This document shows positions 1 through 64,000 of a DNA stretch of 64,000 nucleotides, piece after piece (the first letter of the stretch is position 1; every line of letters begins with the position of its first letter). Below the pieces are notes generated by a model, which did no database searches, was not told the origin of the DNA, and was given only the letters and a program-made list of their open reading frames with translations. This DNA comes from Muricea muricata (taxonomy: Eukaryota; Cnidaria; Anthozoa; Malacalcyonacea; Plexauridae), in the NCBI GenBank assembly GCA_963855995.1, contig OY979718.1, forward strand, positions 39,121,059-39,185,058, read 5' to 3'. The translations under genes were made by a program, and so were the position numbers.

Positions 1-91
1 CTAAACAGTGACATTACGGAAGTTGAAATGTTGAGTTAGATCAGTGAAAGTTAGAAGAAATTGAATTTTGCCAATTAATTTACATTGTTAA

Positions 92-569
92 GGGTCTTGT
101 CAGAAATTACAAAGAGGGAGGCGGTGGGGAAAGGGAGAAGGTCTTATTTTTTCAACCCTTCAAAAGGGTGGGTCTTTAAAAATCGAACCAATCAAAAGGG
201 AGTCATGAACATTTAAGCCATAGTTTTAATAAGGGAGGGTCGTAAAATGGGCCTTGATAATTCTAAAACAGATCGCCTTGATTATTGTATAAATAATACA
301 ATATCTAGTCCTCGTATAAATACAGATTGAGTGTTTAATAATAATAAATATTTTAGAGCATTGATATTTACCTAGAAGTTAAACAAAATATTATATGATA
401 TGCATGGATATGTATTTATTTCGCACAGAAGGAAAGGGAAGAGGTCATGAATTTTATGGGCATGGCCAAGGGAAGGATTACAACATTATAGTCATGCTCT
501 TCCTATAGCCAGTTTTCAACTCATTTCCTCGAGCTTCCATCCCTCCCCCTGGTAATTTCTGACAAAGCC
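92..569. mobile_element. TTAA-flanked inverted-repeat element (MITE-like)
   Basis: The two ends are inverted copies of about 20-30 bp: GTCTTGTCAGAAATTAC near the left end and GTAATTTCTGACAAAGCC at the right. TTAA lies immediately outside each end (88-91 and 570-573). TTAA target duplication is a piggyBac-type signature, so a non-autonomous piggyBac-like element is the natural reading. No transposase is visible. The interior is G-rich near the left end and C-rich near the right end, continuing the inverted symmetry imperfectly. Confidence 0.55.
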
Positions 570-573
570 TTAA

Positions 574-1502
574 TCAGAACTTGAAGAAATAGTTGACCTA
601 TTAACAATTTACAGCTATAGTTTGCAAATTTAACATTGTTAATCAGAACAAAAAAAAATAGTTGAACGTTAACCAACAAACAGCTATGATTAAAGGAAGT
701 GTTTATGATAGTAATTGTTATATAGCTTTCTTTTTGTGTTGTGTTGTGCTGTATATTTTATAATGCAGCATATTAAAGGTTTATGAACAATATCAAAAGT
801 ATCTTTTAACAACTGCAGAAGTCTTCATAACTCTTCTTACTGTCCATATAGGAAAAATGCGTTGTAAACACAACATTGGGAATGATTTTTCAATTGGCAG
901 TATATGTACCTCATAATGGCGTTCGTATTAATTGCCTTACTAATAAAATAAAAGCGCTTGGTCTAGAAAATATGCTCACCTTGCAATACAGTATAGGTTT
1001 TGCCCAGAGTATTGCGACTTCAATAGCATATTATACTGGGAGCAAAACATGCAAACAATCCTGACGGATCCCAACTAATTTTCCAAACCAATAAATAGAA
1101 TATATGGCCTATGCTTTGCGTACGTCAATGTCTCTTGGTTATGTCAAGAAGTTTATCTTGTAATAACTGAGTAACAACGCAATGGGAGATTTTACAATAA
1201 TTATATAGACCAATAATTCTAAAATAACTGCAAACATATCACGACTACGTTTATATTCGTTTAGTGAAAAAATCGCAAACCTTACATTTAATAGAATAGA
1301 GATGAAACAGAAATCGTCTTTTACGCTAAAAACAATAATTTGAAATCTTTAAACCTATTCGTATCCGGTATCTGTTATCCGGTATCCGGTATCCGCGTTT
1401 TCTACCATGCCATAATAATTGATAAAGACAATATTAGCTTTAGAGGAAAACCTGCATAAGGCCAAATGCAATTTTTCAACATGCCATTTTTTCTATTTGT
1501 AG
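574..1502. other. Non-coding stretch upstream of the RCE1 relic
   Basis: A roughly 70-bp tandem duplication is visible (about 572-635 and 641-700, both containing AATCAGAAC and a variant of TAGTTGA..AACAGCTAT). A short run of TATCCGG-type units lies at about 1370-1396. Missing 5' exons of the RCE1 relic could lie here, but none can be defended. Confidence 0.4.
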
Positions 1503-3224
1503 CGACTATCCTGCAACCATCAAGTGGCGATGCATCCAAGCACTGGTCTTCTGTCCGGTTGCAGCTTTCTTTGTTCAACTATTATTCAAAACATCACCAA
1601 ATGTAATAATTTCAAATAACATGTTTTAATCTGGTGTATAAGGAGGGCGTTGCATAGTGGTAGAATTAACCAATAAATATTTATATACAGGGTGTGTCAG
1701 TCTATCGATGGCTTGGGATTCACTTTGACAATGTTAGTGCTAGCAGCTCTACTTCCACTTCTCTTAACAATGGTATCTTCAATTACATTTTTAAAAGAAA
1801 TTGTCGTTGAAATTGATGAGCTTTTTTGATTGTCGTTGAAATAGTCTTCTTATGTTTCTAGACACTTTTTACTGGTCCATTAACCATGATGTTTTTGGCA
1901 AAAGAATTACCATTTATGTCAGGTTCGACTGCAATTCAACTGTGGTTATTTCTGAAGATCTCATGCACCAGATAGTGAATTTTAACCACCACAAAAATGC
2001 TTAGAAAACTATGAATGTGAGCACGATAATTGATAAAAAAGAAATTTAATTTAATGTTTGTTATGAGACTAATTGTTGAGTTTTAATGAGTTAGGAACAC
2101 AAATTAGGAAGCTTGAAAAAGTTGCTATCCAGTAGATAAGGTCATCTGAGATTCTTATGTAATATTTTTCAATGCAGGATTCTCTCTTTCTAAGCAGCGG
2201 ACAGGGAAAATTGGAAATGCACTGTGAAGGCCCTATGTGCCACACGGCACGAGGAGGACAAATAACAGATAACATGGACATGAAAAGCCTTGTAACTTGT
2301 TTTAAGTGTGTCTCTCAAGCAATTGTTTGTGTAAAACCTCCCTTTACAAATCACACTTTAATGCAATAGGTACAAATCACCTTTTTTAGGCTCCATTGAC
2401 AGAGGAATTTATTTACAGAGCTTGTATGGTTCCATTACTTGTCCCGTCAATGGGCGTGGTTGGGGCATTTTTCAATTGCCCTCTTTTGTTTGGAGTGGGT
2501 AATAAACAGTCTATGTATTTCAAATGATTCCTCAAATTTGAATCATATTATTGATGCGAAGTGTTTTTTTTCAGCTCATTTTCATCATACTATTGAACGA
2601 CTGCAAGCCAAGGAAAAGCTACTGAATGTTTGCTTAAGAACATGTTAGTCAAAGTGGATCTCTTTTGCAAACGTTATGCTCAAAAAATTTTATCAATAGT
2701 CATTTAATTTTTTCCATATGTTTTTAGTATTTTAATTTAGCTACACAACCCGATTTGGTATATGCTCAGCATTTATATTTGTCAGGACAGGTTAGTTTAT
2801 CTTGCATTGGAATTACAAGGAACTAAAAACAGTGATGTTTGGGTGGTACTCTTAACATGCCTGACCATGGCAGGAGTTAATCTTCAGTTGCGATAGAATC
2901 AACCCAACAATTTCTGTTAATTTATATAGGGCATTTAATTGGCTATTTATACGCCATAGTTTCTGCAACTTTATGGGAATTACAGATTTTGATCAAATCC
3001 CATACATAAAGTATCCAAAAGATCAGAATATGATTGATGATGAAACACAGTTATGGCAAAAGACCTTGAAACTGTCATATGTATGCTCAATACTATGCTC
3101 AATAATGTTTTTTTTTTATTTTTTAGTTGTTGCTGCAATGTTCATCATTGGCCTGTTATCTTTTCTAAGGTTTCTCAAGTCTCTAACGGATCCTACTCTC
3201 TACAACAATGTGTATTTCAGATAA
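1503..3224 (+). pseudogene. RCE1: RCE1-like CAAX prenyl protease 2, intron-containing and disrupted
   Basis: RCE1 is an ER-membrane protease that removes the last three residues of prenylated CAAX proteins. Exon-like blocks in order: 1503-1602 (DYPATIKWRC...), 1691-1772 (RWLGIHFDN then LLPLLLTM), from 1862 (LFTGPL), 2390-2498 (APLTEEFIYRACMVPLLVP, holding the family EE-R motif), 2575-2643 (AHFHHTIERL, the family histidine motif), 2728-2790 (FSYTTRFG...FVRTG) and 2930-3224 (HSFCNFMG...LTDPTLYNNVYFR, then stop). Splice sites and phases agree for 2390-2790. Disruptions: the 1691-1772 block is 82 nt and needs a one-base shift between LGIHFDN and LLPLLLTM. TAA at 2733-2735 replaces the expected Gln in FQFSYT. 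A second one-base shift falls just before HSFCNFMG (about 2957). The exon between LFTGPL and APLTEE was not found. Retained introns indicate a decayed or duplicated gene, not a retrocopy. Assembly error could explain the shifts but less easily the nonsense codon. Confidence 0.8.
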
Positions 3225-4038
3225 CTATGATTTAGAGTCTGATTACGATGTTCATCAGGCTTGTCAAACAAGGACGAGACTTAGAGGTGTGAGAGTTTTG
3301 CATGCGTGTTTTTCAACTCTTGTGCCCTGGTCAAACGTGGATGAGAGTTGGCTGAAATTGGAGTTTAAACAGCTACTGACGATTACCATGAATCTAAATC
3401 TCACGACTTGGTGGTCAAGGGAGCAAAAAGTCTCATCAAAGTTTGAACCAGCTCGTACTGTACTTTATGAGAATCGCTGAGCAGAGTTTGGGCGCTTATT
3501 ATGTGCAGGCAAATTGCCCGGAGGCCTGGGCGAGTTGGAAACTGAACATTGATGAAAACTAATGAGCGTAAGCCTTTGACCTTCTGCGCTTTTCAACTCG
3601 CTTAGCTAGTAACATGCCTCATACAGTCGTCATACAGTCGTCATACAGTCGTCATACAGTCGGGGCCAGGAGCCACTTACAATTTTTGCTGCGATTTATG
3701 ATGCATGTTAAACGAGGGAACTCATAGCGAATGTTCAGAGTGTACATATCTCACTTGTTTACTTCTATCAAAAGGAGAAAATTGCAAGAAAACTTGCAAG
3801 TGTAAACTCGCCTTAAAAAGTCAAATATCGTCTAATAAGAATGTAGTTAAGTTTATACAAACGGCCTCGCGTTGAAGTTTTAACAATGGAGTTTACTTGT
3901 CTAGCGTTATACGCGAGTTGAAGAATTTAAATTAAAGTCAACGTAATTGTGAACAATGGATAAGTTAGAAGTCTATTTACTATGCGAGGAGGCAAATGTG
4001 GCTAACATACGTTAAATATTTTATATTTAAACTCACGA
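3225..4038. other. Non-coding gap between two disrupted genes
   Basis: No coding signal. Phrases around the word GAGTTG suggest old dispersed repeats also related to about 4500-4670, but no clean element ends are seen. Confidence 0.35.
3619..3662. repeat. 11-bp tandem repeat, four perfect copies
   Basis: The unit TCATACAGTCG is repeated four times without interruption. It does not lie within a recognised gene. Confidence 0.9.
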
Positions 4039-5442
4039 TCAGCTGTAGAAATCAAAGCCATCATCATCGTCGTCGTTATTGTTGTCATTGCCGCCATGAC
4101 TAATTTGTAGATCAACTTCTGACTCGCTTCCAGAATGATTCCAGGAACCTAGAAGAAAGACATGTGTGTCAACACGAAACTGATGAAAGAGCAATTTTAA
4201 ACTATCTGTGGTTTAATCTGTTGCTTTCCAAATCACGTTTTAAGAAATGTTTGGTGCAAGTAATTGTTTCAACAACTTACAATAAGTCAGTAAATATCAA
4301 GTTATAAGTTTCTTGTACGTTTGCATGGTGAATACAATATACTTATTAAGCTTTGTGGAAACACCACGTAAATTTTTACTGGATAGCAGAAGGGTTACAC
4401 AAGACAGTTTTCTCACCCAGTGACTTTGTCCACCAGAAACGGCACGTGGACGTTTTTAGAGACCTTCACCCCACCCCCTCTCTTAGAAACGCCGCATTAT
4501 ATCCCCTCACTAATCGAACCCCTTCAAACGCGGATGTGAGTTGATAAAAGTTGATTTCAACTTCAATTTCAGCTAACCCTCGTCCTCGATTGGCTGATCA
4601 TACAAACTCTTGCTTGACTAGGGCACGAAAATTGAGTCAACTCTTATCAACTCGCTTCCTCGTTTGACTATAATTTTATGATATTAATTAACCTTCTAGA
4701 AAATCTCTTTCTAAGTCTTCATCCTCATCACTAACGTCGACTGCACTTAACGCGAATTCGACCGCAGATCAAAACCAGGAGTACTCCATTTTTGTACACC
4801 AAATGGTGCTGACATTGGTACAAAATATGGGCATCCCGGTTGTGAGAACAAACCAGGTGGTGTATTTTGTGGATACATCCATGCCCCACCATTGTACATT
4901 CTAGGATACCCAATGTCAGTCCCAGGATACTCTCTCTCTGAGAGAATCCCATTTCATCCCAAGAGAGATCTGTTGTTTCTCTAAAAGATCTAGGTTTATT
5001 TCTGGGAAATGTCATTCTTTCTCTTGGGGAGGACTGATTTCTATAACTATTCCTATCCCTGATAAGTCTCATTCTATCATTAGAATACCCCTTGATGTTC
5101 CTAAATGATTTCACTGTGTCCTTGGGATATTCACTGCAATTTCTATAAGATCCATTTCTATCCATAGAATGGTCCACTTCCTTTCTATTGCAAACTAAGT
5201 TTTCCTTAGAGTTTTCCATCCTGTCTCTAGGATGTTCTGATGAGCCTTGGTAATATCTGCTACTATCTGCAACAGAACGATATGGCGATCTTTCAAAATC
5301 AGTATGGCTATGAAAATTTCTGCTTGGTGTGGAATGCAACTCTTTGAACGTTTCCATGTGGTTGTTTTTTCATTTTTCTCCATTTCTTAACATCTTCAGT
5401 CCATTTAGGGTAAACTGACTTCACATACTTCATGAATTTATT
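4039..5442 (-). pseudogene. Two-exon gene 3' portion with one-base frameshifts, unrecognised
   Basis: The upstream exon runs 5442 to 4693: acceptor CCGCAG before AATAAATTC, donor GAAG/GTTAAT. The final exon is 4148 to 4039: acceptor TTCTAG, ending ...DDDDDGFDFYS and stop. Junction phase is consistent (1/2). The protein starts NKFMKYVKSVYPKWTEDVKKW, continues through about 110 residues rich in Arg, Ser, Asn and charged residues with loose RDRxxSYRN-type repeats, then a Pro/Tyr/Gly stretch (YPRMYNGGAWMYPQNTPPG), then an acidic tail. Following it needs one-base shifts in the A-run near 5375, between SQRES and YPGTD near 4935, and at CGTTAAGT near 4757. Charged and RS-like composition suggests a nuclear or RNA-related protein, which is only inference. 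Its 5' part may have been displaced by the Penelope palindrome beginning about 20 bp upstream. Pseudogene or assembly indels cannot be separated here. Confidence 0.55.
4149..4692 (-). other. Probable intron of the disrupted 4-5.4 kb gene
   Basis: Bounded by a GT donor (complement of 4687-4692, GTTAAT) and a pyrimidine-rich TTCTAG acceptor (complement of 4149 onward). The sequence includes phrases resembling the repeat at about 3300-3600. No internal coding signal. Confidence 0.5.
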
Positions 5443-5679
5443 CTGCGGAAAAAGTAGTTTTGTCACAAATGAAAGCGATAATGAATTAATTTTATTTGAA
5501 CGACGTTTCGATGTCATCTTTACATAATTTTCAAGTTCATTTAAAGTTCGTTACTACTAGTGTGTTTATATGGCGAGTTCATGATTGCGTAAGCAAATAT
5601 TACATGAAAAAGGCGCGTGCAACTAAAACGCGGCAAAATAAAAGGCTTTAGGAATTACAATTATACTCTACAATTATAT

Positions 5680-6108
<429 letters not shown>

Positions 6109-6749
6109 AATTAGTAATTAAACACATACATAACATAAAAACATGCCAAACTATTAAATGTTTTGTTTGAACAAATACTTTAGCCTGAATCGAGTCAGAT
6201 TGTGTGTTGAGACTGGGCTTGTTTTGTTTAATGTACAGCATCTCATACAGTAAGCAATCATACTTTCCCTGACACTTCCTTAAAACTGAGAAACAGTTTA
6301 CGATCTTTTCAGCATCCTCACCATGCTTTTCTTTCACATGTCTCCCTATCGCTGAATTACGGTGTTCGTTCGATGCGTTGGTGTAGATAGCGGCTCGTGT
6401 ATCCGATATAATCCGCGTCGCACAAATCACATTCAAATTTGTAGACAACGTTTTGTTTGTTGACTAACGGTGGTTTAACTTCGGAAACAGTGAGGTCCTT
6501 TCCAATTTTTCGACTTGTATAAACGGGTTGGATTTTCGTACCGATTACATTCGAAAGGTTTGCTAGTTGTTTCTTGACATCATCGGCTGATTTCTGGTCC
6601 TTGAAAGGCAAGGCAATTCGCAGAACTTTCTGTTTGCTGGATTCTGGATCTTGGTTGGTTGCTTTGTACTGTTGATCAATGAAGGTTGAAATAACTGAGT
6701 CAACCAGGCACGGAGGGTATTTGATTGAAGACGCTCTTTGATCGACTTA

Positions 6750-7548
6750 AATACCCCCGCGCCTGGTTGACTCAGTTATTTCAACCTTCATTGATCAACA
6801 GTACAAAGCAACCAACCAAGATCCAGAATCCAGCAAACAGAAAGTTCTGCGAATTGCCTTGCCTTTCAAGGACCAGAAATCAGCCGTTGATATCAAGAAA
6901 CAACTAGCAAACCTGCCGAATGTAATCGGTACGAAAATCCAACCCGTTTATACAAGTCGAAAAATTGGAAAGGACCTCGCTGTTTCCGAAGTTAAACCAC
7001 CGTGAGTCAACAAACAAAACGTTGTCTACAAATTTGAATGTGATCTGTGCGACGCGGATTATATCGGATACACGAGCCAACATCTACACCAACGCATCGA
7101 CGAACACCGTAATTCAGCGATAGGGAGACATGTGAAAGAAAAGGATGGTGAGGATGCTGAAAAGATCGTAAACTGTTTCTCAGTTTTAAGGAAGTGTCAG
7201 GGAAAGTATGATTGCTTACTGTATGAGATGCTGTACATTAAACAACACAAGCCCAGTCTCAACACACAGTTTGTATGTTATGTATGTGTTTAATTACTAA
7301 TTTATATATATATATACGTATATATGTAACATAATTGTAGAGTATAATTGTAATTCCTAAAGCCTTTTATTTTGCTGCGTTTTAGTTGCACGCGCCCTTT
7401 TCATGTAATTATTTCCTTACGCAATCATGAACTCGCCATATGAACACACTAGTAGTAACGAATTTTAAATGAACTTGAAAATGATGTAAAGATGACATCG
7501 AAACGTCGTCCAAATAAAATTAATTTATTATCGCTTTCATTTGTGACA
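6750..7548 (+). mobile_element. Penelope-like element 3' end, right arm of palindrome
   Basis: A near-identical inverted copy of 5463-6720, separated from it by about 30 bp. It encodes the same C-terminal region on the + strand to about 7283 ([33 protein letters not shown]). The nuclease frame is uninterrupted where the left arm has its extra base, but TGA replaces a Leu codon just before VNKQNVVY. The 3' flank keeps only a short TATATA tract, so the left-arm expansion is derived. Inverted partial copies are typical of Penelope-like insertions. Confidence 0.8.
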
Positions 7549-8284
7549 AAATGTATGTCGAAAGCTTTCCTAAGGAAAAAGTAGTGTTTAATAAATTTGG
7601 ATATTCAGCTATATAGATCAACATGGGGTGCTTTAGTAGTCTTATTAAGCCTGGTTCACACGATGAAGTAAGCATAAGGTTAGCACAAGCACAATAGTGA
7701 CGTTCACACATATAAATAAGTTGCTTGTGCTTGCGCTTACTATGCTTATTTCATCATGTGAAACAGGCTTTACTTTATATGAATTTTTTTTGGGCCCACC
7801 CTGACTGGCTTGATCTATATATATGTAAAAGAAGAGCCCGGACTTTGAGGCAATCAAACCCTTCCAGGGCAGATAAAAAACAGCATGCCCACTGTATGTT
7901 ATTATTATATATTATTAATATATAAGCCAATTTATAATATCCGGATTATAAATTAAAGTTAATGGAGAAATGCTGTTAGCATTGTTCAAAGTTCTTACAT
8001 TTGTTGGAGATTGTCCAAGTGCGGGGAATTTCACGTCGTGCGCAATTGTCAGTCATTAACCTAATGCATCAGCGATCACGCGCTGTGCACGATGCAAACA
8101 TGTGCGCATCATGTCAAATGTAATCCTACAACTAACAAACCGACAATATTGTCTTTGTTGACATTGATCAACCAATAGAAATAGTTTCCGTAGGATATAA
8201 ACGGATGAGGCGCATTTATTAGGTATCAATTTGTTCTAAACTTGAGAGAGATACGATAGGGAGCACGAAATTGTTTCCCCACCC
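7549..8284. other. Non-coding stretch with local inverted repeat
   Basis: At about 7650-7770 the phrases TTCACACGATGAAGTAAGCATAAG and GCTTACTATGCTTATTTCATCATGTGAA form an imperfect inverted pair, suggesting a small MITE of about 120 bp. Nothing else is recognised. Confidence 0.4.
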
Positions 8285-8909
8285 ACCCACCTCATCAGGA
8301 CTAACAACGGACAAGAACAATCTGAAAATGGACATTGGAATATGTACACAGACATCGCATTATTTATTGTAAATACAATCCATGCAAGTTCTAGGAACTG
8401 TCCAAAGGGATTGTAACCTCTTGGATAGGTTAATGTTATGGGGGATTGTAACCCCTCTAACATTGCCTGACGGGGATTGTAACCCTAAGGGCTCCAGTCA
8501 CCTAGCGGGCATATATACACCCCGCTAGGTAATCCATCTCATCGGAATTAACAACGGAGAGGAACAATCGGAAATGGACATTGGAAGATGCACACAGACA
8601 ATGTAATATAATTTAGTAGTCTATCTGAAATTATGAGGGATTTGTTATTTGGATTTGGTTTTACTTCAATATGAATAAAATTTTGGTCTTGGGGTTGAAG
8701 TGCTCCTAAAGATCACTTTCTGGCCATAGACTCACATTATGTATCGTAAATATATATTCCATACAAGTTCTAGGAACTGTCCAAGGGGATTGTAACCCCT
8801 TAGACAGGTTAATGTTATGGGGGATTGTAACCCCTCTAACATTGCCTGATGGGGATTGTAACCCAAGGCATCCAGTCGCCTAGCGGGCATATATACACCC
8901 CGCTAGGTT
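8285..8909. repeat. Tandem duplication of a 240-bp module with GC-rich hairpin
   Basis: Two copies (about 8285-8521 and 8537-8909) share, in order: ACTAACAACGGA or AATTAACAACGGA; AATGGACATTGGAA; TAGGAACTGTCCAA; several GATTGTAACC phrases; and an end hairpin CTAGCGGGCATATATACACC / CCGCTAGG. The second copy has about 110 extra bases (roughly 8620-8735). The GATTGTAACC phrase recurs three or four times per copy. No coding frame is supported. Confidence 0.75.
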
Positions 8910-9590
8910 ATACAAGCTTGCATATCTATGAGTCTATGATAACACTAACAATGCTATGTAATTAATTTTTTACTACCGGAGTACTTCACCCTCAACGACC
9001 CATCTCTCCCACACAATTACTTGTTTGTCTGTTTTGTTGTCGTAGCGGTCAAATCAAAAGCTTCGATACATTAATACTACAATACCTAAAATGTATTAAT
9101 GCTACCACAAGAAGCAATCAATTTAGGGTTTGCTTGTGCAGCATATGCATGTGTTAAACAGGGTGAACAAAGCTGGAAACATACAGTACATGCACATTTA
9201 TGATATGTGACACCTTTGATGCAATCATGAAAAATGTAAAGCCAGATTCTGTTCCTCAATTGCTCAAAGGCTATGAAAAGTGTTTTAATTAGAACATTTA
9301 GTGATGGAGATTTCACTCTTATAGTATAGACTGCTGCATAAGGCTACCGAAGAAGAATACATTGATCTATGTGCATCCATCTACACCAGAAATTTGGTAC
9401 TTTGGTTTGCTTGTATATTTGTTATATCATATCTATAAATTATCACACGAGGGGCCAGCTGAGATCAAATTTTTTGCTAGAGGGATATCGTAACGAGAGC
9501 TATAAAACTGATATTACCGTGCCTCAAATGTGATAACCTATTTTTATCACATACTTGTGCCTTTATCTGGGCGATAACCACTGAGCTTTA
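8910..9590. other. Non-coding stretch
   Basis: No coding, RNA or repeat signal that I can defend. GATAACCTATTTTTATCAC near 9531-9550 is a minor hairpin. Confidence 0.3.
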
Positions 9591-9596
9591 CTAATA

Positions 9597-10362
9597 GAGA
9601 GCTTTAGCAGCGACTACGAGTACGACTACGAGTACGAGATTCGTCATTTTTGCGCCAAGCGCACGTCATATGCTTACGCCATCTCGTACTGACGAGAAAA
9701 AGTCGTAGCCGTCGCTCATTTGAGTACGACATTTTGCTGAAAACTCGTAGTCCTCACTACGACTTTTTAAATACCATTAAAAGTTAGTTTACGTTGCTCA
9801 TCTTCAAGAGTAATTTGTGGAAATATTTATCACGGCCTTAGACGTTTATCCAGTACCTTTTTTCAAGCGGTAGCATACGTTATAACGGGAAATTTTGAGC
9901 TGCACGTTGTCACTAAATTAGCTATCCTGGATGTATGATATGTCAACAAACATTGCGAACTACATCGCGAAATTGTAGTTTCTGTGTGATATATGGCTTT
10001 GTGATTTACTATGTTATGAAGAACATATCCTAGAAAATTTAAAACTCTAGGTAAGTTCTGAAATCTACAGCATTTAAATGCAAGTGGAATTGCGACCAAA
10101 TAATAAATATTATTTGGTTTGTTTAATTGTTTTTAACACGATTTATTTAAAATTTATTTGAAATTAATTGTTCTTCGTAAAAGCAGCTAGATTTTGTGAA
10201 GGGTTTTCGGTTACATAAAATGTACTTTGTAGAAACTATATTTCTTGTCGTTTGTTTTTCTGCTAAAGGAACATTCGAACAGAAACGACAACGACTACAA
10301 CTTCTGCACACGCCATCAAATCTCGTACTCGTAGTCGTACTCGTAGTCGCTGCTAAAGCTCC
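9597..10362. mobile_element. Non-autonomous DNA transposon with long terminal inverted repeats
   Basis: The left end reads GAGCTTTAGCAGCGACTACG, then GAGTACGACTACGAGTACGA. The right end is its complement over about 42 bp. CTAATA flanks both sides (9591-9596 and 10363-10368) as the likely target duplication. Shorter GAGTACGAC and CTCGTAGTC phrases recur inside both ends, resembling subterminal motifs. No transposase frame is seen. Confidence 0.8.
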
Positions 10363-10444
10363 CTAATATATCTGGAGGAGCGGCTCCCATACTTGCTTCA
10401 GTAACCAGAGTGTCGCCAAAAAGATGGCGGATTTCGGCCTCTGC

Positions 10445-11383
10445 CAGTGAACTCTAATACAACTGGAACGATAACTCCTATGTTTTCGTCCTATGATCGG
10501 ATGAAGCCAAATTTGAAGCAAAAGGCGGGAACCGCGCGGGGAAAATGGCTTGTTCGAAAGGACTGGGGAAATTAACGAGGAGTGAAAAGTTTGTTTTTGA
10601 GCGAAAATATACATGAAAATGAGAATTTTCATCACAAGACTTCAATTTTAAAGATTCGATCCTGGTTTTCTGGATAAACCTGACTGTTCTACACTTAGTT
10701 ACGGAAAAAATTAAGGGGTATCAGTTTTTTACTCTGGAAAATGACGAAAGTTTCAACGTGCCGAAGCAAACTGCGAAGCAAACTGCGAAGCAAACTACGC
10801 TCTTCAACTCAAGAATATATTGCTTTAAAACATTTCAACACTTCCAAAACTTATCTTGTGCTAAAGTCCAGGTATCGTTGTTTATTTTGAGCTTTTAGTC
10901 TTTGCTGTAGCCCTTCTAAAACGTGAGTAAATCGAGGTTTTCAAAGTGGTGTATTTGTATGGTTGATTTAAAAATACGTATAAAACTTATATTTTTCGTC
11001 AGATAGCATTAGTTTTAAAGCTTTAAACTTCGGTTACGGATAGTTCTTGGCAGCCTCTTCCATCTAACGGTTAAAACTCGAAAGGTATCAGTTGTTTAAA
11101 AAAGATATTTCGTGACAAAGTTTTCGCCGAAACTGTTTTTCATTTTTAACAGCCAAAAATATTTTAAAATCTTACTCGAGGTCCTAGAAAGTTGAGGTAC
11201 ATGAAATTTCAATCTATCTAGAAAATATTTAGCACCTAACTGGCTCTAAAACACGAAGTTAAAGGGTCTAAAAGAGCTTTTGAAAATAGGTCATATTTTT
11301 GTGGCTTGGCCTTTATGGCGGCATTCAATTTGGCTTCAAAGATGGCGGCCAAGTTATCGTTCCAGTCTTTTTTGAGTTCACTG
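10445..11383. mobile_element. hAT-like non-autonomous element (8-bp target duplication)
   Basis: Perfect 8-bp duplications GCCTCTGC flank the element (10437-10444 and 11384-11391). The ends begin CAGTGAACTC and close GAGTTCACTG, with imperfect inverted similarity continuing about 80 bp inward (GGAACGATAACT and AGTTATCGTTCC; AAGCCAAATTTGAA and TTCAATTTGGCTT). An 8-bp duplication with CA..TG ends is the hAT hallmark. No transposase is present. Confidence 0.8.
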
Positions 11384-11391
11384 GCCTCTGC

Positions 11392-11747
11392 TTACGCCAG
11401 ATCCAGGCCAAATGGTTCCTCAGCCTAAAGGTATTTGCCACTGACTAGGCTCAATTGTAAAGCAGGCTCATCTTTTACACCCCCCTTTTGGTTTTTTTTT
11501 CAAAATTTTGTTTTGTCTTTTAGTTTTCGCTATAAATTTTGGGGTTTTAAAAGCTTTTTTCACGTTTGCTGGACGCTTCACCAACTTTTGAAAAACATGC
11601 GCAAATTTTACAAGTTATCGCGGCCAGGAAAGAACAAAAAACCTCGAAATATATTGGCAAAACCAATATTTCAAGGGACAATTAGGTTGGTATAAAACCG
11701 AAGAATTTTGCAGTTTATATTCACAAGGAAAAAACAAAATATTTCCA
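11392..11747. other. Spacer between two hAT-like elements
   Basis: AT-rich, with an open frame on + at 11435-11695 that has no recognisable domain and composition typical of AT-rich non-coding DNA. Not called as a gene. Confidence 0.3.
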
Positions 11748-11755
11748 GTTAAAAT

Positions 11756-12291
11756 CAGGGATGCAAAATCTTCTTATATTATTTCTTCTTATATCTTCTT
11801 ATATTATTTTAAGAAGATTTTAATTTGGATGAAAATTCTTCTTATATTTTCTTACAAAATAAACATTCAATGAAAATGTTTTAACACTTTCTCATCTCAA
11901 TTTCTCAAGTATTGTATTAAACTCATAGTAATTTTCTATCTGCCATTTTAAAATGGAAGTGGACAATGACTAAAAAATAGTTCTTCAAGATTTCAGACGA
12001 CCCCTGTTACTTGTACATTTTAGGTTTTAAGACATAACAAATAAACAGTAAATTCATTAGTGCTTAAGTTTTTTATTCAATAAGTTTTCAAAAGGGATTT
12101 CTAGTTGTCAATGTCACAATTTCTGTTGTTAGGTTATGGTAATAGGATAAAGGTTCGATGTAAATTTATTACGTCATCACATTCTTGTTTTAAAGTCAAA
12201 AATCTTCTTATATTGTCTTAAATCTTCTTATAATGGTTATAATAATTAAGAAGATTTTTGTTTTGAAAAAATCTTCTTATAATCATCCCTG
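11756..12291. mobile_element. hAT-like MITE with CAGGGATG ends
   Basis: Target duplication GTTAAAAT (8 bp) at 11748-11755 and 12292-12299. Terminal inverted repeat CAGGGATG / CATCCCTG. Next to each end lie several ATCTTCTTATA-type units in inverted arrangement, resembling subterminal repeats. A partial inverted relative sits at about 31927-32095. Confidence 0.85.
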
Positions 12292-12724
12292 GTTAAAATT
12301 GTTAAGTAAAACGTATTTTTAGCAACGAGTGTTTGCAACGAGTATTTTTGTCTTTTAAGTCCGCTTTGCTGTACATCAGCATTTGTTATATGGCTGTTTT
12401 TACTTGGTTTTTACAATTATGCTTTACTGTTTTTAAAATTGCTTACATGCCATCTTGACATCTTGTTTTGATGTGAACGTTTTATGAATAAAGGCTTTTT
12501 GTTTCTTAACTGTCTTGAACATTTATACTTAACTGTAGATGGTAGAAACGTCTTGCATTTTACAAAATTTTTTGCATTTTACATGCAAGTTTTTGTGTTT
12601 CCTAAAGTATTTTTTGCTTATTTGCTAATGATATTGTATATAATTTTGCTCACAAAGTTCATGCAAGCATAGTTCAAACACGCTTGCTTGAGACAAACTT
12701 TCTCTCATGCCCCCCTATGTTTAA

Positions 12725-13241
12725 AGAGAAATAGCAACAAAAATTTTTATTGTCTCATTTGAAAGAGACTCTGAAAATAATATATAGAAGTTTTTACAAA
12801 ATTTTTGTATCTATTTTACTTTTGGAGATATTGTCACCTGAATAATCGAACTGTCCGCCATCTTGGATTAATTTTTAACCTCATTAACAATGTTTTGGTG
12901 ACGTCACAACAGGGATAAGCCATTCAAAGCTTCTCTTAAATACTTATCACCAGTAAAATATGTGTGAAACCTTTTCAGTCCGTGCTGAAATCCGAAACAC
13001 TTACCATGTGTGGGGTTAATGAAGAAGATTAATCATTGTGTCGTAAGAAAAAAAATTGCGTGACCCCAGTTGTGACGTACAATGCATATCTACAAATATC
13101 CAAGATGGCGGACAACTAAAGATTTCAAGTCAAAATATCTCACTAAATAAGGTAGATATAAAAATTCTGTGATAGACTTCTATATATTGTTTTGGAGTCT
13201 CTTTCAAGTAAGACGATAAAAAATTTTGTTGCCATTTCCCT
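12725..13241. mobile_element. TTAA-flanked MITE with about 110-bp terminal inverted repeats
   Basis: TTAA lies at 12721-12724 and 13242-13245. The left end AGAGAAATAGCAACAAAAAT matches the complement of the right end (AGGGAAATGGCAACAAAATT), and similarity runs on through TTGAAAGAGACTC and ATATATAGAAGT. Both arms also carry a NNCAAGATGGCGGAC-type phrase. TTAA duplication suggests a piggyBac-like family. No protein is encoded. Confidence 0.8.
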
Positions 13242-13245
13242 TTAA

Positions 13246-14150
13246 GCTTATGCCTTTTTGAATAACCACTATATATAAGTATATAATCTGACTATCATAC
13301 TTGTTTACCTCAGAATTATTCTACAACAATACAGCTGAAAGGTGTATTATTTGTTTAAACTATTTAAATAAGTAAGATTAGATAAAATTTTTCACTACAT
13401 ATACTCCAGAGATAAATATGCATGGTATGGAGCGAGGGAATTGACTGCTGACAATAAAAGTACAGTATTAAAATGCCTAATCCCCAATTGGGTGGAAAGG
13501 ATGAAGCTCACATTTCTCCATTATCCATCTTGTGCATTCCCCTCCTTTTCCCCTTATGATTTCTACTGCTTTTGACTTTTTAGAACAACTTTTTCAAAAA
13601 TGCATTTTTGCTTACTACAAAACCAATCCACAGTGATACACTTCATAGTTGTATTACTTAAATTGAAAAATTTCAAGGTTTAGTAATTTTAACTAACAAT
13701 GAGTCATTGAAGAAAAACACCAACCCCACATTTAGCAAGAGTAATCCGAGGATTACTGATCCACTTGAGGCTGAGCAATGTATGCTTCCTGTAGTGGGAT
13801 GAGGATATTATATTATGCTGATACTATAATCTATAGTAAAAATGCTAAATCATCTGATGGTAGAGAGGCTGACATGAATCTCCTATCTCTACATTGGTGG
13901 TGCAGATGTTTTCTGAAATTACAATAATGCCTAAAACTACATTGTATACTATTATGATTATGACATAACTATCACTGTGTTGTCCAAATGGGCTTTGATT
14001 TCTGATCTCTTCTCAATTTTGATGTGGTATTGATAACAGATTATTAGTGCAACATTTGAAGAAAACGGTTGTACTGTAATTTAAGTGTAGTTGTTTTTTT
14101 GAAAAACATAGTTAAAGTAAACGTTAAAAGGCCTTTAAAGTTATTATAAT
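13246..14150. other. Non-coding stretch
   Basis: AT-rich. No convincing exon, RNA gene or element ends. Confidence 0.3.
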
Positions 14151-14152
14151 AG

Positions 14153-14292
14153 TAATAGAGTTGATGTTCTTGGGCATAAATATGTTTTTGACCCTCCTCA
14201 GAGCTCATTTTAACCCTTGCTACGCTCGGGCTAAAATGATTCTGAGTCGGGCCAAAAACATATTTATGCCCACGAACGTCAACTCTATTGTT
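14153..14292. mobile_element. Short foldback element
   Basis: The left arm (AATAGAGTTGATGTTC..GGGCATAAATATGTTTTTG) and right arm (CAAAAACATATTTATGCCC..GAACGTCAACTCTATT) pair over about 45 bp around a 50-bp loop rich in GCTCGGGCTAAAAT. Size and structure fit a MITE. Confidence 0.75.
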
Positions 14293-14320
14293 ATATTATA
14301 TTATATTATATTATATTATA

Positions 14321-14515
14321 TTTAAGAAATATAAAACATTTTCCGTGTTGATATAGTTATATCAACACGAGTGGAAATTGGAAAAACGAGAGATTGTGTG
14401 GAAACACGACGCCCGCAGGGCGAAGTGTTTTCACACAATTTCGAGTGTTGATATAACTGTATATCAATACGGAAAAAATGTTTTATATATATTTCTTTTA
14501 TAATATAACACAAAG
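14321..14515. mobile_element. Second foldback element with TTGATATA arms
   Basis: Inverted arms AAGAAATATAAAACATTTTC / AAAATGTTTTATATATATTTCTT surround nested inverted phrases (TCCGTGTTGATATA, GTTGATATAACT) and a GC-rich centre CGACGCCCGCAGGGCG. A third partial copy, TTCCGTGTTGACATAG...TATATCAACACGG, lies at about 14541-14577. Confidence 0.7.
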
Positions 14516-14939
14516 AACTTTAACAGAAGAGTGGTGGGAAATTTTCCGTGTTGACATAGAGTTATATCAACACGGCTCTTAGCCAATCAGCGTTCAGAAT
14601 TTACAAATGCTATATTATAATATATTATATTATATTATATTTTATACTAAATTATACTATATTAAAATACTCTCAAGTAAATATGCATCTCAACTAGGAA
14701 AGTGAAAAATACTTTAACCATGGTGAGAATCGAACTCAAGGTCGAGACATTTTATCCAAACAATATTACCAAGTAATATATACAAGTTCTCTAGATTAAA
14801 TAAACACTTTTATTGAGCTTTTGACTCCGTTTTTCAAGCCTCCATTAGAATAATCTATTTACAGGGAATTTAAGTTTTCATAAGTTTTCTTTCTGTTGTT
14901 GTATTTGATGTGAGCGTTTGATTGGTTCTTTGGTTGAAT

Positions 14940-15405
14940 GTAGCGTTTGATTGGTTGTTGTTGGATGCATTGTTACTGTAAGATATCTTGGATTACAAGA
15001 GCGAAATCATTGACAGCAGATGGTTGTGGAGAGCATTTATAAGAAGAGTGTTTGAGTTGAAGGAGGACTGAAGGAATGTCAATGTTTTATAAGGAATTGA
15101 GTAAATCACATTTCTTTTCTGTATGGTCGTTGTTTTCCTGCTCCACATGAGCATGATAATGGGCACACCAAAACACGGATTTAGATCAAGCTAAAACAAA
15201 ACACACACGCACGGGAGTTCAAAGAGGCATGGTATAGCTAGATGAGAACACCATAAACAGACACATTGACATTCTTTCAGCATTCTTTCAACTCAAACAC
15301 TCTTCTGATAAATGCACCCGACAATCACCTGCTATCAATAATTTCGCTCCTGTAATCCAAGATTAACCAACCATAACAAAGCATGCAACAACAACCAACC
15401 AAATA
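14940..15405. mobile_element. Long inverted repeat, about 145-bp arms
   Basis: The left arm (about 14940-15085) and right arm (about 15262-15405) are diverged reverse complements. Both contain ATCTTGGATTACA..AGCGAAAT and AAGAGTGTTTGAGTTGAA. The loop of about 175 bp holds no recognised gene. Arms are about 80 percent similar by eye, so the insertion is old. Confidence 0.75.
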
Positions 15406-16745
15406 ATTATTTTAAAAGGCTTACCCGACTACTTTGAAAACTGCTTTTATACAATGACTGTTAAAATATCACTGTTGAGGACCAAACGTCATTTAGGAAT
15501 CATATCGATCTTAACCTATATTTTCAAATTTTTATATAATATTATTAATATATAAAATAAAGAATATTGATAAATTAAAATTGATAATAAAAAGCATAAA
15601 TAATACCTGCAAAGCATAATTTTATAGTACATAAGAACAAGCAACAGCAAATGAAAACTATAAATAAGAGAAAACATACCTTATTGGTAAACACAAATTG
15701 CAAAACAAGTTTCATTTGTTTGTTTATATTTTTGATTGTAAAATTTCAAAATGGCCGCTGAAATTCACAGTACACGAATCCCGCACGAAATCCACGCGAG
15801 AGAACAGATTTGCACTAAATTTGAAGTTGGAAATTGAACTACACCACAAGTTATTATAGCACCACAACAGAATGCTTTAAAGCCTTTACTGATAAAAATA
15901 CCTCGGAACTATAGATAACGTAGATGCATCGGATCTGGTAAGAACAATTCTTAAATGGAAATCTTACACTTTACCATGCTGTAGTAACTACGAAATGCAT
16001 ACACCATCAAAAAACCTAAAAGAACGAGAAACGAATTAATTAAGTGTGAAGTACCTCTCAAATGTGACTGTATTATGTTGATTATAATAATATGCTTTAA
16101 TAATATGGCAGTGCAAAGATTGCTGTATCGTGAAAAGATTCCACCGCCTGCTTAGAATTCCGGTGTTTATATTTTGTGTATTTCACAGAGGCTGGTAAAG
16201 GGTATTTTCATGAGCCGTAAATGCTTGATTTTGGTGATTTTTTCTACTCCCATGAGGTCTGATTCGCAACAAAAATGTTCCCTGAAATGAGAATGATAGA
16301 TCTCAAACTCGTGAACTCGTGTTCAAATAAGAGTAAAAATATGACTTTGGAGACCTTTCGGAGGTTGTCTGTCACGCAGTCTCATCACTCAAATGTAAAT
16401 CTTGTATCGACGTTTTTCGAGAAAAGGTAGAGCTGCTATGTTCTTGCTGTGAAACGTTATCCATAACCCTCCTTCACATAAGTTCTCAAGTTGTTTGCAG
16501 CAATAAAATGGTTCGGGGTGTGATAAATATTATTTCAGCTGGAAATAAAGTATTTTATCTTATAAACATCAACTGTGTTATATAATATAGAGAGTTTTTG
16601 TCCACTGAGGAAAATCGTATTTAAGCATGAAAATATCTTGTTCACACTCGAAATAAATCTCATATTTCCCTGCAACCGTGCAGTATTCTCTATACATGTT
16701 GGGTTATTTGATGCCTATATATGTGTACTATTTATTATTATTAGT
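15406..16745. other. Non-coding stretch
   Basis: Contains AT-rich tracts (15530-15610). No gene, RNA or element ends that I can support. Confidence 0.3.
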
Positions 16746-16748
16746 AAA

Positions 16749-17008
16749 CTGGGGCCGGTTGTATCAAAGGCGCTTAGCTTAAACGATGGATACGTCAAAA
16801 ATATAAAACAAGTTTGCATGTTGTATAAAAAAATCAGCTAAAGTTATTTGACCCGAGGCCGAGAAGAACAATTATATATAAAACTAAATATTTATTCTAT
16901 TAAACTCATAATTTTGGCTCCGTTCTAGATGTAAAGTGATTTTTAAATTTCACGTATCCACCGTTTAAGCTTTAACACCTTTAACGCCTTTAACACAACC
17001 GGCCCCAG
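16749..17008. mobile_element. MITE with GGGGCCGGTTGT inverted ends
   Basis: The left end GGGGCCGGTTGTATCAAAGG faces the right end ACAACCGGCCCC. Subterminal phrases CTTAAACGATGGATACGT and ACGTATCCACCGTTTAAG are also inverted. A second member of the family lies at 62285-62525. Confidence 0.8.
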
Positions 17009-17534
17009 TTATGCAGGTTTGTAGAATATGGACGACGAAAAACAAATACAAGACTAATATTTATAATGGCTGAAATCGCCATCTTATGCCACTGTTCTTA
17101 CCGAGAATTATTAAAGCGGGAGGCATTTAAGTTCGTATTCAAGCTAGTCATGACTCCCGCCTTGCCGACACCTCGCTTTACGGAAAGCGGATAACTCTAC
17201 CCAACTGTAACTTCAAACAACCCTTATGCTGGAATAGCTAAACTTCAGTTACAAAAATTTTGCTGCTCTTCCTGAAATTGTAAACAAAATCTTTACGTGG
17301 TTGTATATGACGCAGTAAGAAATAATGAGAAAAGGTGTTCAACAAAAAATTATGAAGAAACAATCAAATGTTTTCCTCTCATATAATTCTTTAGCCCAAT
17401 TCAAGCTATGAATTTCTTGCCAATGCTTTATTTTGACTTTGGCAAAGTAAGTAGACATGACGAGAAGGCAATATAAACAATCAACTTGAAATTTATAATC
17501 AACGAAACACTGTACAAAGAAAGTATAAAAGAAG
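17009..17534. other. Spacer before the left tRNA-like array
   Basis: No gene or repeat structure seen. Array similarity begins near 17535. Confidence 0.3.
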
Positions 17535-20500
17535 TAGAATTAACTGGAGAATTCACACCAAACGTATACCACTACACGACTCGTTCATGAGCGTATGATC
17601 GGAAGTAAATTATTGGCTTTAACCAATTTGTACTTCATTCTAAGCAAAAATATTTGCAACTGTTTTTACAAAGATTCGAATCAATCCAACTAGTAATTCA
17701 GCCAACAGCCTGTACCACCACGCCACTCGTCTAAGCTTGTGTAATAGAAGGTAAATTATTGATTTTAACTATAATTTGTACTTCATTCTAAGCAAAAACA
17801 TTTGCAACTGTTTTCAGCAAGATTCGAATTAATCCAACTGGAAATTCACCCAACAGCCACGCGTTCGATGCTTGTCTGTCTTGTTTACTAATTTTACTTT
17901 TACTAATTTTTTACGACATTTGAAGGCAAAATAGCTGGTAATAATTGCAATGAGATTTGAACCCATTTAGATGGAAATTCTCCCCAAAGCCTGTACCACT
18001 AGACCACTCGCTCATATTTGTGTAATAGGAGGTAAATTATTGATTTTAGCCAATTTTTTCCTTTAATTTAAGCAAAAATATTTGCAATTGTCTGCAGCAA
18101 GACTTGAACATATCTAACTCGTAATTCATAACAAAGCCTGTACACCACTAGACCGCTCGGGTATACTTGCGTAGCAAGAGGTAAATTATTGATTTTAACC
18201 AATTTTTTCCCTTCAATTTTAGCAAAATTATTGGCAACTGTCTGTTGCGCGATTTGAACCAATCTAACTGGCAATTCCCACCAATGCTTGTACCACTAAA
18301 CCACTAATTGTTGAGGCTTGTGTAGTGTGAGGTAAATTATTGACTTTAACTATTTTTCAACCTCATTTTAATCAAAGCAAAGGATTTTCAAATGTTTACA
18401 GCGAGATTTGAACCAATGTAGCTACTAATTCACACCAAAGCCTGTACCCCTAGACCACTAATTTTTGCTTGTGTGGAGAGGGGTAAATCATTGACTTTAA
18501 ACAATTTTCTACTTCATTTTAAGCAAAAATATTTGCAACCGTCTGCAGCGAGATTTGAACCAATCTATAACTGGTAATTCACACCAAAGCCTTTACCATT
18601 AGACCCCTCGTCCAGGCTTGTGTAAGGGGTTGTAAATTATTGACTTTAGCAAATTTTATTCTTAATATTAAAGCAAAATATTTGCAACGCAATGAAGCGG
18701 GATTCGAACTAATCTAACTGGTAATTGACACCAAAGCCTGTACCACTAGAACACTCGTGCAGGCTTGTATATTGGGCGGTAAATTATTGACTTTAACAAA
18801 TTTTATTTTTAATATTAAAGCAAAGTTTTTACAACATTATGAAGCGGGATTCGAACCAATCTAACTGGCAATTCACACCAAAGCTTGTACCACAAGACCA
18901 CTTGTTGAGGCTTGTGTAGTGTGAGGGCAAGCAAATTATTGACTTTAACTCTTTTTCAACAGCATTTTAATCAAGCCAAAAGATTTTCAAATGTCTACAG
19001 CGAGATTTGAACCAATGTAGCTACTAATTCACACCAAAGCCTTTACCCCTAGACCACTAGTTTTTGCATGTGTGGTGAGGGGTATATCATTGACTTTAAA
19101 CAATTTTCTACTCTATTTTAAGCAAAAATATTTGCAATTGCCTGCAGCGAGATTTGAACCAATCTACAACTGGTAATTCACACCAAAGCCTGTACCACTA
19201 GAACACTCGTCCAGGCTTGTATATTGGGCGGTAAATTATTGACTTTAACAAATTTTATTTTTAATATTAAAGCAAAGTTTTTGCAACATTATGAAGCGGG
19301 ATTCGAACCAATCTAACTGGCAATTCACACCAAAGCTTGTACCACAAGACCACTTGTTGAGGCTTGTGTAGTGTGAGGGCAAGCAAATTATTGACTTTAA
19401 CTCTTTTTCAACAGCATTTTAATCAAGCCAAAAGATTTTCAAATGTCTACAGCGAGATTTGAACCAATGTAGCTACTAATTCACACCAAAGTCTTTACCC
19501 CTAGACCACTAGTTTTTGCATGTGTGGTGAGGGGTATATCATTGACTTTAAACAATTTTCTACTCTATTTTAAGCAAAAATATTTGCAATTGCCTGCAGC
19601 GAGATTTGAACCAATCTACAACTGGTAATTCACACCAAAGCCTGTACCACTTGACCACTCGTCCAGACTTGTGCATGGGGTGGTAAATTATTGACTTTAC
19701 CAAATTTTATTCTTAATATTAAAGCAAAATATTTGCAACGCAATGAAGCGGGATTCGAACCAATCTAACTGGCAATTCACACCAAAGCTTGTACCACTAG
19801 ACCACTTGTTGAGGCTTGGGTAGTGTGAGGTAAATTATTGACTTTAACTATTTTTCAACCTCATTTTAATCTAGCCAAACGATTTTCAAATGTCTACAGC
19901 AAGATTTGAACCAATGTAGGTACTAATTCACACCAAAGCCTCCACCGCTAGACCACTAGTTTTTGCTTGTGTGGAGAGGGGTAAATCATTGACTTTAAAC
20001 AATTTTCTACTTCATTTGAAGCAAAAATATTTGCAACCGTCTGCAGCGAGATTTGAACCAATCTATAACTGGTAATTCACACCAAAGCCTTTACCACTAG
20101 ACCCTTCGTCCAGCCTTGTGTAAGGGGTGGTAAATTATTGACTTTAGCAAATTTTATTCTTAATATTAAAGCAAAAAAATTTGCAACATTATGAAGCGGC
20201 AAGCAAATTATTGACTTTAACTATTTTTCAACCTCATTTTAATCTAGCCAAACGATTTTCAAATGTCTACAGCGAGATTTGAACCAATGTAGGTACTAAT
20301 TCACACTAAAGCCCCTACCGCTAGACCACTAGTTTTTGCTTGTGTGGAGAGGGGTAAATCATTGACTTTAAACAATTTTCTACTTCATTTGAAGCAAAAA
20401 TATTTGCAATTGCCTGCAGCGAGATTTGAACCAATCTGTAACTGGTAACTCGCACCAAAGCCTGTACTACTAGACCACTCGTTCAGACTTGTGCAGGGAG

Positions 20501-20830
20501 TGGTAAATTATTTATTTTAGCAAATTTTATTCTTAATTTTAAAGCAAAATATTAGCAATTATATAAGCAAGCAGCGAGATTTGAACCAATCTAACTGGTT
20601 ATTGACACTAAAGCCTGTACCACTACACCGCTCGTGCATACTTGCGCAGTAGGAGGTAAATTATTGATTTTAGCCAATTTTTTCCTTCAATTTAAGCAAA
20701 ATTATTGGCAACTGTGTGTTGCGAGATTTGAACCAAATTAAAGGGTAAGTGACACCAAAGCCTGTACCATTAGACCACTCGTTCATGATTGCCTAATGAG
20801 TGGTAGATTATTGACTTTAACCATTTTTGC
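17535..20830 (-). repeat. Tandem array of tRNA-like monomers, left array (- strand polarity)
   Basis: About 22 diverged monomers of roughly 130-185 bp. Read on the - strand, each has a tRNA-like part: TGGTCTAGTGG (a good pol III A box, identical to the A-box region of metazoan tRNA-Glu), then CTTTGGTGTGAATT, then GGTTCAAATCTCGCT (a B-box-like sequence), followed by a spacer containing TTTGCTTAAAATGAAGTA and AAAGTCAATAATTTACC. Several monomer types alternate: AAACTAGTGGTCTAGGGG with ACATTTGAAAATC; AACAAGTGGTCTAGTGG with TCGAATCCCGCTTCAT; and GACGAGTGGTCTAGTGG with CTGCAGACAGTTGC. This produces a higher-order repeat of about 450-560 bp; for example about 18800-19230 closely matches about 19230-19670. 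Confidence 0.9.
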
Positions 20831-20859
20831 CTGCCCATCTAAAGGCTGTACCTGGGCCT

Positions 20860-20910
20860 GATCCTAACACTAACCCTACCCTTACCCTAACCCTAATCCT
20901 TCACAACTGC
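20860..20910. repeat. Degenerate telomere-type repeat
   Basis: Runs of CCCTAACC, CCCTACCC and CCCTTACCC phrases at the inner edge of the left array. On the opposite polarity, GGGTCAGGGTTGGGGTTTGGG follows at about 20998-21020. The metazoan telomere unit is TTAGGG, so this is interstitial and imperfect. Confidence 0.65.
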
Positions 20911-20930
20911 ACCCCTCGCTCATGGTCACC

Positions 20931-21110
20931 CGATCCGAGCGTTGTATCCCACTAAAATTATTGTCTCCAATAAATTACTGGGATTGTTAGGGTCAGGGTT
21001 GGGGTTTGGGTCAGGGTTCATTTTATATGCATGAAATGACAATTCCAGTAACTATTGGGATTATCAAACGTTGTAACCAGTAATTTTATTGGGATACAAC
21101 GTTCGGATCG
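20931..21110. mobile_element. Inverted-repeat element around telomere-type sequence
   Basis: The left arm CGATCCGAGCGTTGTATCCC..TAAAATTATT pairs with the right arm AATTTTATTGGGATACAACG..CGGATCG. The loop contains GGGTTAGGGTC-like telomeric words. It resembles a small foldback element. Confidence 0.65.
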
Positions 21111-21206
21111 GTTGTCATGGTTGATCATGTTTTACAAAAACAAGATAGATCTTGTCCTGCCATTAATATAAAATTATTTTTCATCGAGAAGTCGTGTTCG
21201 CAAATT

Positions 21207-21572
21207 TCGAAATCGTAGACAGCCAGTAGCATCGTTGATGGTCAGTCGCATCATTGATCTCTTTCCTAGGCGTAAGTGTTGTTGCGTTTTAATATTTTAA
21301 ATAATTAAATCCCTGACCCTAAACCCAAATCGTATAAAAGTTGAAACAAGTCAAGAAAAAAATGTTTGGTGAAATTTAAAAATAAACAGGCCACAGCCGG
21401 AATGCGAACCCCTGCTTGTTTTGCTAGAAATCACACGCCAAGACGACTGAGTTAACAACGAGTTAGCGGGAAACCGTGAAAACAATTTCTATTTCTAATA
21501 AAACGTCATCTAATTGAGACCAGAGCAGTCTGGGAACGAGATCAATGATGCGACTGACTGTCTACGGTTTCG
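21207..21572. mobile_element. Inverted-repeat element enclosing a tRNA-like sequence
   Basis: Arms share TCGAAATCGTAGACAG and GTCAGTCGCATCATTGATCT with the complement at 21538-21572. The left arm has an extra about 19 bp. The enclosed - strand sequence has an A-box-like TTAACTCAGTCGTC (21442-21455) and a B-box-like GGGGTTCGCATTCC (complement of about 21399-21412) at tRNA spacing. No cloverleaf acceptor stem pairs well, so this is tRNA-like only. Confidence 0.55.
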
Positions 21573-21754
21573 ACATTAGCATGTATGTCAGAAACATCTC
21601 CCCCTCTTGAACCCATATATGATAGCTACACATTAAACGCAACTTGTAGCAAGGCGGTCGTCAACAAAAATTTAACGAAATAAAGTATGATTTTGTGAAT
21701 ACACCACCTAAATTTACTATCGCAAATCTTTCGATCCGTAAATGAGGATATTAA

Positions 21755-21890
21755 AATAAGGTAAAAAATTGGTTGAAATCAATAATTTACCTACCTCTCA
21801 CTACACAGGCATGAACCAGTGGTCTGGTAGTACTGGCTTAGATGTAAATTACCAGTTAGATAAGTTCAAATTTCGCTGCCGGCAGTTTCA
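21755..21890 (+). repeat. Isolated tRNA-like monomer on the + strand
   Basis: Contains TCAATAATTTACC, then GAACCAGTGGTCTGGTAGTA and AATTACCAGTTAGATAAGTTC, then TTTCGCTGCCGGCAG. It is a single monomer of the array family inside the core and has the orientation of the right array, so the polarity switch lies between 20830 and 21755. Confidence 0.75.
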
Positions 21891-22204
21891 AACGTTTTAA
21901 TTGGCTTCTTCGTGTTTGCTTGTTGGATAAAGGTCGCAACGCATGAGTACTCTTTATAATCTCTTTCCGAAACAAACACGAAGCAACTCGTGATATGCTG
22001 TTTTCGCAAAGAAAATACACAATTATTAATCAAAGGACTGAAACTTGCAATGAAATAAGTTTCTTGTTTGAAAAAAACAAAAAGACACTTACGGGTAAAG
22101 AGTCTCATTCGTTATCCTGCATTTGACACTCCAGAGTCAAGTGTCACGCTTCTTTCTTTAACCAAAATTTGACACTGCATAGACAGGTGTTCCTCTTCTC
22201 TCGT

Positions 22205-22206
22205 AC

Positions 22207-22242
<36 letters not shown>

Positions 22243-23122
22243 TAAAAATATTTGAAAACGGTTACCCTTCACGGCACATAGGCACCTGATTTTCAAGGGG
22301 CCGTTTGTTACACACTATTACACTCTAATATATCACACTATTATATAATTACATCATTTACTATATATTTTTACACACGCTAAATATTATTAAATTTAAA
22401 AACCCTATTTACAAAAGTTATATTGAATCAGGTGCTGCCAAGAATACATTTAAATTTGTTGAGGCTAATGCCTTTTTCTTTGGCTGTACTCGATAAGCCA
22501 TTCCAAAGCGACGCAGCTGAGTAAATAAATAAAAGCTTTTCATCATAAAGTTTGTTTTTGGCTTTCCAAGTAGCTACGTAATTGTTGTTATTACTTCGCA
22601 AGTCATACCGATCATTAGTTTTAATTTTAAACAGGTTAGTTAAAGATGATGGCATTATGTCGTTTCTTACTTTGTGCATGAAAATCGTCTTATTGACTTT
22701 ATAACGTTGCTTCAAGGCTTTCCAGTTTAATTCCTTTAGAACGTCATCGCTGCTTGCATCGTATGTTCTACCAGTGATAATTCTCGCAGCTCTGTTTTGT
22801 AATTTTTGTAGTTTATTGGTCAAGTACTCGCAGCAGTTGTCCCAAACCAAGCTACAATAGTCAAAGTGTGATAGCACAATATGGCATTATGTATTCTCAA
22901 TAATGTTGATTTGGGAACGAACTGTCTTATTCGCCGCAACATTCCTATTCCTTTTGAAACGTTCGTGACAACATTTTGAATTTGATCGTTCCAAGAAAGG
23001 TGCTCATCAATAATGATGCCTAGAGTTTTGGATTTGTTAACCCTTTTGATTACGGACTCACCAAGTTCAATTTTAGGATCAGTTATAATATTTGGTATAC
23101 GCTGTCGCGAGCCAATAATCAT
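22205..23122 (-). mobile_element. CR1/Jockey-type LINE 3' fragment with (AAT)n tail
   Basis: On the - strand, 23122 to 22428 encodes the C-terminal end of a LINE reverse transcriptase: KTLGIIIDEHLSWNDQI, then (after a frame break near 22860) LSHFDYCSLVWDNCCEYL, LQNRAARIITG and a terminal SLWNGLSS region with stop. These are standard thumb and C-terminal motifs of non-LTR elements. The 3' end carries a trinucleotide tail (TTA repeats at 22209-22243 as read on +). The catalytic core is missing, so the copy is 5'-truncated and dead. Confidence 0.85.
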
Positions 23123-23309
23123 GTATTCACTTATAAAGAACTGCGCTTATTACAAGTATCTTAGTATAAAGAAGTGAACTTATTACAAGGATCTCCTTCT
23201 TTCTTTTCCCAACCGATTTGACACTCCACAGGCAAGTGTCTTTTTCCCATCCACCACACTTGAATTCAATTGAATTCATACTCAAATTCAAATTCAATCT
23301 GCAAAGAAC

Positions 23310-24120
23310 AACGAAAATAGAATAACGCTTAAATTCAGTCAAAAATGACGGGAGATCCGTCTGAGATTTCCTGCCAGTGTGAATGAAATTCGTTTGTAAA
23401 TCGTACATTTGTGCAGACACAACTGTGCCCTACATCACATGGCTTACTGGTTTTGCCTTCTTCTTTAGTTACCAACTACGTAAACTATGTGTCATTGATG
23501 TACTTTCCGCTTTTTTGGTACGAAGCATATTTTTCCATGTTTGGTACGTACCTGAGCAACGTTATTTTGCCGTATACTATGGTATATATAAAACACAACA
23601 CTCGTCGCAGATCATTGTTGCACAATAACGCTCAAATTCATTTAAAAATGACAAAAGATCCTTCTAAGATTTTCCGCCAGTGTGAATGAAATTCGTTTGT
23701 AAATCGTACATTTATGCAGATACAACTGTGCGCAACATCCTATGACCAACTGGCTACGCACTCTCTTTGGTTAGCTTTGCTGAAGAAATTAATACCCGTT
23801 AAAGAACTATGTATTTGTCATTGACAAACTTCCGCCCTTTTTCCTACGAGCATATGCTCGATCAATGGTGCAAAAGGCTTCTTCCAGAAGTTTTGACAAA
23901 GACCATGAACGTGGCGAAGCGCGAACGGCCTTATTTGTTAAATGCTATAGTATATAAAACACAACACTCGTCATATCAGAGCAATCATTGTTGGACAATA
24001 AACGCTCAAATTCATTCAAAGATCGCAGAAGACCCAACTAAGATTTCCTTCCAATACGAATGAAATTCGCCTCTAAATCACACGTGTATGCTGACACAGC
24101 TGTGCCCAACATCATATAAA
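23310..24120 (+). repeat. Three imperfect tandem copies with TATA boxes and a 13-codon frame
   Basis: Copies begin at about 23310, 23625 and 23992 and share ACGCTYAAATTCA, GATTTCC, AATGAAATTCG..TAAATC, and ACAACTGTGC. Copies two and three are preceded by TATATAAAACACAACACTCG (TATA-like element at about 23583 and 23950). Copies one and two contain a 42-nt frame (23345-23386 and 23648-23689) encoding M-T-x-D-P-S-x-I-x-x-Q-C-E. Copy three keeps the same reading and stop but has lost the ATG. Repeat structure is certain; expression of the tiny frame is speculation. Confidence 0.7.
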
Positions 24121-24420
24121 ACTAACTGACTATACGCCCCATCTTTTGTTCACTTTGCTGAAGCGTTTTATGCAAGTTACCAACAACATAATTATGTGTC
24201 ATCAACTCTCTTTACTTTTGCTTCATTGTCCTGAAGAAGGATCAACTTGCAGAAATTCACTAACATTTGCTTACATAAATATGCTCAGCACACATGATGC
24301 GCGGTAGCTGTCTCTTATGTAGGACCACCGCAGACGTCAACATCTAGCAATCGCATTTCAGTTCCGGAGAATGTTTGTAATGTCGAGGAAATGATTTGAC
24401 ACCCTCCGTGTGATTATAAT

Positions 24421-24770
24421 TACAGTTGCAACACTACTGTTGCAAATGCAATGATCGCACAGAGGATGTTGTTGATGTAAACGATCAGCTTAAGTAGTAT
24501 AACCTGGCTTTGGAACTCTCGCTTTCGGTTGCAACTGTAGTTATCACACGAAGAATGTTATGGATGTAGCAAGATGAAGAGATTTTGTAATGAAGCCGGC
24601 TTTGCGAACTCAAGACTTCGGTTGCAACTGTAGTCATCGCACGGAGGATGTTATGGATGTAACAATATGAAAAGATTTTGTAATGAAGCCCGCTTTGGAA
24701 CAATTGACTTCAGTTGCAACTGCTGTCATGGCATGAAGGATGTTAATGATGCTGCAAGATCTACTTAGTT
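24421..24770. repeat. Four tandem copies of a roughly 93-bp unit
   Basis: GTTGCAAC phrases at about 24424, 24528, 24621 and 24714 head units that share TGTAGTCATCGCAC, GGATGTTATGGATGTA, AAGAGATTTTGTAATGAAGC and GGCTTTGGAAC. Units two and three are most alike. No coding function is evident. Confidence 0.8.
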
Positions 24771-25499
24771 ACAAGACGTTTGATGGTTATGTACAAGTAT
24801 GACCATCGGATAGATCGAACTCAGTGGATCAGGTCAGCCGACTCCAAAAAAACCAATATTCTTTTAGGAAAGAGCCATTGCACGAAAAATGTTGTCAATT
24901 CGAAAAACAGTTTCTAAATGAATTTCATCGCATTCATTGTGAAAATTATCCACTTTTTGTCAAAAATCGAAATTTTTTACTGCGTGTCAAAGAATAAAAA
25001 CAAACTCTGATGTTAAACTATCTTAAGGTGTGCACATCCCCCAACGGTTTTTTGTGAATGCCAAGTGAAATACCAGGCTTTAAATAAAGTTAAAAAATTG
25101 CTTAAATAATTTACAACGTATTCCCAAACACGAATGAATGATGTAAGGTTAAACGGTTTAGGAGCGTTACCTATTGGTAATTACCTCTCGCCTTTATCAC
25201 GTTTCTATTATGAATGCACCGCATCATCCGTTATGACCCAATGTCAACGGTAAGGTGAAACAAAGTCTAATCCAGTTTAGGTACGCAATACATGCATTTT
25301 CGTAATTTATGAAGTTTGAACACACCTTTCTCTAGTCACCCCATTTAAGAATTGCCCTCCCTCTAGCCCTAACCCTAGCCCTAATCCTAACTCTAACCCT
25401 AACCCTACTTTACAAGTACTTTACTTCATTTTACAAGTATTTTAGGGTTAGTGTTCGAATTAGGCTGAACAAAACTTTTTTACTCTATAATTTACATCA
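24771..25499. other. Core spacer with interstitial telomere-type repeat
   Basis: At about 25363-25415 there is a run of CCCTAGCCC, CCCTAATCC and CCCTAACCC units, followed by TTTAGGGTTAGTGTT near 25440. The rest shows no gene. Confidence 0.6.
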
Positions 25500-27226
25500 T
25501 ATACTCAAGCATGAACGAGTAGTGGTCTAGTGGTATCATATTTCGTGTCCAATTCTCAGTAATTGCAAATATTTTGCCTTAAAATGAAGTAAAAAATTGG
25601 TAAATGTCAATAATTTACGTGGCCCTAAACAAGTAAGAACCAGTGACCTAGTGGTGCAAGTTTAGGTCCAAATTATCATTTAGATTGGTTGAAATTTTGA
25701 TGCAGACTGCTTTAAAGTGAAGTAAAAAATTGGTTAAAGTCAATATTTTACCTCTCACCACACATGAGCAAGTGGATAACATGAACGAGTGGGCTAGTGG
25801 TACAGATTTGCAGACAGTTGAAACTATTGTGGCTTAAAAAGGAAGTAAAATATTGGTTGAAATCAATCATTTACCGCCGACTGTACAGCCATGAACGAGT
25901 AGTGGTCTAGTGGTACAGGATTTTGTGGCTGTTGCAAATATTTTTGTTTAAATGAAGTAAAAAATTCATTTGGTTAAAGTAAATAATTTACCGCCTCGCA
26001 AGCAAGCATGAAAGAGTAGGCTACGGGTACAGACTTTGTTCTGAATTACTAGTTAAATTGTTTAAAATCTCGCTGCAGACAATTGCAAATATTTTTGCTT
26101 AAAATGAAGTAAAAAATTGTTTAAAGTCAATGATTTACCCTTCTCCACACAAGCAAACGCTAGAGTAGTCTAGGGGTGAAGGCTTTGGTGTGAATAGCTC
26201 CATTGGTTCAAATCTCGCTATAGACAATTGACAATCGTTTGGCTTGATTAAGGTGAGGTTGAAAAATAGTTAAAGTCAACAATTTACCTCACAATACGCA
26301 AGCCTAGCATAGATTGGTTCAAATCTCGCTGAAGCCAGTTGCAAACATCTTTGCTTAAAATGAAGTAGAAAATTGTTTAAAGTCAATGATTTACCCCTCT
26401 ATGCACAAGCAAAAACTAGTGGTCTAGAAGTATAGGCTTTGGTGTGAATTGCCAGTTAGACTGGTTTGAAGGCTTCATGTAGTCGCAAATATTTTGCTTT
26501 AAGATTAAGAATAAAATTTCTTTAGTCAATAATTTACCAGCCACTGCACAAGCCTGGACGGGTGGTCTAGTGGTGCAGGCTTTGGTGTGATTTGGCAGTT
26601 AGATTGGTTCAAATCTCACTGTAGGCAGTTGCAAATGTTTTTGCTTAAAATGAAGTAGAAAATTCTTTAAAGTCAATGATTTACCCCTCTTCGCATAAGC
26701 AAAAACTAGTGGTGTAGGGGTACCTGCTTTGGTGTGAATTAGTAGTTACATTGGTTCAAATCTCGCTGTAACCATTTTGAAATTCGTTTAGCTTCATTAA
26801 AATGAGGTTGAAAATAGTTAAAGTCAATAATTTACCTCACACTACACAAGCCTCAACAAGTGGTCTGGTGGTACCAGCTTTGGTATGAATTGCCAGTTAG
26901 ATTGGTTCGAAGGCGTCATATAGTCGCAAATATTTTGCTTTAAGATTAAGAATAAAATTTGCTTTAGTCAAAAATTTACCAGGTACTGCACAAGCCTGGA
27001 CGGGTGGTCTAGTGGTACAGGCTTTGGTGTGAATTGGCAGTTAGATTGGTTCAAAACTCGCTTTAAGCAGTTGCAAATACTTTTGCTTAAAATGAAGTAG
27101 AAAATTGTTTAAAGTCAATGATTTACCCATCTACCCACAAGCAAAAACTAGTGGTCTAGGGGTATAGGCTTTGGTATGAATTGCCAGTTAGAATGGTTCG
27201 AATCCCGCTTCATATAATTGCAGTTA

Positions 27227-27815
27227 TTATACATTGCAGTTGCTTTATGCGCTGTAATTGGTCAATTGCATACAGATAAATGCGACTATCACGCAATCTG
27301 CTGATAACTCAGTTATCTGCTAGCAGATAATTGAGTTATTTGCATGTTGAGCCTACGGTATTCGTTGGCATCAATGGTTGGCATGGCAACAACATTTTTT
27401 CTCTCGATATTTTCTGTCTCATGTTATGGCATCTCGCCGAAGACGAAATTTGTCAATTGCTTGAGGAAAAAGACTCCGAAAACACATGCAAAAGAACATA
27501 TAAAGTCCCTCAACAAGTGTTTCATGAATATTTGTTGGAAAAGGGGATTGCAGAACAGCGAAATTGCTCGAGAAAAGCGAAATTGCCCGAGTTTTAAAAA
27601 GGTTTTAGAAAGAGAAATCTATTCTTTCGTTACCATGTTTATTTTCTCCGCTTACAATGTATAATAAAACAATAATCGGATTCGGTTTTTGTGATATGCG
27701 GAATTATCAATGTCTCGGTAAGAGTTATCTGCCTCGCCTTCGTCTCGGCTGATAACTCTTACCTCGACGTTGATAATTCTGCATATCACAAAAACCTCAT
27801 CCAATAATTTTTTAT
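27227..27815 (+). mobile_element. Insertion in the array with tyrosine-recombinase-like fragment
   Basis: Comparing with the uninterrupted monomer near 30920 (ATAATTGCAATTATTTTGC) shows that about 590 bp interrupt the right array here; TTATT may be duplicated. A + frame (about 27430-27597) encodes CQLLEEKDSENTCKRTYKV and QQVFHEYLLEKGI. This resembles the N-terminal SAM-like core-binding segment of KIAA1958/Crypton-type tyrosine recombinases. The catalytic domain is absent. The 3' part is a long hairpin (GGTTTTTGTGATATGC.. and ..GCATATCACAAAAACC, 27687-27797) with TAAGAGTTATC / GATAACTCTTA inside. Probably a non-autonomous derivative. Confidence 0.5.
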
Positions 27816-29746
27816 TATTTTGCTTTAAGATTAAGAATAAAATTTGTTAAATTCAATAATTTACCACCCACTGCACAAGCCTGGACGAGTGGTCTAGTGG
27901 TACAGGCTTTGGTGCGAATTACCATTTATAGATTGGTTCAAATTTCGCTGCAGATGCAGTTGCAAATATTTTTGCTTAAAATGAAGTAGAAAATTGTTTA
28001 AAGTCAATGATTTACCCCTCTCCACACAAGCAAAAACTAGTGGTCTAGGGGAACAGGCTTTGGTGTGAATTAGTAGCTACATTGGTTCAACTCTCCCTGC
28101 TGACATTTGAAAAAATGGCTTGATTAAAATGAGGTTGAAAAATAGTAAAAGTCAATAATTTACTTCACGCTACACAAGCTTCAACAAGTGGTCTAGTGGT
28201 ACGAGCTTTGGTTTGAATTACCAATTAGATTGCGTCGAATCCCGCTTCATTTAAAATTTGATAAAGTCATTATTTTACCATCCACTACAAGCTTGGACGA
28301 GTGGTAGAGGCTTTGGTTTGAATTACCAGTTAGATTGGTTCAAATCTCACTGCAGACAGTTGCAAATGTTTTTGCTTAAAATTAAGCAGAAAATTGTTTA
28401 AAGACAATGATTTGCCCTTCTCCACAAAAGCAAAAACTATTGGTCTAGGGGTACAGGCTTTGGTGTGAATTAGTAGCTACATTGGTTCAAATCTCGCTGT
28501 AGACATTTGAAAATCGTTTGGCTTGATTAAAATGACGTTGAAAAATAGTTAAAGTCAATAATTTACCTCACACTACACGAGCCTCAACAAGTGGTTCGAA
28601 TCCCCCTTCATATATTGCAAATATTTTGCTTCAAGATTAAGCATAAAATTTGCTAAAGTTAATAATTTACCACCTACTGCACAAGCCTGGACGAGTAATT
28701 TAGTGGTACAGGCTTTGGTTTGAATTACCAGTTAGATTTTTTCAAATCTCGCTGCAGACAGTGGCAAATATTTTTGCTTAAAATGAAGTAGAAAATTCTT
28801 TAAAGTCAATGAATTACCCCTCTCCCCATAAGGAAAAACTAGTGGTGTAGGGGTACCTGCTTTGGTGTGAAATAGTAGTCACATTGGTTCAAATCTCGCT
28901 GTAAACATTTGAAATTCGTTTGGCTTCATTAAAATGAGGTTGAAAATAAATAAAGTCAATAATTTACCTCACACTACACAACAAGTGATCTAGTGGTACC
29001 AGCTTTGGTATGAATTGCCAGTTTGACTGGTTCGAAGGCTTCATATAGTCGCAAATATTTTGCTTTAAGATTAAGAATAAAATTTGCTTTAGTCAATAAT
29101 TTACCAGCCACTGCACAAGCCTGGACGGGTGGTCTAGTTGTGCAGGCTTTCGTGTGAATTGCCAGTTAGATTGATTCAAATCTCGCTGCAGACAGTTGTA
29201 AATGTTTTTGCTTAAAATGAAGTAGAAAATTGTTTAAAGTCAATGATTTACCCCTCTCTACACAAGCAAAAACTAATTGTCTAGGGGTACAGGCTTTGGT
29301 GTGAATTAGTATCTACATTGTTTCAACTCTCGCTGTAAATTCTTGCAAATTGTTTGGTTTGATTAAAATGACGTTGAAAAATAGTTAAAGTAAATAATTT
29401 ACCTCACACTACACGAGCCTCAACAAGTGGTCTAGTGGTACGAGCTTTGGTGTGAATTGCCAGTTAGGTTGGTTCGAATCCCCCTTCATATGTTGCAAAT
29501 ATTTTGCTTCAAGATTAAGCTTAAAATTTGCTAAAGTTAATAATTTACCACCTACTGCTCAAGCCTGGACGAGTGTTCTAGTGGTACAGGCTTTGGTGGG
29601 AATTACCAGTTTGATTGGTTCAAATCTCGCTGCAGACAGTGGCAAATATTTTTGCATAAAATGAAGTAGAAAATTCTTTAAAGTCAATGATTTACCCCTC
29701 TCCGCATAAGCAAAAACTAGTGGTGTTGGGGTACCTGCTTTGGTGT

Positions 29747-30009
29747 GTGTTCTGTCCCCCCGGGGGATAAAATATTGTATTTCGCCTTTCGCGCCATTTT
29801 TGGCTCATCCTCAGCTCCCATTGGCTGTGGCCCGAGCCAGGGGAAGACTACCCCGACATCATTGTTGTATTTTTTCTGGCCTCGAGAAGCACTCTTTTTT
29901 CACCTGTTTTAAAAACTATTAAACGTTGAAATACACGTGAGTTTTTCTTCGGTTACACTGCTGATGAAGGGCCCCAATACTCAAACGGGGTCCGAAGGAT
30001 CAGAATAGT
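29747..30009 (+). mobile_element. Short insertion in the array ending in a hammerhead-like hairpin
   Basis: About 260 bp interrupt a monomer between TTTGGTGTG and TGTGAATTAG, with TGTG duplicated. The insert begins TTCTGTCCCCCCGGGGG and ends with CTGATGAAGGGCCCC, AATACTCAAAC, GGGGTCCGAAGGATCAG. CTGATGA plus a strong stem matches part of a hammerhead core, but the second box is GAAG instead of GAAA. It is GC-richer than the array, consistent with a later transposition. Confidence 0.5.
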
Positions 30010-31075
30010 GTGAATTAGTAGTTTCATTGGTTCAAATCTCGCTGTAAACATTTGAAATTCGTTTGGTTTCATTAAAATGAGGTTGAAAATAGTTAAAGTC
30101 AATAATTTACCTCACACTACACAAGCCTCAACTAGTGGTCTAGTGGTACCAGCTTTGGTATGAATTGCCAGTTAGACTGGTTCGAAGGCTTCATATAGTC
30201 GCAAATACTTTGCTTTAAGATTAAGAATAAAATTTCTTTAGTCAATAATTTACCAGCCACTGCACAAGCCTGGACGGGTGGTCTAGTGGTGCAGGCTTTG
30301 GTGTGAATTGGCAGTTAGATTGGTTCAAATCTCACTGTAGGCAGTCGCAAATGTTTTTGCTTAAAATGAAATAGAAAATTCTTTAAAGTCAATGATTTAC
30401 CCCTCCCCGCTTAAGCAAAAACTAGTGGTGTAGGGGTACCTACTTCGGCGTGAATTAGTAGTTACATTTGTTCCAATCTCGCTGTAAACATTAGAAATTC
30501 GTTTGGCTACATTAAAATGAGGTTGAAAATAGTTAAAGTCAATAATTTACTTCACACTACACAAGCCTCAACAAGTGGTCTAGTGGTACCAGCTTTGGTA
30601 TGAATTGCCAGTTAGATTGGTTCGAAGGCGTCATATAGTCGCAAATATTTTGCTTTAAGATTAAGAATAAAATTTGCTTTAGTCAATAATTTACCAGTTA
30701 CTGCACAAGCCTGGACGGGTGGTCTAGTGATACAGGCTTTGGTGTGAATTGGCAGTTAGATTGGTTCAAATCTCGCTGTAGGCAGTTGCAAATGTTTTTG
30801 CTTAAAATGAAGTAGAAAATTGTTTAAAGTCAATGATTTACCTTTCTACCAACAAGCAAGGGCTCTAGGGGTATAGGTTTTGGTGTGAATTGCCAGTTAG
30901 ATTGGTTCGAATCCCGCTTCATATAATTGCAATTATTTTGCTTTAAGATTAAGAATAAAATTTGTTAAAGTCAATAATTTACCACCCACTACGCAAGCGT
31001 GAACGAGTGGCCTAGTGGTACAGGCGTTGGTGGGAGTTACCAATGAGACTGGTTCGATTCTCTCTGCAGACATCA

Positions 31076-34000
31076 GCCTGCCTGCAGACCCTCATTAAAC
31101 ATGTTAATTAGGATTAAAATTGGTTCAAATAATGTAAGTCTCTGGTTACAACCTGACGGAATTAATGTGTCACATTTGATAAGTTTTTATTGAAAATGTC
31201 TGATGTCCGAACTGCCCCTTGGTGGCTTGGTCTTTCTTGCTACCCGGAAATTGTCGACTTACGTGCGCGCTGCTTTCGGATTATTCCGTTACGGTGCGGA
31301 GCTTTCCGAATGACGAACTTCTTTCTCGTGGCGAAAATTACCTCGAAAATTGCTGTTGAAATTCTAAAAGTTTATTGTGTAAATCCTCGTTCAACTTCAA
31401 GGTAAAATGCTTTATTTTACATTATTGGTTGTAGCAGAGTATCTCTTTGGCTATTAGGGATTGTTTTTGGGAGCAACAAGCTTGGACTGAGCGACATATT
31501 TCGTTTTAAGCGTTGCACGTTTGGAACTGCTTCGCTTTATAGGTATATTTTATATGGTACATGGTTGGTAATTATTCGTTTAATCATATTCCAATAATGA
31601 TATTTTAAGAAGGGTCGAAAATTTACAGCTTTTTTTTGAGTGGTTTAAAACCAAGCAGGAGAGTATGGAATTTGCATACCAGAGATATTTTGGTGTTGCC
31701 CCAGTTGCACAAATTTGTAATTTGACAAAATTGGTCGCAATACGTATTCTTCAAATATATCAAAATTGTCTGCCTGATATAGAGATATCCCAGTTGCACA
31801 GTTTCCTCCTCACGTTGCACTGGGCATGAAAGTATTTCTCTTGCATATCTGTGAACTGGTTTCACATTCTTGCACACCGGTCTCATAAAAAATGCTGTGT
31901 CAAATTCACATGCAATGGATATATTTCAGGGATGATTATTAGAAGATTTTTTCAAAACAAAAATCTTCTCAATTCTTACAATCATTATAACAAGATTTGA
32001 GACAATATAGGAAGATTTTCGACTTTGAAATAAGAATGTGATGACATCATCAATTTACATCTAACCTTTATCCTATTACCCTGACAACTAGAACTGGAAC
32101 ACAAAATGATTTGGTGTGACAGATTATGTGACATTTCATAAAACATTAACAATGTACGTACATACTAAGTGAGAGAAATGTAGACTTCTTAAAGAGTATA
32201 CAGGAAGTTCATGGAGCAATCATAGTTACTTGAATTGAAGTTTGAAGCAACTTCATAAATGAAATTATGCAATGTCTTAAAAATTACCCAGAGTTAGTGC
32301 AAGAAACCATTAGATTTTTGCCAAGTCCTTTTCAAATGCAATAAAATATTTTATGGCAGATCTATGATAAATTGGTAAAAGGACTGTCTGTACATTGCTT
32401 AAAAGACCCCTTAAAAAATGTAACCTTAGCAAAATTCTCATAAATCTTTCTAGATATATGGTACATTTTATGCTTTCCTGAAGAATTGTTGATGATGAAA
32501 AAGTTGTTCATTCAAAATCATAAATAAAAGGTATATAATGGTTACAGCTGTGTCAATAGAACAAGTCCTGAAAATTGCTGTTGATGTCAGTTCATTTTGT
32601 AACATTGAGAAGCTCATTTGATCAACTCTGCAATATTTTTCAGATGTTCCTCAAAAAATGCCCTACTTCCTGTTATATGCCAATCATTAATTCATTTTAG
32701 TTATCTTTTAGCTTGTCCATGATTTTACCCGTTTGGCCTCACAATGGCTCTTTCTATGTGCTACCTGTCTTTATTTAGAGCATTTGCATTTTACATTGAA
32801 ATCAGTTGAAATTTTGCATGCATTACTGTACCACTGGTCTCTTATGAATAAACTAACTGTGGACATGCCTCGTTATGGTTGGAAAAACCTACAGGGGGTT
32901 GCCAAAAAAAGAGCCCCCTTCGAAAATGGCTTTCTTGGTTTATAATGACTATAAATAAGGATAATGTTAAACAAAGTTGTGTTAGTTACCTGTGTGTTAG
33001 TATAAACAAAAATTGCAATTCTTACTCAAATGTTTGACAAACAGGTGCATTTGGCGAGTTTTTAAAATAAATTCAAAATGGTGGTTTTGAATCGGAAACT
33101 TGCTAATGTAATTAAATTATTTCTTCAGCACATGCTTCTCTGCATTGATATTTCATAAATGACAAGGGGGGATGTGACGATAAATGTATGCAAATTATTA
33201 CTTTCAGGCAGAAATGTTTTATAGCTTTTTCCTCGACTATGAGGTAGAATTTTACTTCCAAATCCCCAATCCAGAAATTAGAAACCAACTGTCGATGATT
33301 GTTTGCTTCAAGACTGAGACTTTTTTGTTAACACAGCATTTCGATTACTCTATGAGTACATCGGGTACTGATACATCACACGATAGGTCAACCAACTGAC
33401 TAAAACATAAAGTAAGTGTGGCCTTGGAGTTATTGTTAATTTTGCCAATAAGAAAAGCACCTGCCCAAATGAATCGCATTGTAGTGGTGCATTCTTTTAA
33501 AGGCATCTTTTTGTACATGAAATAATTACAATAACTATTACGCTACAATGTGCTTTCACATTTTGACCCGCATTACTGAGTAGACTTTGATCATATTGCT
33601 GAATTTTAGGTTCAAAATCACCATCTTTAATTTGGTTTAAAACTCATTAAATGGATCTGTTAATAAATATTTAAGTAAAATTTGCAATTAATGCTTGTTA
33701 TTACACACAGATACCTATGCAAGAACAAAAGCACAACTTTTGTCAACATTCTTCTTATTCACAGTGATTATAAACAAGGTAAGCCATTTTTGAAGGGGTT
33801 GAAATTTTTCATGCATCACTGTACCACTGGTCTCTTATGAATAAACTAACTTTGGACTTTTCTCGTTTTGGCTGGACAAGTTTATGTAGGACTTGTTGTA
33901 ACATTTTCCTCATTGTTAATTGTACCGGTACCTGAAATTTTGAAAATGTAGAAACTGTGTTGAAATTCTTTGTAACTTGACCTTTGAAATACTGACCCAA

Positions 34001-34538
34001 AAAATGCACCAGACTAGAACACCGACAGTGACCAGCGACAGAATACAGTACACACAACTTATAACAAGGAGAGACAAACGAGACTCACAAGCAGCCACCA
34101 ATTGCAAGCAGTTGCAAACAAGGAAGCAGCCTGGATAAACAGTTGGCAAGCAGCCAAGTATAGTGCAAGGTGCAGGGCAACCAATAGAAAACTGACTTGA
34201 TGCGAACGGGTGGGATGCATGGGAAGGTGAAGCCTGCAGTGTGAAACCCAGCTAGCAAGCATAGCAAACTGTCAACCATAGAAATATCAATGAATTTTAA
34301 TGAAATATAGCATAAAGGACTACATGTATACAGTGGACATGTAGTAAAATGTACCTCATGTGTTTAGAATATTTGCATACCTGATACACATATTTGTATA
34401 ATAGGTGTTATTTTAATTTAGCGCAAATAAAATATGTACAGTATGATATATGTAACATATGCTTATGTAGATATATAGAGATTACTGCATGGTTGGTGGG
34501 AGCTACGATTTTTATGCACAATTTGTGAAAGCCAAACA
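31076..34538. other. AT-rich stretch with possible exons and a duplicated segment
   Basis: A + strand frame at 31190-31400 begins in a plausible start context, has better codon-like composition than its surroundings (MSDVRTAPWWLGLSCYPE..) and ends at CTTCAAG/GTAAAA, a possible donor. A second frame, 33209-33399, follows TTTCAG and reads AEMFYSFFLDYEVEFYFQIP to a stop (..TDTSHDRSTN). They could be the first and last exons of one gene, but phase and homology cannot be established. An about 85-bp segment around GTACCACTGGTCTCTTATGA occurs at about 32808-32893 and 33797-33880 in direct orientation. No domain recognised. Confidence 0.3.
31927..32095. mobile_element. Partial copy of the CAGGGATG hAT-like MITE
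   Basis: Starts CAGGGATGATTATTAGAAGA and matches the complement of the right third of the 11756-12291 element through TTTTTTCAAAACAAAAATCT, GAATGTGATGACATCAT and CCTTTATCCTATTACC. The other terminus is missing. It is inverted relative to the first copy. Confidence 0.75.
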
Positions 34539-34750
34539 TATAGAGATTATTTTAAAATTGGAAACCTGTCAAAGGCGAACAATGTCAAAACAAAATATTG
34601 AACTCTCAAAACAGAATAGCCAATCAAAATGCTAATACCATAAATTTTCACAAGTGAAAAAATCGTAGGGCCAATGAAAACGCTTATTCGCTTCTCCACA
34701 GTGAAAATACGATTTTTATTTCACGTGTTTACCTTTCGTAAATCTCTATA
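34539..34750. mobile_element. Short MITE with TATAGAGATT ends
   Basis: TATAGAGATT at the left faces AATCTCTATA at the right, over about 212 bp, with weak inner inverted similarity. No protein. Confidence 0.55.
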
Positions 34751-37700
34751 TGTATGCCATAAACATAAGATATGTGGGTGTTTTCCTTTTAAACAATTTC
34801 AGATCACAGTGCATTCATGATCAGATTGACATGCTACCATCTGTTTTGCTATAGTGAATGCTTGTCGGACAGGAGGGGTGTGCGTTCGTGCATTACCAAA
34901 GACCTGACTGGATTTTGTTTATCTTCTGCCATTTTTGTCCATTATGATTTAGTTATTTTACGTGCAAAATTATGACTTATAGTATTGTTACAATAACATG
35001 TAGTTCATTTTATTTCTAACCAATAATATGCTTGAATTTTTAGACCTATATTGCAAGTTCCAGTGCCTTCGAGTGCCTTCAAAACAAACACTGGTGATGG
35101 AAGATATTTAAAAGGTCTATGTTTTTATAACTTGTTTAAGTATGAAATGATTTGAAAATTGTGTGCTTGCTTGTGACAAGTGGCAGTGCCAATTTAATGA
35201 CCACAAAGAATGTGCAATGTCAGTATTAGTTGATTCAAAATATTTATATTGTTGCTGGTACCAGCTATGGATTTTATCCCAATTGAAGAGAAACTAAATT
35301 TCATGCTGCCACAAATCATGGGAAGACACATCTCATTTTTAAAACGTTTTCCATTTGAAGCAAGCAAAAAATGATAAACTAAGTTTGTTTTGAAAAAAAA
35401 CCATATTGCATCTTGTAGGATGGAAATAAATTTCAGATGTTCCAGAGTTCTGGAAGCTATTTCTTCAAATATTTGTATGAATTTTAACTAAGTTCTTTGT
35501 GAGAACATGCATGTTCTACTTTCTATTTTCTTCAAAAGACCCAGCAATAATGTTTTACTGTAATGACATGAAAACAAAAACAACAAAGCATAACGGTTTG
35601 TCATTATTTGTCTTTGCCATATTACTGTGTTTGTCTTAGAAGATTGAGATGGTTTTTTAAGAAACCAAAATATTTTATTATGATTTTAAATATTTTTGGT
35701 ATTACCTTATTCAAACAATTTGTACTTTTTCTGTGCTGACACAATTTACATTTCAGAACTTGTTTATCAAAATGAATAAAAGAAAAATATAATTTGGTTT
35801 ACTTGATCTACCTTCTCAATCATCTTCTGTTTCATATGAATTTATACTGTTCAAAATGTTTATTTGAAAATCACAAAATCGATTTTTTAACTGCCTATGC
35901 ATATAAATAACTGCTTACAGGTTGGAGCTAATCCAAGAAAGTTTTTTATTTGCCCAATGCTGATCACTAAACCATGGGTTTTTACTGGGTACTTCGGTTC
36001 CATTCACAGAGAAAGTTAAGGTTAGGCCGTGCCCTTAGTAACCGGCTAATGCTGTTGTAGGGATTCTTATGGCAAAACTAAGTAAATCAAACCTTGTAAT
36101 TTCTCCATTTATTTGAAAAAAAAAACTAAATTGTTTTGTATAATTTTTCATTTTGAAACTCTTTTACCTTTTACCCTACAAAATAATTTAAACATGCAAA
36201 AAACCAAGAAACCTTGTGATTTAAAATAAACATTTTGAATTGTTTAAACAAATATTTGCTAAAATTTTTGGGAAAGTAGGACTTGTTTGAATTTGAGTTG
36301 AACTGAAGCAGCAAGTTGAACTGAAGTTGCATTGATGACAAAACTTGCTGCACAATCTAAAGGAAAGATCTTCTTAAGGACGTGAGCAGTGTTGCAATGA
36401 TTAGTCATAAAATAATGAGCAGCCAATCTGTATCTGATTCACAAATGCGAACTACTTGAAATATGAAAACGTACCGGTATTTCAAAGTTTTAAAATTACG
36501 ACCTATATCCTTAATTGATTTTCGTTTTCACTTTATACTGACTTGTGTTTATGGAAATTTTGTCTTGTTAGGCAACTGAAATAACAATGCATTAATTAGT
36601 TTGCTTCAGTTTAACTTTACTTTCAAAAGTTCTACTTTGCAACAGTGGGAATAATGATATAAGAAAACAGGTTTACATGGCTTTTGAACTTGGTCTTTTC
36701 AACAAGTAAGTAAAGATAAATCTATATTTCAAGTGCGTTTTTTACCTGACAACAATAATTTTTAGTCTAAATTGGTCCGTGAATTACCCAACAACCAACA
36801 ATTGTTTGAAACATTTGATGTTTGAAATTTTGTAGCTTGATTCATTTAACATTTCAGTATAACTGGGTTGTATTTGTTCATTTGAGTAATTCAAATGGCA
36901 AAGATATTTCTAATATCACTGTTACATTAGCATTTGAAGACTTGTTCAGTCATAGCTAAAATATAATGGAAACGACGTTTTGAAGTAAAATGGTTGAGAG
37001 GTTTATTTGTAGAGCTTCATTTTTATTGAAAAATAGTCTTAGAACAAACAAAAACAAGAAATGAAATTTTCCAAACTAAAGCACTTTTGTATCAACTTGA
37101 TTGAATGTATGCTGTTTCAAGGAGATGTAAAATCTGTTAGATTTAGAAAAACGCAAAATAATTAGAATGTTTTCGACAGAAACGTCATCTACATGACAGT
37201 TTTGCTAAATTCAAGCTCATTTATATATTTTAAGTTTAATATTGTCGACAACAACATCAACTCTATCTGAGTTAAGTTGTTGTCAGGTTAAAAACACCAT
37301 GAGAGAATTATATGGCTTTATGATTTCATAAAGATTCACTTGAAAAACAAATTTTCTTTTTACGATAGAAACGATTTTTTTAAAATATTTTTATTGCAAG
37401 AAGTTTATAAAATAATGTCAAATGTCAAGGCCCTTTTAAGTTAAATATTTTAATTTTTGTGACATTTTCCAAAATGTAATTCGTGGGATTCGCTCCAAAA
37501 GACAAGTCTTATTTTTTAATAACATAAAGTTTCACAATAAATGTTTTATAAAGCATGTTTTGTTTGTCTTATTTCATCTTAAAGCCATTTATTTTCTCTA
37601 ATTGTGAAACAACTCTGTAATGTTTTTTCATCAAAGTTAGTATAGAGTTGTATCATTTATCTTGAAGTAGAAATGTTTATCTTGAAACTTGAATTGAAAC

Positions 37701-37969
37701 CAAGTTCTTTAGCATTGTGTTTACTCACTTGTGTTTATTGACTTGTGTTGAGCGCAGTGTCAATTGTTTTCTTTCTGCCATGTTCTGTTTTCTTCTATTG
37801 TTATTAAAAAAAGTACAAGTTTGTGGTAGTTAATCTCTATTTATTGTTGTTCAAATTGTGATCTGTACAAATTCTTTTCAATAAATTGTTTACAAAATTT
37901 ACATGTGACCCCCTTTTAATTAAAAATTCAATTCCCATGGGAATTGAGAAATTGGATAAAAAAAATCCC
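34751..37969. other. AT-rich non-coding stretch
   Basis: Over 3 kb of AT-rich sequence with no open frame of note and no clear repeat ends. It could be a long 3' untranslated region or intron of a + strand gene. AATAAA-containing sites such as TTCAATAAATTG near 37877 exist but are not diagnostic. Confidence 0.3.
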
Positions 37970-37970
37970 C

Positions 37971-38083
37971 CTACCCCGGCCAGCTCCCCAAGTGCTACTT
38001 CCACCTAAGTAGAAGTACTTATACATATAGTATAAGTATTCTACTTAATTACCGTGGAAGTTGCACTCGGAGAGCTGGCCGGA
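37971..38083. mobile_element. Foldback element with CCGGCCAGCTC arms
   Basis: CCGGCCAGCTCCCCAAGTGC..TACTTCCAC pairs with GTGGAAGTTGCACTCGGAGA..GCTGGCCGG. The centre AGTAGAAGTACTTATACATA / TAGTATAAGTATTCTACT is itself palindromic, so the whole 113 bp can fold into one extended hairpin. Confidence 0.75.
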
Positions 38084-40558
38084 GTAGCCGGCGAAGAGAA
38101 GACCAACCTTGCAAATGCTAATGCAAATTGCTAAGTTGATCTTCTCCAGAGAGCAGCCGCGCGTACCTAACAAATTAAAACAACTAACGTTAGTGATTTA
38201 AGTACTTAGCATGCATATTTGATTCCCAAAGCCAAAATGACAAGTGCCCCCCGCTGATCCTACCAACTTCCTACCTGCCTCAGTTCTAAGCTGTCTTCCT
38301 CGGTCCTAAACTCCTGCATTCCATTCGTTACCCTCACATTCCTTACAATCGCACAGTCACTCACAGCTGATAAACCCACATGCACCACCACCACCCCGAC
38401 TGCCACCCAAATACGAAAATTAAAAGAATTAAAAGTTTGGTAAAGTATGCTATGCCTACTGAATTTAATTTATTCGGATATTTTAGGCCAAACAGAAACA
38501 TCAAGATCTCATATACAAACAGGTAAACTGCCTACTCCTTTTGCCTTTGTTAAAATATACAAACTTAAACTTAAACCAGCAGTTATATGTCCCTAACAAT
38601 ATTAATTTTAAAAGAAAATTCTAGACCGAGCTTATTGAAACTTATCTGTTTTGTTGGAAACAATTATTGATTCTGGTTTTTTAACATACTTCTAAAATTT
38701 TAATTCCTTTAATTAGCCTATAACCCCATGCAACTTACACGCGACGCACACCCTCGCATTCCATACATTTAGCTAATAAATTACGTTATAAACAAAAAAG
38801 TAAAATAAAAAAATAAATTACGTTATCTCTAGCTACTTACACCCACTTAGTCTGAGTTTTTGATCGTGTTTCAAGACGAAAAACCTTAGCTGAAAAGGCA
38901 TGGGCTTTGTGTTGTGTTAACTGGTCCGAAGCAAATAGAAACCTAATCCTTACCAATGTATGAGGCTGGGTGAAATAAGCATGAGAATACAAAGAGTATA
39001 AATTAGTTTGATTTGAAAGTCTTTAAAAGCTGAGACGCAACTGAAGTTTTTTTTCATGTCTCATCTATAAGAATTTTGGTTCAGAATGCAATTCAAGGAC
39101 CGTACAGCTAGGTGCAATACAAAAGATCGAAATATGTTAAAACTTTACCGTAATTTTCATACTTATTTAACCGAAACGCCCTCATTGCATGGTACGATGC
39201 AGCTGCTCTCAAGCCACTTGCGTTATTTGCTTTAGTGCACAAAAACAATAGATTAATTGTTCCATTGTTCCTGCTTGCCAAAACAAACCCAAAAGCACCA
39301 AGATACTTATCATATTTAAGTCAAAGAGGATTCTCATTATAAATTTAAGTCTGCACCATGAATTACCATGAAAATAAAGCAAGCTGTGTTTTTCCCATGG
39401 GAATTTCAAATGAGCAAAAAAATATAATGAATACATACTATTTTCATGCACGCATGTATGGTAAATTGAGCTAAGAAACAAAGAAATAGTATATTCCCTT
39501 GGGAATTTAATCTGATAAAGACACAATACTTCTATTCAACGTTAATCCAACGTAATAAGTGACATGCTTTATTTTGTATTGTTCATGCTAATTGCGTGCG
39601 TGAACGTATTGTTTCTTTCAAAAAACACTGTCATTATTGACCACTTATTTTCACCTGATTTTTTAACTTGAAAATTGAAACCAAAACGAAAGTGTCATTT
39701 TTCAAAACTTGGAAACTTAAAACATTCCACATCGTTCATTTCTTCACATGCATTAACTCGAGTATCAACCTGGTCACTCAATTTGTCTCTTTTTTTCAAC
39801 CAGAAGCAATTTTGTCAGTGAGAAACAATAAAAAATAACCTAATCTCCTCTTTGATCTCTTAATAATAAGTATCTTGTTCTCTACTAACTTGTAAATTAC
39901 CACTACTTTCTATTCCAATGTCACGTCTTCTCATTCTTGAATATTGTTATTGTTTGTGGGTCAATGCCGTACAGGATCGTTCATTCTGATCTTCTTTTAC
40001 GTTTCTTCACATCCCATCACCTTTTGAAAGAAAAGAATCGATTAGATCACAATTACCATAAATTACAAGCTATGATATTGTAAAAAATAAGTACAGAAGT
40101 GGAAAGGTCGTACTCGGGGGGGGGGGGGGGGCAGCACGCAGGTCATTGTCGCTGAAGGCAATCTTTCACTCAAGATTTGCAATCTTTTCCATTTAGAAAA
40201 TATAAGAACCGAGTCATTACACTGCTTGTAATACTATCCGCTTAGGTTTAATCAATATATGTAAATTGGATAAAGATTTTGCCCTGATTTACATAGACTT
40301 TAAGTTAATTTTTTAACCAAATATCACTTAGATCTTTGAGATTATGAAAGAATACGAACGTTTTCATCCAGACATTTTATAATCGGATCTACAGCCTCTA
40401 GCATTTGTAAATCAGATGCAGATGAGCTGCCCATGCTTTATCTGTTATAGAAATGTTGACCAGTATAGATAATTAGTTTTAGATTAATTTCGTTAGTAAA
40501 TAATGGTTTTCGAGGATTCTGATTGGTTGCCTGACTACTAAATATGAAGCATTATGGT
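38084..40558. other. Non-coding stretch
   Basis: A pure G run lies at about 40118-40131. Nothing coding or structured is supported otherwise. Confidence 0.3.
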
Positions 40559-40812
40559 GATAGCTAAAGGAGATAGACGAGAGGTAGGTTTTCAAGATAG
40601 CGGATGTTTTTTAAAATTTTTAAAACGAGAACGAATCAACAACCAGACAGTTAAGCATTCCTGATGAATTGGGGTTAGGTTTAGGATAAGGGTTAGGGTG
40701 AGCTTATTAGGAATGTTATAAATCTCTGGTGTTGATTCGTTCTCGTTTTAAGAATCTTGAAAAACAGCCGCCATCTTGAAAACCTACCTCTCGTCCATCC
40801 CCGTTAGCCATG
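40559..40812. mobile_element. Foldback element with about 80-bp arms and telomere-like loop
   Basis: Left arm GACGAGAGGTAGGTTTTCAAGATAGCGG.. AAAACGAGAACGAATCAAC and right arm GTTGATTCGTTCTCGTTTT.. CCGCCATCTTGAAAACCTAC..CTCTCGTC are reverse complements. The loop reads GGGGTTAGGTTTAGGATAAG, then GGTTAGGGT, again telomere-like words inside a foldback. Confidence 0.75.
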
Positions 40813-43721
40813 ACCGAAGCATTATTTACTGGTAGGCATTTTTTCAAAATGGCCGCCAGTGAAACTGGTTTGATGTTTTATACTTTTGCTAAAATTATCA
40901 AAAGCAAAGCGTTACAACGTTCAGGGCCGGGGTGATTTTGAACTGCCCAGTATTTTTTACCTAATACCCGATTTTAGTTTGCCGATTTTATCAGGAAATT
41001 ACTGGTCACGACCAGCTACTTCGGCCTTCTTATTGACCAAAAAATATATTGCCTGGCTGAGATAATGGTAATGACACATGCGTGGACACAAAAAATTCAA
41101 TTCAGTGGTCCAACTGTTTATTCCCTATAGTTTAATTTAGTCGGTCGAAAAGAATCACCAGATAAAAATCTCGTCCGTCCGGCTCAAATCGCGTAAATGG
41201 TCAAATGCTCTTCTCTATCAACTTACATTGAGAAACCTTGTATGTACTGTAGCTCTGGAGTGGTCATTCAATGTTGCATTCTCTAGTTGGAAACCAAAAC
41301 ACAAAATTCGAACTGGAACTGAGAAGGAAACCGAGAGCGACAAAAGCGTACCCGGTAAAGTGAGTACAAATAACATATACTTAGTCAATAGTCGGTAATC
41401 AATTTATGCTTCGATCACTAATATGACTCTATCCCCAAGTATCCCCTAACCCTAACCCTTAACCTTAATCAAACTCCTAACCCTAACCTCTTCTACCCCT
41501 AACCGTTGCCTTAGTTACCGAAACATAAATTGATAACCCAATAGTCGAACGCGCTTGTTTCATGGGCTAAATCTAATTATAATTGCATTAATCCGAACTA
41601 AGTTTCAAAGATGAATCCGGTACGACGTAATACGTAGTTTAGAGCAAGTCAAACGTCGCTTTTTTCATGCGCCAAAAGTAATGCAGGAAGTCCCCCAGTT
41701 TCTTTTGCTCGATTGTCGAACTCAATTTTATTAGGTTCGGCGCATGAAAAAAAACGACGCTTCATTAAAGTCTTATCAATAAACCTACATTCACTCTATC
41801 TTTCGATCGTCGTGGCTTCCATTTGGTTGAAGCATCGTCATGCTGTCCATGGTTTCATCAGGTTGGCACTCTCTCTCTGTCTTTTAATATATAGAACATC
41901 ACGTCGGTCCATTCGGCAACAAACTCACTCACATCCAGTCGACCATCATAAAATAAAAAAAAAATTCTTATTGTTACAAAACACTAATTCAGAAGACGTA
42001 TACTGGAAACTAAAATTTAGTTTCATGTATTTCAGAATACGGATCCAAAACGGATATTTGATTGTGAATAACTTTGACAAACCGTACATTGCAATAGAAT
42101 TTGCATCTTGATATTTTGTGATGGACACGATTAGTAATTCACTTCTTTCCCATCTTGTTCTGTCCTTGCTTCATGCACTGAATTTTTTTCACTTGGGATC
42201 CTTTCAAAAGATAAATAATCATATATATTACAGAGTATTACAGAAGACTAAGTAATTATGTTAGGCGTGGAATATCAGGGGATTATCAAAGGATAAAACT
42301 CCGAGAGGACGAAAATTCATGGACAAACTATATTGGACAAACTACGTATCAGTGAACTGTATAACATAGGAAACCAACTAAAAATGACTCCCAAAAATGT
42401 CTTCGATTTCCAAAATTTGGGTTACTCTGTCTCATTACGTGGCGAAAAATGGTAAGGAAATAGCATATGGTGTTCTGTTCAGGATAAGGTCATTCATGCA
42501 TGAGAGATATGTAGAAATATTTTAGGTTATTTGCTGGATAGCGTGATCCATTCTTGCGGAATGTTGCGAGACAAAGGTCAAGGAAAGGCAAAGTGTCTTT
42601 GTACGTTTTCATTAAAGTCGAGCAACATCCCAGGTACATGGATGACCCTATCCTGCTAAGAAAATTATTTAGTAATTGATTTATACAACAACAATGTCAA
42701 TGAAACACAAGTCAACGCCAGGGAATTTAAATTTCTCATGTAGGATTGCGTTATCTTGCACACTAATGTCCAAGTGGCGCAATCTTCAGAGCAAGCGCCT
42801 GTCACCTCTGAGGTCGTGGGTTCAATCGCCACTTCAGACTTGTGACATCCATGCGAGGAGTTAATCAACGCTTTAACGACAGTCGTTGCACCGGGTACTC
42901 CGGGTCCGAAATGTTGAAAGGGTGGTTGGAATTGGAAAATCAGGTAAATTATCAGCAACTTATTAGTGCTGCTAGGGCTAGGTAACAACGAGGCGGAATT
43001 AAAATGAATCGTGTTTCACTGTAGTTATCATATAAATGTAATTGTCAAACTGAATGAATAATTCTCCTGTAATTACGACAAACGATCAACTTATTGGATG
43101 GATAGTGGGAGAAAGAAGGGCGTAAACAGGATAAAGATTGAACTTGGGTGACGAAAGGGGATGCTACTCTAGGAGGGGTAATTTGAGTAATTAAAAGATA
43201 AAAACTGAAGTGAATATTACCCTGGGAGGTCTAGTGTAAGAAATAAAGGGGTAAACAGAAGATTGGATTAGAGAAAAGGAAGGGGGGAATAATTTTGAAA
43301 TTAAACGAGGGCCTGAAGTGCAATTAAGGATCAAGAAATTCAGATTTGCTTGTAGTTCAAATGAAACGCAGTACAAAAGTCATGTAAACACTTATAATGT
43401 AAGTTGTTAACATTGGTCTAACATAATAAATTCTCATTTGACCCTAGCTAAGAATTCCTATTAAATTTGAACTAGAAATCTGAAATTCCCATTTCTCGTA
43501 TAGAGTGCAGTGTATCAGTGGACACAAAAAGTTTTAAAGAAAAAGTAATAGCAGAAAGAATGAAAGTAAGTTATAATAAATTCCCATAAAAAGAAATTAC
43601 TGTAGAAACATGTTTTTCATGTTAATGGTAAAGTTACGTCACTGATAGAGGATTTTTTTTTTGGGGGAGGGGGGTGGAGAATACAGATAATGAAATATTT
43701 AGTAATATTTGGGTTTCTTAC
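40813..43721. other. Non-coding stretch with small inverted repeats
   Basis: At 41388-41540 AATCAATTTATGCTTCG and CGAAACATAAATTGATAA bracket another CCCTAACC-type run. At about 41650-41765 AAACGTCGCTTTTTTCATGC and GCATGAAAAAAAACGACGCT form an inverted pair. The open frame at 41713-42111 has no recognisable domain and overlaps that repeat, so it is not called. Confidence 0.4.
42768..42990 (+). mobile_element. tRNA-derived SINE candidate
   Basis: GTCCAAGTGGCGCAATCT contains an A-box-like TGGCGCAATCT, and GTCGTGGGTTCAATCGCC supplies a B box at about 42819-42830. The spacing of about 35-40 bp is tRNA-like. The 3' part (GTTGCACCGGGTACTCCGGG..) is unrelated, as in a SINE body. No other copy is visible in this window for comparison. 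Confidence 0.5.
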
Positions 43722-44254
43722 CATCTCGAATGCTTTTGAATCTCCTTTTTGGACGTGGATTCTCGTATCGCATTTGTCTCCCAGTATCTCTGGATTATGT
43801 AAAATGTAGGCAATATTTTAGGTATGAAAAATTAGAAACTTTCAACCAACTAAAAATATCTGTCTGACAAAATTAATGCCAAACCGTTAGTCCGAACTAA
43901 AAGACGCAGACTTGACATGCAAATTATCTTACCTCGAAATTAAAAGTTCTGTTTAATTGAGTGACCAGTTTTTCATTTCGAACGATTCTTTTACGCCCAG
44001 CTAGAGAAAGCGAGAGAAATCAAAACTGAGTTACATTGTTACCTTAAAGTGATTTTTATTTGATTACAGAAAATTGAGATTGCGACCTGGTATGCAGGCC
44101 GGATGTTTATCAAAAAAAACATTTAATAACTAAAATATTTACCATTTAAATACGCAGAATAATTAAAGAATACTAGAATACCAATATTGTTGATGCCCAA
44201 CTTCACTAGAACGGTTTTAGTTGCATTGATTTTAGGAGAAGAAGACGACGCCAT
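43722..44254 (-). CDS. 5' end of an unrecognised gene: three phase-consistent exons
   Basis: Exon 1: ATG at 44254 (AAGATGGCG start context) to donor at 44182, MASSSSPKINATKTVLVKLG-INNI plus one base. Exon 2: 44000 to 43933, acceptor TCTCTAG, donor GAG/GTAAGA, (A)GRKRIVRNEKLVTQLNRTF-NFE. Exon 3: 43787 to 43722, acceptor CCAGAG, donor ATG/GTAAGA, ILGDKCDTRIHVQKGDSKAF-EM. Lengths of 73, 68 and 66 nt join in phase 1/2 then 0/0 with no stop, which chance would rarely give together with consensus donors. Later exons to the left were not found. The N-terminus is Ser-rich then basic. I do not recognise the family. The promoter side of this gene abuts the large palindrome beginning about 44470. Confidence 0.55.
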
Positions 44255-44469
44255 CTTGATTTTAAGTTCGTCCGACAACACGTTATTTTTCTTCTCAATT
44301 TTTGCCCCAATTCTTCGTCATTTTGGTTCAATTTTCATCCACATAGTTTCTGTGAGGCTTTTTTGTTATTTCTGCGTAGAAAATCCGTATTTGTTCTCCT
44401 TGAGTGAGGTATTTTCAAGACCCGTTGCTTGGACATTCCTCGTCGTGGCAGACATATTTTCTCGAAGCT

Positions 44470-47400
44470 TCTTCTTGAACTACCAGCAGCAAATGACGTC
44501 AGATAAACATTGTCGAATAGAAAATACCCGTATGTATAATCTTTGATGTTCTTTGCACGAAGCTCAAAATAAGATTTTGTTGCGAGAATGAAGTGTTTTT
44601 GCCATTATTTTTTACTCAGATGATTCTGCAATTTCCTTACTTCTAGTTTACTTACTTATTTCGCAAAAGAAACGCCGGTAAAGGGCGTTTTTGTAAATTT
44701 TTTTTATTTGCATGCTGATGAACAAGGAAAGACCCGTTTAAGTTTTTGTTTGCAAACATGTTTCCTTCCGCGGCCGAGAGGTAAAGGTAACTGTCTTCCT
44801 GGTAATGCACATCGTTTGACTTTGATTTTGGGTGGTTCGTTGACTGGCCAAGTCTAACTTAAAATTCTTCACTCACTCAGTTGGACAGACCGGTCGACGA
44901 TCCACCCAAAACTCAAGTCAAAGCTGAGCGTAGAGTACAGGAAAACACTAGGCAGTACCGCGAGGTCAAGGAGGCAAACGTTATTTGCCTAGTGTTTTTA
45001 ACTAATATTTAAGTAAATTTCATTAACTTGACAGTTGGGGACGGACCTGCAGGGTTGGCGCTTTGAAGACTTCTCGTCGTTATTTCCATTCGTTTAAGAA
45101 GACAAGTTGTCTTCGTTGAGAAATAACGACGAGAAGACTTCAAGGCACCACTAAACCACTACACTGTAAAACTACAACTACAGTGTAGTGGTTGACTAAA
45201 CCACTACACTGTGCCAAATACATATGACAGACTTCTTCTTAAAGCTTACGGTGCAGAAGTATGGATGCGCAAAGATGCGCAAACACTTTACAGCCTTTAA
45301 AACAAGTCTTTTCTGTCAGGAAAGTGTTAAAGACGACAACGCCTACTAAACCAAAGCCGTGTAGTCATGTTTTAAGTTGTTTAGCTATGTTTTATAGCAA
45401 GGTCTTTACAAGAAGCGAATCCGAGGTTTGCTTTAACTTTCCGTGGGCCTTTTTTCTTTCTTGATCTCGCTTTCTGTGCCATTGTGTTCAGTGCCCTTGA
45501 TATAGGAGTCATTTATTAATGGCCTTGGGTTTAATTCCCAAACACTGAATGGCTGTCTTCAGCTTTTTCAAGTATAAGATAACATTGCAATAGTCGGCCG
45601 GCCACGATATCAAAAAGTGCTTCTAAAATAGCTTGATGGCAACTTCGTGTCAGAAGCCGGTAACAAGTGGAAAGATATAGGTTATAGTCTAGTTAGCAAG
45701 GTTTGGGTTGTTACCAAGGCTGATTCGGGATTTTTATGGGGAAAATCGAGAGATTGTGACTATCTACTATTAAATTGTATCACAGTAAAAAATATAAAAT
45801 TTCGTGCTCAACGATAAGAAAAAACGACTGGCATCATCAGAAAGAGCACAAAAACCTGCATATAAGACTCTTAAACAGTTTTTTATCCTTCAAATAGTTT
45901 TCGTGTTCCTTGTGTTTTAAAGGGGAAAATTGACCCGAAATCACGCAATAAAAACTGGGAATTAGCTTAAAAATGAGGGTTTGAGAGCAAATAACTTGAG
46001 AACTATTTGGAGAATAAAAAAACGGTTTAAGAGTCTTATATGCAGTTTTTTCTGATATTTCTGATGCTAGCAGTCGTTTTTACTATTGTTAAATATAGAA
46101 TTTTACATTTTTTGCTGTAATACAATTTAATAGTAGATAGCCAAAGTCTCTCAATTTTTCCCATAAAAATCCAGAATTAGACTTGGTAACACCCCAAACC
46201 TAAATCACACAAGCAATACAACGACAAATATCGCGAATGTACTTTTCTAACACAAAGTTGCCATCAAACGATGTATTTCAAAACTTGGCCGGCCGACTAC
46301 AACAGGATGGCACTACGTTGTCGCGCTGTAACCAATTTGTCAACACGTAACTCACGCCGCAACAACGACAAACGTATAGTACATTCTATAAGCCTATGCT
46401 TAACGCTGATATGATGATCCAAGAACGTGGAAGTCTATATGTTTGTCTTGTAACAAGTCTCGTAATCTGTCCCGTGAAATATCGTGTTGTTGTATAATAT
46501 TAGCATAGTCCATGGGACCGCTGTAATTGGTGAAAACTGTAGCGTGCACCCTGCCATTGTAAGATATATTATATGTTGTCGTAAATTTACTTTAAAATGT
46601 TGCATGTTAGTTGGCAATGTTATCGATCGTGCACTTCAATTTGTATCATTAAATGGTTGTATACAAGCTGTGAGCGTCAAGGTTTCTCGTGGATAGGAAA
46701 CTGTTTTACTGAAGAATAATAGGTTTGTTTTAAGACGACTGAAGCATATACTCTGCAGTTTACTTGTGATATAACCTATAAAATGCCTGGTTCTTTACAA
46801 GCTGTGAGCAGCAATCTTTCTCGATCTGTAGAAAACTGTTTTCCCCGAAGTAATATAAGGTTATTTTAAGATCAATGAGATGCACATAGTTTACTCTGCA
46901 GTTTATATGTAATATAACCTATAAAATGTGCATGGCTATGTAGAAGCTGTGAGTCTCGACGCAAACTTTCCTGCATGTTGGTAGTAAAATGTCTTTATGT
47001 ACGTGTCATACATAGTGCCATCTTGTTGCAATGTTATCTCATTACTTGAGAGAGCTGAAGACTGCCATTCAGTGTTTGGGAATTAAACCCAAGGTCATAA
47101 GTAAATGACTCCAATATCAAGGACACTGAACGCAATGGCACATAAAGCTCGATCAAGAAAGAAGAAAAGTGCACGGAAAGTCAAAAAAGACAAAAGTAAC
47201 TATTAACTTGCAAACGTCGAATCGCTTATTACAAAGACCTTTCTATAAAACATAGCTAGCTAAACAACTCAAAACATGACTACACGGCTTTGATTCAGTA
47301 AGCGTTGTCTTCTTTGGTTATTTGCTGAACAAATTGCTTTAAAGGCTTTGAAAATGTTCGCGCATCTTTGCGCATCCATGTTTTTACCATAAGCGTTGGG

Positions 47401-48425
47401 AAGTCAGCCATGTACAGGGTGTATAAAAAAAAAAGTAAACAAATCTGAAATCGCCCTCTGCTTCGCGAAGCGCCTCAATATACGATGTTTTTTTTATTAA
47501 AATAGATTGTTTTGGTTTTTATTATCTAGAATAAACCGAAAAAATAAGAAATTTAAAACGTCAATACCCGGGGGGGAGGGGTGTTCTGTCTTTTACGGCA
47601 ATATAAATATGCCTTGCGCACAAAACTTAAATGCTTAAAAGTAATTTTGACTTGATAAATGGAAAATTTGTCGGGTGCTGTATTGCTGCACAAAATTTCA
47701 GAAAATTTGCTCGAGTCCAAGCCGTTCAAAACGTCGCCCGAACTTCCATATTTTTAGCAAAATTAGCTTTGGCATGTTTAATTTATGTATTTACTTAATT
47801 TGCATGCAACTCCCAAGGGACATTTAATTAAAATTGGAACATTTCTTCACAAAAGCGATTCTTATTGAGAAAAAAATATACGTTCGCACGACGTTTTGAG
47901 TGGCTGAACAGCAATAAAACACCTAACATATTTTCTACCTACCAACTCAAAATTACTTTCAAGCCTTTAAATTTCGTGCGCAAGCCATTTTTAATGTGTT
48001 TCAAAATACGCACACCCCTGGGTTTGAAACACTTAAATTACGGAATATTTTCATTTATTCTACACCGTAAGTACCCCAGCAATGTATACTAATAAAAAGC
48101 TTCATACTTCAAGCCGCTTCGCGAGGTTGAGAGCCGTTTCAAAATTGTCTACTTTTTTTTTATACACCCTGTATAGTTAAACCACTACACTGTAGTTCTA
48201 GTTTTACAGGGTTGTGGTTTAGTGGCGCCTTTAAATCTTCTCGTCGTTATTTCTTGACGAAAACACAGGCAAATTTACTAAGTAAACAAGAAGGAGAAAA
48301 GTAGATGAAATACTTGAGTTAGAAATGATGCAATAAAATCCCTTTATAGCTTCGTGCATGTACTATTAAATATTTTACATTCGGGTATTTTTTGGACGAC
48401 AATGATTATCTGACGTCATTTACTG
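44470..48425. repeat. Very large imperfect palindrome, about 1.4-kb arms
   Basis: Left arm about 44470-45905, right arm about 46000-48425, centre near 45950. Paired landmarks: TTATCTGACGTCATTTRCTG at both outer ends; TTTACT..TAAACAAGAAG versus its complement near 44650; GACGAGAAGA..TTAAA near 45070 and 48235; CGCAAAGATGCGC near 45270 and 47365; TTGGGTTTAATTCCCAAACA at 45527 and 47075; GGCCGGCC at 45598 and 46290; and TTAAGAGTCTTATATGCAG at 45860 and 46028. The right arm has gained a mariner-like MITE. The left arm holds about 300 bp at 44660-44985 with no counterpart. No open frame spans it. Confidence 0.85.
47415..48171. mobile_element. Mariner/Tc1-type MITE in the palindrome's right arm
   Basis: TA duplications at 47413-47414 and 48172-48173 flank ends CAGGGTGTATAAAAAAAAAA and TTTTTTTTATACACCCTG. 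Subterminal phrases CTTCGCGAAGCG and CCGCTTCGCGAGG are also inverted. No transposase is encoded. The corresponding left-arm site near 45220 is empty, so insertion followed formation of the palindrome. Confidence 0.85.
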
Positions 48426-48429
48426 CTTA

Positions 48430-48595
48430 TCTGCGATGGAAAGGCTTCGCTGAAAATCTCTCCGCTTGGACCGAATACTCAGACACCAAAAGTCTTCCAA
48501 AAGTCTTCAAAGTGCGGATTGATTTAATAAAAATGGCAAAGACGATACAAAGAAGACATCTGGAGGAAATTCGAAGTAAAATGACAAAGAAATAG
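48430..48595 (+). other. Short open frame at the outer end of the palindrome
   Basis: A 67-codon frame from 48392 reads MDDNDYLTSFTAYLRWKGFA and ends with a basic, coiled-coil-like stretch (KMAKTIQRRHLEEIRSKMTK). It overlaps the palindrome edge and lacks a recognisable domain. Its promoter-side position mirrors exon 1 of the 44.25-kb gene, so it may be a duplicated exon or a chance frame. Confidence 0.2.
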
Positions 48596-48909
48596 GAAAA
48601 AAATTGCGAAGCAAATATAGGAAACGTAGAATTTGGTGTCGACATGTTCCAAGAAAGTTTTGCATAGTTAAATAGTCCTAATATCAGGAATCCTAAGGGG
48701 TAAAATGAGAACTGGGAATTGCCTATTTTTTGCTGCGAAAATTGCATTTTAAATACTGGGACGAGGATTCATTGGCCAAAAACAATAAACTGGGAATAGG
48801 ATAAAGATTTGAGCACCACATTCACTGGTACTATGGGATTTTTGTTATTATTAATAATCGAACCAAATGTTAAATTACACTAGTAATAGAGATAAAATAT
48901 CAATACATG

Positions 48910-51440
48910 AATACTATTATTTATGCTTTAAAAAGAATCGTTCGCATAAACTCGCTCGCCGGTCCTTCAATAGTGGAATGTCAATAAGTTCTCTTGCCTC
49001 AGTGTAACTAAGTTCCGGTAACATGATCCTTAACGCCCTTCTTTGAACTCTTTCAATGTCATCACTTAGGTATCCTGAGATACTAAAGTGCCAAACTTGA
49101 CAAGCATACTCCAAAACTGGTCTTATAACTGTAGTATATACGGTTGATAACGTTTTTGTGTTGGCGTTAGCTCGTTTCAGTAACCTAAGGATATACAATC
49201 TCTTCCCTGCTTTATTAAAAATTTTAGTAATGTGTTCACACCAATTCATATTATTTTGGATCATAACGCCTAGAATTCAGGCAGAATTAACACGTTGAAC
49301 CTCAATATTATCGATTACTAGCAACGGGAATTTCCGTTTTCTTTTACTGAAGTCTACAACCATTTCTTAGCATTTAGTCACATTTAATTTCATGTTGTTT
49401 TTAGCAGTCCAGTTTTAAGTATAATCTACAAGATCCTGGAGTTTACTGTTACAATAAGGCATGACATTTTCAGCAGCAGTACTGTCGTCAACGTACCCAT
49501 TTATCAGGCTATTCGGCAAGAAGATCATTTATCATCACTAGGAAAAGAACAGGTCCCAAAACAGTTTCTTGTGGCACTCCTCTGTTTAACGTTCTCGAAG
49601 AACAACTCCCCAGCCTCACGCATTGTCTGCATTCAGTTGAAAAACTTTTTAGCCAATTAAGCATAGTTGGGGGAACGTTTAAATCTATTATCTTGCGTAG
49701 CAAAATGTTATGGTCTATTAAGTCAAATGCCTTAGAAAAATCAAGCAAAAATACACTTACGGCACATTTTGACGAGTCGGTTTCCTTTAGAGGGTGCTGT
49801 ACCCAACTAATTAGATTATGGGTCGTTGAAGAATTTTTCAAAGAACCAAACTGCCTCCAGTCGATTTTATTTTTAATTGAACTAATCAACCAATCGGATA
49901 CAGATGATTCACAAGTTTTGGACAAGGTAGGTGTCAATGAAATAAAACGGAGATCAGTTGGGATATCTGCAGGTACTGATGTTTTGGGAATTGGAATAAC
50001 TTCCGCTTTTTTCCATACTGTGGGAACATGCTGTTGCTGTATCGAAGCATTGAACAGTGAGGCAACTGGCAAGACTAAGATATACGCTTTAAGGACCCAA
50101 TTTGGTATGCCATCTGAGCCTAACGATTTCGAAATAAAAATGTTAAACAGTTTGTCAAACACACTTTCTTCATGAATAATAAATTGAGGTTGTAGCATTC
50201 GTTAAATTCAAACTGATTTTCGGAAGGTTCTGGCTGTAATAGTGTGATTTCATTGGTGATGGATGTAAAGAAGTCGTTAATTTTATTTGCTGATGCATCC
50301 CCAGTAACAATCTCATTATCTAGAACCATGGACGATATTGCCTTTCTCTTTGGGTACGCAGCAAATTGCTTTATGCAATTCCACCACTTTTGGAGGTTAG
50401 GGTTAGATTTAAGCACATTTAAGCTGATCCATTTTCTTATCGAGATAGTTGGACCTCTCCATCTCTTCGTTTTCCTGTTTGATAAATTGTGTAAATAGTT
50501 ACACTTTTGGATTTCCCATCATGATACGCTTTTTGCCTGTCTTTAATAATTTCTTCAAATTCAGGCGTTACTCATGGTTTATCATTAGCATGTATTTTGA
50601 TAGATTTTTATAGAAAGAAACAATCCAGCCCAGTATTAATGACTTTCATGAAAATATCCAACTTGTCTCACATTTAACAGAACGATACACGGTGGACCAA
50701 TTATATTCGGCTAACCATTTTCCGAAAGCTGCCTTATTGGCTTCTATGTTACACCTAATTTTCACTTCATTGGTCACGTTTTTAGCCTGACTTCTGTTAA
50801 GGTTACATACCACAGAGTTATGATCGCTTAACCGATTGGGGAAAAAACTGATGTAGAATTGCACCAGTCAGACATATTCGTGAGAATTAAATCTAAAGTA
50901 ACGTTTTTCCTTGTGGGTTGCTTGACGATCTGCTTAAGCCCGAAATGTATAAGTAATAATGAAACGGGACATCTATTAAAGTCACCGACCAGAAAGACTC
51001 CTGCATTGGGGTGTTTTGTAAGAGCTAAGTCCAGTTTCGAGGTGATGTGGTTGATCAGGGCATTATTGTCATTAGCTGGTGGATGATAAATAACACACAC
51101 TATTAAGCATGAAAAATCTAGAGGAAGTTTATACGGTCTTAAATAGTTACATAGGGATTCGAAACTTTCATCTTGTAAATCAGACAATACTTTAAAAGGA
51201 ATAGATGATTTAATATATGCACACACGCCTCCTCCCAACTTATTAAGTTGATCACGTCCAACAAGGGAGTAACCACTCCCTTGAGCATTGGTACTTAGTC
51301 AAAATTTGGGCTAGGAAATAAAAACAGGACCCTGAAATTGATATGCTGTTTGGCTGATGAAGATTTATTAAAACAATTTGTTCATTATCATTGTTCTTAG
51401 TCATGAAACACAGCCATGACCGGATTGACCGCATCTAAAA
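48910..51440 (-). mobile_element. CR1-like LINE, nearly full ORF2, decayed
   Basis: Read on the - strand. Endonuclease at about 51290-50700: GRDQLNKLGGGVCAYIKSSI, VIYHPPANDNNALINHI, FLVGDFN, LDLILTN, LSDHNSVVC are AP-endonuclease signatures. A linker follows (about 50660-50200). Reverse transcriptase at about 50150-48917: LGSDGIPNWVLK, VIPIPKT, FLLDFSKAFDLIDHNILL, GVPQETVLGPVLF, MINDLL, then in a shifted frame GYVDDSTAAENVMP (the catalytic YVDD), and a thumb region ending ERVQRRALRIMLPE and SLCERFF. Several frameshifts and stops make it inactive. The YVDD form and domain order fit the CR1 group. Confidence 0.9.
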
Positions 51441-51932
51441 ACCTAATGTTTCGCATAAGAAGACTCAACGATTCTCAGTTTGAAACATTTTTCTGGACTA
51501 GTCTTTTTGGTTAAAAATAATAGAATAATCATTTGAGCGCCATGACATTACGGATAAAATGAAATACAACGACAAAAAGTTAAAGCGACAGATTTTGAGC
51601 GATTCCTTTTCGAAGCCATTTTGAGGAGATGGGAGGTTAAAATAGAATGAAATAATCTAGCTATGCTCGATCACACAATGGATGAGAGTTGAGAAGCGAG
51701 AGTTTGCGTGACTTCTCTTCAACCCGCTTATTTGCTCCGGTTGAACTTTAATGACTGCAACGCAGTAAACCAGCACGTCGCATAACTCAACATCGCTAAA
51801 CGGGGAATGAGAACACAAACTATCGAATCTATCAACCGTAATCTCCGATAACTAAGGCTTATTACTTTTTCCATTTACGCGAGTACAAATAATTCACAAA
51901 CACTGTATTCAAAAGTTTTAATTTATTGAATT
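51441..51932. other. Spacer between the LINE and the 52-kb exon
   Basis: Contains GGATGAGAGTTGAGAAGCGA-type phrases also seen near 3350, so probably part of a dispersed repeat. No gene supported. Confidence 0.3.
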
Positions 51933-52434
51933 TTAACAGATATGTGACAAAAACAACCTAATTTTACAATGTATACAAAAAATGCACTCACAGAATGTGT
52001 ACACAAACACGCATTCGCGAGGATTTTTCACAATGACTACAAAAACTGATCCGAAAGGAAAATCCACGTGGATTGTGCCCCCGGCATGGGGTCTCATATA
52101 CGGATGAAACGGCATGCTGATATGATTTCGCGGGGGGAGAATGTAAGGCCTGATCATTGAGCAAGTAGGGAACGTAGCAGGGGTAAATGGTGTTATCACG
52201 TGTGAAGGTAGAGTGGGCGGCAACACTGGACGTGATTTAAGGGACTATTGTGCTCGACACTGGTGAAAATGCTGATAATCGGGCGTCCCTCGGAGACTGT
52301 TCGAAATCAGACGTAACAAAAACCGACGGACTCGTAGAATCTTCGGGGCTCACCGGAGGAGTTGGAAATCGAAGCATTCGAGCATCAGTGACGGTGGGTC
52401 GAACTAAATCATTGCCGTAAGCCTTCAAAATCAT
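51933..52434 (-). pseudogene. Proline-rich coding exon with one-base frameshift, unrecognised
   Basis: From ATG at 52434 the - strand encodes MILKAYGNDLVRPTVTDARM, then RFPTPPVSPEDSTSP and FEQSPRDARLSAFSPVSSTI, where a stop intervenes near 52237. One base over, coding-like sequence resumes as SLKSRPVLPPTLPSHVITPF, ..CSMIRPYILPPRNHISMPFH and PYMRPHAGG. Base composition is more balanced than the surroundings. A proline/serine-rich N-terminus with a TPPVSPE motif is common in transcription factors, but no DNA-binding domain is visible, so that is only a guess. The sequence upstream (52719-52474) is also open on - (charged, KENENAGMYEN) and could be 5' coding or leader sequence. Frameshift by decay or by assembly error is unresolved. 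Confidence 0.4.
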
Positions 52435-52739
52435 TTCTAATAAAAAAAGACTGTGTTTTGGAAAAATTTTCCGTTAAACTTCGATCGACGACGTGTTCTC
52501 ATACATTCCCGCGTTCTCATTTTCCTTACTCGCGTCGCTTTGTCGGGCCTTCAGGAATGTTTCGGGCTCGTCGGAATGATCCGATGTGTCAAGCCATCTT
52601 GTGATCGATTGTGTCTTTTCGAGGTCTATGTTATTTGCCCGTGTGTCTTCGGTGCTTTCTCGGTCTTTCGACTTTCCGTCATCGTTGTCGTTCGTGTAAA
52701 TTCCTTTCTCAAATTTCAACTTCCCATAATCTGAGCAGA

Positions 52740-53328
52740 CGTGATCTAAGACTAATGGAAAGGCACTAGCGTCAGAAATAAAAAAAAGGCCTCTGCGGAG
52801 GAGTGTGCCGGTGTTGGGCCAGGGGCGGATCTAGCGGTAGTCAAGTAAGTCACGCGACTTACGTAAAAAAAAAACAAGAGATAATTAATATTCAAGATAA
52901 TTAATTATCTAATTAGTATTCTTTAAATTGCTTCGCACAGTGGCGCACTCCAGCTTATACATTTCGTACAGTGGCAAAGATGATTTATATTTGTAAGTGG
53001 TCCAGTTGCCAAACTTCATGCACCGGATCAGTCAAACAAGTCGATCGGTCAGATTCTAGCCATCTGATTGGCGTAGAGGTTACTTGACTCATCTTTGCGG
53101 GGGTCTGACTCATTTGTGTCATTTTTGAGCTTTATGATTCGTTCGCAAAAAGATTCTCCTCTCTTATTGGCTCAATCTTTTTGACTCATATTCATGAGGG
53201 GTGCATGATATACGCTTCTGATTGGATGATGGAAAAAGCCTCCTCCGAAGGGTAAACTATTAGCTATTAGCTACTAATCTAAACTGCTTCTTGACCGCAA
53301 AGGTTGATAAATAAATTACGTTAGAAAA
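52740..53328. other. Spacer with one orphan hAT-type end
   Basis: CAGGGGCGGATCTAGCGG at about 52820 resembles the terminal repeat of a hAT-type MITE, but no partner end was found downstream. The remainder up to 53328 has no gene signal. Confidence 0.3.
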
Positions 53329-53571
53329 ATGTATAGCTGCGACATCGTCAAATCGTTTTTCGAATTAAATGATCTCGAGGGATTGAAAACGGCAAACGCT
53401 GCTCTGTTAAAACAACTGAAGGTGGTAGATACGAGAGCGCTGGGCAGCGAAGAGCTTTTAGGCGCTATTACCAACACCAACTCGACGCTATCAAGAAATA
53501 TTGGAGCGGAGATTTATATACCGAATTACGTTCGGCAACAAAAGAAGAAGTGCACAGCGTTAAGGTGAGAA
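53329..53571 (+). CDS. Possible first exon of an unrecognised gene
   Basis: A frame from ATG at 53329 (MYSCDIVKSFFELNDLEGLK TANAALLKQL..) runs to a good donor GTTAAG/GTGAGA at 53572. A second overlapping frame (RYYQHQLDAIKKYWSGDLYT.. EEVHSVK) reaches the same donor in phase 0 and looks equally coding, so the true frame may switch by one base near 53430. No domain recognised. Composition is less AT-rich than the neighbours. Confidence 0.35.
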
Positions 53572-54213
53572 GATTAAGCTTACACTACTTTAAAATTTTA
53601 AGCCTTGCAAGCTACAATATAAGATTATAACAGTATTCTGTTTGAATGTCATGTTTATTAGCATATTTATGCGCGACGGTCAAAAGGTTAATAATTGTTA
53701 CTTGTATCAAAAGAAATTACATAATTAACCATACCAGAGCAATGCTGGCAATATTTTGGCTTCTGTTGTATATGCTTTGTTAGATTTTTATTTTTTTGTG
53801 TGGCCTCATGGTCTGGTGATATTATAGTCTTGTAATACGATATGCGAGATTTAATTTTAACTATCTGTATTGACATGTGTTGATATGCCAACGGAAATCT
53901 TAGTTTTGTTAAAAATATTCAACCCCGTATAGCATTTTTGTATGGGCTAATATATTAAGCATTGTTTATATATGATATCATATCTGATATGTTATATGTA
54001 ATTTTTTTGTTATAATTTTTTTATTTTGTTAAGTCAGTTTTGTTTGTACTTAAATTCTTAGATCTGAAGCTTCTGGAAATTGTTTGTATAGTTCTGTGTC
54101 TCTGGTGCTTGTAAATGATAATAGTTTAGTTCAAACTCTGAGGGTTTTAACCTCACTTGAGCTTTTCTTTAATGCAAATTTTTACTCGCATCACCCTTGC
54201 TTTTCCTCAGTTG

Positions 54214-54686
54214 CAGGGACCGCGGAGCAATTTTTGGATTGAGGGGGCCGAATGCTTAGCTTCCCAGGGGAGGGGAGGGGGATGGGGCAACAATCGAGCC
54301 CCCATTCTTGCTTCGTTCTTTTTCAATTTTTTTCCGTTTTTGTTAATTTTTTAAGTGTTTTTCTTAAACTATCTTGCGGTTGCGACGTGTTCATGTTTAT
54401 TGTTGGGGTTTTTTTTGTTCTTTATTAGTAAATATTGGAAAAAATATATGTATGTTTTCTCGACGCCAATCCTTTTGCCTCCTTTTGCTGGATTTCAGAG
54501 TGCGTTTTCCCAAAATCACAGCCAAAGTGTTAATGAGGTGCTCTTGACCTGAGCTGTAACGCTACTTATTGGAAAACGTCAAGTAGCACTGGTTATAATT
54601 AACTGCCATTCAATCAATCACAGGAAAATTATTGGGGGGGGGGGGGGGGGCAAGGCCCCCGGGCCCCCCCTCCTCCGCGGTCCCTG
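54214..54686. mobile_element. MITE with CAGGGACCGCGGAG ends at a splice-acceptor-like site
   Basis: Ends CAGGGACCGCGGAG and CTCCGCGGTCCCTG are perfect 14-bp inverted repeats. AGTTG is duplicated outside (54209-54213 and 54687-54691). The left flank TTGCTTTTCCTCAG/TTG has the form of an intron 3' end, and the right flank resumes TTGTGGCTGAGCATAG, which opens a coding-like frame. A run of about 18 Gs precedes a CCCCGGGCCCCCCC stretch near the right end. Confidence 0.8.
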
Positions 54687-54688
54687 AG

Positions 54689-54897
54689 TTGTGGCTGAGC
54701 ATAGTGAACACTTTGGCAAAACTATTAATAATCTTTTGCCTAAATGTGTATCAATGGAGAGTCTGGATACAGGATTAACTAAGGATGACTTGGTAAAGCA
54801 CGAAGCCATTGTAAATTGTGCTGATAAGATGTGGTCATCATTTTTATGCATTTGTGGCCTTTCCTCTGTTTTGCAGAGAAATATTTTTACCTACTAA
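54689..54897 (+). CDS. Possible exon downstream of the MITE
   Basis: Reading frame VAEHSEHFGKTINNLLPKCV, SMESLDTGLTKDDLVKHEAI, VNCADKMWSSFLCICGLSS to a stop at 54895-54897. Helical, charged composition looks protein-like. With the MITE removed, it would follow directly on TTTTCCTCAG. No family recognised, and continuity with the 53329 exon is not established. Confidence 0.35.
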
Positions 54898-54959
54898 TGC
54901 GATATGCGTTGACACTCAAACTTCTTTTGAGAGGCTGTTTACTTGATAACAATGTTCAA

Positions 54960-55130
54960 TACAGGATGAGTAAAAAATGAAAGGTCATATTCAAAATGAT
55001 ATGAAAGGTCGTATTAACTGCATAGCGACCACAATTTAACAGAAGTTACCTACATAAATACAATTCATAGTACACCCGATGAGATATACGGCTAATTTGA
55101 ATATGAAAAGGCATCAGTCTTTTTACTCCC
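54960..55130. mobile_element. Degenerate mariner-type MITE related to 63215-63600
   Basis: ATACAGGATGAGTAAAAAAT at the left and GGCTAATTTGAATATGAAAA, GGCATCAGTCTTTTTACTC at the right match the ends of the later element with several changes. Target duplications are not clear. Confidence 0.55.
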
Positions 55131-55645
55131 CCAGCTGTACGTGATGAATAAAATTCTTATAATTTTATTATAGATTTTTCAAACAATGTTGAGTGCATTG
55201 AACTATTTTAAGTTGTTATATTATACTTTCCACAATAGGTTCCAAAATTACCCACTCGGGGTAAATCTTACTCTAAAAAATGGTATAGTAAGACGGTTGT
55301 CCAATGAATGCCCATGTTGTTAAGTACTATTTAATAAACGAGCAGGAGTGCTTTATCAGATATAAAACGCGAGGCGCAGCCGAGCCTTTTATATTCTAAT
55401 AAAGCACAAATTGCGAGTATTTCAAATAGCTTGAAATACGATCCATTTTGTACCCATCTTGTGAGTTTGTTTGCGAAAGAATTTTCAGTGTAGATGTTGT
55501 ATAAGCCGAGAAATTTGAGGCAAAAGTTTGGTAAAAATGCACGTGTGTTTTATCACATATAAAGACTCCTTCACTGCTATGATTTCCTTTGCCTTTTGCT
55601 TATTAATTATTAATGATTTTTGAAAGGTAATTACTATCCCAATGC
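55131..55645. other. Non-coding stretch
   Basis: GCTTTATCAGATATAAAACGC and TATTCTAATAAAGC near 55350-55405 make a loose inverted pair. No gene. Confidence 0.3.
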
Positions 55646-55653
55646 ATGCAAAA

Positions 55654-55798
55654 CAGGGTTGCCAGATCACTGCATTTTTGAGGCTAAATCGTCATTAGTG
55701 TAGTCAAGTAAACAAAGAAAACAAAAGGCAAGTAAAAAGAAAAACAAAGAGCATTGTTGAAGATTTGGCCTCAAAAATGCAGTGATCTGGCAACCCTG
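55654..55798. mobile_element. 145-bp hAT-like MITE
   Basis: Perfect 8-bp duplication ATGCAAAA at 55646-55653 and 55799-55806. Ends CAGGGTTGCCAGATCACTGC ATTTTTGAGGC and their complement form a 31-bp terminal inverted repeat with no mismatch that I see, suggesting recent activity. Confidence 0.9.
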
Positions 55799-55806
55799 AT
55801 GCAAAA

Positions 55807-56570
55807 CGTGTAGTTTCTACCCCAAATCTAAATGGGGAAAAATCTGCCACATTCAGATTTGGGGTAAAAACTAGCCTCTCGTGCTTTCGGGTAGATATTA
55901 CCCCATTTTTTTGTGGTATAGATTGCGCCTTTTTTCGTAGGGGTAATAATCACCGTATTTTGGTCAAGAGTGAAAATTACCCCCATTTCTCATACGGAGA
56001 ATTTTTGCCGTTTAACAAAGTGCATTCATTGGACATCAGCTTTATCCCACTTTTGCAGGTAATTTTATCCTCTGCAGAGTTTTACAGTGCAGGTTCGAAT
56101 TCCGAATCAAGCCATCAATTGAGCGACGTTTATTATATTATATTTTTAAAATAAATCAGAACAAGGACATAATTAAAATATACTAGGAAGTTGTGTTGGA
56201 CGGCAAGTCATTTGCCTGGAAAGGGTATGATGGGTGCCCAAAGTCATTTCAATTGATAGCCTGTCGATTTCATTACCATTTGTATTGGTAAACGGTCAAC
56301 TTTGAGCCAAAACTACATCAGAATTTCCCTTCAAAATATTTGAAGTTATAGACAACGCTTTTTGTGCAATTCCTTCGGTTACTCATGATACGTGTTGCAA
56401 TAGGCAATTCCCATGATAGACTAAATTTTGATCCAGGCTCAACGTTCAAAATCTTTCATCACAGATGAAAAGAGCGTCTCAAAATTAGTAGAATTGCAAA
56501 ATTTGCCGCCGAAATGTTACACATGATGAAAAATATAGCCCTATGAAGTTTGCAAATTTTGTATGCAATT
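55807..56570. other. Non-coding stretch with small hairpin
   Basis: CTACCCCAAATCTAAATGGG / CAGATTTGGGGTAAAAACTAG at about 55817-55875 is a local inverted repeat. No gene. Confidence 0.35.
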
Positions 56571-56629
56571 ACGCACGGGAAAGCCTACCGCTTTCGCCTA
56601 AAATGTGGTAGGCTTTCTCGTGCGTAATA
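56571..56629. repeat. Perfect-looking hairpin
   Basis: ACGCACGGGAAAGCCTACCG and its near-complement GTAGGCTTTCTCGTGCGT enclose about 20 bp. No T-run follows, so it is not a terminator. Confidence 0.7.
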
Positions 56630-56649
56630 CATATAACTAGAAATACATG

Positions 56650-56830
56650 CATGAATGGACGGACGGACGAACGAACGGATGTACGGACGGATGGATGGAC
56701 GGACGGACGGATGGACGGACGGACGGACGGATGGACGGATGTCCGGACGGATGTCCAGACGGATGTCCGAACGGATATCCGGACGGATGTCCGGACGGAC
56801 GGATGGACGGACGAATGGATGGACGAGAGG
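56650..56830. repeat. GGAY minisatellite (GGACGGATG-type units)
   Basis: Tandem tetranucleotide-derived units GGAC, GGAT and GAAC with a local higher-order unit GGATGTCCGGAC repeated at 56735-56790. Overlapping open frames on both strands are artefacts of the repeat. Confidence 0.9.
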
Positions 56831-57435
56831 GTAAAACACGGATATGACAGTAAAACGCAGATGAGAGGGTAAAACGCGGATATGACTATAAAACGTGGAT
56901 GAGAGGGTAAAATGCGGATATGAGGGTAAAGCGTGGATAACATTGGTAATCATAACATTGGTAATCATCATTATAACATTTTAAGGGACCAATTACATTG
57001 GCGAGTTGTCTGCAAAGTGAGTTGAACTCGGGCACGGGAGTGATTTTAATCTTGAAAATGTAAACAAATATAAGTCATGAAACTCAAAATAGCAAATGAA
57101 TGACGTTTTATGTTTCAATACACGCTTTAATAACATTTTGGACTGCAAAAGTACAACATTTTACGAAAACCGAAATCGTAAAATTGAAAAGCGAAAAACC
57201 GATCGGGACCAATAGCTACTAAACAAAATTATCGCGGCCAGCCTAAAACTTCCTTCTATACGTAAGGAAGTCATAACATGCAATATACAAACCATTATAT
57301 ATTAATAAAAATTTTCCAACGATTTTTCGAGTGTTGTGCATTTTTAATCTTAATGCGTTTTTGAGCCATCCCGACACATGTATTTGCAATTTACAAGTCA
57401 ACACTGCAAGGCGAGTCAACTCACTTAGCCCCTTA
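56831..57435. other. Possible TTAA-flanked inverted-repeat element
   Basis: AAAACGCGGATATGA-type units at 56833-56945 extend the repeat region. Then TTAAGGGACCAATT (56982) faces AGCCCCTTAA near 57425, with AGTGAGTTGAACTCG and CGAGTCAACTCACT inside, giving a weak 450-bp inverted-repeat element. No protein. Confidence 0.4.
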
Positions 57436-57696
57436 AAGACCTCGACCGTAATTAAGACGGCATGACATGTAGAGCACAAATCTAGGGAGGGGGGAAATGA
57501 TTGGTTTCTTGTCATAATGGAAAATATCTACAGAAATGAGCGCATTACACCCGTTTTCAAAATTATAATATCTAATCCCAATTATTGGAATTTAGCGGCT
57601 GGCTATGCAAGCACATGGACTTGTCGGCTCTCGATCGCAAGTGAAATTCTGGAAATGTAGCAAAATCTCCCTGTAAAATTAAGTTGGAATAAAAAG

Positions 57697-60668
57697 GTTT
57701 AGGCCGTAGGATGAACGTCCAAAAGATGCAATTCCGTTGCACCCCTCGTGGACCGACATAATTTTCACACGAATGGATAGATAAAAACTCACTTTATTAG
57801 AATCCGCTGCTCCCCAAGCGAAACAATTGGGGAAACATTCCCTCCAAAGTTTGTTTATTTCGCGCTTTGAAATATTCGAGCCGCCATTGTTTTGGTGACA
57901 AATACGCATGCGCACATCAACTCCCACTGCAGGTAACAAAAATGGATTTTCCTTGTTGGTTTTTCCCCCATTTACTATGTCAAAACCACAAATAAAAGAC
58001 ACGGAATAGAGCTCAAAATTTGTAATATTAGCAAAGAATAAATAGACGCTCTTAAATATTTGCCAGAACACACTGAAAACTACGCTTGCTTGTATGCAAA
58101 ATTATTTCAATTGATTTATTGAAATATTGGTTTTAACATTCTAATTCAATACAAATTTGTGTGAGGTAAAAATCCACCTGTATCAAAAAGGACGGATGAT
58201 GAATAAATACACATACAACTATAAATAATGAATACATATACAATTCCCACGATTAAGGAACAAAATAAATGTTTCGATAAACTAAAACCTTAGACTGCCA
58301 TAGAGTGTTTTAATAAAACACAAAACTGTTGATACTCCGTAAATTGTCAACATTTTTATTCTAAACGTTTCAACATGTAATACAAGTCATCTTCAGTAGA
58401 ATCATTGAAACGTTTAGGATAAAAATGTTGACAATTTACGGAGTATCAATAGTTTTGTGTTCTATTAAAACCTTAGCTTAACTTAAAAAACATTGTCGCC
58501 GAAAGCAAAAGGATTTCGTATTATTTGATACAGGGGGGCGGGTCGACGATCGATAATTGGGGCAAGGGTGTGTGCTAATATTCATATATTCGTGTCAACA
58601 GACTATAAAAACAATTGATTTAAAAAGAAATAAATAATGCAGAACACGAATATAGATAATACGACAAACATTTTCGCACAACAATGTTTCCCAGTTTGTC
58701 CCAGGCTTTAACTTATATTTGTTAAAAAACCTGTTTAATAACGTATTATTGAATAGCTATGCAAGATATGTTTGGCTCAATTTAAATTGTGCGTTCCATC
58801 TATCACAAGTCTGTTCCATGGATACCAATCTTGAATTTCAATTGATGTTTGTTTGGTGTTGTTCTTTCCCTTGTATCGTAGCTGTTCATGCCATAGAAAT
58901 AGTTAATTCTGATGTAAACATATACCAGCTACTCGTGTCAGGTTTTGTTTTATCCTGATTCAGCTTTCAATTTTTAACATGTTTATGCAATCTGTATTTT
59001 GTATGATAACTTAAATGTGGTACAATATCTTCCTAAGTGATATCAATCAGCTGGTATATGTTTACAAATTTATAATTTTGTTGTAAATAATGATATTAGA
59101 AGTAAAAAAATTCAAGAGGGAGAGTGCCACGCATGGGTCTCGAGTCCCGTTCGCACTCTTGCGGTTTGAACATCGTTCAATAAAGCTGTTAAAACTCGAT
59201 TGGCACATACTCACTTAAAGTTGGCTCTGAAGAGAATCCGCTACTCCAAGCTAACATTTTATAAAGTTCACATGGAACTACTTTTTGCACATTATCCATA
59301 GTCAAATCAGATGCCAATGGTGGCCAAGGAGGATTTAGTTTTGGTATTTCTTGGACCTTTTTAGGAAGAATCATTGCAGCATTCAGAATTTTTTTTAGTT
59401 TCTGTGTCAGAATTCAGATTGTAATCATCAATGGTACAATTTCCTTCATCCTTGTTTTCAGACTTATTTGACATATGTTCTTAAACAAATCCAGAAGAAT
59501 CCAAATTTTCAACATATACAATCTCACTAACATTTCTCATTTTAGGGACACAAAATACAATACATACCGTTGTCTCTCTGGTGAAATATTTTGTATAATT
59601 GCAGTAGAAAACTTTGTGATAGTAAACTTCCAGTGCTACACAGTCTTTCCCCCGGATTTGCACTAGTATCCGTTCATCATTCTTTTTCTCGGCAGCTGTA
59701 CGTAAAAGACCACCATCAATTGTTTTGCCCACACGAGTGGTGTTCTTCCTCTCTTCTTTTTTACCTGGCATTAAAACAAAGTTATTATACAAATTACCCA
59801 GTATAACAAGGCTGGATATTCATAGCAATGTTATCCACATGTCCATATAACGCTAGAATTACTGATATACCTATCAAAGTGCCCCTACCTTGTCTAATGA
59901 AAACCAAGAAGCGTCTTTCCCACAAATAATACATATCTCTGGAAACACATGCGCGTTTCTATGTGGCAGGGAGGCTTTACTTCAGGTAATACTTCGGTAG
60001 AAGTTGGGCCTTTAGAGCTAGTTGCTTCGCGTTTTTGGCTTTTTCCTCCTTTCTCTGTTGTTTGCGGATCTTCCCTTCGTCACAAAATGTCTTCCAGCAT
60101 TTCATATATGATGGTACCATTCTAAATTAATGCTGTCAGGATTCTTCTCCATGAATGAAGTGACAGATCCGTCATCGATGTTCTCATACGATTTTTTAGC
60201 TATTTAATTTTAGCTTCTTGACAATTATGTTTGGCCCATTTGGACGTACACTCAAGACATTTCTTAAGCCTTTGGCGTATAACTTTGCAAAGTTGCTCCG
60301 TAACGCCATCAAAATGCATAAAACATGAGGATATCCGAATATTATAAATATCTTCGGCCATGATTATTTTGCATAACGCAATTCGCACCTCGTGTGCGTT
60401 TGTGCGTGAGCGCAGTAGGAGTTTGGCTGACGTGCGCATGCGTATCTGTCACCAAAACAATGGTGGTTCGAATAGTTCAAAGCGCGAAATTAGCAAACTT
60501 TGGAGGGATTTTTTCCCAAATTGTGCACCTGATTCGCATGGGGAGCAGTGGGTTCTAATAAAGTGAGTTTTTACCTATCCATTCGTGTGAAAATTATGTA
60601 GTTCCACAAGGGGCGCAACGGAATGCGTTTTCTGAGCATCTTTTGGACGTTCATCTTACGGCCTAGTT
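57697..60668 (-). mobile_element. Decayed DNA transposon with about 240-bp inverted ends and protein fragments
   Basis: 57697-57940 and 60415-60668 are diverged reverse complements (AGGCCGTAGGATGAACGTCC, AACGTCCAAAAGATGC, ACACGAATGGATAG, CGCATGCGCAC). Between them the - strand encodes scattered blocks: FDGVTEQLCKVIRQRLKKCL, ECTSKWAKHNC (60330-60195); PEICIICGKDASWFSLDK (about 59940-59890); TAAEKKNDERILVQIRGKDC, VALEVYYHK..CNYTKYFTRE (59790-59570); and NPPWPPLASDLTMDNVQKVV, PCELYKMLAW (59370-59190). From memory these resemble an uncharacterised repetitive protein common in cnidarian genomes. Each block is in a different frame or separated by non-coding sequence, so the copy is dead or intron-bearing. 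Superfamily not assigned. A hammerhead-like hairpin is nested at 58309-58446. Confidence 0.6.
58309..58446 (-). ncRNA. Inverted-repeat hairpin with second hammerhead-like core
   Basis: Arms of about 60 bp (AAACACAAAACTGTTGATAC.. ..TTCTAAACGTTTCAA and complement) enclose 58364-58396. On the - strand this reads CTGAAGA, TGACTTGTATTACATGTT, GAAACGTTT: CTGANGA, an imperfect stem II (ACTTGT / ACATGT) and GAAA. The layout of long arms around a CTGAAGA..GAAACGT core on the - strand is the same as at 5761-5876, although the arm sequences are unrelated. Confidence 0.4.
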
Positions 60669-61580
60669 CTATATTTTTTAAGTAACTGTGAAAATAATGA
60701 AAGAATTACCAGTTTTAATGACAAAATGCTTAATTTTTTAAATGTCTGTGGTTTGTATGTTATCATGCGTAGTGTGAACTTTGGTACGGTATGAAATACA
60801 ATTTATTACTCTACATTATCAAAACGTTTTGATGAATATTTATAAACTGTTAAATCTTTGTTTTGCAATAAAAACCATTTCAAACCATGCATTTTTGATT
60901 AAAATAGCTATGGTCGTATTTTTACCTGTAAATTATTTTCACACTACACACTACAGTCATTTACTGCAATAAAACTACAGTCTTGCTTTTACAAAACAAA
61001 GAAACGTAAACTTCGAAATTAAAAGTGGGATCATTACGACTACTGAATAGTCTGAATATGGCTACCTTTTATGTACGTCTCCGTTCTTGTTTCCTTCTGT
61101 TGGCGCGTTTTTTCGTCGTTTTTTCCGTATTTTTTATTTATTTTTATTGTTTTTTAATGATTTCGACTTGTTTCCCTACAGATTTCATGTCATTTATTTT
61201 AAAAACCCTCGAAATTCAATGACGGCAGCTAAATGGTCGAACGTCCAAATCAAACCGACGCATAATGGCGGATGACTTTCGAATCTCAGAATCACTAACC
61301 CTCGCCCCGGGCAGCGCTCGGCGCTGCGGCTCGGGGATTATATACAAAATTTGCATATTTCAAAAGGCTATATTTTCCACTATTTACAACCTTTTGCAAC
61401 CAAGCTTTGCAATACACTCATTTTAAGATGCCCTACTTTGGCTTCTTTAATTTGTGTTGTCTTGCTCGAGCAGCTTACTATCTTTTTTACCTTTTCTCAC
61501 CTGTCACATCACTGATATATTTTTAGAACTGATCTCTGTCTCCACACTAGGACGTTGTCGATGTTTATCATAAAGAAATA
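60669..61580. other. Non-coding stretch
   Basis: ATGGCGGATGACTTTCG at 61265 opens a short + frame that runs into a GC-rich hairpin (GGGCAGCGCTCGGCGCTGCGG, about 61308). It could be a gene start, but no continuation is supported. Confidence 0.25.
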
Positions 61581-61948
61581 CACAGGGTGTCCCAAAAAAA
61601 CCCAAAAAACTATTGAAAATGATCTATTGTTAACATTTAAATGCCCTAGCACTTGTTAAAAATTGAAATATCTTTGTAAAGTACGTTTGTTTTGCTCATG
61701 GGAATTTACATTTGTAAATTGCTTTCTCTAAATCAAATAGCCATGCATAAAATTTGATTGCATTTTTAATATGCACTCGTAGGTTTAGTTTTTTTGTCTG
61801 GCATAAAAATGGTTAACACTGAGTATTACTATTAATTATGACGGTTATGTCAATACTTTATCCACTCGTGGGTTCAATTTAGTGCTAGGCATTGAAATTC
61901 TGACAATAGATCATTTACAATAGTTTTTTGTTTTTTTGTGACACCCTG
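61581..61948. mobile_element. Mariner-type MITE with CAGGGTGTC ends
   Basis: TA at 61579-61580 and 61949-61950 flanks ends CACAGGGTGTCCCAAAAAAA and GTGACACCCTG. Inverted similarity continues through AACTATTG..AATGATCTATTGT. No transposase. Confidence 0.8.
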
Positions 61949-62284
61949 TAGTATTGGCATGATTGATATGTGGACGTTCCTTACAACGGATTGCTCGCAT
62001 ATCGTACGTACGTTTTTCTTTTATGGTGATGATATACAAGTATCCTTGATGGGTTACACAAGGTCAAATATGGCTAGAGTTTGTCATTGTTACTCGGGTA
62101 GCTTTATCAATTAATTGTGATAACTCATATAACAATTTTATTTTTTTATGTTGGATAATTTGAATCCTTATCTGCTTCTAGCATATCACAGTTTGATCCA
62201 CAGTTTAGTTCTCCCACAAAATACATTTCTTTGTTTTCATCATCAATGGCTTTGATTAATTTTTCAAAATGATCATAGAATTCA

Positions 62285-62525
62285 GGGGCCGGTTGTTCGA
62301 AGCCCGTTTAGCGTAAACGGTGGATAAGTCAAAATTAAATAACACTCTTACATCACTCGTTAAACAGTTAACTTAAGTATTGTGCAGTAAATATGTAGTT
62401 GTAAGCATAATAATTCTATTAAAGTTCAAATCTTTTAGTTTGGTTGTTGAATGAATCTATAAACTTGGTTTCTAATTTGAGCTTAACCACCGTTTAAGCT
62501 ACACGGGCTTCAAACAACCGGCCCC
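62285..62525. mobile_element. GGGGCCGGTTGT MITE inserted in LINE
   Basis: GGGGCCGGTTGTTCGAAGCC CG..TTTAGCGTAAACGGTGGATA faces CCACCGTTTAAGCTACACGG GCTTC..ACAACCGGCCCC. Same family as 16749-17008 but with longer preserved ends. It interrupts the LINE right after VYRPPNS. Confidence 0.85.
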
Positions 62526-62645
62526 AGATGGTGAATTGGGTGGTCTATAAACTGTTGTAACAAGAAATGATGCGCTATGTGGCGTTAAGATTTCCACACA
62601 AACAGCCTCTAGATCAAATGGAACTAGATTCTGTCTTATTTTATA

Positions 62646-63037
62646 AACACCGCACAAAAAGAAAGTCCCCCCCCCTAAATACATCAGAATATATACATTC
62701 TAAACAAATGAATCGCTGTTAATCAAACCTAGAAATTGGACCTATTCTGGGCATGATTTAAACGGCTTTACACGATCGCACTACGATTTAGTGTTTACCA
62801 ATGAATGGTGAATGAGATGGATCACACTAGCATATTCAGCATATTAATTTTAAAATCGTGTATTTTTGTATTCAATAGGGTTCAACTCATTATTGCACGT
62901 ATGTGTGACCCAATTATTCACACACATTAAGCAATCTACCATAGGTCCAAGTAGTTCTACGTTTGATTAACAGTGATTCATTTGTTTAGAATTTATTCTG
63001 ATGTATTTAGGGGGGAACTTTCTTTTTGTGCGGTGTT
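62646..63037. mobile_element. TA-flanked MITE with about 100-bp inverted ends, inserted in LINE
   Basis: TA at 62644-62645 and 63038-63039 flanks AACACCGCACAAAAAGAAAG T and its complement. Arms stay similar through TAAATACATCAGAATA and AAACAAATGAATC..TGTTAATCAAAC. The TA duplication points to a Tc1/mariner-type family. It separates SIN from YKIRQ in the LINE endonuclease. Confidence 0.85.
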
Positions 63038-63214
63038 TAGTTTATGGAGCTACGCAAGTATATACAAACTCCAACCTCATTTCTTGATCCCATACAATAT
63101 CATAATCATTAATTCGAAGCAAACTATCATTAACACCTGAATCAAGGCGTGTCTCATTGAAAGCAGTGAACAAGGAGTAATCCCTATTGGCTTTAGTGAC
63201 CATTTGCTGATATA

Positions 63215-63600
63215 CAGGGTGAGTAAAAAAAAACTGATGCCCTTTCAAATTCAAATTAGCCGCGAATTTCGTTACGGAACTTTAAGTATTCCCATAGGTG
63301 TACAGAGAACAGATCGTGACTAAGTACACACTACAGGATGAGTAAAAAAACTGATACTATTGAAATTCAAACTAGCAGCATTACATTCTCGCAATTTGAC
63401 AGATGTTGATCAAAAACAAAATCTAATTCCCAGTGGAAGTTAAAATGCATAATTTTAGCCGTGCAAGAATTGTCAGAATCGGTTTGCGTACTGTGTACTA
63501 AATCACGATCTCTTCTCTGTATGCCCATGGAAATACACCGTAATGAAATTCGCGGCTAATTTGAATTTGAAAGAGCATCAGTTTTTTTTGACTCACCCTG
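63215..63600. mobile_element. Mariner-type MITE with CAGGGTGAGT ends
   Basis: TA flanks both ends (63213-63214, 63601-63602). Terminal inverted repeats of about 55 bp: CAGGGTGAGTAAAAAAAAAC, TGATGCCCTTTCAAATTCAA, ATTAGCCGCGAATTTC. An internal direct copy of the left end, CAGGATGAGTAAAAAAACTG, lies at about 63336, so the element looks composite. Confidence 0.85.
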
Positions 63601-63602
63601 TA

Positions 63603-64000
63603 TTGTGTTTTCAAAGGCGGGGTAGTCCGAACATCTCCTAAAGTAATTGAATGTCGTTCTTTTAAGGTGGCTCCCTATGATTTTGTTCAGTTATAACCGG
63701 ATTTATAGAGATCAGACGCTGTCTGCACGAATCACGCGTTGAATGTTCGTGGCCAGCTATAATAAAATTTTTCACAATCAAAGTTGAAAACATTGTTTTT
63801 GCCGATATTTTTGTGTTTCTACACACAAAAAAGGCGACAGTTCTTCCTTACACTTGTTTGTGTTTCCAAGTTCAAGTATTAGGTGCTTTAAATCAGTTCT
63901 AAAACAATTTTTAGGCCCTTTTTTTGTCCGGTAATGTAATTTTTGTTGCTCGAAATTTTACGAAAGTGTATGGACTCCGACTGAACCATTTTGTATTATC
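63603..64000. other. Non-coding end of window
   Basis: No gene, RNA or element ends are supported. Confidence 0.3.

Follow-up and report, generated by a model that had tools for sequence, protein, structure and literature searches.

A tandem, likely tRNA-derived satellite with a three-monomer order in Muricea muricata

Tandem copies of a short unit that carries tRNA-like promoter boxes raise the question of whether a locus is a set of pol III units maintained for some purpose, or a tRNA-derived sequence that has become a satellite. The 64-kb stretch of DNA analyzed here (the window) was searched with a profile of the monomer (nhmmer, E<=1e-2), which gave 60 matches spanning 17542–31073 and none elsewhere. 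These represent ~58 monomers of ~147 bp, partial copies included, as two monomers give two matches apiece: that at 28552/28591 owing to an internal deletion and that at 29680/30008 owing to an insertion. The monomers lie head to tail and are near-constant in length (TRF and profile search), the organization by which a satellite is recognized. A sequence-only reading of the locus had proposed more than 50 monomers in two arrays, and this was confirmed, with the addition of one lone copy:

17542–20817, minus strand: array 1, 23 monomer matches (profile search)
21751–21898, plus strand: lone monomer of 148 bp between the arrays (profile search, ends from self-BLAST)
25485–31073, plus strand: array 2, 36 matches representing ~34 monomers

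The arrays are oppositely oriented and ~4.7 kb apart. Diverged monomers occupy both edges of array 1, and array 2 is decayed at 25485–26120.

The monomers are of three types, which succeed each other in the order B-C-A in both arrays and so form a trimer of ~450 bp.

~18349 to 20515, minus strand: trimers of array 1 in the order B-C-A, with an extra chimeric B/A monomer at 18649 and one partial A

In array 1, 13 of 20 successions follow this order (permutations equally high, 47/20,000), and in array 2, where the order begins at 26524, 26 of 34 do so when the lone copy is included (0/20,000). The periods reported by TRF include 147, 452, and 434. The earlier claim of at least three types in fixed order was therefore upheld. 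The higher-order unit of 450–560 bp that accompanied it holds at ~450 bp (3 x 147–151, less where monomers are deleted) but does not extend to 560 bp. Core monomers of each type were hand-picked from the clusters, 32 of the 60 matches being used for identity and order and 35 of the 60 for within-type mismatch. Among the 32, identity within a type was 0.904 within arrays and 0.882 between arrays, versus 0.731–0.733 between different types. Because of this difference, and of the B-C-A order being present in both arrays, the trimer is older than the separation of the arrays.

Blocks of monomers have also been duplicated within each array:

18796–19246, minus strand: trimer unit, a recent duplication, 98.0% identical to 19248–19698
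19248–19698, minus strand: partner in this trimer duplication, 98.0% identical to 18796–19246
26379–27230, plus strand: multi-monomer segment of ~850 bp, 93.7% identical to 30095–30965 (845 aligned columns)
30095–30965, plus strand: second copy of the ~850-bp segment, 93.7% identical to 26379–27230

A further same-phase pair within array 2 is 90.8% identical, and adjoining trimers are 87–98% identical. No weight was given to 18349–18794 versus 18796–19246 (299 columns) or to 19551–19996 versus 28263–28655 (255 columns), both of which aligned poorly. Several monomers are chimeric: those at 26379, 27111, and 30826 have a C head and an A tail, with clearly different type assignments for head and tail, and that at 18649 has a B head and an A tail. 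Two insertions were located in array 2:

27231–27815 (ends approximate), no strand assigned: insertion interrupting array 2, with a palindrome at 27656–27823
29748–30007, no strand assigned: insertion of 260 bp into a C monomer, with a 5-bp duplication (GTGTG) on either side

The ends of the 260-bp insertion, TGTTCTG...CAGAATA, look solo-LTR-like by eye. A Pfam run on 10 of the 43 ORFs of the window gave matches in 3.

The tRNA-like character of the monomer is most apparent in its consensus, which has, at canonical offsets, 4 of 4 D-stem pairs and 5 of 5 anticodon-stem pairs, U33, and a loop of 7 nt; the T stem has 3 of 5 pairs and the acceptor stem 3 of 7. Of 127,780 positions scanned in the window without gaps, 17 have the full arm set (nine stem pairs and U33), and 4 of those 17 are array monomers. 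D-stem pairing was 0.854 versus 0.825 in shuffles, with 1 of 1000 shuffles as high, and anticodon-stem pairing equaled the shuffle mean (0.848). Since the anticodon stem still pairs at 0.81 when shifted by -3, the pairing percentage by itself is weak evidence. That the monomers descend from tRNA-derived sequence is likely, because their consensus retains both D-stem and anticodon-stem complementarity. ARAGORN detected no tRNA gene, and Rfam gave no match in the window at the gathering threshold and no tRNA family at E up to 10 in either 17400–31200 or one trimer. The best Rfam match, MIR2630 at 27657–27823, was below its gathering score and corresponds to the palindromic insertion, not to a monomer. 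With no recognition by a gene finder and no intact cloverleaf, the arrays do not resemble functional tRNA genes.

The consensus sequences of the pol III boxes are TRGYNNARNGG (A) and GGTTCRANYC (B). Exact A and B boxes spaced 34–60 apart were found as 20 pairs, every one within the arrays and in sense orientation, with none outside the arrays, none antisense, and none in 100 Markov-resampled controls. Allowing one mismatch per box gave 47 pairs in the arrays and 1 in the rest of the window, versus a mean of 0.25 in the controls. The proposal that each monomer carries both boxes at tRNA spacing is borne out by the 20 exact pairs but not for every monomer, as both boxes are exact in only 20 of 48 testable monomers. 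Taken together, the boxes, the D and anticodon arms, and the B-C-A order support the idea that a tRNA-derived unit turned into a satellite with higher-order structure. Damage to the B box is exemplified by one monomer:

26820–26962, plus strand: A-type monomer with its B box damaged by a 3-nt deletion (monomer alignment)

The deletion costs the B box its last two consensus positions and is shared with the monomers starting at 28953, 30095, 30536, and 26379. Amplification has thus produced five monomers of a sublineage in which the B box is damaged. These boxes may not be dead, because they retain GGTTCGA.

Comparison of evolutionary rates along the monomer revealed that the two boxes differ. 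The A box evolves at an average rate, with 3.91 changes per site by parsimony versus 3.74 overall and a within-type mismatch of 0.061 versus 0.064 overall. The B box has the lowest within-type mismatch of the nine segments counted (0.032 versus 0.064 overall; Fisher p 0.006, although the copies are not independent), and its core has a rate 0.49 of the mean (7/147 shifts as low). Retention under a functional mask of the B box was 34/56 versus a slid mean of 0.28 (5/135 positions as high, the B box itself included), or 34/53 versus 0.26 in a rotated frame (3/137 as high). By other measures the B box does not exceed background: in sliding-window parsimony the 11-bp box was unremarkable (29/146 and 30/147 shifts as low), as it was against base-matched site sets (1,588/20,000 as low). 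The slowest segments are the B box and a non-tRNA spacer block around AAAGTCAATAATTTACC, written GAAAATT...TAAAGTCAATAATTTACC, and by most measures the block is at least as slow as the box (Fisher p 0.015, copies again not independent). The block-anchored frame trims end mismatches and flatters columns 1–3, and parsimony was recounted in the rotated frame. The slowest 14-bp stretch was then GTCAATAATTTACC, inside the spacer block (7/147 shifts and 374/20,000 base-matched site sets as low), and the block was less extreme than in the block-anchored frame. The sequence-only reading had named a lack of excess conservation of the boxes over the spacer as evidence against itself; this was found in part, in that the A box is average while the B box is slower, as is the spacer block.

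These data bear on whether the arrays are working pol III units that would make a small RNA, starting upstream of the A box and stopping at a T-run. In keeping with this are the 20 exact pairs, the slow B box, and the T-runs: of 53 units, 35 have a run of at least 4 in the 45 nt that follow the B box (in a few of these 53 the box was wrongly placed by the script), versus 39% of 45-nt windows over the 64-kb stretch as a whole, and in 21 of those 35 the run is exactly 22 nt after the box. However, the A box is conserved no better than average, anticodon-stem pairing does not exceed its shuffle mean of 0.848, 10 of 13 type-C units are without a T-run, and amplification extended to the sublineage of five monomers whose B box is damaged, so that we consider working units quite unlikely. 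The suggestion that the pol III units are maintained for some purpose was likewise not borne out, given the average A box, the amplified damaged lineage, and a spacer block that is at least as slow as the B box by most measures. Slow evolution of both the B box and the GAAAATT...TAAAGTCAATAATTTACC block while the A box is average could also reflect putative binding sites in one or both, for TFIIIC or another protein in a boundary-like role, transcription aside. There are known examples of TFIIIC-only sites and of B-box insulators. Yet this is a single locus, its copies are not independent, the effect is modest, the 11-bp B box is unremarkable by parsimony, and amplification included monomers whose B box is damaged; protein binding is therefore unlikely. 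Its fuller form, in which the B boxes would bind TFIIIC and the spacer block another factor, with the clustered candidate sites making up a boundary-like element and the A box and RNA being irrelevant, is rather improbable; were it true, the trimer order would be a by-product of amplification.

The reading that we regard as probable is a locally amplified, decaying tRNA-derived satellite shaped by unequal exchange, with any transcription from the boxes incidental. The ~147-bp monomer would have formed from an AT-rich spacer joined to tRNA-derived sequence, which may have been a tRNA gene itself or the head of a SINE of tRNA origin, and a short tandem run would have diverged into the three monomer types, whose orientation and order are observed directly. 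Unequal exchange would then have copied the B-C-A trimer as a block and larger blocks afterwards, the within-array duplications and chimeras being directly observed. An inversion or inverted duplication after trimer formation probably left the arrays pointing apart, edge monomers would have escaped homogenization and decayed, and mobile elements would have inserted into the array. The pol III boxes may be a legacy of the tRNA ancestor, with A boxes and stems that have visibly decayed, and we infer that they lack a function. Counting against this reading are a B box better kept than average on several measures, a spacer block that is slow too, D-stem pairing above shuffles, and T-runs after the B box above background. 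In alpha satellite, diverged monomer types are repeated blockwise, with older monomers at the edges. The arrays described here are similar in both respects but have only ~58 monomers, and their adjoining trimers are 87–98% identical rather than nearly uniform.

As a special case of the amplified satellite, part of a dispersed tRNA-SINE may have been tandemized, as in the sSats of squamates. The tRNA-like head and its two boxes, the lone 148-bp copy between the arrays, and a monomer size and alternating subvariants that fit sSats (PMC10702118) speak for a strict SINE origin. This is possible but less likely than not, as the profile search found no parent SINE within 64 kb, in self-BLAST the edges of the only two arrays had nothing in common outside the monomers, and neither a SINE tail nor a target duplication was seen by eye at the lone copy. 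As described in PMC10702118, the tandem unit of sSat1-3 in scaled reptiles measures 70–290 nt and derives from a SINE of tRNA origin; the snake unit carries box B, mean identity is 82–91% by locus size in cobra, and up to 25% of long loci alternate two or three subvariants. Our arrays are likewise tandem, with a probably tRNA-derived unit in this size range and alternating subvariants. In sSats, however, the parent SINE is known and the terminal unit of most arrays continues to the SINE end (PMC10702118), neither of which was seen here, and here three types hold one order across two arrays. The earlier statement that the pattern is not a standard one is thus correct for SINEs but not for satellites, SINE-derived examples with alternating subvariants having been published (PMC10702118).

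Other satellites are comparable in different respects. Xenopus OAX, Cynops PolIII/TAN, Rana/polIII, and Hydromantes Hy/polIII are tandem and have a tRNA-like stretch with no proven SINE parent, as here (PMC10702118). Their units are longer than the present monomer (~200–360 nt, OAX longer still), PolIII/TAN is transcribable in vitro, even the tRNA origin of Hy/polIII is doubted, and a trimer order is absent from the summary of them in PMC10702118. PcH-Sat of the limpet Patella is likewise an invertebrate satellite from a tRNA-type SINE, but its unit corresponds to the SINE 3' part without boxes A and B (PMC11121367), whereas here the boxes are the recognizable part. Tandem units also occur in arrays of hammerhead-ribozyme retrozymes, which are reported from animal genomes (PMC7229834). 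Such an array is exceedingly improbable at this locus: the Rfam matches include no hammerhead family, and the core motif with GAAA has a single occurrence, antisense in array 2, and is absent from both sense strands. A longer monomer pattern had no match in prokaryote and virus contigs, and three viral-contig loci (L001-L003) that matched one pattern are not relatives of the monomer (best E 0.16 versus the monomer profile). These searches say little about dispersed relatives, since the contig sets hold prokaryotes and viruses. Among the best-ranked literature matches, which covered few subscription journals, there was nothing on this satellite or, for cnidarians, on any trimeric satellite of tRNA origin. 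Zoantharian satellites and SINEs are reported, with no such unit in the passages of PMC10586311 consulted.

Overall, the locus adds a further example to a known class of repeats, pol III satellites and SINE-derived ones being known from reptiles, amphibians, and molluscs, and its units bear no clear sign of upkeep as working RNA genes. It is a compact, readable case of a tRNA-derived unit becoming a satellite with a three-monomer order, in which recent duplications of the trimer, chimeras, edges that have decayed, and a partner array in inverted orientation are united within 14 kb. It also indicates that the presence of pol III boxes can be separated from selection on them, since the B box is slow, and so is an unexplained spacer block, but the A box is not.

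A search of the window with a profile made from 29 monomers cut by hand gave 60 matches at E<=1e-2, every one of them within 17542-31073. After two split monomers were merged, ~58 remained, partial monomers included, which bears out the sequence-only reading of more than 50 tRNA-like monomers in two arrays. The satellite and a neighbouring fragment are laid out as follows:

17542-20817, minus strand: array 1, 23 monomers (profile search)
21751-21898, plus strand: lone monomer (profile search; ends from self-BLAST)
22428-23146, minus strand: LINE-like 3' part (by eye), then a TAT microsatellite at 22209-22242
25485-31073, plus strand: array 2, 34 monomers (profile search)

Tandem Repeats Finder, which is independent of the profile, returned several periods, including 147, 452 and 434. 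The arrays have opposed orientations, being directed apart, and the ~4.7 kb in between holds the lone copy, the LINE-like fragment and short palindromic elements.

The 53 matches that span 100 columns or more were clustered by average linkage; at a cut of five clusters, three were big (25, 13 and 12 monomers), and these three cycle along both arrays. When the head and tail of each monomer were scored separately against profiles of the three types, A, B and C, a repeated B-C-A order was found, as had been claimed for at least three types in fixed order. B-C-A successions made up 13/20 in array 1 (permutation mean 6.6; 47/20,000 permutations as high) and 26/34 in array 2 plus the lone copy (mean 11.6; 0/20,000 as high). 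Among 32 core monomers, copies of the same type had an identity of 0.904 when they lay in one array and 0.882 when they lay in different arrays; for copies of different types the values were 0.731 and 0.733, respectively. Because same-type identity far exceeds different-type identity, also across arrays, the trimer had already formed before the two arrays became separate. Neighbouring trimers were 86.8% to 98.0% identical where compared, and two segments of array 2, 26379-27230 and 30095-30965, shared 93.7% identity. Chimeric monomers (three with a C head and A tail in array 2, one clear B head and A tail in array 1) likely mark exchange inside monomers. Monomers at the array edges were diverged, and their type calls were weak. 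Satellites evolve by unequal exchange, and this is probably the mechanism behind the trimers, chimeras and diverged edges at this locus.

The monomer consensus reads ...GAACGAG TGGTCTAGTGG TACAGGCT TTGGTGTGAATTACCAG TTAGATT GGTTCAAATCTCGC... Exact pairs of the pol III promoter-like A and B boxes occurred 20 times in the window, exclusively on the sense strand of the arrays; 100 Markov-resampled controls contained none. When each box could carry one mismatch, there were 47 pairs in the arrays and 1 elsewhere in the window (control mean 0.25). When canonical tRNA offsets are counted from the A box, the consensus has two stems in place: a D stem of 4 bp and an anticodon stem of 5 bp, whose 7-nt loop includes U33 and has GAA at the anticodon place. 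Among 127,780 window positions, 17 showed the complete set of D and anticodon pairs plus U33, and four of these are array monomers. The consensus keeps 3/5 T-stem and 3/7 acceptor-stem pairs, and by eye the D arm presumably resembles that of a Glu/Asp/Gly-type tRNA. ARAGORN reported no tRNA genes, and Rfam gave nothing at gathering and no tRNA family even up to E=10. Box pairs and consensus stems, but no tRNA found by either program, make it likely that the monomer descends from a tRNA or the head of a tRNA-type SINE, long decayed.

Excess conservation of the boxes over the spacer was only partly upheld: the A box showed no sign of constraint, the B box a moderate signal, and a non-tRNA spacer block a signal similar to or stronger than that of the B box. 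Parsimony changes per site on a tree of 53 monomers were 3.91 for the A box vs 3.74 for all sites, 2.73 for the B box and 1.88 for the AAAGTCAATAATTTACC block; slid round the unit, 86/146, 29/146 and 1/146 positions (the block itself) were as low. A second count used 55 monomers and a rotated frame; relative to the mean rate, it gave 1.08 for the A box (94/147 shifts as low), 0.70 for the B box (30/147), 0.49 for the B core (7/147) and 0.61 for GTCAATAATTTACC (7/147). Within-type mismatch, from 35 of the 60 matches, was 0.061 in the A box, 0.032 in the B box, 0.039 in the block, 0.035 in the ten columns preceding it and 0.064 overall. Under a promoter-style mask, which accepts transitions where the promoter consensus does, the A box was retained in 28/55 monomers (slid mean 0.33; 21/135 positions as high) and the B box in 34/56 (0.28; 5/135); both boxes were exact in 20/48. 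In five monomers that have a 3-nt deletion in common, the B box has lost its final two consensus positions but keeps GGTTCGA (GGTTTGA in one), and this lineage nonetheless spread through array 2. In 35/53 units (background 39%), a run of at least four T lay within 45 nt 3' of the B box, the distance being exactly 22 nt in 21 of them. The RNA fold showed little sign of constraint: anticodon-stem pairing equalled the shuffle mean, and D-stem pairing was slightly higher than in shuffles (0.854 vs 0.825). Because monomer copies are related by duplication, p-values from all these comparisons are too optimistic.

Other repeats were observed in and around the arrays. Array 2 contains a 260-bp insert within a C monomer (29748-30007; termini TGTTCTG...CAGAATA, GTGTG 5-bp duplication at either side), solo-LTR-like by eye, and a ~585-bp insert (27231-27815) containing a palindrome, 27656-27823, that Rfam MIR2630 matched on both strands at a score well under gathering. 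A short element at 20855-21120, whose ends look inverted by eye (CCGATCCGAGCGTTGTATCCCA.. / ..TGGGATACAACGTTCGGATCGG), adjoins the inner edge of array 1, and stretches of telomere-like CCCTAA and TTAGGG lie within or alongside it; array 2 has a CCCTAA-like stretch and a palindrome close to its inner edge (25355-25464). Two ORFs of the LINE-like fragment matched no Pfam family; the fragment had 385 related proteins, the 120 listed being at 39-99% identity. Further short duplicated or tandem units of ~300 and ~93 bp occur at 23321-24202 and 24429-24760 (self-BLAST, Tandem Repeats Finder). A large inverted repeat (6201-7268 and 5458-7551; 95.6% over 1,075 bp, self-BLAST) carries ORF fragments (VYKFECDLC..) that mirror each other on the two strands; one of the ORFs had no Pfam match, and long TA microsatellites lie close by. 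Farther out were:

48917-51298, minus strand: fragmented LINE, ORFs with endonuclease PF03372 and reverse transcriptase PF00078 (Pfam)
45699-46201, 40556-40815, 14154-14289 and 58307-58471: palindromic repeats, 77-85% self-complementary (self-BLAST)

The excerpts of the literature consulted describe comparable satellites. Reptile SINE-derived satellites have units of 70-290 nt, with promoter box B in the snake unit, and in two snakes two or three subvariants alternate in up to 25% of long SINE-derived satellite loci; amphibian pol III satellites carry tRNA-like stretches (PMC10702118). A limpet satellite has been traced to a tRNA-type SINE (PMC11121367). The Muricea muricata unit differs from the SINE-derived satellites in these excerpts in that no parent SINE, a dispersed element from which it might descend, has been seen so far. 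The locus fits among the SINE-derived or pol III satellites already described; as far as the excerpts go, it also differs from them in keeping its three types in one strict order along two arrays of opposite orientation.
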